Virus record (IMG/VR): IMGVR_UViG_3300047172_000172
Span: 1 to 35,917 of that record
Length of the DNA: 35,917 nt
Source: a virus
Reading direction: 5' to 3' (one strand)
Shown here: piece after piece, positions 1 to 35,917 of the stretch
How the letters are laid out: each line of letters opens with the position of its first letter
How positions within the stretch are numbered: position 1 is the first letter of the stretch
Translations under genes and position numbers: made by a program
The notes under the pieces: model-generated
The model's input: only the letters and a program-made list of their open reading frames with translations
Told to the model about the DNA's origin: nothing
The model's database searches: none

Positions 1-2729
1 TTCGTTGACGCGCCCGACCACTTGTAGTAGACGAACGTTCCTGTCGGCGGCAGCACGCCACTGCACGTCGAACCCACGCCCGCATCGGATCCCCACGACG
101 GTGGCCGCGAGAAGTGATTTGTGCAGGGCGGTGCGATCTGGATCGCGGTCGGGAACGTCGAGACGCGAGGATCGAGAACGTCCCACGGCTTGATCGTGCC
201 GATGCCCGGCGAAATCGTTGATGCCGTGGCTCCGGTGCTATGCGCGCCGTCGCTATTCATCGAAATGCGTGCGGCCGTGACCGAGGAGAACGGTGCGCCC
301 TGATAGACCGGGCTTGTGCAGATCGGCGTGCGGTATTTATTGACCTGCCACATGTCCTCGACGTAGCCGAGAGACGGATATGCGAGCTCGGTATGGCAGT
401 CGGGAGCGCCCTGCATCTGAAAATCGGTCGGCAGCCAGATCGGCGAGGTGCTCATCGTTCCGCACGGGCCGGGCGTACACGAGAGATTCACGGGTACGGA
501 CGGCGATCCGTTCGTCACGTAGTTGATTGCGTATCCCGAAGCCTGCGATCCAAAGATCGTGCCGACCGCGGTAAGCGGAGCCGGGCCGTTTCCGACGCCC
601 GAATTTGCCATATACGGCGAGTCGTTGGGATCAGGCGTTGCGTTCGCCGGCAGAATGCCGTTCATGATGTTCTGATTGAAGTAGCACTGCCGTGACCACG
701 GCGGGAACGGTCCGCCGACTGCGGAGATGATGTTCGTCGGACAACCGGACGCAGTGGCTCCGGGATACGGTGAATACGTCGGGCTCGGGTTTGGGGTCGG
801 CGGTCCGGCTTCGATCTGAAGAACGGCCGGCGCGCACATGCCGTACGCGGTCTGCGATCCGGTGCTCGTGGGGGAAGGCGACGAAGCCAGGTTGAGCCCC
901 TGCCCGTATTGGCACGGTGAGGCCGTGGGAGCGGGCAAAAACGCCGTGACGCTCATGAGATACATGCTTGTGCCGGGCGTCGTGCTCGTGACGTTGATGC
1001 TGAACGATGCGGGCGTTGCGCTCGGCTGCGGGAAGTACGGCACGAGAAGCACGGCTCCGGCGCTCGTCGTGTACTGGAACGATTCGTAATTCGCCGGCGT
1101 GGATCCGATGTGGAACGTCGGCGTCGTCGCGAACGGATAGTAGGTCGTCGTCGGGACTGGCGCGATGAGCGCGTTTACGTATTGATCGTATGCGGTCGGG
1201 AAATCGCCCGGGAACGATACGGGAACGGGCGTCGGCGATGCGGTCGGCGTGATGACCGGCACCGGCGTCGGGGACGCGGCACTTGATGCGGTCCCGTTGA
1301 AGAGGCGGAAGAAGCGAACCGCTCCCGGCTTCATCGCGTTCGCGCCCGAGAGCGTGAAGGTTGCGTTCGCGCCTTCGGTGATGACGATCGCGCAGTTGTG
1401 GAACGACTCGTCGTCATACGTCAGCGGCGTGAAGCTCGGGCAGAATCCGGAGGCGCTGTCGTCAATGTTCGATTGGGTATCCCACGAATCGTATGTGACG
1501 ACTTGGTTCGCGTGGAACGCGACCGTTTCGGTCGTCGTGGTCGAGCTATTGACGCACGCGTCAATGTAGCCGGTGGCGCCGCCGTCGTTGCGCGGATAGA
1601 GCTCGCAGTAAACGTCCGCGCCCGATCCGGGATTCGTCATCGTCAACGTGGTTGCGAATGGGTTTGGCGTGACGAGCGGATACGGTTGCAGCTCGCCATA
1701 GAACGCTTGAACGTACGCCGGATTCGTGGGCATCGCGCTCGGCAGCGTCGTCGGAACGGGCGTAACGTAGCTGTAATATGCGGCCGGCGCGAGGCCCGCG
1801 ATCGTTCCGGTGGGCGACGGCGTCGGGGTTGCCGAGGAACTTCCGGTTGGCGTCGGACTTGGCGTCGGGCTTGGGGTAGGCGTGGCGGTTGCGGTGGGCG
1901 TCGGAGACGGTGTCGGACTGGCTGTCGGCGTCGGCGTTGCGGAGGGCCCCTTGTACTCGACCGCGAGCTGCCCGCTCGAGTCGAGCGTCCAATACGACGT
2001 CGGCGATCCGGAGCCGATTCCGTAATACGTGAAGGTTGCCGGCGCCGCGCCGTTACGGATGCCGTTGAGGATCGCTCCCGGAGATGCGGTGATGCTTACG
2101 CCGCCGCCCGGCGTGCCCACGATGATGTCGAAGTACGTGCCGTCCGATCGCAGATACGGATTTGATGCGGCCCCGGTCACGGAGAACGTGGTCGTCGACA
2201 TCGCGGTATTCCCGATGTCCGCGTTCGCATCATAGTAGAGCGCGCCGAACGTATTCGTCGGGGTCGGTGACGGTGATGCGGTCGGCGTGGCTGTCGGAGA
2301 AGACGTGCTCGTGGGCGTGGGCGATGCCGTCGGGGTTGGAGAGGGCGTCGGTGACGCAGTCGGCACGCCGCTCGGCGTCGGTGATGGCGATGGAGTTGCG
2401 GTCGGCGCTCCCGACGGGGACGGCGTGGGCGACGGGGTATGCGTCGGCGTTGGACTTGGCGTGGGTGATGCGGTCGGCGCTACGGTCGGAGCCGAGATCG
2501 GAAACGCGGAGCATGCGGTCGTAATCGGACGGAAAATGCTCGTCGGGAAACCGGCGATGATCTGCCCGATTTTGAGCGTTTGAAGAACTAAGAAGCCCGT
2601 GCATTGCTGCGGCGTAGATGTGGGAACGGGAGTCGCCGCGCTCGCGGGAGACATGAGTTTTTTACATGCGGGTAGCGATAAAAATGCGATAAGAAGCACG
2701 ACCGTAAGTACGGCGAGCCGTTGACGCAT
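1..2729 (-). CDS. Large secreted lipoprotein-like modular protein (C-terminus beyond the window)
   Basis: An open frame runs from an ATG at 2729 to the left edge without a stop, giving at least 909 residues; I followed the frame through the whole stretch. The N-terminus is a hydrophobic signal ending in LSLPAC, a plausible lipobox with Cys22, so the product is probably a lipidated, surface-exposed protein. A short module with two cysteines follows (CTGFLV to TAC), then a long Pro-Thr-Ser linker encoded at about 2256-2500. The rest is beta-rich and Thr/Ser/Gly-rich, broken by further PTPSP linkers encoded near 1809-1945, 1220-1270 and 780-900, which suggests a chain of small domains. I recognise no catalytic motif. 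It sits 18 bases after the 150-residue gene upstream with only a weak ribosome site. The signal peptide, two-Cys module and linker resemble those of the 3210-7064 protein, so the two look related by module shuffling. Virion part versus host-surface protein cannot be decided. Confidence 0.8.
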
Positions 2730-2747
2730 AAAGACCGCTTTCGGAAA

Positions 2748-3197
2748 CTAGGTGGGCGAAGGAGTCGGTAAGGGTGGAGCGGTTTCACATCCGCTGCCGA
2801 TCGGAATGAAAACGGTTCCGATATACGCTTGCACGGTCGAGAGTAATGCGCCACGCGGCATCGGGCTTGCCACGACATAGCCCGCGCACGTGGGCGGCCC
2901 CGGCGATCCCGTTGGTCCGGGCGTCGGCGTTGCGCTCGAAGATGCGCCAGGGTTCGGAATCGACGAACAGAGCACGGGACTTATTCGCACGAAGTCGTTC
3001 TGGTTGCCTGAGGGATACGCGAGATAGACCTGGCCCTTCGCGTATCCCGGAATCGAAACGAGCGCGACGTAGCCGATACAGTCACCCGAAGGTAACGGCG
3101 TTGGCGTACCCGCGATCGCAATCGTTCTATGCATTCCGGATCGAGCGGTCAAAACCAATCCAACGAGTAGGAGCGCCACGAGAATGCGCCTCTGCAT
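2748..3197 (-). CDS. Small secreted protein made of two tandem two-cysteine mini-modules
   Basis: About 149 residues. The N-terminus has a basic start and a strong hydrophobic stretch (VALLLVGLVLTA), so it is predicted to be exported; the Cys of a lipobox is missing. The mature part is two copies of a short module, each starting with Cys-x-Gly-Tyr-Val and closing with a second Cys some 30-35 residues later, separated and followed by Pro/Thr/Ser-rich spacers. A sequence stretch near the signal (IAIAGTP) is shared with the 3210-7064 protein, and the mini-module also occurs there and in the 1-2729 protein. A GTG at 3200 precedes the ATG at 3197. The TAGGAG just upstream, which also contains the stop codon of the previous gene, serves either start. 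Function is unknown; it looks like the minimal form of the cassette's N-terminal unit. Confidence 0.72.
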   Translation of the reverse strand: MQRRILVALLLVGLVLTARSGMHRTIAIAGTPTPLPSGDCIGYVALVSIPGYAKGQVYLAYPSGNQNDFVRISPVLCSSIPNPGASSSATPTPGPTGSPGPPTCAGYVVASPMPRGALLSTVQAYIGTVFIPIGSGCETAPPLPTPSPT

Positions 3198-3209
3198 CAC
3201 GTAACGCTC

Positions 3210-6200
3210 CTAGGACGGAGGCGCGGTATACGACGGTGCGATCGTCGCTGCCGGCGTCGGAACCGGAGTGAAAGGCGGACTCGGCACCGGCGAAGGTGTC
3301 GCAGGCGCCGTTCCCGTTCCCCACGTCATCACTTGGATATTGTCCTGGATGTTCGTCAGCGTGATTGAAGGCGTGCTGCCGCCGGACCCTGTGACCGTCG
3401 GCGACGTCCAGTTGAAAGTCGCGAGATCCGCATTGAGTTCGGCGTAACACGAGTCCGAGATACCGCCGCGTCCCTGCGTCACGCCGAGGCACGACGAGTC
3501 CGAACGCTCCGTCGTCCCGAATTGCCCGACTTGGACCCACGTCGTCCCCGCGGGGAGCGTGAACGTCGCGGTCTGCGGGTAGTACGGAAGCGGCGTCGAG
3601 GTCATGGTCAGACCGCTGATCGGGAAGGCCGTGTCGGCGTTCCAGAAGACCAGCCAATCTTGCCCCGTGCTCCATTGCAACGGAATCGTCTTGATGTTCG
3701 CTGTGACGCCGTTGCCCACGCTGGTCGGCGTGGTCACTTTGACCTGATACTGCGTCGGGGTGAAGGTCGTCGACGGGTTCGGGTCCGCGAGCGTCTGCAT
3801 GAGCGAGCGCGTCTCATACCACGGTGGCTTCACGTTGCCATACATATCGATGACCGCGCCTTCGTACCCGAAGTTTTGGAAGTACGTGTCGTTCGCGTTG
3901 TCTTCGTACAGCACGCCGAAGCCCTTGCGGAATGATTCGGCCCACGTGCGATTGATGTAATACGCATAGATCGGCGCCGGCAGAACGCTCGTCGAGGTGC
4001 CTGTCAGCGCCTGATTATCCTGGTACCCAAATTCGCCCGTCTTCGGAGCGGCCCCGGGAACGTAGGATGTTGCGTATTCGTACCACGTCTCCGGCGGTTC
4101 CGCATTCGACGCGGAGAAGAGTTCCGGCGAGAACGTATTACCCGGCGACCAATGGATATTTCCACGATCGACGAGCTGCGCGAACGTCGGGCTGTTAAGT
4201 GCGAGCCCGCTCGCGTGATTGAGCGTGAACACGCCGGTTACGGTATTTGGCGATGAGGACGTGTTGATCGCCGTAACTGAGACAACTTCGCTATTCGCGC
4301 CGTCGACGACTTGAACCGGCTGGCCGACAACGAACACCGATGCGGTCGCGACGTTGACCGCTTGAGCGGTCGTACTTCCGGTGATCGCTTGCGTGATCGT
4401 CGTATTGCCGAGCGTTGCGTAGAACGCGTTAAGTTCGGCAACTGACGTCGAACTCGGGTGTCCAAGACCGACGCCATCGTTGAGGAGTGGCGGCGACGTG
4501 GGGTGAGATGACGGCAGGATGTTCTTGTTGTAATATTGGGACATCGTCGCGAGGTAGCCCATCTGGGCGTACGCGGAGAGTTCCCAGTTCGAGGCGTTGC
4601 CGTCGTCGGGTTCGTTCGATCCCTCGATGAAATTAATGCACGACGGGCCGCCGTTATATTCGACCTGTTGGTCGAACACGGTCTGGCTTACGGGCGCGTT
4701 GTACGTGCCGTTCGCTTGGCCGAGTTCATTTGCGTACGCGTGCGTGATTCCAGCCGCGCAGAGCGCCTGGAATACCGGATCCGTCGCAGATAGCAGGTTT
4801 GAGCCGCCGGTGTATCCGTCGCGGAGGCCGGCGTTCTCTCCCGGAACGAATTCTGCTTCGAAAGCGGCGATCGTTTGATTGAGATTGGCCGAAAGACCGC
4901 CGTTGTAAGCGTTTGAACCGCTCGCGTGGTTCAAGTAGAAACGGCCGGTCACGGTGTTGGAGCCCGTGTTCACCGCCGTGAGGTAGACGGCCTCACGATT
5001 GGCACCGTCGCCCGCGAGGATGACGCTCCCCGCTGAAAGATAACTTGTGTTGTCAAACGCGACAGTCTGCACCGCGCTCGGGTTAGCCGTGACGTTCGCC
5101 TGGAAGACGTACGTCTTGTTGTACGATGAAGACTCGCCCTGAATTCCGCCAGCATCATAGCCGTATGAACTGACGAATGATTTCGCCGTCTTTACGACCG
5201 GCACACTCGCCGCATCCGAGATCGTATTCGTCCGAGACGCATAGAGTTGCTGAATTTGTGGGAGCGTGAACGTCTCGTTGCTATAAACGGCGAAGTCCTG
5301 GAGAATGCCCGTGAAATAATCGTCCGTCGTTCCGTTGATACCATAGAACGGCACGAATCCGATCGAATCGTTGTCGTAGAACGGGAATGGGTTCGCCGTA
5401 TTCTCGTTAGCTTGAGCGACTTGATTTGAATCGACGTAGATCGTAATGAGCGGATTAGCGCCACCGGTCTGCGGCACGTAGGTTACAAACGCTTGGTGAC
5501 AATTTCCGTCAGCGAAATTCGTTCCCGACGATGCGATCGATTGTTTCGTGAAATCAGAATTCTCTAGGTAGAATCCGATATTTCCGCTTCCGTCGAGATA
5601 AATAACGCGATCAACTTCATACGAACCTGAGATTGAACTCGCCGTGTAATTCGTTGCGTATCCGACCAGATTCCACGGTCCCGTGACAGCAGATCGAACA
5701 GGAGCGCCCACGGATCCCGCGAGCGGTTGGCCCGCGGTGCTCGTTTTAAACCAAATTTCTTCGGCGAACGGCTGGGGCGTCGAGCTTGTAGCGTTCCATC
5801 CGATATAGCTCGTCAGGCCGCCTTCGGCAACCATCGCGTTCGCTGCGGTGCCGTTAAACGAAACCGCGCCGACGCCATTGGACGTGCAGCCAGTCTGATT
5901 CGCCGTTGCAGACGTACCGGTTGCACCAAGCCATCCCTTATGAAAGGCATTGGGCGGCATTCCGGTGAGCGGATCAACTGCGAGATTCTTTTCGTCTCCG
6001 GATCCCTGTGCTTCGGAGAGCGGAGCGAAAGCCACGGGTGAATACGACTCACGCAACGCGTTAAATGACATCGAACTCGAGGTCGGGCTTGGCGTGGGCG
6101 TCGGGCTCGCTGTCGGCGTCGGAGTTGGCGTCGGAGACGCGCTTGGCGTGGCCGTCGGCGTCGGCGTCGGCGTCGCCGATCCGGTCGGCGTGGGCGATGG

Positions 6201-7064
6201 CGTCGGAGATGCCGTCGGCGTTGCGGAAGGCGTCGGACTCGGCGTCGGCGTCGCCGATACGGTAGCCGTCGGCGATGGCGTCGGAGATGCCGTCGGCGTT
6301 GCGGAAGGCGTCGGACTCGGTGACGGCGTCGGCGATACGGTAGCCGTCGGCGTCGGTGAAGCCGCAACGGTTGCGCCGGATCCGATGATGAGAACTTCGA
6401 TTACTTCGTGATTGGTACCGTTGACGAAGCCGCTCGCGAGATCGTTCTCCTCAAGCGTAAATCCGCACGTAGTGGCGGTCAGCGAGGAGCAGCCAGAGAC
6501 CGACGAAGAGTATACGTCAACAATCCCCTGATTCTGAATATTGTCGACGGTAACGGGAAAGATCGCCGGCGGAGCCGTGAATCCGGAATAAAAGAACGTC
6601 CAAGAGCCGTTTACGCCTTGGTTTCCCGGCGACTTTACGAAAGCGACCAGGCAGTTCGAGAGATCGCCGCCCGAATTGATGGGAGATGAAAACGTTCCGC
6701 AGCGATACGTCGACGTAAGCGTCGTCGCAACGAGTCGCCCTGCCGAGATTCCCGTAGCCGTCGGGGTCGGTGAAGGCGTCGACGAAGATGATCCGCTCGC
6801 GGTCGGACCCGGTGTCGGAGGCGCGATACCATTCGGGCACGTCTGCGGAATTCCAACATAGACATCGACGGGCAGCGTAGTCGGGGCAGCGTTATATTGC
6901 GTTCCCACCCTGATACCGAACGCATTGACGCGCGTGACGATCCAGCACTGCGCTGGCGGCGGCGTGCCAGCGATTGCGACGGAAGTTTCGCCGAAATGGC
7001 ATCCAGAAAACGCCATGATCGTTGCGACGAGGGCAAAGAGCATGCCAAGTAGCCGCTGCTTCAT
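3210..7064 (-). CDS. Giant lipoprotein with LamG-like and clan GH-A glycosidase-like domains
   Basis: 1284 residues. A lipoprotein signal ends at FSGC (Cys22). Residues about 30-90 form a two-Cys mini-module, 105-230 a beta-sandwich-like region, and 236-329 a continuous Pro-Thr-Ser linker. Residues about 395-610 look like a LamG/concanavalin-A-type jelly roll (pattern [23 protein letters not shown], and a closing [13 protein letters not shown]). Residues about 730-1100 look like a TIM-barrel glycoside hydrolase of clan [13 protein letters not shown] puts an acid/base candidate at Glu818 after the typical Asn-Glu-Pro, and KTGEFGYQ offers Glu1011 as nucleophile. A roughly 40-residue module occurs twice, at 679-716 and 915-953, the second inside the barrel region. 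The tail is Pro-rich. In phages such enzymes degrade capsule or exopolysaccharide, but a lipid anchor is unexpected. The start is supported by CGGAG upstream. Family assignment is by motif only; the substrate is unknown. Confidence 0.85.
6193..6320. repeat. 78-bp-period direct repeat inside a Pro-Thr-Ser linker
   Basis: Bases 6193-6242 recur identically at 6271-6320, a 78-base (26-codon) period within the linker-coding part of the 1284-residue lipoprotein. The whole 6075-6360 stretch is built from GTCGGCGT-type units, which read as [10 protein letters not shown] on the coding strand. Similar tracts code for linkers at about 1809-1945 and 2256-2500. The duplication is in frame and changes linker length without breaking the protein, so length variation by slippage or recombination is likely. 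Confidence 0.85.
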
Positions 7065-7088
7065 AATGCGTTCTCCGATTCCGTTTCT

Positions 7089-8909
7089 TTAGTAAAGCGA
7101 CGTCGTGATGCCGGGGCTCGTCCCCGATGCGCCACACGCCGTTATGCCGTTGAGCGCGGCCGTATCAAAGACGATGATCTGGCCGACAGACGTCGTCGCC
7201 GGCGTCTCGGCGATAATCGTTCCGGAACAGGCACTTGCGTTATCGTACCAAGTCTCCGAGGTCGTCCCCGCTGCCGTAATGAGCACGTGAGAAATGCGCC
7301 CAGCGGATGCTTTGAGGACCGTTGGACCCGCGGTGCCGGCAGCCGTCGCCGTATTCGTGTAGCCGCCGATCGTCATCCACTGGGGTCCGAGCGTGTACGA
7401 ATCTTTCACGCAGGCGTCGAAGTGGGATTGGCCGACCGCGAAGCACTCGTTGAATCCGACGACCTGAAGGCCTGACGAGGTGTTTGAGAGCCCGTTGCTA
7501 GGCGAGCCCGCGCCGACGTTCTGACCTGCGTAACCTTGCAGCACGTTGGGCTGTGCCGTGGAGGTGTGCCACGTGACGACAGCGGTTCCAGACGTGTAAG
7601 CGGTTGCGATGACTTCGACCGCGGCGAACGCCGGGAAACCCCCGGCGAACGTGCCGTTCGCGGTGGTGCTCGAAGAATTCGTGGTAGCGCTCGTGTAAGT
7701 CGTCAGCGTCCACGGGAACGTCGCCGAGCCGGGGCCGAGGTACGCCTCGTCAGAGGAACCCTTGAAGGAGAGGGTCGCCGTCCAGGTTCCCGAGATGGTG
7801 TACGAGACGCCGCCACCGCCGCCGAGCGGGATTATGCAGGCCGCGTTCAGCGCGGAGAGCGAGCACTGACCGTACGTGCCCGCCTGGTTGACGCCGAGCG
7901 GGTAGCCGCCCGGAGCGCCCTGCGTGAGAACAGCCGCGTTGGGGCTCGCCGTTGCACCAGGCGATGCGAGAGGCACCGGTGCAGGGGTCGGAAATCCGCT
8001 ACCAGCGTTCACGGTGCCGATCGTGTTCGAACCACTCGGCAACGCAGTCGCGAGATTCACGTACGCGTTGCCGGCGAGATCCTCGAAGCACGGCTGGAAC
8101 GTACCGGTCGTGAGCGTCCCCGGCGATGCGGATGCGACGCAGCCGCTACCAAGAAACGATGCGAGCGAAAGCGTTTGATTCGTCGTGCCGCTGTAAGGCG
8201 CCGAAATCGGGTAGACGCCCCCGGTCGGAGTAGGAATCGGAGTCGGCGCGCCAGAGATGGGATAGATTCCGCCCGTTGGGGTCGGAATGGGCGTCGGTGC
8301 GCCGCTGATCGGGTACACGCCGCCCGCCGGAGTCGGAATCGGGGTCGGCGCCGGAGCGAACGTCGGCACGCCCGTCGGGTGGCTGTACATGACGCCGTTG
8401 CCGTCTGATGCGTACGGAATTGGTGTCGCGCCCGATCCGCCACCGCCACCCGAACTCGTCGACGTGCTCGCGAGAACGCCAGCCGTACAGAACACCGTGA
8501 TATTCACGGTCCCGCTGCCGTAGGATGAAACGCGCGCGCGGAACCCTGTGAGACCCGCAACCGGCGTCACGTACAGCCCGTCAGCCGTCGCCGTCGTTGC
8601 TGGCGTGCTGCCCTGGAACGTCGTCGTGTTGAGCGCCGAGTAGGTGCCCGTATCAGGGAGCGCGATATAGGACGATCCAGTCGACGGACCGTTGCCCTCA
8701 CCTTCGAACGTGATCGTTTTCGTCGCGCCGCCCGAAACCGTTGTGGTGCAGGTTGACTGGTTCGTGAGGTTCCGAACGCCGACGCTTCCCGTCGATGTCA
8801 GCGAACCGTAGTTCTGAAGCGCAGGCGTATCGGCGAAACCGCCGATCGTCGCGGTCGCGAACGCCGCAAACGCAAAAAGAGCCGCCAGTATGGCCGCTTT
8901 GGACTTCAT
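7089..8909 (-). CDS. Secreted repeat-containing fibre/adhesin-like protein
   Basis: 606 residues. The first 26 residues form a clean Sec signal peptide with a cleavage-site pattern ending GGFA. Residues about 30-140 are a Thr/Ser/Gly-rich beta-sandwich-like domain with two Cys. A glycine linker (GGGGGSG) and a Pro-Thr-Ile stretch with three 17-residue repeats (SGAPTPIPTPTGGVYPI type) come next. The remainder is beta-rich. The last 80 residues (from KASAGRISHVLI to the C-terminus) resemble a small C-terminal domain often seen on phage minor structural proteins: a lone beta-sandwich with a DNASACSGTII stretch and an ALNGITACG stretch. AGGGAG lies six bases before the ATG. It follows a small membrane-protein gene and precedes the giant lipoprotein. 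Its position among fibre genes suggests a receptor-binding or decoration role; the signal peptide is the anomaly. Confidence 0.82.
   Translation of the reverse strand: MKSKAAILAALFAFAAFATATIGGFADTPALQNYGSLTSTGSVGVRNLTNQSTCTTTVSGGATKTITFEGEGNGPSTGSSYIALPDTGTYSALNTTTFQGSTPATTATADGLYVTPVAGLTGFRARVSSYGSGTVNITVFCTAGVLASTSTSSGGGGGSGATPIPYASDGNGVMYSHPTGVPTFAPAPTPIPTPAGGVYPISGAPTPIPTPTGGIYPISGAPTPIPTPTGGVYPISAPYSGTTNQTLSLASFLGSGCVASASPGTLTTGTFQPCFEDLAGNAYVNLATALPSGSNTIGTVNAGSGFPTPAPVPLASPGATASPNAAVLTQGAPGGYPLGVNQAGTYGQCSLSALNAACIIPLGGGGGVSYTISGTWTATLSFKGSSDEAYLGPGSATFPWTLTTYTSATTNSSSTTANGTFAGGFPAFAAVEVIATAYTSGTAVVTWHTSTAQPNVLQGYAGQNVGAGSPSNGLSNTSSGLQVVGFNECFAVGQSHFDACVKDSYTLGPQWMTIGGYTNTATAAGTAGPTVLKASAGRISHVLITAAGTTSETWYDNASACSGTIIAETPATTSVGQIIVFDTAALNGITACGASGTSPGITTSLY
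8205..8357. repeat. Three tandem 51-bp in-frame units
   Basis: Three consecutive units of 51 bases encode 17-residue repeats of the type SGAPTPIPTPTGG(V/I)YPI in the 606-residue secreted protein. The units diverge mainly at third codon positions, so this is an older duplication kept by selection on protein sequence rather than a fresh slippage event. Confidence 0.8.
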
Positions 8910-8930
8910 GGAGACTCCCTTTCCGGTTAG

Positions 8931-9092
8931 TTAGTTGACGGGATCGGAACCGATGAACGCGACGATCGTAAAGAATGCGAGCAGCGCGAAGAGGCCCGCC
9001 CATCCCTCATTGCCGACGATCCACGAGACGATTGCCGCACACACGAATGTGCCGCAGATGAGACCTTGGCAGAACACGGTTCGCGGATCCAT
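8931..9092 (-). CDS. 53-residue protein with two membrane helices (holin-like candidate)
   Basis: Short gene filling the space between two secreted-protein genes. Its ATG overlaps the stop of the upstream gene (TGATG), implying translational coupling, and it ends with TAA at 8931. Residues 5-25 (from TVFCQGLICGT on) and 31-48 (WAGLFALLAFFTIVAFIG) are two hydrophobic helices with a short loop containing Asn-Glu-Gly; three Cys lie in the first helix. Size and two-helix layout match small holins and antiholins, and no other clear lysis gene is present in the window. It could equally be a small membrane anchor for the exported proteins around it. No family is recognised. Confidence 0.7.
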   Translation of the reverse strand: MDPRTVFCQGLICGTFVCAAIVSWIVGNEGWAGLFALLAFFTIVAFIGSDPVN

Positions 9093-10009
9093 CAGGAACT
9101 GCTCACCGTCATGCCAGTCACGAACGCTTTCGCACTCGCGGTCTCCGAGATCGGCGTGCAGATCGTCCCATCACCGTGAGGGCTTAGTTTCGCGTAAGCA
9201 CCAGAGGCCGTCGCCCTCGCGTTCACCGAAACGATCTCGATGTAGTACACACCCGTCGTCGCGATCGTGAACGAGACCGTTTTATACGACCACGCGCCGT
9301 TGCCGACGACGTAGGTCTGCGACTTGATCGTCCCGCCGGAATCGACAAGCAGCACCTTCGCGGTGCCATTCGCCGTCGCAGAGGCCAGCGTGCAATCGCT
9401 CGAGCCGACGTTGACCGTCTGCGTCTGACCGTAGAGATCGGCGCCGACGACGACGACCGTTCCGGCGTTGACCGACGATCCGCCGTTGAGAACCTGACGC
9501 GCGTCGCCCGAATCGAGCTGGTTACCCGACGAGCCGCACGTTGATCCCGTAATGACGGAGTTCGCCTGGAACACAGGTGTGTTGGGATCGCCCGAGATCG
9601 CCGGCCAGTGCGACGTGCTCGTAATGCAGCCGTCCGTGACCGAAAGTCCGCTCGTGTGCCCTGCCGGCGTCGGTGTTGCGGTTGGCGTCGCGGTGGGAGC
9701 AGGCGTGCTTGATCCGCCTGCGGTCTTGCACGCGATCATCGCGGCGTACGTCGGAACGTACGTTGAGCCCTGACCCGAGAAGCACGATCCGCTGTTGTGG
9801 ATACACGTCGTGAAGTACGACTGCGAGACGATCTCTGTCCCGGACACGGAGCATCCGCTCGCGCCCGTCGCGGAGAGCGTGCCGTTCGCGACGAGCGTGT
9901 TGAGCTCGTTGTAGGTGATGAGCTCGGTCGAACTCTGCGCGCCCACGTGCGTCGCGAATCCAGCGAGGACTGCGAACCCAAGAAGAAGCGAAAGGATCGT
10001 CTTTCGCAT
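9092..10009 (-). CDS. Secreted two-domain fibre/adhesin-like protein
   Basis: 305 residues. A textbook Sec signal peptide (charged MRKT, hydrophobic LSLLLGFAVLAGFA, then HVGAQ with AQ as cleavage site) is followed by a small Cys-containing domain (about 25-90). Next comes a short PAPTATPTATPTP linker near residue 100, then a beta-sandwich of about 190 residues. The second domain has an ordered run of strands ending GVYYIEIVSV, of the kind seen in carbohydrate-binding and fibre-tip domains, but I cannot name a family. The ATG follows the TAG of the S74 fibre gene directly, with AGGG about ten bases upstream. It shares the signal-domain-PT-linker-domain plan with its neighbours downstream. Likely role: surface adhesin or fibre accessory; uncertain. 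Confidence 0.8.
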   Translation of the reverse strand: MRKTILSLLLGFAVLAGFATHVGAQSSTELITYNELNTLVANGTLSATGASGCSVSGTEIVSQSYFTTCIHNSGSCFSGQGSTYVPTYAAMIACKTAGGSSTPAPTATPTATPTPAGHTSGLSVTDGCITSTSHWPAISGDPNTPVFQANSVITGSTCGSSGNQLDSGDARQVLNGGSSVNAGTVVVVGADLYGQTQTVNVGSSDCTLASATANGTAKVLLVDSGGTIKSQTYVVGNGAWSYKTVSFTIATTGVYYIEIVSVNARATASGAYAKLSPHGDGTICTPISETASAKAFVTGMTVSSS

Positions 10010-12085
10010 CTAGTGGTGTCCCTGTAGCGCCTTGATCTGATTCTTGAGCGCTGCGATCTCGCCTTGAAGATACTGGATGGCCGCAAGTCCCACGGCGCCG
10101 ACCGCGTTGAGGTCCGCGCTTTTGTGGGCGGGCGCGATGTCTTTCGAGGTGTCGTCCGCGATGAATCCGATGTGTCGCGTCTCGCCGCGCTTGCAGTGCT
10201 CGCGCTTGTAGCAGTAACGAACTATGCGGGTACGCATCGCCACATCGAACGCTTGGCGCTCGCCGTACGATCGAATATTCGACTTTAGCTTGCGCTGCGA
10301 CGCTGCGTAGTAGTTGCCGGCGATGCCTTCGTTGCCCGACATGTCGTAACAGGCGTACGTCGTGTACGGCGAATTGACGTTGTAAATGTCGAAAGCAGAG
10401 CACGAGATGCCGCCTGCAGCGGAACTCGATGCGTATCCGAGGCCAGTTGATCCAGCGAAAGTCAGACCGACCGACGGAACATTGATTGGCTGGTTAAATG
10501 TGAAGTTTGATCCCGTCCAATACTCGTATGCGGACGCGGCATTGCCCCAGAAAATGGCGCCCGTATTCGTTGATCCGCGCTGAACAAGAATGTCTCCCTG
10601 GGTTTGAATCGAAGCGCTTGATGCCTGTCCAAGCCCGTCGACAACGATCTGCCCGCCGGGTTGGACGAGACTGAAGACCCCGCTATTCGTAAGCGACGCG
10701 AGTTCGCCGATACCGCCGGAGTTGATGTTCAGCCAGCGGAATCCAAGCGAGCTCGTCTGGACGTCCGTGAAATTCATCCCGCCATCGGATGAATTCGAGA
10801 TCGTTGGACATCCGACGACTTCGCCCGCATTGAGACTGATGCACGCCGTCGACGACGTTGGCTGAAGGTAGTAGTCGCCGCCCGTGTCGATCGTCGATGC
10901 GACCGATCCGCTCCCGGGCGCACCGTTGATGAATTGGAAACCGCTCGTTGATCCGGATTTAACCGACAACTCAAGGCCGTGCTGTGACGTACCGTCGTCC
11001 GCGATCCCCGCGCTATTCGCAGAGAGCAACGACGGCGCGGTAATTCCTGACGAAAAAGTTTTTGATCCCGCAGCCGTCTGGTTTCCCGTGAGGCTCAGAT
11101 AGTCGCCGTGCGAGAGCCCGACGGTCGGCGTCGTGCTCGACGTGACCGAGACGCCCGTGCCGCCTACGAGCGACGTGACGCATGTCGGGCATCCGACCGA
11201 CGCGACGCCGCCCGACGTGCTTGACGTGATCGGGAATCCACCAACGACGGATCCAAGACCGCTCGTGCACGTGTTCGAAGACACGACGCCGGAAGAGTTC
11301 GTCTGCAAGCAACCGGCGCCGAGGCTTGAGATCGTCAGACCCGCGACGCTCGGCGATCCGCCGGCCGCGATGAAGCCGCCGAACGGCGCGACGGGCGCGA
11401 TCATGCCCGTCGTGATGACGGTCGTGCCAGAGGGGATCGTGACCTGCGCGATGCCGACCCATCCCGTCGTCGCGGTGGGTGCGACGGGGGACGATGCGGG
11501 CGTGCCCGCGATGACCTGATAGTTGATGACGTCGGAGCGCGTGATCGGCAGCGATTCGTTCGTCGTTCCGCCGCCCGTGGGGTTCTGGAACTTGACCGTC
11601 TGATTCGCGCCGTCGGTCACGACGATCTGCGCTTCGACGAGATAGATGACCGAGTTCCCGGAGCTCGGCGCCGTCATCGGGCCAATGCCGCCGAGCGGTC
11701 CGTTCTGCTGACCGATGAGCACGACCGGATTCATGTCGGCCGAGAGCTGGACGGCCTGATTCTGCGGAAGCGGCAGCGGGTCTTCGGGCTTGATCTGATA
11801 GACGGTGCCGAAGCCGATGCCGCTGTTAGCCGGCTGCACTTCGACGTACATTCCGCCATTCGGAACGACGGCGAGATTCGCGTACATGCCGTTCGTAACG
11901 TTCGAGCCGAGCACGTCGCGCGCGAGAAGGCCGAGCGCGATTCGATCGTCGCGCGTCTGCTGGTTGAGCTGGTTCGCCGAGGGCACGGAGCCGGACGTCG
12001 TGATCGTACGATCTTCCGCGATCGCCGGCGTGCGCACATTGGCACATAGCAAAGCGAGCGCGAGTGCGCCGAGAATCTTTCGCAC
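10010..12085 (-). CDS. Tail-fibre-like protein with signal peptide and C-terminal peptidase S74 chaperone domain
   Basis: About 691 residues. The GTG at 12085 is preferred because AGAGG lies five bases before it; another GTG lies at 12091. The N-terminus (MRKILGALALALLC, ending TPAIAE) is a convincing Sec signal peptide. The body is Ser/Thr/Gly-rich, beta-structured and typical of trimeric fibres. The C-terminus is a peptidase S74 (intramolecular chaperone) domain. SQRKLKSNI holds Ser596 and Lys601, the Ser-x4-Lys dyad used for self-cleavage in endosialidase-type fibres. GFIADD follows, then a terminal coiled coil (AAIQYLQGEIAALKNQIK). In this family the domain drives trimer folding and is then released. 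It lies directly after the collagen-like fibre, as a tail fibre should. The export signal is unusual for a phage fibre and is shared by the genes downstream. Confidence 0.88.
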   Translation of the reverse strand: MRKILGALALALLCANVRTPAIAEDRTITTSGSVPSANQLNQQTRDDRIALGLLARDVLGSNVTNGMYANLAVVPNGGMYVEVQPANSGIGFGTVYQIKPEDPLPLPQNQAVQLSADMNPVVLIGQQNGPLGGIGPMTAPSSGNSVIYLVEAQIVVTDGANQTVKFQNPTGGGTTNESLPITRSDVINYQVIAGTPASSPVAPTATTGWVGIAQVTIPSGTTVITTGMIAPVAPFGGFIAAGGSPSVAGLTISSLGAGCLQTNSSGVVSSNTCTSGLGSVVGGFPITSSTSGGVASVGCPTCVTSLVGGTGVSVTSSTTPTVGLSHGDYLSLTGNQTAAGSKTFSSGITAPSLLSANSAGIADDGTSQHGLELSVKSGSTSGFQFINGAPGSGSVASTIDTGGDYYLQPTSSTACISLNAGEVVGCPTISNSSDGGMNFTDVQTSSLGFRWLNINSGGIGELASLTNSGVFSLVQPGGQIVVDGLGQASSASIQTQGDILVQRGSTNTGAIFWGNAASAYEYWTGSNFTFNQPINVPSVGLTFAGSTGLGYASSSAAGGISCSAFDIYNVNSPYTTYACYDMSGNEGIAGNYYAASQRKLKSNIRSYGERQAFDVAMRTRIVRYCYKREHCKRGETRHIGFIADDTSKDIAPAHKSADLNAVGAVGLAAIQYLQGEIAALKNQIKALQGHH

Positions 12086-12093
12086 GTGCACCT

Positions 12094-13545
12094 CTAGGTC
12101 GCGACTGCTAGGTTCGTCGTGATGACGTACGTGAAGCCGATGCCGCCGACGATCTGCCCTTGATCGAGCGTCGCCGCGTTCTGCACCGAGAAGAAGTAGA
12201 TCAGTCCCTGTTCTGGGAGCGATCGTTGCTGATCGTACGTGATCTGAATCGGTCGATAGTCGCCCGTGTTCGCGCGCACGAGAGCCGAGGCACCGGTGAC
12301 TTGATGCGGCACCGTTACGAGCGCGGAGCCCGTCGTGAGATCAGTCTGCGCCGTTCCGCCGTACACGAGCTGCCCGGAGGTAACCGCCGGGGCGCCCTGT
12401 GGCCCCGTCGCGCCCGGAATACCAGCCGGAGCGATCGTCGCACCGTTCGCGATCGTGTTGCCCGCAGCGCCCGCCAGGATGACGAGAACGGTCACGCCCA
12501 AAGGGGAGCCCGCGCGCGTCACCGTGCCGTAGAACGCGTTCGTGCCGTCGGAGACGAACACGTACGATCCGAACGGCAGTCCATTCGGCCGCACGACGGA
12601 GAAGAACCCCTGCGAGCCGACCGGCGGCATCGTGTTCGCGGCCGTTGTCGTCGTCTCAGGCGGCGGACCTTGCGGTCCGGTGTTACCCGTCGCGCCAGCC
12701 GCACCGTTGGTCCCGTTCGTTCCGTTGGTGCCGTTCGTTCCGTTTGCGCCTGCGGGCCCTTGCTGCGCGAGCTGCGTCCACGCGGTATTCGCGAGCGACG
12801 GAACCGTTCCGACAACGGGCGACGCACCGAGGTTAACGATCCACGATGACCCACCGTACGTCACGATGTCGAGTGGTTCGTAGGTCGCGATACCCGACCA
12901 CGCCCCGCGCGGATTCGGCGAAGGACCCGTGGCGCCGGTGGCCCCGGGCTCGCCCTGCGGCCCCTGGGGGTTCATCGTCGGGAAGAGATATGCGATCTGG
13001 CCGGCGTTGATCGCCGTCGCACCAGAGGCGACCTCGATCGTCGCGAAGGCGTTGAAGCCCGTCGGCGCCGCAGGAGCATTCCCCGTCGAGTCGCCCTGAA
13101 CGTAGACGTAGTTCACGCCATCGGCCGACAGCGGCTCGGTCACGCTCGAGAGCGATCCGGAACCGGATTCGTCTTCGATCGTTTCCGTACCGTCGCCCAC
13201 GATCGCGTACTGGATCGCGATGAGGTCCTTGCGGGGCGACCCCGACGCATTCGCCGGAACCGTGAACGACTGAGCCGGACACCCGTCGCACAGCCACCCG
13301 TCGCAGAGGACGACTTCGCCGTTCCCCCCGATCGAGATGACCATCGTGCCGTTCGTCGTCACGGCCAAAGGGGTAATCGTTGCGGATGCCTGGGGCAGGG
13401 CGTTGGGCGTGCCCTGCTGAGCGGATATTCCCTTACCGATCTGCGCGCGGTTCGCTAACTGCTCACGGAGAAAATCGGTGTAACCAAAAAGCAGTCCCTG
13501 CTCGTTCGGCGTGAGACGAATGGCGATGCCCGTATTTTGGCCCAT
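12094..13545 (-). CDS. Collagen-like tail fibre with carbohydrate-binding-like module
   Basis: 483 residues. Residues 1-190 form an N-terminal region that probably attaches to the baseplate. Three Gly-x-y collagen-like stretches follow: 195-207 (GPQGEPGATGATG), 263-294 (including a GTN triplet repeated four times) and 375-386. Between the first two, residues about 214-256 (GAWSGIATYEPLDIVTYGG, then SSWIV and a closing AWTQL) match the short chitin/carbohydrate-binding fold often found on fibres. The C-terminal 90 residues are a small beta-rich knob. It has no signal peptide, unlike everything to its left. TAGGAG precedes the ATG by five bases. As a trimer it should form a triple-helical shaft with binding modules for host glycans. 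Confidence 0.87.
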   Translation of the reverse strand: MGQNTGIAIRLTPNEQGLLFGYTDFLREQLANRAQIGKGISAQQGTPNALPQASATITPLAVTTNGTMVISIGGNGEVVLCDGWLCDGCPAQSFTVPANASGSPRKDLIAIQYAIVGDGTETIEDESGSGSLSSVTEPLSADGVNYVYVQGDSTGNAPAAPTGFNAFATIEVASGATAINAGQIAYLFPTMNPQGPQGEPGATGATGPSPNPRGAWSGIATYEPLDIVTYGGSSWIVNLGASPVVGTVPSLANTAWTQLAQQGPAGANGTNGTNGTNGTNGAAGATGNTGPQGPPPETTTTAANTMPPVGSQGFFSVVRPNGLPFGSYVFVSDGTNAFYGTVTRAGSPLGVTVLVILAGAAGNTIANGATIAPAGIPGATGPQGAPAVTSGQLVYGGTAQTDLTTGSALVTVPHQVTGASALVRANTGDYRPIQITYDQQRSLPEQGLIYFFSVQNAATLDQGQIVGGIGFTYVITTNLAVAT

Positions 13546-13553
13546 TCAGTCTC

Positions 13554-14546
13554 CTAGAGGGTCGAGGTAACGAGGTAGACCGCGCGCCGGCTCGCGGCTT
13601 TCACGAGCGAGACGTACTCGCCGAGTCGCGGATCTGGCGGCGTGAGGCTCTGCGAGACCGTGTACTCGTCGAGTAGGAACGTGTTGATGCCGAGATACGA
13701 TCGATCAAGGTACCACGCAAGAGCCGCGCCCGTGAATCCGATCTGAATCACGAAGTACGGCGGGGCGATACTGTAGGTCGCAGCCAGTGCGGGCTCCGAC
13801 ATCGCGTCCCACACGGAGACGGACGGCGTAAGCTGCGCGGCCGAAAGCGACGGCACAACGAGGTCGAATCCGCCCGACTTATCGATCTGCCCGGATTCGT
13901 CGAACGCGAGTTCCGGAGACGCAGCAGCAATCCGCTCCGGGAGCGTTGCGGCGTACCACGCGATGACCGCGGCCTGAATCGCCGCAAGCGTTCTGCGTGG
14001 CCCCATGAGCGCGACGCAGCGAGAATAGAAATTCGCGTCCGACTCGCCGGAATAGCGACGGACGTAATTCCCGAAGAGCTGGAACGCCCACGAATCGAGG
14101 TCCGGACCCTGGCACGTCTGCCCGCGGATGGATGAGATGAGGCGCGCGATCGACGCGTCCATCGTCGCAAGCGCGCCGCCCATCGTGCCGGCGAGCATCG
14201 CATCGCCAGGGTCGGATGGGTCCGACCATCCCTTCGGGAGTTGACCGAGAAGAAACGACGCGCTTCCCGCTTGAGAGAAGAGCGTCGGGGTTGCACCGGG
14301 TACGGGAACGATCGTGTCCGCGTTCGGAAGCGCATTGCCGAAGAACGAGACGGTGAGGCCCGCGGTTAGTTGCGAGGAAACGAACGTGGCCGAGTACGGA
14401 ACGGCGCCCTGCACATCGGTTCCGATCGAACCGTCAGCGAACGTGTATTCTTCGGCCAGAACGTTGCCTGACGCATCGGAGAGCGTGACCAGGACGCCCG
14501 GAGGGACCGGATTTAATCCATCCTCGCAAAAAAACAGTAGGGCCAT
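13554..14546 (-). CDS. Baseplate/tail protein, tail protein I-like by position
   Basis: 330 residues, one base after the baseplate J stop. The N-terminal 90 residues are beta-rich and contain a stretch like a small carboxypeptidase-regulatory-type fold (GVLVTLSDASGNVLA, then EYTFADGSIG). The middle (about 110-200) is helical, with LDSWAFQLFGNYVRRYSGES and FYSRCVALMGPRRTLAAIQ, resembling the segment of tail protein I / DUF2313-type baseplate proteins that start from a wedge and organise fibre attachment. Order J then I then fibres is the P2/Mu-type order, which supports this role. The family match is by pattern only. Confidence 0.75.
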   Translation of the reverse strand: MALLFFCEDGLNPVPPGVLVTLSDASGNVLAEEYTFADGSIGTDVQGAVPYSATFVSSQLTAGLTVSFFGNALPNADTIVPVPGATPTLFSQAGSASFLLGQLPKGWSDPSDPGDAMLAGTMGGALATMDASIARLISSIRGQTCQGPDLDSWAFQLFGNYVRRYSGESDANFYSRCVALMGPRRTLAAIQAAVIAWYAATLPERIAAASPELAFDESGQIDKSGGFDLVVPSLSAAQLTPSVSVWDAMSEPALAATYSIAPPYFVIQIGFTGAALAWYLDRSYLGINTFLLDEYTVSQSLTPPDPRLGEYVSLVKAASRRAVYLVTSTL

Positions 14547-14547
14547 C

Positions 14548-15735
14548 TCACGCCACGCTCAGGACGACGGTCCCCGCATAGAACTGATTCGCGAACGCTG
14601 CGGTCAGTTCGACCGTCCCGCTATTCACCTCGAGTGCGGTGACGTCGAGGATGTCCGAGGACGATTGAATGATCGCTCGGTAGATCTGCGCGATCGAAAG
14701 CGTCGTCGTCCCACCAGTCGGTGAGAGTCCGATGCTGTTGATGTACGCTTCGACCGCGGTCTGCGCAGCCTGCGGCACCGCAACGACGTCCGCACCAGCC
14801 GCAAGCGTGAGCGTTGCCGTGATGTTGACCGCGGTAACAACCGAACCGATCACGAGATAGTTCGTGCCGGCCGTGTGGTTTGCCGCAATCGCAGCTTCCA
14901 CGTTGTCGATGAGCTCGGTCTCGGTCGCGGTCGTCGCGCCCAGTTCGTTGACGACGATCGTCACCCAGCCGTCTTGGGCGGTCGTGTTATTGAAGTTGTC
15001 GGCAACGGATACCGTCAGCCCGGGCTGCACGCCCAAGGCTGTCGCGAGAATCGAGAGGACCGACCCACCGTCCTGCCCGCCGCCGAACTTCGCCTGGAAG
15101 CGCGCAAGATACGCAGCGTCCGATTCAGCGTCGATCGCTGTTGAGAATGCGGCCGGATTCGTGACCGAGCCGATACCGATCGGAACGACCGGACCCGCAA
15201 GGATGAGGTTGATCTGATTCGGCTGCGCGTTGCCGATCGTTCCCGCGATCGTGCACTGCACCGTGACGCTCACCGTGCTCGGCGTCGAAAGACCCGCAGG
15301 CGAGATGACGTATCCACCGAGCGCCTGAGAGTACGCGCCGTTCGTGGGATCGGCGATGACCGTGAAGATGAGGCCGGACTGCGTGCCGAACGTCGCACCG
15401 ACCGGAACGACAATCTGCGTAACGACCGGAGAGTTCGTCGTGCACGTGACTTGACCGACGGCAAACGAGGCAAGCAGCCGCGGGAAGTTGTAGGCGGCAA
15501 GCGCCGCGTCCAGATCGGAGCCCGAGAGATTCTGGAAGCGTGAAATATACACGCCGTATTGAAGCTGACTGCTTTGCTGCATCAAAGCAGTACGCATTGC
15601 GTAAAAGAAGGCCCCGAATTGCGAGATCTCGCCGAGGCTGACGACCGGAATGCCACCGCGCTCGCATTCCGCAGCGTAGAGGCTTGCGATTAGCGCATCC
15701 CACTGGGCTGCAGATAACGGCGAAAGGCCTGCCAC
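14548..15735 (-). CDS. Baseplate J-like protein
   Basis: 395 residues with a GTG start close behind the gp25-like gene. It shows the baseplate J (gp6/gp47-like) pattern: helical N-terminus, a beta domain rich in Val/Thr (VVPVGATFGTQSGLIFTVIA), the conserved ESDAAYLARF stretch near residue 205, and a C-terminal domain with repeated Val-rich strands and SPTGGTTTLSIAQIYRAI. In P2, Mu and T4-type baseplates these proteins form the wedge ring that links the central hub to the fibres and changes shape during contraction. Neighbours gp25-like upstream and an I-like protein downstream fit. Confidence 0.9.
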   Translation of the reverse strand: MAGLSPLSAAQWDALIASLYAAECERGGIPVVSLGEISQFGAFFYAMRTALMQQSSQLQYGVYISRFQNLSGSDLDAALAAYNFPRLLASFAVGQVTCTTNSPVVTQIVVPVGATFGTQSGLIFTVIADPTNGAYSQALGGYVISPAGLSTPSTVSVTVQCTIAGTIGNAQPNQINLILAGPVVPIGIGSVTNPAAFSTAIDAESDAAYLARFQAKFGGGQDGGSVLSILATALGVQPGLTVSVADNFNNTTAQDGWVTIVVNELGATTATETELIDNVEAAIAANHTAGTNYLVIGSVVTAVNITATLTLAAGADVVAVPQAAQTAVEAYINSIGLSPTGGTTTLSIAQIYRAIIQSSSDILDVTALEVNSGTVELTAAFANQFYAGTVVLSVA

Positions 15736-15736
15736 T

Positions 15737-16180
15737 CTACGCCCCCGCTGTCAGTGCACTAATATCTATCGACGGGATCACGATCGGCGTCCCGCTTGCG
15801 GTGTATGCGCTGATCGTAAGGGAAATCGCATTCCGCGACGTCTGCGTTGCGGTGACCGTTGGAACGGGTGTCGCGGCGACATCCGGGAATTGCGCGAGCG
15901 CCGCGGTGACGCGCGCCGTGATGTCGTTCAGAACGGCCGTCGTGAGCTTCTTGCCGATGATCGCTCGTAGGCCCGCGCCGAGATCCGGAAAGTAGACCGA
16001 GTCGGGCGGAGAGATCGGGTTGCCGTTCACGTCGATGAGTCGCGGATTCGTCAGCACGAGGAAGATGATGTGCTGCCGCGTGCACGCAGGATCGGTCGGC
16101 GTATCCGTCACGAGCTGGATGTCGCCGTTTGCCGCGAACTGCATGCCGCCGCCGTACGATCGCGCCATGTCGGTCGGCAT
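15737..16180 (-). CDS. gpW/gp25-like baseplate wedge protein
   Basis: 147 residues. The short N-terminal strand with DIQLVTDTPTDPACTRQHI, followed by a helical hydrophobic segment (IIFLVLTNP) and YFPDLGAGLRAIIGKKL, fits the gp25/gpW baseplate wedge family, whose members nucleate sheath assembly at the baseplate. The C-terminal half has a T/V-rich strand region. It lies between the spike and J genes, the expected place. A second Met at residue 5 could be the true start. Confidence 0.82.
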   Translation of the reverse strand: MPTDMARSYGGGMQFAANGDIQLVTDTPTDPACTRQHIIFLVLTNPRLIDVNGNPISPPDSVYFPDLGAGLRAIIGKKLTTAVLNDITARVTAALAQFPDVAATPVPTVTATQTSRNAISLTISAYTASGTPIVIPSIDISALTAGA

Positions 16181-16183
16181 GGA

Positions 16184-16966
16184 TCACTCCTCCGATTCGA
16201 CGGTACTTGATCCGGTAGCCGTGACGCTGAGGGTCGTGGTCGGCACCGCAGAAACGCCGCCGCCAGTCTGAACGCCTGAATGTACGTGCGCGTTGATGTA
16301 CGTCATGATCGTGTTCAGCGCGGTCTGCAGCTTGCTCTCGGTCACGAGCCGATCGTTCGCGGTAAGACCCGCCTCGCCGATGAGAATGTCGCCTGCGGCA
16401 TCGTCGATGATGATGCGCTTGCCCGTCGGAAGGCCGAGGATCGTCTGCTGCGTCGAGTCGTTCGACGTGATACCACGCCCTGCGGCCGTGAGCGCCTTAA
16501 AGAGCGTCCCCGCGAGCATCTGCAGCCCACCAAGACCATCGCTTGCGCCCGCACCGTTCTGCGTCATCTTGTACGATGCGATCACGTCGCCGGCGGGATT
16601 GCGGAGCAGTATCCATCGCTCACCCTGCGGGACGTTACTCGAATCGACCCCAGCCGTCGGAGTCCGATGAACGTGCGCGACGTATCCGCCCTGCACCGAG
16701 GCGAGGAAGCACGGCTCGCCACCGAAGGGACCGTACGTGTCGTCGATGTGCGTTGTCGCGAGCGGAACGGACTGTTCGACCATCGGCTGGGTCTGCTGAT
16801 CGCCCGGGAAAACAATCGCTGCATCGCACAGCATGACGTCGACCGTTGCCGTGGCGGGATTGTAAGATCCCGGAACGACCATTCCATGCCGACCGATCGG
16901 CATGTGATTCGCGAGCGCTTCCTGGATGAGAAGCGAGACCTGCGCCATATCGTCAACGGTGAGCAC
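16184..16966 (-). CDS. Baseplate spike protein, gpV-like with HxH iron-binding tip motif
   Basis: 260 residues. The N-terminal half is an OB-fold-like region (GMVVPGSYNPATATVDVML). The C-terminal half carries a helical/beta spike and the motif AHVHSGVQTGGG with His227 and His229. In P2 gpV and Mu gp45 an HxH motif at the spike tip coordinates an iron ion, and an Ala-His-x-His followed by Gly-Val-Gln-x-Gly-Gly-Gly is characteristic of baseplate assembly protein V families. It is the piercing tip below the tube. The GTG start shares one base with the upstream stop (TAGTG). Confidence 0.88.
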   Translation of the reverse strand: MLTVDDMAQVSLLIQEALANHMPIGRHGMVVPGSYNPATATVDVMLCDAAIVFPGDQQTQPMVEQSVPLATTHIDDTYGPFGGEPCFLASVQGGYVAHVHRTPTAGVDSSNVPQGERWILLRNPAGDVIASYKMTQNGAGASDGLGGLQMLAGTLFKALTAAGRGITSNDSTQQTILGLPTGKRIIIDDAAGDILIGEAGLTANDRLVTESKLQTALNTIMTYINAHVHSGVQTGGGVSAVPTTTLSVTATGSSTVESEE

Positions 16967-18390
16967 TATGAAAGCTCCCCGGACAATATCGCGTGATTCA
17001 CCGCTTCAACCGTGCACTTCCAACCCTCAGAAAGAGAGAGTTTGTGGGTGATCTTCCGCGGCCAGTAGGTTGCGTTGAACCGATCGTATGGAAGTCCCGA
17101 GATTTTGAACTCCGAACGAATTTTGACCTGAGAAACCAGCTCTATCTTCATCGGGAACGTGAAGACGAGTCGATACTCCAGGGACGCGATCTGACGCGCG
17201 ATCGCAGTCGCTAGCGTGTTGCATGTCTCGGGGCTTTGATTCGGGACGTAATACGAGTACTTTTCGACGTTACTTGGCCCGGACGCGAGTCCCGACCTCG
17301 ATGTAACGCTGCCGCCCGTTGACGTTGCTTCGGAGAACGTCGTTCCGGTAGGTCCGGTTGTCTGACTGAGCGTCGAGTTCGTCCCGTAAAGCGGAATCGA
17401 CTTGCTGATCGTCTGACTCGATGTGATCTTCGTTGCGGCGAGAGTTACCGGATCAACCGTGATGCGCGTGCGCGTCGCAACGCGCGTCCGGATGTTGAAC
17501 GAGTGCACGTCGACCTGGACGTTGTTCGACTGCCGGAGTGCGTGGCTACCGATTATCCCGTCTTGTAGCGCGAAGTCTCGACCGTGGACCAATGAGATCG
17601 GCGTGCCACGATTAACGTACCGCGCTTGCTGATAGTAAATCGTGTCGTCTTCAAGCCAGACGTCCGCGTCGTCGAAACTGGCGCCTTGGATGAGAAGGTC
17701 GGCTGCGCTCTTTCGGTACACCGTCGCCGCGAACGCAGCGCCACCAATGAACTCGCGACCAAGAAGCTGCTGAACGGTGACGGGGTTCGCGATCGGCTGA
17801 TTTGGCCCAACTGCAAGAAGTCCCGCGGCCGTCGCCTGCTCTTGAAGAAACGTTGACGAGACGACCTCGCCGATCGTCAGCCGCGTGATTTTCGTGTCGG
17901 CGAGGTCAGCCGCGATCGAGCGAAGCTGGAATGTCACGGCGCCTTCGTTGAACGGCGCATCGTAGCTCTCGATCACGCCCAGGAAGAGTCGGACCATGCC
18001 CGTCGTGTCGAGGCTACCATACTGCGGTGACTCGAAAAGGCCGGCCCACAATTCGAAATAGACGGACGGATTCGATGTCGTCTCCGCGTTTGAGAGGTCC
18101 GAGCTATTGAGACTGATTGATGACGGCGCGCCGCTCGCATTTGTCGTGATTGTCGAAGACGTATCGGAGGACGCGTCGCCAAGAATGATCGAAAAGTCCG
18201 GATTGCCGACGATCGCAAGCGTGCACTCTGCTTCATTTGAGAAGCCATGCGCGACAAGTTCAACCGATGCGTCGATGACTTCGTAGCTCGTGCCGTTGAT
18301 GATTGCGACCATCCGCGGCGCCGATGTCTCGAATGACGGCGTGAGCGTGACGTCATCAAGATCAACGAAGTCACTAAACGATGCGCTCAC
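16966..18390 (-). CDS. Baseplate hub protein, late-control D / gp27-like
   Basis: 474 residues. It occupies the hub position between the LysM-type baseplate protein and the spike. Its pattern fits the gpD/Mu gp44/T4 gp27 hub: an N-terminal beta-barrel with VRLFLGVIESYDAPF near residue 135, a middle domain with ADLLIQGASFDDADVWLED, and a C-terminal barrel (RLVFTFPMKIELVSQVKI). The hub forms the trimeric-to-hexameric adaptor between tube and spike. It has a GTG start overlapping the stop of the upstream gene (GTGA). A Ser/Thr-rich insert lies at about 90-110. The assignment rests on position and general pattern. Confidence 0.8.
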   Translation of the reverse strand: MSASFSDFVDLDDVTLTPSFETSAPRMVAIINGTSYEVIDASVELVAHGFSNEAECTLAIVGNPDFSIILGDASSDTSSTITTNASGAPSSISLNSSDLSNAETTSNPSVYFELWAGLFESPQYGSLDTTGMVRLFLGVIESYDAPFNEGAVTFQLRSIAADLADTKITRLTIGEVVSSTFLQEQATAAGLLAVGPNQPIANPVTVQQLLGREFIGGAAFAATVYRKSAADLLIQGASFDDADVWLEDDTIYYQQARYVNRGTPISLVHGRDFALQDGIIGSHALRQSNNVQVDVHSFNIRTRVATRTRITVDPVTLAATKITSSQTISKSIPLYGTNSTLSQTTGPTGTTFSEATSTGGSVTSRSGLASGPSNVEKYSYYVPNQSPETCNTLATAIARQIASLEYRLVFTFPMKIELVSQVKIRSEFKISGLPYDRFNATYWPRKITHKLSLSEGWKCTVEAVNHAILSGELS

Positions 18391-19295
18391 GCAGCAGCCT
18401 TAAACGTGGTCGACCGAAGACTCTGCGGAATGAAGATAAGCGTCGGGTTCGTCTTCGAGAGGATCGGTGAGTAGATGCCGTTCGCCGTCATGATTGCGAA
18501 CGCTTGACTCGCATCACCGCAATACTGCGCGGCCACGTCGAACATCGTTCCGCCCGTCACCTTAACGCTCGCGGACGTCTCGGCTGATTTGATGTTCGCG
18601 CCGAGCAGCGTGAGGCTGTCAACGGCGCTGTTGATCGGCAAAAACCGCGCGTCGGTCGAAGGGATCGTGGCAGCGTACGCCTGAGCCTGCGTGAGAACAC
18701 TCGCGGCCTGAGCCGAGAGCGCCGCGATCGCGGTCCCCGAGGACGTCGCGAGGGGCGTCTGAGCGACTGTCGTGCTCAGAGAGGCCGCGTTTGCCGCAAG
18801 GGTCGATGCAGACGCGTCCTGCGTCACGATTAGCCCGATGTTGTTACTCGCGTTGCCAGCAAGACTCTGGTTCTGCGCGTCGGGGGAGACGGCCGAGGAC
18901 CCGTTGAGCGTTCCGGTCGCCGATCGCGTCAACTCAAGTGTGATGTCGTAGTTCGTCGTGAGGTATGCGGCGTCGAACGTGAAGTCGGTGACCTTGCCGT
19001 ACCACTTCTGCGAGCCGTACGAGATAGAGATTTCCTGGGCCGACGTCATGTAGGACGTGAGTTGCGCGACCTTCGAATCGATATTCTCGATGAATGTACC
19101 GCGCCAGTTGACGGGCTTCGGCTGCGCACCGACCGCCATCGTGACGCGGCCGCCGCCGAAGAGTTCGATGACGACGAGCTTATGCGAAAGTGACCCGAGC
19201 GAGAATCGCTCAGGAAGCTCGAAGGGCGAGAAGATCGCCGCACCCTGGATGTAGAGCGGCTTTGGGCCTGCGTTCTCGGAAGAAGCGTAGGCCAT
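18387..19295 (-). CDS. LysM-like tube/baseplate initiator protein
   Basis: 302 residues from the ATG at 19295, which has GAGG seven bases upstream; a TTG one codon earlier is less likely. The N-terminal half (SLGSLSHKLVVIELFGGGRVTMAV, then KPVNWRGTFIENI) resembles phage proteins that sit at the tube-baseplate joint, of the type called DNA circularisation or gp53-like. A Ser/Ala-rich helical middle follows. The last about 55 residues (VKVTGGTMFDVAAQYCGD, ending LIFIPQ) look like a LysM fold, common in such baseplate proteins. The product probably contacts peptidoglycan or the tube end. It overlaps the hub gene by four bases. Confidence 0.8.
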   Translation of the reverse strand: MAYASSENAGPKPLYIQGAAIFSPFELPERFSLGSLSHKLVVIELFGGGRVTMAVGAQPKPVNWRGTFIENIDSKVAQLTSYMTSAQEISISYGSQKWYGKVTDFTFDAAYLTTNYDITLELTRSATGTLNGSSAVSPDAQNQSLAGNASNNIGLIVTQDASASTLAANAASLSTTVAQTPLATSSGTAIAALSAQAASVLTQAQAYAATIPSTDARFLPINSAVDSLTLLGANIKSAETSASVKVTGGTMFDVAAQYCGDASQAFAIMTANGIYSPILSKTNPTLIFIPQSLRSTTFKAAA

Positions 19296-19311
19296 CAACT
19301 CACCTCAGACT

Positions 19312-19845
19312 TTAGGGATAGCCCTCAACGAAAATGCCCTGCTGATCCCCAGCGGTCCAACACGATTTCCCCTCGTCTGGCCCGGAGAGAATCCGCAATT
19401 TAACGACCGTTCCGAGCATCCCGGCATGATCTAATATCCGGACTTTCATGCCCGGCATCAGTAGCACGGCGTCAGACGTTGAATCAAGGTAGCCCTGGTT
19501 GTCGCTCTGCACGAGGGCGCTCGTCATCGCATCGAACTTCTCTTTACTTATCGGACACGCTTGATATTGATCGTCGCCAGCTTTCGCAACCGCGCCGATC
19601 GTCTTCAGATTCATATCCGGTGCCGAAGCATCGGTCGGTGCCGACGTGGCAGCGGCCTGCGCAGCTACGGCGGCTTCTATTTCTTGCTCAGTAGGGCCAG
19701 GTTGCGGAAACGCAATGGTAAGGATCAGGAATGGAAGGGTAGCGATGCCGGCCCACCTCGCCAGCTTGTATTCCTTCGCCATGCCAGCGACGATCGCGGC
19801 GAAGCCGAACGCTACGAAAACAACCGGCCAAAGCACCGTATGCAT
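19312..19845 (-). CDS. Two-helix membrane protein with SH3-like periplasmic domain; moron candidate
   Basis: 177 residues inserted between the tape measure and the baseplate genes. Residues 5-22 (LWPVVFVAFGFAAIVAG) and 32-46 (AGIATLPFLILTIAF) are hydrophobic helices. A Pro/Ala/Thr linker follows, then a C-terminal domain of about 90 residues with two Cys. Its MKVRILDHAGMLGTVVKLRI resembles a small SH3-like/KOW-like barrel. No structural phage family fits. A perfect -10 hexamer (TATAAT) ends six bases before the ATG and there is no Shine-Dalgarno, so the transcript would be leaderless and independent of the late operon. This layout is typical of a moron, for example a membrane protein expressed in the prophage state to alter the host envelope or exclude other phages. 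That role is inference. Confidence 0.78.
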   Translation of the reverse strand: MHTVLWPVVFVAFGFAAIVAGMAKEYKLARWAGIATLPFLILTIAFPQPGPTEQEIEAAVAAQAAATSAPTDASAPDMNLKTIGAVAKAGDDQYQACPISKEKFDAMTSALVQSDNQGYLDSTSDAVLLMPGMKVRILDHAGMLGTVVKLRILSGPDEGKSCWTAGDQQGIFVEGYP

Positions 19846-19857
19846 GGCGGCATTATA
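19846..19857 (-). promoter_or_regulatory. Consensus -10 box predicting a leaderless transcript
   Basis: TATAAT occupies 19857-19852 on the minus strand and is followed by six bases and then the ATG of the 177-residue membrane protein. With the usual spacing the first transcribed base would be the A of the ATG. No recognisable -35 hexamer is seen at 16-18 bases upstream. The element lies in the 37-base gap after the tape measure stop. Confidence 0.6.
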
Positions 19858-19882
19858 AACCAGATCGTCGCCTAGCGGGAGG

Positions 19883-22186
19883 CTACTGGCCGTAAGCCTT
19901 CCCGATCGTCAACCACGCCGGTGCCTTGGAGCTCACCGGAGCGCCCTGGACGAGCGACGTCTTCTTGCGGAAGTCTCGGAAGTGCTTCCCGAGGTCTTCC
20001 TTGTTCTTGACGCCCGGCAGAACGAGGTCGCCCTGGACGACAACCGACTGCCCGTTGCCAGCCTGGCTCGCCGGCAAAAGGCCGTAGCCCGCACGGTAAG
20101 CCGCGTCGTTGTTCGCCTGTTGCTGGTGAATCCACGACGCGAAGTTCATCGCCATCCCCTGAAAGCCGGTCGATGCCCCAACGTTGCCCGTGATGCTATT
20201 CCACAGCGAATCACGGATGAAGCCGCCAAGCGCCGGAAGGGCGTTTGCGAGGGCCTTCATCGCTGCGGCCCACGCTCCCGTGATCGCCGAGACGAGCGCA
20301 GGCTTACCCACATCGTCAATCCACCGGTTCGCTTTGCCGAGGGCAAAGTTGATGTCGGTCCCGTGCTTCACGAATTGCTGGATCGCGTCAATGATCAGCG
20401 TGATGTTCCCGATGACCGGGATCGCCCGAAGGCCCAGCCGACCGACCGTCTCAGCAAGTAGCGAGAGGCCGCCGCGCGTGAAGAGCACTTCGCGACCGAA
20501 CGTCCGAAATAGACCGCCCAGGTCTTTCATTGCGGACCCGAGCCGCCCGATTGTCGGAAAGAAATCAACGCCGTTTCCGAACAGCGACCCGATGCGGCCT
20601 ATCCCTCCGCCCATGCGCGCGATGCCCTCGCCCGCTCCCCCGAGGTGTCCCCAGCCGCCAATGCCAATGCCGCCCGCCTTCGCTGCGGCGTGCGCGAACA
20701 CACCGATGCCGCCGAGCATCTTCAGCGCGTAGTACGCACCGGCAGCAGAGACAACTGCGAGGCCACCCGCTGCGATATTCTGCGCCGCAGGGTGCTGCGA
20801 GAGGTACATCGCGGCGCCGCCTGTCAGCTTCGCGAGGTTGCCCACGAGAGAGGTGAGCGGCGCGATTAGCGGACTTGCGAGCAACGTGGCGAGAGTCTGG
20901 AAATTCGATGTGAGGAGCTTCGTTTGATTGTTGAGCGATCCCATGAGCTCAACCTGAGCCTTTTGGAGATCCTCGACGCGGCTCATCGTTGCCGTGACGT
21001 TCGCGCGCTGCGCGATACCAGCGTTCGACGAAAACGCTCCGACGATGAGGCCAGCGTTTGTGTTGAACGCTCGTCCGAGCTCCTGATTGTAGGTGCCGAC
21101 CGTACCGTTCTTGCGCGCAGCGTTGTACTGCGTGTTCAGATATGCGAAAAGTGCTTCGGGATTGAACGCACCCGTCCGCTGATCGATGAACCGGCTGCGC
21201 CCGTCAGCGCCGAGAAGCCCGAGGGCACTCTGCGCGGCGAGCATCTTCGCTCCCGAGGGATTCTGCAGATTCCGAAGGGCCATATTGAGGCCCGTTCCGG
21301 ATTTTCCGCCGCCGTAGCCGAGTCGATCGGCCGTGGCCTGCAGCATGAGTATCTCGGACGGCGAGACCCCCGCATTCGCGAAATTTGCGCCGTAATACTT
21401 GATCTGCTTCGCAGCCGTCTTCAGACTGTCGGGCATATCGTTCGAGATTTTGAAGAGCGTATTCGCAAACGGCGCGAGCTGGCCGGCCGTCCGAAGGTTG
21501 AGTTCGTGTGCGAGAGTCGCAAGCATGGCCGTCGACTGGTCGAACGAAACGTGGTTCTTTCCGAGGTACTGCGTATCGGCGAATTTTGCGATCGGCATCG
21601 CGAGCGCGCGCAACTGCGCCGGGTCGTTGATGCCCGAGGTGGCCATTGTGCGAAGAATACCCATCGACGCCGTGACGCTCTGCGCCGTCGACATGGACAT
21701 CTGCATCGCCAGCGGCACGAGATTGTCTGAAACGTACTTGTTTGAGCGGCCAAGGGCGATGGCGGTCTGAATTGACGCGTCTTGAAGGTTCGACGCTCCG
21801 CGAATACCGATCGCTTCGGTTGCAAGCCCGCCGATCGCGAGTCCCTTGCCGAGATTGCCGAGTCCGCCGAAAAGGCCGCCACCGACGCCGCCGACACTTG
21901 AGCGGGTCGCTACCGTGGATGCCCGATTCAGACGGGCCGTCGCAGCCGCAGCGCCGTCGGCCGAGGCCGTGACCTTGGCAAACGTGTCCGCTAGACCGGT
22001 GTAACCGGCGGTCGCGCGTTCCGTGACGCCGACCGACGCCCCTATGGTCCGGTTGAGCGAGCGCATAGCCTTCGCCATCGCCTCAAGACCGGCCGCGCTC
22101 TGTTCCGAGAGCTTCGCGATCGACTCAAGAAACTCGAGGTTGCCGGTAAACAGAAAGCGCGAAGAGACGGTGAAAGAATCTGCCAC
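19883..22186 (-). CDS. Tail tape measure protein
   Basis: 767 residues, the longest gene of the tail-shaft module. It has a helical, Ala/Leu/Gln-rich N-terminal half with phage_MinorTail-type TMP character. A glycine-rich hydrophobic region follows at about 480-560 (GGIGVFAHAAAKAGGIGIGG) and a hydrophobic segment with RAIPVIGNITLIIDAI near 625, as in many tape measures. In such phages this protein sets tail length and travels with DNA; about 0.15 nm per residue would predict a tail of the order of 115 nm. The start is a GTG with AAGAGG eight bases upstream. It follows the frameshifted chaperone and completion genes, as expected. Confidence 0.88.
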   Translation of the reverse strand: MADSFTVSSRFLFTGNLEFLESIAKLSEQSAAGLEAMAKAMRSLNRTIGASVGVTERATAGYTGLADTFAKVTASADGAAAATARLNRASTVATRSSVGGVGGGLFGGLGNLGKGLAIGGLATEAIGIRGASNLQDASIQTAIALGRSNKYVSDNLVPLAMQMSMSTAQSVTASMGILRTMATSGINDPAQLRALAMPIAKFADTQYLGKNHVSFDQSTAMLATLAHELNLRTAGQLAPFANTLFKISNDMPDSLKTAAKQIKYYGANFANAGVSPSEILMLQATADRLGYGGGKSGTGLNMALRNLQNPSGAKMLAAQSALGLLGADGRSRFIDQRTGAFNPEALFAYLNTQYNAARKNGTVGTYNQELGRAFNTNAGLIVGAFSSNAGIAQRANVTATMSRVEDLQKAQVELMGSLNNQTKLLTSNFQTLATLLASPLIAPLTSLVGNLAKLTGGAAMYLSQHPAAQNIAAGGLAVVSAAGAYYALKMLGGIGVFAHAAAKAGGIGIGGWGHLGGAGEGIARMGGGIGRIGSLFGNGVDFFPTIGRLGSAMKDLGGLFRTFGREVLFTRGGLSLLAETVGRLGLRAIPVIGNITLIIDAIQQFVKHGTDINFALGKANRWIDDVGKPALVSAITGAWAAAMKALANALPALGGFIRDSLWNSITGNVGASTGFQGMAMNFASWIHQQQANNDAAYRAGYGLLPASQAGNGQSVVVQGDLVLPGVKNKEDLGKHFRDFRKKTSLVQGAPVSSKAPAWLTIGKAYGQ

Positions 22187-22207
22187 GCGCTACGCCTCTT
22201 CGGAATC

Positions 22208-22222
22208 TGCTATAGTGCTGGG
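22208..22222 (+). promoter_or_regulatory. Extended -10 promoter with leaderless start, plus strand
   Basis: TGCTATAGT gives an extended -10 (TG at 22208-22209, hexamer 22211-22216), followed by exactly six bases and the ATG at 22223. It points away from the tape measure gene. No -35 hexamer is evident, which extended -10 promoters do not strictly need. The geometry is the same as at 19846-19857. Confidence 0.5.
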
Positions 22223-22537
22223 ATGGCTCGAAAAGTCGTCTCGCTCAGGCCGAAGCTCGCGCAGAAGGCAACGAAGCAGCGACGCGCCGCCGATCAGACG
22301 AAGCGCGAAGCCGATCGGGCCATGTACCTCGCGGCGATTGACCATCTCGAGCAGACACCAGGCTACCGCGAGCGATCGGACATCCACGACGTGCTGGCGT
22401 CGGTCATCGCGGCATTTCACGTGCGCGCCGCGAGTCTCTCCTCACGGTTCGTGCCTAGATCGCCTCGTCCCGAGAAACCTCGGCAAATGCGAGCACTTCC
22501 AGTGGACGACGGTTCCCCGTCATCGCCTTCATCGTAG
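22223..22537 (+). CDS. Lone plus-strand small basic protein; moron candidate
   Basis: 104 residues if read to its stop. It is the only plausible plus-strand gene in the window. The first about 78 residues look coding: Lys/Arg/Gln-rich helix (KLAQKATKQRRAADQTKREA), then an amphipathic region (AMYLAAIDHLEQ, SDIHDVLASVIAAFHV), with mostly G/C third bases and frequent G first bases. The last 28 residues run antisense to the 22455-22925 gene and look less protein-like. There is no Shine-Dalgarno, but the extended -10 just upstream predicts a leaderless mRNA. A competing minus-strand frame of 76 residues (22190-22420) covers the same bases and ends three bases before the tape measure start, so the strand is not certain. 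Possible roles are a small regulator or nucleic-acid-binding protein; no family is recognised. Confidence 0.42.
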   Translation: MARKVVSLRPKLAQKATKQRRAADQTKREADRAMYLAAIDHLEQTPGYRERSDIHDVLASVIAAFHVRAASLSSRFVPRSPRPEKPRQMRALPVDDGSPSSPSS

Positions 22538-22925
22538 CGCCCGCGATCGCTTCCACTTCTGGCAACGCCGCAGCCGATCCGATCGCGATAGCGGGCCGCG
22601 GTGGGATGCGAGCCGTCCCGAATTCTTGGTATTCGGCCACTGGCTCCTCGGAGCCGACACGAAAGCCAAGAGAGTCGTACTCGATCTTTATCGAATCGCG
22701 GAGCAACTCGCCCGTTCGGACGAGCGGATCGTTCGGTGTGTATCCCAATCGCACGCGTTCAGCTTGTGTGGATTCCGCGAGGTCTTGCAGCTTACTCGCG
22801 TCCCCGTACGTCTCTTGAATATGTCGCTTCACGGCCTGGGCCATGAGCGTCTCACCCAGATGCTCGGTCGTGGCCGATGTCGCCGCAAGTTCAAACATGC
22901 GAGTCGCGAATTGACGAGGTGTCAT
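22455..22925 (-). CDS. HK97-gp10-like tail completion protein
   Basis: 156 residues. The pair LVRTGELLRDSI (residues about 68-79) and EYQEFGTARIPPRPAI (about 98-113) is the signature of the HK97 gp10/phage virion morphogenesis (tail completion) families, whose members act at the head-tail interface or tail end. Its ATG overlaps the TGA of the frameshifted chaperone extension by four bases (ATGA), so it is coupled to that frame, which in turn supports the frameshift. Placement between chaperone and tape measure rather than with the neck genes is unusual. Confidence 0.8.
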   Translation of the reverse strand: MTPRQFATRMFELAATSATTEHLGETLMAQAVKRHIQETYGDASKLQDLAESTQAERVRLGYTPNDPLVRTGELLRDSIKIEYDSLGFRVGSEEPVAEYQEFGTARIPPRPAIAIGSAAALPEVEAIAGATMKAMTGNRRPLEVLAFAEVSRDEAI

Positions 22926-23478
22926 TTCACTCCGATGTCAACAACGAAAAGACGCGGCGGGACCTTCCATCCTAACCGATCGTAGTCGTACGTTCCGAGT
23001 CGTCGCTCGCCGACCGCGATCGTGAGCGCGACTAACTCTCCGTCGGTGAGGAGGAGCGTTTCCTGGTACGAGATGCCGGCGAGGATGGCGTCGGCGACTC
23101 TGGCGAGTCTTCCGTCGCCGTGAACTCGTTTTTTAGGTCTTCCCCGCTAACGTCGAACGCTTCACGATATGCTTTGCCGCAGTCTTCGATTTCCGATCCG
23201 TGCACACGATAGAACATGCCCTTAAGGTCCGATTCATTGTCGAGAGCCGGAACATCGACGCCGTTTACGCTTACGATCGCGGCGAGAACGCGGCGATACG
23301 AGACGTCGATCGGGCTGAAGTCCTTCGCGAAGTTGACCATTCGATCGACCGTCAAGAGCTCCGCGCCGTTGAGCTCGCGGAGAACGAAGACGCGACCACT
23401 GCGCGCCGTCGTTTCGGTAGTTCGTTGCGAGAGAGGCCCGAGCGCTTTATCAAAGTCGGCGAATTTGTCTTTAGGCAA
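22922..23478 (-). CDS. Tail assembly chaperone, -1 frameshift fusion product
   Basis: The long form is made by a -1 slip at 23128-23134 after residue 117. The new frame continues for 68 residues (from RVHGDGRLARVADAIL to VVDIGVK) with no stop until TGA at 22922, about 185 residues in all. The extension looks protein-like and exactly fills the gap before the next gene. This is the arrangement of lambda G/GT and of P2 E+E', where the fusion binds the tape measure and recruits tube subunits during assembly. The position just before the tape measure module agrees. Coordinates span both frames. Confidence 0.78.
23032..23478 (-). CDS. Tail assembly chaperone, short (unshifted) form
   Basis: 148 residues when read without frameshifting. 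The core (residues 1-115) is helical: FVLRELNGAELLTVDRMV, YRRVLAAIVSVNGVDVPAL and DCGKAYREAFDVSGEDL, typical of the G/E-type chaperone that coats the tape measure. After the slippery site the zero-frame tail is a Ser/Pro/Arg-rich run (residues about 120-148) that looks like read-through of a sequence selected in the other frame. It starts 13 bases after the tube gene. Confidence 0.82.
   Translation of the reverse strand: MPKDKFADFDKALGPLSQRTTETTARSGRVFVLRELNGAELLTVDRMVNFAKDFSPIDVSYRRVLAAIVSVNGVDVPALDNESDLKGMFYRVHGSEIEDCGKAYREAFDVSGEDLKNEFTATEDSPESPTPSSPASRTRKRSSSPTES
23128..23134 (-). other. -1 programmed ribosomal frameshift site (A AAA AAC)
   Basis: The coding-strand heptamer A AAA AAC is in the correct phase for a -1 slip (zero-frame codons CTA AAA AAC), with the AAC as codon 117 of the chaperone. 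Slipping re-pairs both tRNAs on AAA AAA and opens a 68-codon frame that ends in ATGA with the next gene. I did not evaluate a downstream pseudoknot. Confidence 0.75.
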
Positions 23479-23491
23479 TGGCTACTGCTTT

Positions 23492-23947
23492 CTAATTGAC
23501 CTTGATTTTCTGCTCGGCCTCGATGCGCACGCGCATCACAACGTCTTGGTCTTTGCGGTACGGGCCGAAGTCTTCCACGTAGAGCAACGCGTTCTGATAT
23601 TGGTATTCGTTGAACGAGCCGTCTTCCTGATTCAGAACAGACGCCGTCACCGTGTATCGGTGGTTGATTCCAGACGTGATGTAGTCCTGAAAGTTCTTCG
23701 CTTCCAGGTCTTCGAGATCGCCCGTCGATCGCGTCACGTTGATCATCACCGCGTAATCGCCGTACGCCAAACGCTTGACGTTCGTCGGGCGATCAATCGG
23801 CTTGACCGTGATGAGATCGTGGTTTGCGGATCCCTGAAATTCGGTGATGAATCCGCCGAACGAGATAGACGCGCCCGAATCGAGATCGACAACCGTTACG
23901 GTGAGGTCCGTACCAGTGTTGAACGTGTTCAGCGTGTTGACGGGCAT
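23492..23947 (-). CDS. Tail tube protein
   Basis: 151 residues directly downstream of the sheath, the standard sheath-tube order. It is a compact beta-rich protein (DLTVTVVDLDSGASISFGGFI at the start, then VMRVRIEAEQKIKV at the end) of the size of P2 FII/Mu gpM-type tubes. It has AGGAG nine bases upstream, and an intrinsic terminator separates it from the sheath gene. The tube should stack in hexamers around the tape measure inside the sheath. Confidence 0.82.
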   Translation of the reverse strand: MPVNTLNTFNTGTDLTVTVVDLDSGASISFGGFITEFQGSANHDLITVKPIDRPTNVKRLAYGDYAVMINVTRSTGDLEDLEAKNFQDYITSGINHRYTVTASVLNQEDGSFNEYQYQNALLYVEDFGPYRKDQDVVMRVRIEAEQKIKVN

Positions 23948-23973
23948 CTGCGGGCACTCCTAATTGGCAACGC

Positions 23974-23997
23974 AAAAAAAGCACGACGCTGCGTGCC
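23974..23997 (-). terminator. Intrinsic terminator between sheath and tube genes
   Basis: On the coding strand a GCACG/CGTGC stem (23981-23996), extendable by a G-T pair, with a six-base loop is followed at once by seven T residues (23980-23974). A second hairpin, ACGGTC-GGTT-GACCGT, lies 5' of it at 24009-24024. It sits in the 86-base gap after the sheath stop. Since the tube, chaperone and tape measure lie beyond it, it is likely partial or antiterminated, and would lower their transcription relative to the sheath. Confidence 0.65.
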
Positions 23998-24033
23998 GAT
24001 CAGGGGCGACGGTCAACCGACCGTAAGAGGAAG

Positions 24034-25596
24034 TTAGGCGGCCTGCCCGAGCAGTCCGGAGACCGCAACGGTCGAGCCGACCTGCACGAACGCCATCGCG
24101 AAGTACACCGCCGGGAACGTCTCGCCGGTCACGTTCACGATCAGTTGCCGTGCGAGCACGGTCGAACTGAGGTTGTTCGTCTTGTCGCAGATCGCGTTGA
24201 AGTCTTGAAGTTCACCCGCGTTCTCATACTGCGATCCCAATGCGTTGAGACCGTTACGCACCGCGGTGCGCGTTTTGTCCGTATCTGCTGAGGGATCGGA
24301 GACGTTGAGCGGTGGGACGCTTTGCTTCGCGCCGATGTAGTTGTACAGGAACGACTTCACGGCGCTTGCGACTTCGATCTGCATCCGCGAGTCCGCGATG
24401 AACGATCCGTCCGAGGCGAGACCGTGCGCCAGTCGGAAGAGATTGTTCGTGTACGAGAATTTTCCGAGATAGATGATGTTGTTCTCGAAGAGCAGCGACT
24501 GATCGCCCGCATCGAGGCCCTGACCCGCGGTGGCCTCGGTCTGGTTGATCCCCGCGGCGCCCGCTGTGGGCTGATTGATCGGATCGTCCGAGGGGTCCAA
24601 GGACGCCATGATGCCGGCGATCTTGCCCATCGGCGAGACCCAGAGTTGCGTTCCCGAGTACGTGTCGAACACGTAGTCCCAGAAGCCGCACGTGATGAGC
24701 CACGGCGACGACAGGGAGTTTGTGATCTTGTTCGCGACCATCTGCGTCGGCGACGAACCGAGCGGAAACGCGTGCATGATGAACCCGGTCTGCTCGGACT
24801 CCGCGAATGCGATTGCATCCGGGATGACCGAGGGGTCCGTGTTCGCTGCGAGGATGAGGAAGTCGAACCCCGTCCCGCCGAGCGCGTACATGCCCGTGCG
24901 CGTTGCGGAGTCGCCCGGCACGCCGAGCAGCTGCGCCGACGTGACGCCGGACGCGCCGTCCGTGCCGCCCGAGGCGGTGAACGTCGTCCCGGTCACCGGG
25001 ACCGCAGTAGACGTGCCGGCCGTCGCCACGAAGTTCTGCGAAGCCAGGGAGTTCGGCGTCGTGCCGTTGATCGCAGCCAAGAGGTTCGCGATGAAGGTTG
25101 CCGCGACGTACGGACCGCCTGCGGTCGCGTAACCGACGATCCCGCCGAACTGCTCGCTCGAGCGGTTCGAGTAGTTCAGCGTGACGCGGTAGACGGGAGA
25201 AGCGGTGATCGTGCCCGACTGCAGGGTTAGGATCGCGGTCGCCGCGTTCGCGTTCGATCCCGGACGGATCGCGACGAACGAGGCTACGACAACCCCCGCA
25301 CCGTCGAGCAGCTCGATGACGGCAGCGGTCTCCGTGCCGTCCGTGACGCGCACGCCGACGAAGTTGGCACCTTCGGGCATGGCGGAGAGCGCTTCACGAA
25401 CGAGCGAACTGTTCAGAAGCGATCCCGTGCCGAAGACCGCAGCCATCGAATTCGCATCCGAGAAATATTGCGGTGTGTTCGGCGGTCCGTCGGTTGCGGT
25501 GCCGACAATGCCGATGAGATTCGTAAAGCCCGTCTGCACCGCGGCCGGAGACGCGGGAACGAGCGTGACGGTAACGCCGGGAAGGTTGTTTCCCAC
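24034..25596 (-). CDS. Tail sheath protein
   Basis: 520 residues. The N-terminal LPGVTVTLVPASPAAVQTGF is the typical sheath arm opening, followed by GIVGTATDGPPNTPQYFSD, and the C-terminus ends in a beta arm (VGSTVAVSGLLGQAA). A central domain with SALPEG-type segments and a C-terminal domain with GKFSYTNNLFRLAHG match contractile sheath organisation. The sheath contracts to drive the tube through the envelope, which establishes this as a myovirus-type tail. The GTG start follows the stop of the small upstream gene directly, with GAGGAG six bases upstream. Confidence 0.88.
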   Translation of the reverse strand: MGNNLPGVTVTLVPASPAAVQTGFTNLIGIVGTATDGPPNTPQYFSDANSMAAVFGTGSLLNSSLVREALSAMPEGANFVGVRVTDGTETAAVIELLDGAGVVVASFVAIRPGSNANAATAILTLQSGTITASPVYRVTLNYSNRSSEQFGGIVGYATAGGPYVAATFIANLLAAINGTTPNSLASQNFVATAGTSTAVPVTGTTFTASGGTDGASGVTSAQLLGVPGDSATRTGMYALGGTGFDFLILAANTDPSVIPDAIAFAESEQTGFIMHAFPLGSSPTQMVANKITNSLSSPWLITCGFWDYVFDTYSGTQLWVSPMGKIAGIMASLDPSDDPINQPTAGAAGINQTEATAGQGLDAGDQSLLFENNIIYLGKFSYTNNLFRLAHGLASDGSFIADSRMQIEVASAVKSFLYNYIGAKQSVPPLNVSDPSADTDKTRTAVRNGLNALGSQYENAGELQDFNAICDKTNNLSSTVLARQLIVNVTGETFPAVYFAMAFVQVGSTVAVSGLLGQAA

Positions 25597-25803
25597 TTAC
25601 GACTCCTCGGAGGGCGCGACCGTCACCGGCGCAGGGATGTTGGGGGTAGGCGCACCGTCAAGGATCGACGGCTGATCCACACAGAGGCGCAACTTCGAGC
25701 GATCGGCTTTGACAAGTGCCGCGTCTTCGGGAGAGAGCGTGGTGCCCACGGCGTAATAGCGCCCGTTCAATTCGAACGGCGCTCGAGTGACAACCAAGGC
25801 CAC
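25597..25803 (-). CDS. Small protein upstream of the sheath, GTG start
   Basis: 68 residues. The start is the GTG at 25803, decided by AAGGAG six bases before it. The protein has a folded-looking core (RAPFELNGRYYAVGTTLSPE, then DRSKLRLCVDQP) followed by a Pro-rich tail (APTPNIPAPVTVAPSEES). The stop abuts the GTG of the sheath gene, so the two are coupled. No family is recognised. Small proteins at this place in related tail modules are often neck- or sheath-associated, but this is only position. Confidence 0.65.
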   Translation of the reverse strand: MALVVTRAPFELNGRYYAVGTTLSPEDAALVKADRSKLRLCVDQPSILDGAPTPNIPAPVTVAPSEES

Positions 25804-25819
25804 GGGCGTCTCCTTGCGA

Positions 25820-26452
25820 CTAGGTTTCGGTGATGGTGAGCGTGCGGTTAGGGAAGGCGATCGTCGCGATTGCCTCGTCGATTTCTTCGTAGGTGACGGG
25901 GGCCGAGAGCACGCCGTAGTCCACGTCGATGAGGACATCGGCGCGCTTTAGCTGCACTTCCGCGATCATTTCGTCCGTGCGGCGAGGGCCGAGAACGTAC
26001 TGCATACGCACTTTCGTGCCGTCGGGAAGCATCAGCCACTGGCCGCCGGCAACGTCCGTTCCGAGAGCTTGCATGATCGCGTCCGCGATCTCGTCACGGA
26101 GCGTGTCGGTTGCGGCCCAGACGGTCGACTGCACGCGCTGCGATCGGCGAGCGACTTCCTGACGCATCGAACCATCGTTGAGAACTACCGTGGGCGGATC
26201 AATCCACTTTTGGGACGACTGCCGGGTCGGTTCGACGGCGTTGACCGCTATTGTGTAGCCGCCGTCTTCGGCAGCGTACCGGATGGAGTCTTGTTCGTTC
26301 GCGTCCGGCCAGCCAGCCGTGATATTCCAACCCTGCAGAAAACGATTGACCGTGTTCGTAGAGATCGGGAAGATCTCGTTCGTCGCGATCGCATTGGCGA
26401 TCAGCGGCAAGATCGATTCCAGGATCATGTCGACTCTGCTCGCGGTCGCCAT
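25820..26452 (-). CDS. Neck/tail terminator candidate
   Basis: 210 residues, helical N-terminus (RVDMILESILPLIANAIATNE) followed by an alpha/beta region and a C-terminal TYEEIDEAIATIAF. Its position between head-completion genes and the sheath, its length and its ATG coupling to the upstream gene (TGATG) fit a tail terminator or neck protein of a contractile phage. No motif confirms it. Confidence 0.75.
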   Translation of the reverse strand: MATASRVDMILESILPLIANAIATNEIFPISTNTVNRFLQGWNITAGWPDANEQDSIRYAAEDGGYTIAVNAVEPTRQSSQKWIDPPTVVLNDGSMRQEVARRSQRVQSTVWAATDTLRDEIADAIMQALGTDVAGGQWLMLPDGTKVRMQYVLGPRRTDEMIAEVQLKRADVLIDVDYGVLSAPVTYEEIDEAIATIAFPNRTLTITET

Positions 26453-27231
26453 CAGTCGCCCATCAATTCGAGCACCATCACGGTGCCCTGAAAACCGGGA
26501 GCCTCCTGAAGGGCCGAATTGACGATGTACGAGTGGTCGTCATCGAGGTAGAGCACGTCGTCCGAGTTGATCGTGATGCCCGGCAGCGGCGGGATGTACC
26601 CCACGAACCTGGCCGTCGCGGAAGAAGACGGGAGCGCGTTCGCTCGCGTTCCGCCCGCTCTGGCGGTCATCTGAATGCCGATCGGAATGTCCGCCGCGGC
26701 GATGTTCGGCGGCGAAAAGTTGTAGACGCCATCGGTCAGCGAGAGCGATTCACGCGTCGAAACGTCCGACGAAGCGAACGTGCTCGAGACGAACGGAGCC
26801 CCCGGCGTCGCGGCGTTCGGCGTGCCGGTCGGAACGAGATTGCCGACACGCGGACGGTATATTTGAACGAGTTCCTCGCACCGGACGAACAAGGACTCAC
26901 GGGTCGGCCTAGCTTGTGCGAAGCACCACCGCCCGCCGTCGGATTCATAACCGGTTTCGACGAGAATATCGCCAAGCTCAAGATCGACATTCGAGAGAGT
27001 GAACTCCGCGACGATCAGCTCAAGTGGGTCCGCCTCGATCGCTTTCCGATCAGTAATCCGACGAAGGCGACCCTGGTAACCCGTGATGACTGGCTCACCG
27101 TCGAGAATTGAGCCATTCGAGGCGCTAGAGAGTCGATAGACGTCGTACGTTTGGCCAAGGACCGACGCTGCTGCACCGCGACCGGCTTGAATGGCGAGGT
27201 CGATCTGCTTGAGATCGGTCGGACCAAACAT
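26452..27231 (-). CDS. Head-tail joining protein candidate
   Basis: 259 residues. The N-terminal half has the QTYDVYRLSSASNG pattern and beta-rich stretches (LELGDILVETGYES) often seen in head-tail connector/joining proteins. The C-terminal half contains GYIPPLPGITINSDDVLYLDD. It lies in the neck cluster after the capsid genes. Function is inferred from position; the family is not recognised. Confidence 0.72.
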   Translation of the reverse strand: MFGPTDLKQIDLAIQAGRGAAASVLGQTYDVYRLSSASNGSILDGEPVITGYQGRLRRITDRKAIEADPLELIVAEFTLSNVDLELGDILVETGYESDGGRWCFAQARPTRESLFVRCEELVQIYRPRVGNLVPTGTPNAATPGAPFVSSTFASSDVSTRESLSLTDGVYNFSPPNIAAADIPIGIQMTARAGGTRANALPSSSATARFVGYIPPLPGITINSDDVLYLDDDHSYIVNSALQEAPGFQGTVMVLELMGD

Positions 27232-27243
27232 CCCGATCCCTCG

Positions 27244-27498
27244 CTAGGCAGCAGTCTTTCGCGGGCGACCTCGCTTCGGCGTTTCGATCGGCAAGATCGA
27301 TTCCGGCTCGGGCTCCGAACACACCGATAAGGCAATGATGGAAAGCAACCAAAGCGCAACCGACGCCATCTGCATGGCGACAACCTTCATCGACGGCTTC
27401 CCGAGCATCGCCACGCTGTCGTCGTTCGCGATCGCATCCGAGCACTGCTCGCGCGTCCAATCAACGGCCCGAACAATCTCGTCAGCGGTTACGCGCAT
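27244..27498 (-). CDS. 84-residue single-pass membrane protein with basic GRPRK tail
   Basis: A soluble N-terminal 38 residues (TADEIVRAVDWTREQCSDAI) are followed by one hydrophobic helix at about 39-60 (ending LWLLSIIALSVC), an acidic Pro/Glu segment and a basic end PKRGRPRKTAA containing the AT-hook-like core GRP. It overlaps the upstream gene by ten bases and has only a weak GGTGG upstream. Among neck genes a membrane protein is unexpected. It could be a virion-associated small protein, or a membrane protein that binds DNA by its tail. Confidence 0.6.
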   Translation of the reverse strand: MRVTADEIVRAVDWTREQCSDAIANDDSVAMLGKPSMKVVAMQMASVALWLLSIIALSVCSEPEPESILPIETPKRGRPRKTAA

Positions 27499-28319
27499 GC
27501 GCCACCGCTCGACGCGCCGCTAAACTTGCGAATATACTCGTCGCCACCGATCGCTTTCGCGAGCTGCATGCAGTACTCACGATAAACACCACGGCGGGCA
27601 CTCACTTCGTCGTTTCGAAACGTCACGACGTCCGCCTTGACATAGGTGAGGCTAAGACTTGCCTGCGTCATCGAGTTGGCGAGGAAATCGCAGATCGCGA
27701 TGAGCCCGTAGAGCGTCTCCGCGTTACCCGTTACTGGGTTCGTGAAGGTCGCCTGGACGGGAGACGGCGATCCGGGATTCTCAACGACAAGATTCGTTCG
27801 ACCCGCCACGCTGCCCGTGAGCACGAACGGCGTAGGCGATGGCCCCGTGACGATCAATTCCGCGAAATACGGCGGAAGGTACTGCGGCGAAAAGAGATCG
27901 GCCGGCATCGCGCCGACGGCGCTGTACCCTGACGCCCCCGCTACGCCGTTAAACGCTCGAGCGGAATTCAGCGCGATCGAGAACGTCGGTGCCGCTTCCG
28001 AAGGGTTGACCGGGTTCGACTGCGGATTGAGGTCCGAATTCGTCACGTCGTAGGTCGCGACGATCGGCGAGCCACTTGCCGGAGTAAGCGTGTACGTGAG
28101 CACGTCGCCGACCTGCGGCGCGCCGTTGATCGCGTACGATCCAAGCGCATTTCCCGTTAGAATCTGCTCTTCCGACGGCTGAAAGTTGCTCATCTTATAC
28201 TCGAGATCCTCAAAAAATCTCGAGAAGCGCCAACCCGCAAGCCGTCCAGACTGCCCGGTTCCAGCAAATCCGATATTAAGATGCCGGCGGACTGCGATGC
28301 GTTGCGCTTGCGTCAGCAT
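27489..28319 (-). CDS. Head-completion region protein of unknown family
   Basis: 276 residues. GGAGGG seven bases upstream supports the ATG at 28319. The protein is beta-rich with Pro/Ser loops in the middle (PQYLPPYFAELIVTG) and a helical C-terminal part (LYGLIAICDFLANSMTQ, YREYCMQLAKAIGG). It follows the capsid and precedes the neck genes, so a head decoration or completion role is likely. I do not recognise the family. Confidence 0.72.
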   Translation of the reverse strand: MLTQAQRIAVRRHLNIGFAGTGQSGRLAGWRFSRFFEDLEYKMSNFQPSEEQILTGNALGSYAINGAPQVGDVLTYTLTPASGSPIVATYDVTNSDLNPQSNPVNPSEAAPTFSIALNSARAFNGVAGASGYSAVGAMPADLFSPQYLPPYFAELIVTGPSPTPFVLTGSVAGRTNLVVENPGSPSPVQATFTNPVTGNAETLYGLIAICDFLANSMTQASLSLTYVKADVVTFRNDEVSARRGVYREYCMQLAKAIGGDEYIRKFSGASSGGACA

Positions 28320-28337
28320 CTCAGTCCCTCCGGTATC

Positions 28338-28463
28338 CTAGATCGTTCGCCAGTGCTGCCCCGCAGCATAGACCGCGCCGCAGCCCGCGCAGCGATCCGT
28401 TTTCTTACCGACGAACGGATGCGGCGCGGACGTCGCGGGAAGCAGTGTTTCGGGTGCTGCCAT
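28338..28463 (-). CDS. 41-residue protein with CxxC knuckle
   Basis: Very short gene whose ATG follows the TAA of the upstream gene without a gap, and whose stop lies 18 bases before the next ATG, so it tiles the operon exactly. The C-terminal half has DRCAGCGAVYAAGQHW: Cys25 and Cys28 in a CxxC knuckle with His37 following, suggesting a metal-binding or redox mini-protein. Too short to assign. Confidence 0.6.
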   Translation of the reverse strand: MAAPETLLPATSAPHPFVGKKTDRCAGCGAVYAAGQHWRTI

Positions 28464-28955
28464 TTACGACCTCAGAACAGACTCCAAGTAGATGAGCGCC
28501 ACGCCCGCGCCGAACTGTACGTCCGCGCGCGCCTTCATATCGAAGTCGTCCAACTCGACGTCCGGCTGATCTTCGAGGCTTTTCTCGGGATCAATAACGA
28601 GCGCATCGAATGGCTTGAAGGAATCCTTGTACTCGCTCGGCACGAAGCCCATGAATACGTGATACGAAGCGCCGTCGATGCGATGCATCTTCGTCTTTTT
28701 GTACTCGACCTTCGGACGCTCTTCGTGATCCTTGAGCACCGCGTCGAGATTCTCGTCTTTTGGCGCCTCTGAGAGCTCGTGCGCGCCACCGGCTAGTCCG
28801 CCTTTCCCAGTGGGATCGGCTGGAGAGTAAGACGGAAACGTCGGGTTCTGCACTCCGCTAATGATTTCGTGGGCGACCTTGATCGCACCACGCACCGCCG
28901 TGTTCGCGAGCGCCTTCGCGTCTGAGATGGCTTGTTCGTTTGGATACGTTGTCAT
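28464..28955 (-). CDS. Hypothetical protein downstream of the capsid gene
   Basis: 163 residues from the ATG at 28955. That ATG is favoured over the one at 28967 because GAGGA lies five bases before it, while the upstream ATG has no ribosome site. The N-terminus is helical (AISDAKALANTAVRGAIKVA), then a Gly/Pro loop, then a charged beta-rich region (HRIDGASYHVFMGFVPSEY). Unknown family; a head-associated role is suggested by position. Its ribosome site lies inside an inverted repeat described separately. Confidence 0.72.
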   Translation of the reverse strand: MTTYPNEQAISDAKALANTAVRGAIKVAHEIISGVQNPTFPSYSPADPTGKGGLAGGAHELSEAPKDENLDAVLKDHEERPKVEYKKTKMHRIDGASYHVFMGFVPSEYKDSFKPFDALVIDPEKSLEDQPDVELDDFDMKARADVQFGAGVALIYLESVLRS

Positions 28956-29020
28956 CGTCGTCCTCATTAAGCTCTAAAGCAAGCAACGTGTTGTTTGACT
29001 TCTACCCGTGAGGACGACGA
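28955..29020 (-). promoter_or_regulatory. Inverted repeat that can sequester a ribosome-binding site
   Basis: Arms at 28955-28966 and 29009-29020 are perfectly complementary over 12 bases, and the match continues with few mismatches towards 29027. In the mRNA the 5' arm (TCGTCGTCCTCA) pairs with the 3' arm that contains the GAGGA of the downstream gene and ends at its start codon. The loop is 42 bases. This could repress translation of the 163-residue protein after the capsid gene. The region 28968-29067 otherwise holds no gene. Confidence 0.5.
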
Positions 29021-29067
29021 CGAAAACAACCTCGCGATCCGATCAAATAGCAAGAACGCGGCTTTCA

Positions 29068-30540
29068 TCAAAAGGCAGCGGCTGCCTGCAACAACACGCC
29101 TCGCTTATACCGAGCAAAGTCCGACGTGTTGATGATGAACGGGTTCGACGCCTTGTCGGTGCCGGGTTGGAAGTCGCCGACGTACTTGTACGTCATCTTC
29201 ACGACTTCGTTTGCCCGATCAAGCGGCGCCTGGGTGATCATGCGGATGCGATCGATCCACCGCGAGTCGGTAATGTCGCCCGCGCGCGCCGCAACGGTCT
29301 GCGCGTTTTTCGCCCCGATGAACGGGTGCTCCGAGATGACGTCCGCACCGAATGCGAACGCGTGACGAAGAGCGAACCCGCCGCCCGGAGCCTGGTAGAC
29401 CGGGACCTGCGAGCACTCGACGAACTCGACGCCCCAGCCTTTCGCGATGATGCCGTTTTCGAACACGGCCGACTTATCGAACGTGCCCTGCGTGGCGATC
29501 TGGAATCCCTGGTCACTGTAGAACGAGCCCAAGAGCGTCGCGTCGATCGCCACGCCGTAGAGACCGTTCGAAAGACGCGGAACCCGACGACGCGAAAGAA
29601 GAGCAACCATTTGAGGGATCTGCACCGACGGCGAAACGATGTTGCTCGCCGCCATCTTGTAGGCGTCCTGCACCATGATGCCTGCCGAGAGCGGACGCAC
29701 GACGTAGGAGCCGTCCTTGTACGTCGGGTTGAACACCGTCGTCGACGGATTGTTCGGATCCATCGCCACGATGCGATCGCCGATCGCGCACGTGATGTTG
29801 GCATCGAGCGTGAGCACGCCGGACACGCCGTACGCGGTGGCGCCGGTCTGCATGTAGCTGATGTTCGAACCATCCGCCGCTGCCGCCTGAACGTTCGCCG
29901 AGCCGATCACGGCGCCCGACGATCCGCTGATCACCAAGATCGCGAGCTTATTGCTCGTCGATACGGGCTGAGGCAAACCGTAGGACGGCGAGTTTGTCGT
30001 CGGATAGGCCGTCGAGAACCCGTTGATGTTGTCGACGTGAAGGGACGTACCCGCGGTGACCGCAGCCAGCGCGAAGGAATCGCCGGAGTCATATGCCGCC
30101 ATCGCGCGCAGCCAGCAGACGTTCTCGAGAGACGTCTCGGCGGCTTCCGCGAGTTCAACCATGTCGTCCTCGTAGAGATCGCCAAGCAGCGTCTCGTTCC
30201 CAAGAACGTTGAGGTTGACGGCACCAGCCCACTCGTTGAGGAACGCGGTCCACTGCTCAAACCCGCGGCTCACCGGAGTCAGGCCGTTGTCGAGGCCCGT
30301 GTTATTCGCCGGATTGAGCGCCGTGGTGCTCGGAGTGATTGCGCCCGTACGGGTGAAGGTTTTCGATTCACCGATGCGCGCGTCGAAGTACTCAAGCGAT
30401 CGCTGCGCCGCAGCTGCGCGCAGAACGCGCTTCGCGCGGAGAGCGCGGCGGAGCAGGCGATCGAGGTAGTTCTGCTGCTCGATGACGTTGATGATCGCAC
30501 CCGGCAGACCATTGCCGGCCGATCCTGAATTGATAGCCAA
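29068..30540 (-). CDS. Major capsid protein
   Basis: 490 residues, immediately downstream of the scaffold gene. The alpha-helical N-terminus (NVIEQQNYLDRLLRRALRAK), a long beta-rich body and a C-terminal domain with RIRMITQAPLDRANEVVKMTYKY agree with an HK97-fold major capsid protein. Order terminase-portal-scaffold-capsid and size support it. The start is TTG, with GGGAGG five bases upstream, a strong site that offsets the weak codon. The C-terminus ends in AAAAF, and the final codons form a small hairpin followed by four T residues. Confidence 0.85.
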   Translation of the reverse strand: MAINSGSAGNGLPGAIINVIEQQNYLDRLLRRALRAKRVLRAAAAQRSLEYFDARIGESKTFTRTGAITPSTTALNPANNTGLDNGLTPVSRGFEQWTAFLNEWAGAVNLNVLGNETLLGDLYEDDMVELAEAAETSLENVCWLRAMAAYDSGDSFALAAVTAGTSLHVDNINGFSTAYPTTNSPSYGLPQPVSTSNKLAILVISGSSGAVIGSANVQAAAADGSNISYMQTGATAYGVSGVLTLDANITCAIGDRIVAMDPNNPSTTVFNPTYKDGSYVVRPLSAGIMVQDAYKMAASNIVSPSVQIPQMVALLSRRRVPRLSNGLYGVAIDATLLGSFYSDQGFQIATQGTFDKSAVFENGIIAKGWGVEFVECSQVPVYQAPGGGFALRHAFAFGADVISEHPFIGAKNAQTVAARAGDITDSRWIDRIRMITQAPLDRANEVVKMTYKYVGDFQPGTDKASNPFIINTSDFARYKRGVLLQAAAAF

Positions 30541-30644
30541 AATGGCCTCCCTGTGGATGCGTGTGAGAAGTGTCGAATACGGCCATCAGCTGTCCAGCCG
30601 AAAACCACACCCGGCACCGCGTCCGCAGGCGCCACAGGCGTTTT

Positions 30645-30663
30645 ACGCGCGACGATCGCGCGT
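30645..30663 (-). other. GC-rich stem-loop between scaffold and capsid genes
   Basis: ACGCGCGA and TCGCGCGT (8 bp, three-base loop) lie in the 150-base leader of the capsid gene (30541-30690), which has no gene of its own. It is not followed by T residues on the coding strand, so it is not an intrinsic terminator. It may protect the capsid mRNA 5' end or mark a processing site. Confidence 0.5.
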
Positions 30664-30690
30664 AGGGAAACTTTTGGGAACGATTGCTTC

Positions 30691-31380
30691 CTAGAGACGA
30701 CCGGCGCGCATCGCTTCGCGCTTCTCGTCGAACTCTTTTTCCGAGAGCGCGTTCCAGTCGATCTTCTTGCCGTTCTTGTCATTCGGCACCGGACGAACGA
30801 AGCGACCGTTCTCGTCGCGCGCACGATCCTCGCCCTCGCGGTAGAGGTGCGGCTTCGCCTCGGCGTGTTGCTCGATCAGCTCTTTGATCGCATCGAGATC
30901 AACCTCGCCGTCGTCGACCTTCACCTTCGAGAGGTCGAGCATGTCAACAAGATCGGTATCGATAATGCCGCGGTCTTTCGCCGCTGCGCGAAGAGCGGCC
31001 ATCGCAAGACGCTGATCGCGCTTTGCGATCTTCTCGGCAAGCTCGGCGCGCGCGTCTTCGGCGGCCTTGTCGCCGCTGTCGATTGCAGCCGCGAGTTTCT
31101 TTTCGAGAGACTCGAGACGCTGATCCATTGTCTTTTTGGCGTTCTCGGCGTCGTCTTTCGCCTTCTGCTCGTCAGATTTCCGCTTGTCTTCGTCGGTTTT
31201 GCGCGCAGCCTCCGCGTCTCTGAGAGCCTTGGCTTCCGCCTCAGCCTTTTCGGCGCGCTCACGGTTGGCCTTTGCCTCGGCGTTGAGCGTTTTTACGACG
31301 TCGAGACCTTTCTCAACGCCGAGCTCTTTGAGGTGAGCATCGAATTTCGCTTGCTCTTCGGCGGTCAGTTCGATAGGCAT
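30691..31380 (-). CDS. Capsid scaffold protein
   Basis: 229 residues, highly charged Ala/Glu/Lys-rich coiled coil (about 35-125: NAEAKANRERAEKAEAEAK and following), then a conserved-looking C-terminal part with ENGRFVRPVPNDKNGKKIDW. This is the typical layout of scaffolds that lie between portal and capsid genes. No protease motif is seen, so a separate maturation protease is not evident. The start has GAGGGG six bases upstream. Confidence 0.85.
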   Translation of the reverse strand: MPIELTAEEQAKFDAHLKELGVEKGLDVVKTLNAEAKANRERAEKAEAEAKALRDAEAARKTDEDKRKSDEQKAKDDAENAKKTMDQRLESLEKKLAAAIDSGDKAAEDARAELAEKIAKRDQRLAMAALRAAAKDRGIIDTDLVDMLDLSKVKVDDGEVDLDAIKELIEQHAEAKPHLYREGEDRARDENGRFVRPVPNDKNGKKIDWNALSEKEFDEKREAMRAGRL

Positions 31381-31435
31381 GAATTACCCCTCACCCGTCC
31401 GGGCGAAGTTTTTGAGGTGCTCCGTGTCCTCGGAG

Positions 31436-33070
31436 CTAGGGCTTCGGCTTACCGCGATCGGCTGGCGGAACGTTGCCGTTTGTTGGCGCGGGAGGTGGGT
31501 TGCGCTCCGTCTCAGTCTGAAGATCACCTTTGATCGTGTCGTAGGCGTCGTGAAAGCCGAGATCGCCGGAGAGGCGAGCGCCAATGACGTCGGGCGCGAT
31601 GAGTTGGACCGGAGCCTGAACCGTACCGCCGGCAGCGAGTTGCAATCCCTCGACGTGGTAGAAAAGCTCCTGGCCTTTGAGTGTTTCGTCGTTCGGCCAG
31701 TCAAGCGTGATACGCGCGTTATCGGGAATCTTGATCGCGTCGATGTGGAGCGACGACAAGTCGAACACGCCTTCACGAATGCCGTGCAACGTCAGGTTTA
31801 GGAGCCCGAGCAGCAACCCGATCCCGTACGGCCCACGAAGGCGACGAACGAGTCGACGAAGGGGCTTGAGGCCCTTGTCGATCGCAGTGCCGGACGCAGC
31901 GCCCTTGAGGTGCTCCGCCCTCGCTTTCATGCCACCGAGCACTTCGAGTGCGTACTCGCGAAGATCGCGAACGTACTCGCGCTCTTCGGAAATGCCGTTC
32001 GCGGAGATCTCGAGCAGCTTCGCGTCGTCGCCGACGATTGTCTGACCAACGCCGCGGACCGGATCGCCGCTATCGGAAATCTGCGCGGAGGATGAAGCCG
32101 AAAACTCGGCCGCGTCGTTGTAGCCGCCAGGACCGATGTTCATGTCGCCGACGAGGCCGCTCTTCTTTATGAAGAGCATCGGGTCGGCAGCATATCTCAA
32201 GCCGCGGCCGGCTTGCGAGAGCGTGTAATCCGCTTCCACGCAAATGTTCCGGATCGGCCACCACAAACACGGCCCTTCCGTGTCACGCTGCTTCCCACCG
32301 GGATGCTTCACGTAGACTGCGGGAGTTAGCGCACCGAATCCGTGCGGTTCCGCCTGGAACTCTTGGAACTCGATGACGTTGCCCTGCTGATCTTTTTCGC
32401 CCAGCTTCGCGAACTTCTCGTCTGAGAGCGGGCGATAGTCAACAATAACGTTCGGGCCGACCACGTACCGATACCAGTACGTTTTCTGCCCCTCGTTCCC
32501 GAGCTCAAGCGTGATGCCCGGGAACTGCTCTTCGGCCTGATCGTCGGTGATAGGATACGTCACGACGAGGGCGAGAAGGCGGTTTGATCGCTCGGCGTAA
32601 ACCGGCTCGCACCATTTCGCCGGCAGGACGTCGTAGAACGGCAGCCCGTCGGCGCCTTTATGTACGACAACGCCGACCGCGCCAACAACGCCTTCTTCGT
32701 ACGCCTGCGCCATCACCGATGCGAAGTTCAGCCCGTACGGACCGATGAGATCAGAGACGGCTTTCGAGGCGTTCTCGTCCTGGTCGCCGTTGACCATGAC
32801 CGCGAGCCTCGGAAACTGCTCGTCGCCAAAAAGTTCCGCGAGCGTGTCTTGCGTGATCTCGTAGGCGAGGTTGAAATCGACTGACGGCCGGCGCTCGCGG
32901 ATCGGGACGTATCCCTGACCCGGTGCCTTCTCCGTTTCGAACGAAAATGTCAGGTGCTCGTACAGATCGCCCGAGAGCATTTTCTCAAGCGCGGTTAGCT
33001 GAACGAATCGCTCACTCGCGCCTTCAGGTAGCGTTCGGGCTAAGCCGTCGACCAACTCGCGGAAGGCCAC
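31436..33070 (-). CDS. Portal protein
   Basis: 544 residues. A long alpha/beta body with the stem-like region and a helical C-terminal part (DLREYALEVLGGMKARAEHLKG, LLLGLLNLTLHGIREG) matches the SPP1/HK97-like portal type. It lies four bases after the large terminase, its normal partner. The C-terminal end (after about 525) is Pro-rich and disordered. It forms the dodecameric ring for DNA entry and the tail connector. The ATG start at 33070 is the only one that fits the gene tiling. Confidence 0.85.
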   Translation of the reverse strand: MAFRELVDGLARTLPEGASERFVQLTALEKMLSGDLYEHLTFSFETEKAPGQGYVPIRERRPSVDFNLAYEITQDTLAELFGDEQFPRLAVMVNGDQDENASKAVSDLIGPYGLNFASVMAQAYEEGVVGAVGVVVHKGADGLPFYDVLPAKWCEPVYAERSNRLLALVVTYPITDDQAEEQFPGITLELGNEGQKTYWYRYVVGPNVIVDYRPLSDEKFAKLGEKDQQGNVIEFQEFQAEPHGFGALTPAVYVKHPGGKQRDTEGPCLWWPIRNICVEADYTLSQAGRGLRYAADPMLFIKKSGLVGDMNIGPGGYNDAAEFSASSSAQISDSGDPVRGVGQTIVGDDAKLLEISANGISEEREYVRDLREYALEVLGGMKARAEHLKGAASGTAIDKGLKPLRRLVRRLRGPYGIGLLLGLLNLTLHGIREGVFDLSSLHIDAIKIPDNARITLDWPNDETLKGQELFYHVEGLQLAAGGTVQAPVQLIAPDVIGARLSGDLGFHDAYDTIKGDLQTETERNPPPAPTNGNVPPADRGKPKP

Positions 33071-33074
33071 ACGA

Positions 33075-34550
33075 CTACCTCACAAGAGACCATTCTATCG
33101 AATCAGGACGACGTGCGAGCTCGGCTTCGACCCAGCAGAGATACCCGATCTCATCCGAGAGATGGGTTCGCTTCTTGCCCTCCTCGGAGGACGTATCGCG
33201 CTTGTCGATGTCGTTCTTGCCTGGCACAAACTGAACAAGATTAAAGTCGTTTACGAGCTCGCGACACGTCTCACTTGACGTGATCAGCCCAACCCGGCCG
33301 TTGAGGTTGAACCATTCGCGCACCGCGGTGATGCGATCAACGACCGGGGGATTGCGGCGCTGGACTTTCCAGTCGAACTTGATGTTTGCCCGGGTTAGTT
33401 CACGTCGAAGGATCGACCACACACTGCGGACCGACTCGTTCGAATCGATCGTTTGCGATCGGCCGCCGCCCGAAGCGTCCCCGTAGATCACGAGGCCTGA
33501 TCGTCGAGCAAAGTCGCCGTGCCGCCGAATAAATTCTGCGACGACGTTCTGGATCGCTGAGTCGGGGAGAAAGATTTCGTCAAGCACATAGAGGACGCGC
33601 CGCTGATACGCCGGATTCGATGGCTCTTCGATGCGCTTCGTGTTCCCCGGAATGCCCGTCGGAACGAATCGCGTGATGAGTGGCTGGGCATGGATCTGGG
33701 AGACCGACGAAGCCATCCAGCTGACATTGAAGTCGAGCGACCACCGAAGCGGCTTACTCGGATCAAGCGCAAACGGCGGCAACGGATCGGGAATCGGCTT
33801 CTGTGGATTCACCGATCGAAGGCCCTCGATCGTGTTCTTGTTCGCGTCGAACCCGCGATAAACGCCCGTGGCGATCGTCCCCCAGTGCCCATCAATCTCT
33901 CGAGCGTGGCGATCTTTCGGAATCGTCTCAAGCTGAAAAGGCAGATACGACGGATCGATCCGTCGGTGAATCACGTTCTCCCAAAGGCTCATCCGGTAAC
34001 ACGGATAGATGCCGGCCCACTGCTTTTCGAAAAGCTCGTACAGCCAATGTCCGACCGGCGGCGGGTTGAACGTGAGCCGGATCTTCGGAAGAAGCCCCGG
34101 GTAATGCGCGATCGCGGCTGGCGACGGACGAAGACGACCAACGAGCGTTGTGAACGTCTCTTGCCCTGACTCCCAGGTCTGAGGCTCTTCGACCGCCACG
34201 AAATCCATCTCAAGCGAACGAATCTGCTCGCGCTGCTCGGCCGACAGGCTTTCGACAAGCGCGCCGGTTTTCAGAAATTTCAGCGTCGGCCGCGGACTCG
34301 TCGTATACCGATAATCGATCTTGTACGCGTCACACAAGCCCTTCAGCGTCTTGAAGAAGCCTTTGTGGAGCTGCGTGAACGATGCACCGATCGCGCCGAA
34401 CGACGCTTTCGGATATTCAGACTGCTGCTTGATCAACCACCACGCCGTGCAAAACGTCTTGCCCGAACCGATGCCGCCGCGCGCCCCGACGACCTTCCGA
34501 TCATCTGCGATGAAGAGCAGCTGCTTCGGAAGCAACTTCACCGTCTTCAC
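33075..34550 (-). CDS. terL: Terminase large subunit
   Basis: 491 residues. ATPase: Walker A GGIGSGKT at 25-32, Walker B-type strand MDFVAVEE at 115-122 and coupling motif LTFNPPPVGHW at 159-169. Nuclease (RNase H-like, terminase_6C-type): Asp273 in SLDFN, Asp324/Glu325 in VLDEIF, Asp358 in YGDASGGG and Asp466 near the C-terminus. Together these identify the DNA-packaging motor and headful/cos nuclease. It overlaps the small subunit by four bases. Length is usual for the family. The packaging type cannot be read from motifs alone. Confidence 0.95.
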   Translation of the reverse strand: MKTVKLLPKQLLFIADDRKVVGARGGIGSGKTFCTAWWLIKQQSEYPKASFGAIGASFTQLHKGFFKTLKGLCDAYKIDYRYTTSPRPTLKFLKTGALVESLSAEQREQIRSLEMDFVAVEEPQTWESGQETFTTLVGRLRPSPAAIAHYPGLLPKIRLTFNPPPVGHWLYELFEKQWAGIYPCYRMSLWENVIHRRIDPSYLPFQLETIPKDRHAREIDGHWGTIATGVYRGFDANKNTIEGLRSVNPQKPIPDPLPPFALDPSKPLRWSLDFNVSWMASSVSQIHAQPLITRFVPTGIPGNTKRIEEPSNPAYQRRVLYVLDEIFLPDSAIQNVVAEFIRRHGDFARRSGLVIYGDASGGGRSQTIDSNESVRSVWSILRRELTRANIKFDWKVQRRNPPVVDRITAVREWFNLNGRVGLITSSETCRELVNDFNLVQFVPGKNDIDKRDTSSEEGKKRTHLSDEIGYLCWVEAELARRPDSIEWSLVR

Positions 34551-35062
34551 GCGAGCTTCTTGGCTTCCTCGAGCGCCTCTTCGTCGATCGTGAAAGTAAA
34601 CGCGTCGTCGACCTGCTCGATTTCGCCATCGCTCGGCTTGCCGGACGTGATACCGCGAACCAAACGATCAGACTCGACGAGTCTCGTAAGAGATTCGACG
34701 GATGTGCGGTTCATCTCGACGATCGCGCGAAGCTGACCGGGCTTTGTCAGGTCGACCGAATCGATCAGCGTGCCGATCTTTTCCTGGATCGCGTCCTGAA
34801 GGTTGAGCGCACGACCGACACGAGCGGCCTGCCCACGAAGATGCGCGGACACTACCGCACGCATTTCTTCGGCTACTACGGTAGCCCCATCGGTAGCATA
34901 GCGGGTGCGTTCGGTAGTCCAGCCCTCTTCAGAGGCCTTCTTTTTTACGGTGGTAGGGTTGATGCCGAATTCGTCAGCGCATCGCTGAGCACTGTACCCG
35001 TGAACCACGTAAGCCGTTCGGACGGCAAGCCAATTGATCGGCTTCTTTGGGTTCCTTGGCAT
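34547..35062 (-). CDS. terS: Terminase small subunit
   Basis: 171 residues. The N-terminal region has a helix-turn-helix (WLAVRTAYVVHGYSAQRCAD, then EFGINPTTVKKKASEEGW, about 11-48), typical of small terminases that recognise the packaging site. A helical oligomerisation region follows (residues about 66-130). The ATG has AAGGA eight bases upstream. It sits immediately upstream of the large subunit, overlapping it by four bases. Confidence 0.88.
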   Translation of the reverse strand: MPRNPKKPINWLAVRTAYVVHGYSAQRCADEFGINPTTVKKKASEEGWTTERTRYATDGATVVAEEMRAVVSAHLRGQAARVGRALNLQDAIQEKIGTLIDSVDLTKPGQLRAIVEMNRTSVESLTRLVESDRLVRGITSGKPSDGEIEQVDDAFTFTIDEEALEEAKKLA

Positions 35063-35106
35063 CTTTGATTCCTTCGGGGACGTCCGCTCCCAAAGTCTCT
35101 ACGGGC

Positions 35107-35418
35107 TTACAGCTTCCACGGGTCAACCTTCGTGGCGGCCACGACGTCCTTCGAATAACCCGCAGCGTTGAACTTCCGGGCTAGGAACGCGTCCGCCGCG
35201 GTGAAGGCGGCACTCTTTTCGACGGCCAGGGTGCCGGCGTTCACGATGACCGCGACGGCTTCGTGAACGAGATCGCCGTCCCGGCGCATATCGTCCGTGT
35301 ACTTCCAGCACTCGTGACAATGCACGATGCCGATGTTGCCCGTTTCGCTGACGTTCGCGGTGGGTGCCCCGCTGCGGCAGTCTTCGCCGTGCTCTTCTGA
35401 ACGGTCAGCCACGAGCAC
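35107..35418 (-). CDS. Small Cys/His-containing hypothetical protein
   Basis: About 103 residues. The start is uncertain: GTG at 35418 or 35412, or TTG at 35421, with no clear ribosome site, so it is probably coupled to the upstream gene it overlaps. Near the N-terminus EDCRSG and IVHCHECWKYTDD contribute three Cys and two His, a possible metal-binding knuckle. The C-terminal half is helical and Ala-rich. Family unknown. Confidence 0.6.
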   Translation of the reverse strand: MLVADRSEEHGEDCRSGAPTANVSETGNIGIVHCHECWKYTDDMRRDGDLVHEAVAVIVNAGTLAVEKSAAFTAADAFLARKFNAAGYSKDVVAATKVDPWKL

Positions 35419-35602
35419 CAACGTTCGTGTGCAGCGTCATCTCACGATCGGCGACTTTCACCGGAACCGTGATCTTCGCACCGCCTTTAGCGAACAGCCA
35501 CTTCGCGCGGGCTCGGAGCATCCGCTCGATGCTGGCCTGCTTGGCGAGGTGGCCGCATTTCTGACCAAGATACGCCCAGAAAATCGGGCGAATCGCGTTC
35601 AT
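35405..35602 (-). CDS. 65-residue basic hypothetical protein
   Basis: The start is the ATG at 35602, which overlaps the TGA of the upstream 37-residue gene (ATGA). Longer upstream frames are rejected since they would run over two small genes and are Arg/Ser-rich. The product begins MNAIRPIFWAYLGQKCGHLA and continues with a helical basic middle (IERMLRARAKWLFAKGG). Unknown function. Confidence 0.55.
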   Translation of the reverse strand: MNAIRPIFWAYLGQKCGHLAKQASIERMLRARAKWLFAKGGAKITVPVKVADREMTLHTNVGARG

Positions 35603-35712
35603 CGCTGAGCCCCGAAAAGACGGCCGACCAACCCGAAGAGATACCACGCGCAGAACGCAAACCCGAAGAGCCCGACGGTAACGGCTCCGCAAACAAGAAG
35701 ATCGTGGAACAC
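35599..35712 (-). CDS. 37-residue single-helix membrane protein, GTG start
   Basis: A GTG at 35712 that shares a base with the TAG of the zinc-ribbon gene (TAGTG) opens a 37-codon frame ending in TGA within ATGA of the next gene. Residues 5-29 are one continuous hydrophobic helix (LLVCGAVTVGLFGFAFCAWY onwards) with a short basic tail. The overlapping junctions at both ends support translation. Could be a tiny holin-like or membrane-anchoring peptide. Confidence 0.45.
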   Translation of the reverse strand: MFHDLLVCGAVTVGLFGFAFCAWYLFGLVGRLFGAQR

Positions 35713-35864
35713 TACTTGGTCGCCGGGACGCCTGGGGCCAGGGTCTTGCGAGCGAATTTCCGCCCGCAGTCACACGCGACCTGACGGCTTCCGACCACTT
35801 GAGTCTGGCCGATCTTCTTGCATGCGGGGTTGTCGCATGCTACGGACTTTTTCCCGACGGGCAT
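35712..35864 (-). CDS. 50-residue zinc-ribbon-like protein
   Basis: Start ATG at 35864 with GGAGG four bases upstream. Residues 10 and 15 (CDNPAC) and 31 and 33 (CDCG) give four Cys arranged as a small zinc ribbon, with a basic surface (KKIGQ, GRKFARK). Such mini-proteins in phages bind nucleic acid or act as adaptors, but the target is unknown. It is the first complete gene from the right edge. Confidence 0.65.
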   Translation of the reverse strand: MPVGKKSVACDNPACKKIGQTQVVGSRQVACDCGRKFARKTLAPGVPATK

Positions 35865-35881
35865 CGTGCCTCCGAAATTCT

Positions 35882-35917
35882 TTACCGGCTATCCGCGCCG
35901 CTCGGCCGGAAACGAGC
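35882..35917 (-). CDS. 3' end of a further upstream gene (partial)
   Basis: Eleven codons ending in TAA at 35882 run in from the right edge (RFRPSGADSR at the end). It is followed 18 bases later by the ATG of the zinc-ribbon gene, the spacing expected in this compact operon. Too short to identify. Confidence 0.3.
   Translation of the reverse strand, partial: ARFRPSGADSR

Follow-up and report, generated by a model that had tools for sequence, protein, structure and literature searches.

A predicted membrane-protein gene lies between two tail genes

We analysed a 35.9-kb virus record from IMG/VR (35,917 nt; this whole stretch is referred to as the window). Its minus strand carries the terminase region (34547-35062 and 33075-34550) as well as portal, sheath, tape measure and baseplate genes, and a weak sheath match together with a baseplate wedge match assigns the phage a contractile tail. 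It is of the myovirus type and probably temperate, although the window contig has no identified lysogeny genes, which counts against the reading we prefer below. On the same strand, from 19845 to 19312, runs a moron-like ORF. As the original prediction had stated, this gene interrupts the tail operon: it sits between the tape measure gene (PF10145), whose stop codon lies 37 nt upstream, and a LysM/baseplate-type gene, whose ATG is found 16 nt past the stop codon of the moron-like gene. The label LysM-like refers to the sequence appearance of the latter gene, which is conserved in the relatives described below.

Table 1. Features of the moron-like gene and its neighbours in the window.
Feature	Position	Strand	Basis
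Moron-like gene, two-TM membrane protein, 177 aa, ATG start	19312..19845	-	ORF and hydropathy; homolog in relative G001 at 38% identity
Tail tape measure protein gene, upstream neighbour	19883..22186	-	PF10145, phrog_28
LysM-like baseplate/tail gene, downstream neighbour, strong Shine-Dalgarno (SD) sequence GAGGTGAG (-11.5 kcal/mol)	18387..19295	-	phrog_21362, phrog_28233 (both function unknown)
TATAAT, perfect -10 hexamer; predicted transcription start at the A of the ATG or adjacent to it	19852..19857	-	Motif match; no -35 at 15-19 nt spacing
GCCGCC, 6-nt spacer between -10 and ATG, without SD	19846..19851	-	Sequence
Predicted TM1, residues 4-20	19786..19836	-	Hydropathy
Predicted TM2, residues 31-47	19705..19755	-	Hydropathy
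C-terminal domain (residues 83-177); its Cys97 and Cys162 are conserved in the G001 homolog	19315..19599	-	Sequence comparison

The base composition of the moron-like gene is unlike that of the genes flanking it, a feature by which morons are recognised. Its GC3 of 0.638 is the lowest of the 26 genes, and none of the 1,779 stretches of equal length (177 codons) in the tail genes that flank it falls that low; across all other window genes, 4.8% of such stretches do.

The proposal that the gene encodes a membrane protein is supported by two hydrophobic segments near the N-terminus (Table 1). The loop between them, KEYKLAR, is positive, so that by the positive-inside rule both termini would be outside the cytoplasm, which suggests a topology with both ends outside. 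An Ala/Pro-rich linker follows the hydrophobic segments and leads to the C-terminal domain, in whose predicted periplasmic location a disulfide is possible. The SH3-like nature that had also been put forward is unproven: AF2, run with two sequences for the full-length protein and for the domain, was uninformative on the fold (pLDDT 42-43), and a profile search of the PDB returned chance-level matches only. No family in Pfam, PHROGs, NCBIfam or PADLOC matched the protein above threshold, including the known superinfection-exclusion families, and no enzymatic family was recognised.

Six consecutive minus-strand genes downstream of the baseplate (window 3-12091) begin with Sec- or lipoprotein-like signal sequences, and several of them contain TPTPSP-rich stretches. 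A 3,147-aa ORF at the corresponding place in the relative G001 (40480-49923) also begins with a signal sequence. Such sequences are unusual for genes in the tail-fibre position.

A perfect -10 hexamer stands in leaderless register

TATAAT occurs once in the window, counting both strands, and shuffled sequence yields a mean of about 1.9. Its presence alone is therefore unremarkable, and it is the register that stands out: a single one of the window's 2,620 start codons (0.0004) is preceded by TATAAT at a distance of 5-8 nt. When hexamers with A2 and T6 and at least 3/6 matches were scored at leaderless spacing, the moron-like gene was the only one of 26 genes to carry one. SD pairing at its start amounts to -2.7 kcal/mol, compared to -5 to -11.5 kcal/mol for most other window genes. 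The perfect TATAAT-N6-ATG without a ribosome site, as originally described, is thus confirmed, and the -10 would place the transcription start at the start codon of a gene that has no SD, which is the arrangement of a leaderless gene.

As to the further claim that the gene has its own promoter, the -10 element is perfect and in exact register, but for a -35 we found only 1-2/6 matches at spacings of 15-19 nt. An intrinsic terminator was not found at the end of the gene either; both results count against the preferred reading. With no terminator and 16 nt to the next ATG, a transcript from the gene's own promoter would run into the baseplate genes. Judged from the sequence, own-promoter, leaderless expression of the moron-like gene is well supported.

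In Deinococcus, leaderless expression is driven by a -10 element that precedes the ORF by six or seven bp (PMC12340547). The window gene resembles these Deinococcus-Thermus genes in the position of its -10 and in its lack of an SD. Lambda cI, transcribed from PRM, is leaderless too. However, these are host genes or a repressor, whereas the gene in the window is an accessory gene in a late operon whose genes mostly have an SD. A literature search for leaderless morons, with a coverage that leaves out most subscription journals, returned nothing relevant.

The junction between the tape measure and LysM-like genes is variable

Five distant relatives of the window phage were examined. G001 (IMGVR_UViG_3300049214_000177) came from a terminase scan, and G002, G005, G008 and later G009 from portal scans; for G009 the search covered the tail junction only. 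G001 is 91% identical to the window in the terminase and 89% in the portal, but only 24-42% in the tail genes. The tail genes of the relatives in general show mostly 20-45% identity to those of the window, so that insertion of the moron-like gene versus its loss cannot be dated.

Presence or absence in related tail operons, the check proposed in the original prediction, was determined in these five genomes, and the gene turned out not to be universal: it is missing from the corresponding junction in all of them. Two junctions are closed, with 12 bp (G002) and 9 bp (G009) between the tape measure and LysM-like genes. The other three, in G001, G005 and G008, have a gap of about 340-390 bp with a single gene in it, which runs on the opposite strand and codes for a protein of 105-116 aa. 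These three proteins are hydrophobic in their C-terminal half, and hydropathy gives a TM segment above threshold for G001 and G008 and below it for G005; they are probably membrane proteins, as predicted from sequence. In a four-sequence phmmer set they are weakly related among themselves (E 1e-6 to 1e-2), and no relation to the window protein was found. The window junction showed no remnant of this opposite-strand family. A gene that is present in one phage and missing from the same place in its relatives is what is expected of a moron.

The starts of the junction genes read TATCGT-N6-GTG in G001, TAGAAT-N7-ATG in G005 and TAGGTT-N7-ATG in G008. Their start codons were picked by eye, and these motifs are therefore weaker evidence than that of the window. 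SD pairing is weak at the G001 and G005 genes, which both look leaderless; the G008 gene is ambiguous, with 3/6 matches to the -10 and a moderate SD pairing of -6.7, and counts against the preferred reading.

The only homolog of the moron-like protein is encoded by G001 (38% identity, E 1e-21). Its gene (9341-9856) lies about 24 kb from the G001 tail junction and one gene before a tyrosine integrase gene (PF00589, 10182-11297). Together with the absence of the gene from the junctions of the five relatives, this position supports the view of the original prediction that the gene is moron-like and non-structural. The ATG of the homolog has no -10 at leaderless spacing, which counts against the preferred reading. 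Searches of viral contigs, phages and plasmids with exact peptides and by alignment found no relative of the protein beyond G001, and with this one homolog only two sequences are available to judge constraint on the protein. In genome contigs, a terminase/integrase search yielded only integrases of remote similarity, from a Polyangiaceae MAG and from a Lachnospiraceae genome; a domain search of 377 genomes of the phylum of the Polyangiaceae MAG found none, and an empty result there says little.

Two further observations concern G001. The terminase, the portal and the gene at 27489-28319 are 86-91% identical between the two phages (window 24034-35062, G001 14750-29573), and from 27231 down through the tail the identity is 24-42%, which marks a sharp mosaic boundary at about 27.2-27.5 kb of the window. 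Moreover, on its minus strand G001 has a 359-aa ORF (55610-56689; L007 15610-16689) that by eye resembles an acyltransferase-type membrane enzyme, a possible surface-modifying cargo.

Komagataeibacter phage phiKX2 offers a more distant parallel, in which the likely tape measure gene (a weak assignment: hhalign E 1e-4, probability 57) and a homolog of the LysM-like gene (hhalign 97.7%) are separated by about 10 accessory genes located on both strands. It differs from the window in that the insert consists of several kb of other genes, and it is only a distant relative, with a portal of 26% identity. Among the genes in the accessory stretch of phiKX2 (L046 3726-8121) are one for a KilA-N protein and one for an Arc-type repressor.

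Regulator-type genes of the group may begin in a similar way

In G008, whose record carries an integrase, a Cro/C1-type HTH gene (HTH_26, PF13443, above cut-off) starts with CATAAT-N7-ATG. In G001, an ORF at 8498, a putative HTH gene by eye and without a Pfam match, starts with TATTCT-N6-GTG. The G001 integrase gene, like the G001 homolog, does not have the leaderless -10 arrangement. The starts of the two HTH genes nevertheless point to a shared use, among regulator-type genes of the group, of a -10 combined with no SD. From the arrangement at these two genes we infer, as the original prediction had suggested, that the moron-like gene would be expressed specifically while the late genes are silent.

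Near the HTH gene, G008 also contains TTGACA-N17-TATAAT-N6-ATG (L044 16682-16720), in which both promoter elements match the consensus and the -10 is in leaderless register. The 78-aa ORF behind it has no Pfam family.

A moron-like gene that may be expressed in the lysogen

The reading that we prefer, with a probability of roughly 70%, is that of a moron-like accessory gene which occupies a variable site between the tape measure and LysM-like genes, has its own promoter and a leaderless mRNA, and yields an inner-membrane protein made mainly in the lysogen. The gene would have been inserted at this hotspot with a promoter that consists of little more than a consensus -10, placed six nt ahead of the ATG. 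Its predicted mRNA would begin at the AUG or immediately next to it, and translation would be leaderless. In the long transcript of the late operon, the same AUG would be internal, lack an SD and be poorly used, so that the product would come mainly from the gene's own promoter, which is most likely active in the lysogen. The product itself would be a hairpin in the inner membrane that holds a periplasmic domain.

The likeliest role of such a protein would be superinfection exclusion at the step of DNA entry, which is our leading guess and a tentative one. Prophage membrane proteins that act on DNA entry include HK97 gp15, TP-J34 Ltp, Tuc2009 Sie2009 and P22 SieA; escape maps to the tape measure for TP-J34, and for HK97 escape involves exchange of the tail tube and tape measure (PMC10883804). 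HK97 gp15, like the candidate in the window, is a prophage-encoded predicted inner-membrane protein; it is called a moron and mediates superinfection exclusion. Its gene is also found among tail genes. In contrast, the window protein has no family match, and its phage has the leaderless arrangement and a contractile-type tail. Ltp is small and has a membrane anchor and a domain on the outside, as predicted for the window protein, and ltp of TP-J34 adjoins the integrase gene (PMC3952083), as the G001 homolog nearly does. However, Ltp is a lipoprotein with an SD and a Gram-positive host, whereas the window protein has two predicted TM segments and no evident lipobox.

Within the same reading, the lysogen-expressed protein might instead act on the host envelope, by a fitness or receptor change rather than a block of DNA entry, and this variant is likewise possible while falling well short of probable. 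The probable acyltransferase-type membrane enzyme of G001, assigned by appearance, indicates that surface-modifying genes may occur in the group, and a predicted exported domain with two conserved cysteines would suit such a role. The window protein, however, belongs to no recognised enzymatic family, and a position beside the tape measure fits exclusion equally.

We consider it unlikely that the TATAAT is there by chance and that the gene is an ordinary accessory member of the tail operon, whose translation on the late transcript would depend on ribosomes reinitiating past the tape measure stop codon. About two such hexamers are expected in a window of this composition, a -35 is absent and so is a terminator around the gene, all of which speaks for this alternative. 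It has to accommodate, however, an exact leaderless register found at a single start codon of the window, the lack of an SD, and the similar arrangement seen in relatives, both at regulator genes and at two of the three junctions that are occupied. Moreover, reinitiation in the absence of an SD would have to bridge 37 nt, which is a long distance. Less probable still is a morphogenesis gene, that is, a membrane-bound, non-virion factor for assembly or maturation of this tail type: the gene is co-directional with the tail genes and shares their place, but five relatives whose tail genes come in the same order do not have it at the junction, and the G001 homolog sits far from the tail beside an integrase. 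A holin gene for lysis or a structural tail gene was rejected in view of the empty junction in two relatives and of the position of the same homolog by the integrase.

Returning to the moron-like accessory gene, it would behave like a moron and is not filed as a classical one, because a terminator, which is a classical feature, was looked for and not found. In a classical moron, a terminator is expected between the gene and the downstream genes. By a looser definition, morons are independently regulated and beneficial (PMC7380047), and membership then hangs on expression.

More speculatively, and in our estimate doubtful, the site between the tape measure and LysM-like genes may be a group-wide cargo slot that takes up small membrane-protein genes, unrelated to one another and of either orientation. 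Cargo and lysogeny regulators would share the leaderless -10-N6/7-start, late genes would use an SD, and start context alone would silence the cargo during the lytic cycle and allow its expression in the lysogen. If the preferred reading is right, a lysogen-expressed gene can be insulated inside a late operon without a terminator: omission of the SD would make it deaf to late transcripts, and a bare -10 would allow leaderless expression from its own start. The recurrent insertion site beside the tape measure would then be an aid to finding accessory, possibly exclusion, genes in uncultured phages.

Follow-up and report, generated by a model that had tools for sequence, protein, structure and literature searches.

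A predicted -1 frameshift in a probable contractile-tail assembly chaperone gene, and a covarying downstream hairpin among its relatives

A gene in the tail module of this virus very probably encodes, on sequence evidence, a tail assembly chaperone of the G/GT type (lambda) or the E/E' type (P2), the longer product of which is predicted to arise by -1 ribosomal frameshifting. This reading is supported by conservation of the site in distant relatives, by profiles that recognise both frames, by the predicted fold of the T-like domain, by an HK97-like match of the zero-frame domain and by the position of the gene. The material is the 35,917-base virus record IMGVR_UViG_3300047172_000172, and this whole stretch of DNA is called the window throughout.

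The tail module and its slip site

The virion genes of the window lie on the minus strand in the order terminase and capsid, sheath, tube-position gene, chaperone, neck, tape measure and baseplate (Table 1). The chaperone gene is found between the tube-position gene and the tape measure gene, with the phrog_26 neck gene intervening before the latter; the gene at the tube position would encode the tail tube, as judged only from its place after the sheath.

Table 1. Tail genes and frameshift elements of the window
Feature	Position	Strand	Basis or remark
Tail sheath	24037..25596	-	phrog_23, E 1.9e-25
Gene upstream of the chaperone, tail tube position	23495..23947	-	phrog_12993, unknown function
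Putative chaperone, zero frame, G-like, 148 aa from TTG at 23478, stop (23034-23032) included	23032..23478	-	leave-one-out profile, fold match
Slip heptamer A AAA AAC	23128..23134	-	zero-frame phase CTA AAA AAC
-1 frame, T-like domain, KK + 68 residues, stop TGA 22924-22922	22922..23134	-	profile, AlphaFold2
Possible stimulatory hairpin, -19.6 kcal/mol, starting 9 nt past the heptamer	23087..23119	-	suggestive only
Shine-Dalgarno-like GGGGAAG upstream of the slip	23139..23145	-	no excess over amino-acid expectation
Tail completion or Neck1 protein	22455..22925	-	phrog_26; ATGA overlap with the -1 stop
Tail length tape measure protein	19883..22186	-	phrog_28; Pfam PhageMin_Tail

The preliminary description had placed the A AAA AAC heptamer in the right phase, and indeed the zero frame reads it as CTA AAA AAC, which is the phase that a -1 tandem slip requires; the 68-codon -1 frame that it had proposed, ending in ATGA with the next gene, is likewise there, as 68 residues after KK, with a TGA that overlaps the ATG of that gene at 22925. 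Heptamers of the form X XXY YYZ (Y = A or T) occur in phase 12 times in the 10,233 codons of 28 window genes, which makes such a site rare, not unique. Upstream of the slip the -1 frame is open for only four codons, and the single ATG, GTG or TTG within it is a GTG, the 68th of its 70 codons, so that it could not be made from a usual start. The zero-frame tail, described beforehand as being of low complexity, is indeed rich in S, P, T, E and R over its 33 codons, counted from the slip, and is the longest among 80 related sites; since most relatives have no such tail and none has one as long, this composition fits the -1 frame being the one under selection.

One locus, L003 (IMGVR_UViG_3300049214_000177), has most of the head genes of the window, at 79-92% identity; it matches those at 27247-35062 at 91% for the terminase, 89% for the portal candidate and 92% for the capsid, whereas the sheath and adjoining tail genes of the two are only about 23-35% identical, which suggests that the tail module was exchanged near 27 kb. 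A relative of the phrog_26 neck or tail completion gene is also found by tblastn downstream of the sheath in three other loci (L005, L006 and L007).

Conservation among distant relatives

Searches with the chaperone, sheath and terminase of the window returned nothing or one relative, and one of them gave three distant named phages. The family was reached first by a capsid protein search and then by a sheath-alignment search, from which the best 80 of 568 loci were taken, while two further capsid searches added others. One relative, L007, encodes both parts of the chaperone (28% and 47% identical), the two frames differing by a -1 shift and meeting at the same nonamer, CTAAAAAAC; L003, L005 and L006 carry A-rich in-phase heptamers at the corresponding place, the chaperone of L003 having been missed by direct search and located by its position, heptamer and frames.

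Conservation of the heptamer and of the -1 frame, which had been set beforehand as the refuting test, holds across the wider family. Among 94 distinct sheath-bearing loci, 81 were testable in that at least 1,200 nt lay beyond the sheath, and 78 of these 81 have, at this position, a canonical in-phase heptamer at the 3' end of a zero frame, followed by a long -1 frame, as against 4 of 304 stretches of similar size taken elsewhere in these loci and judged by the same criteria. At 80 sites (one per locus was retained where several qualified, namely in L058, L076 and L080) the -1 frame measures 47 to 91 codons and the heptamer is AAAAAAC in 37, GGGAAAC in 27, AAAAAAA in 10, AAAAAAG in four, and CCCAAAA and GGGAAAT in one each. 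Many loci are near copies of one another, and statistics were drawn from a non-redundant set of 48. The three exceptions among the 81, L031, L033 and L043, lack a canonical heptamer. In L031 and L033 a degenerate slip, A AAA AGC, stands near 8330 before an intact -1 frame; L043 has neither tube nor chaperone gene between sheath and tape measure, and the ORF found there (5532-6100) resembles, by eye, an HNH endonuclease.

Komagataeibacter phage phiKX1 (LC644975, L105), known from a cultured strain, has, at 6387-6928, an AAAAAAC directly followed by TGA, a strong hairpin and a -1 frame of 67 codons, and its zero frame matches phrog_20383; the arrangement is like that of the window, whereas the sheaths are only 30.5% identical. 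In its record the two parts are listed as hypothetical proteins, T being a separate gene, and the word "frameshift" is absent from the phiKX1 paper (PMC8566455). By its sequence, this region likely is a frameshifted chaperone too. Alicyclobacillus phage MMB025 (L106) has C CCT TTA in phase at 6285, at the end of a gene annotated as baseplate hub, and after it a 66-codon -1 frame that looks T-domain-like by eye and comes without a strong hairpin.

Both domains and their likely role

Profiles built from relatives with the window left out, when searched against 870 six-frame segments of the window, picked the zero frame at E 1.3e-12 (next best 0.024) and the -1 tail at E 1.9e-9 (next best 2.3); with L007 also removed the values were 8.5e-11 and 2.4e-8, respectively. 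Both domains are thus homologous, at the level of sequence, across the relatives. The -1 domain alone is predicted by AlphaFold2 at a mean pLDDT of 85 as three helices and two strands, and the zero-frame domain at a mean pLDDT of 83. For the latter model the top three PDB entries were the HK97 tail assembly chaperone 2OB9, the V. cholerae PICI-like ORF19 and YqbN. The 2OB9 match (Foldseek probability 0.91-0.93, 11-14% identity) is supportive of, and not proof of, homology, given its weak E of 0.039, and the VIA-align result (Z 7.1 over 100 residues, rmsd 4.9) has a Z that a common arrangement can give. For the T-domain model there was no PDB match, and matches among viral structures were weak only.

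Curated families are silent on both domains of the window: for the zero frame there was no match in Pfam, PHROGs or NCBIfam, P2 gpE included, and for the T domain nothing relevant in PHROGs or Pfam. The zero frames of 18 of 29 aligned family members, the window not among them, match phrog_20383, a family of unknown function, and none of Pfam, NCBIfam and PHROGs gives the zero-frame family a functional label.

Could the frameshift be real and the protein nonetheless have some tail-building job other than that of a tape-measure chaperone? No curated family names the protein, and a neck gene stands between its gene and the tape measure; gene position, the two-product architecture and the best fold match all favour a chaperone, however, and we regard another job as improbable.

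The RNA around the slip site

Downstream of the slip site, a covarying hairpin beginning about 5-8 nt on is clear in the family and is present in many relatives. Across the 48 non-redundant loci, the folding z averages -3.03 for 50-nt stretches that start 5 nt past the heptamer, with 67% below -1.5, as against means between -0.63 and +0.25 for stretches starting at -160 to -20 and at +20 to +160; in 34 of the 48, the stability of the RNA equals or exceeds that of 95% of variants in which the -1 protein is preserved. In 38 loci with fixed spacing, a helix of +8..+15 with +47..+54, its register picked on the same data as were scored, pairs in 76.3% of cells, compared with 57.5% (maximum 62.5%) for synonymous nulls and 65.7% (maximum 71.4%) for shuffled partners. 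Covariation, computed on 34 of these 38 loci, with L021, L023, L026 and L030, which have other hairpins, left out of the alignment, scores 0.289; shuffling gives 0.132, with none of 500 shuffles as high as the observed score, and sliding gives no more than 0.131. Furthermore, the free third base of a conserved valine codon pairs with +9 (standard pairs, G-T counted) in 48 of 59 distinct sequences.

Other, shorter hairpins lie at a similar distance in the window and its nearer kin. Of 680 42-nt stretches taken across the window, 1.2% are as stable as its own hairpin, which is suggestive only, because synonymous variants are often as stable (7.8% of 1000 at 42 nt, 31.6% at 60 nt and 33% over about 62 nt). 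Folding of the downstream RNA, for which the preliminary description had called, has therefore yielded a clear signal at the level of the family and only a suggestive one in the window itself.

Two further elements were considered. The zero-frame stop falls directly after the heptamer at 53 of 80 sites (28 of 48 non-redundant), and the window, with 33 zero-frame codons from the slip, is the extreme exception. An upstream Shine-Dalgarno stimulator looked strong at first, and was set aside when synonymous variants showed that the amino acids account for most of the signal: with energies capped at 0, what is left in the family is weak (an excess over synonymous variants of z about -3 between -6 and -8 nt), and the GGGGAAG stretch of the window is no stronger than its synonymous variants.

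These data also bear on whether a ribosomal slip is needed at all, as the T domain might be made alone by internal initiation, or RNA polymerase might slip on the A run and in this way join the two frames. The -1 frame holds some ATG, GTG or TTG that would leave at least 40 aa in 36 of the 48 non-redundant loci (an ATG in 11), the phiKX1 record has T as a separate gene, and the slip site of the window contains six A. Internal initiation is, however, at odds with the late GTG that is the only start codon in the -1 frame of the window, and polymerase slippage with the 27 of 80 sites that read GGGAAAC, which is no homopolymer and yet fits tandem tRNA slippage; a hairpin a few nucleotides behind the slip, too, fits a ribosomal signal. 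Taken together, these two routes seem marginally less probable even than another tail-building job for a frameshifted protein. As for an accidental overlap of frames or a broken reading frame from which no longer protein is made, the zero-frame tail of the window is admittedly the longest of 80 sites, but the 78 of 81 loci set against 4 of 304 controls, the homology of both halves to relatives, the confident T fold and the ATGA junction leave this explanation with almost no credibility.

Interpretation

The preferred account, namely a zero-frame G-like chaperone accompanied by a G-T product from a minority -1 slip, is one that we hold with high confidence as a whole. Slippage in this phage, its rate and the binding partners of the chaperone we infer: most ribosomes would stay in the zero frame from 23478 to 23032 and produce the G-like chaperone, and a minority would slip back by one base on A AAA AAC, yielding an extended G-T protein whose end lies 110 nt beyond. 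If lambda G/GT is taken as the model, the tape measure protein would be coated with many copies of G and few of G-T, the T domain would recruit the tail tube subunit, and both G and G-T would leave before the tail is completed.

Beyond the window, it is fairly likely that these loci represent a widespread, unlabelled family of contractile-tail chaperones with a composite signal, made up of A AAA AAC or G GGA AAC, usually an immediate stop, and the covarying hairpin. What would this imply? If true, frameshifting in these chaperones would be stimulated by structure, as opposed to the lambda model, in which no stimulator seems to act. For the unlabelled genes of phrog_20383 and their distant kin, the analysis gives a likely function, as it does for a T domain that is overlooked or split off by annotation, as in phiKX1. 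Moreover, the sites form a natural set, with and without strong hairpins and adjacent stops, that may help to reveal how the proportion of short and long chaperone is set in phages.

Comparison with known systems

The lambda G/GT gene is placed between the tail tube and tape measure genes, as is the chaperone gene here. P2 E/E' belongs to a contractile tail, its gene follows those of the sheath and the tube, and it acquires a -1 extension at a slip site that is a T-rich heptamer. The window is like P2 in the contractile tail, the place of the gene after sheath and tube and the -1 extension; it differs in that its slip site is A-rich and in that it is matched by no curated tail-chaperone family. 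The preliminary description had linked this tail to the P2 E+E'/lambda G-GT mechanism with an A-rich slip site, and the link stands as regards the predicted mode of working and does not extend to homology, no curated tail-chaperone family having matched. The dnaX frameshift signal has three parts: a Shine-Dalgarno element, a slip site and a hairpin. Compared with it, the downstream hairpin is seen here at family level and is suggestive in the window, and the upstream Shine-Dalgarno-like excess is weak in the family and nil in the window.

The likeness to lambda G/GT (PMC5009743) lies in a -1 slip late in the first frame, which yields a short product and a longer T-domain fusion. According to the same review, frameshifting in lambda is of low level and in P2 more efficient, shifts of the G/GT type are widely conserved in long-tailed phages except T4, those in certain tailed phages seem to proceed without stimulators, and the archaeal virus HCTV-2 uses A_AAA_AAC as its slip site (PMC5009743). 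In E. coli, A AAA AAC is reported to be less slippery than A AAA AAG (PMC5009743). The lambda slip site is given as G GGA AAG (PMC7618472); here, by contrast, the sites are A AAA AAC or G GGA AAC, joined in many relatives by a hairpin. PRFect predicts such frameshift sites from similar features (PMC10885494), and the GeneTack work reports 6-7% measured for one chaperone cluster (PMC3711429). In titles and abstracts, the subscription literature being mostly outside coverage, no description of a hairpin-stimulated chaperone frameshift in this family was found.

For corynephage phi16, an internal Shine-Dalgarno element, a slippery sequence and a predicted pseudoknot have been proposed in the tail assembly genes (PMC5506516). 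That case concerns a single siphophage with a pseudoknot and another slippery sequence, whereas here a covarying hairpin recurs across many phages. The frameshift mechanism itself is therefore already known; what is added here is the hairpin at the level of a family and a likely function for a family that had been left unannotated.
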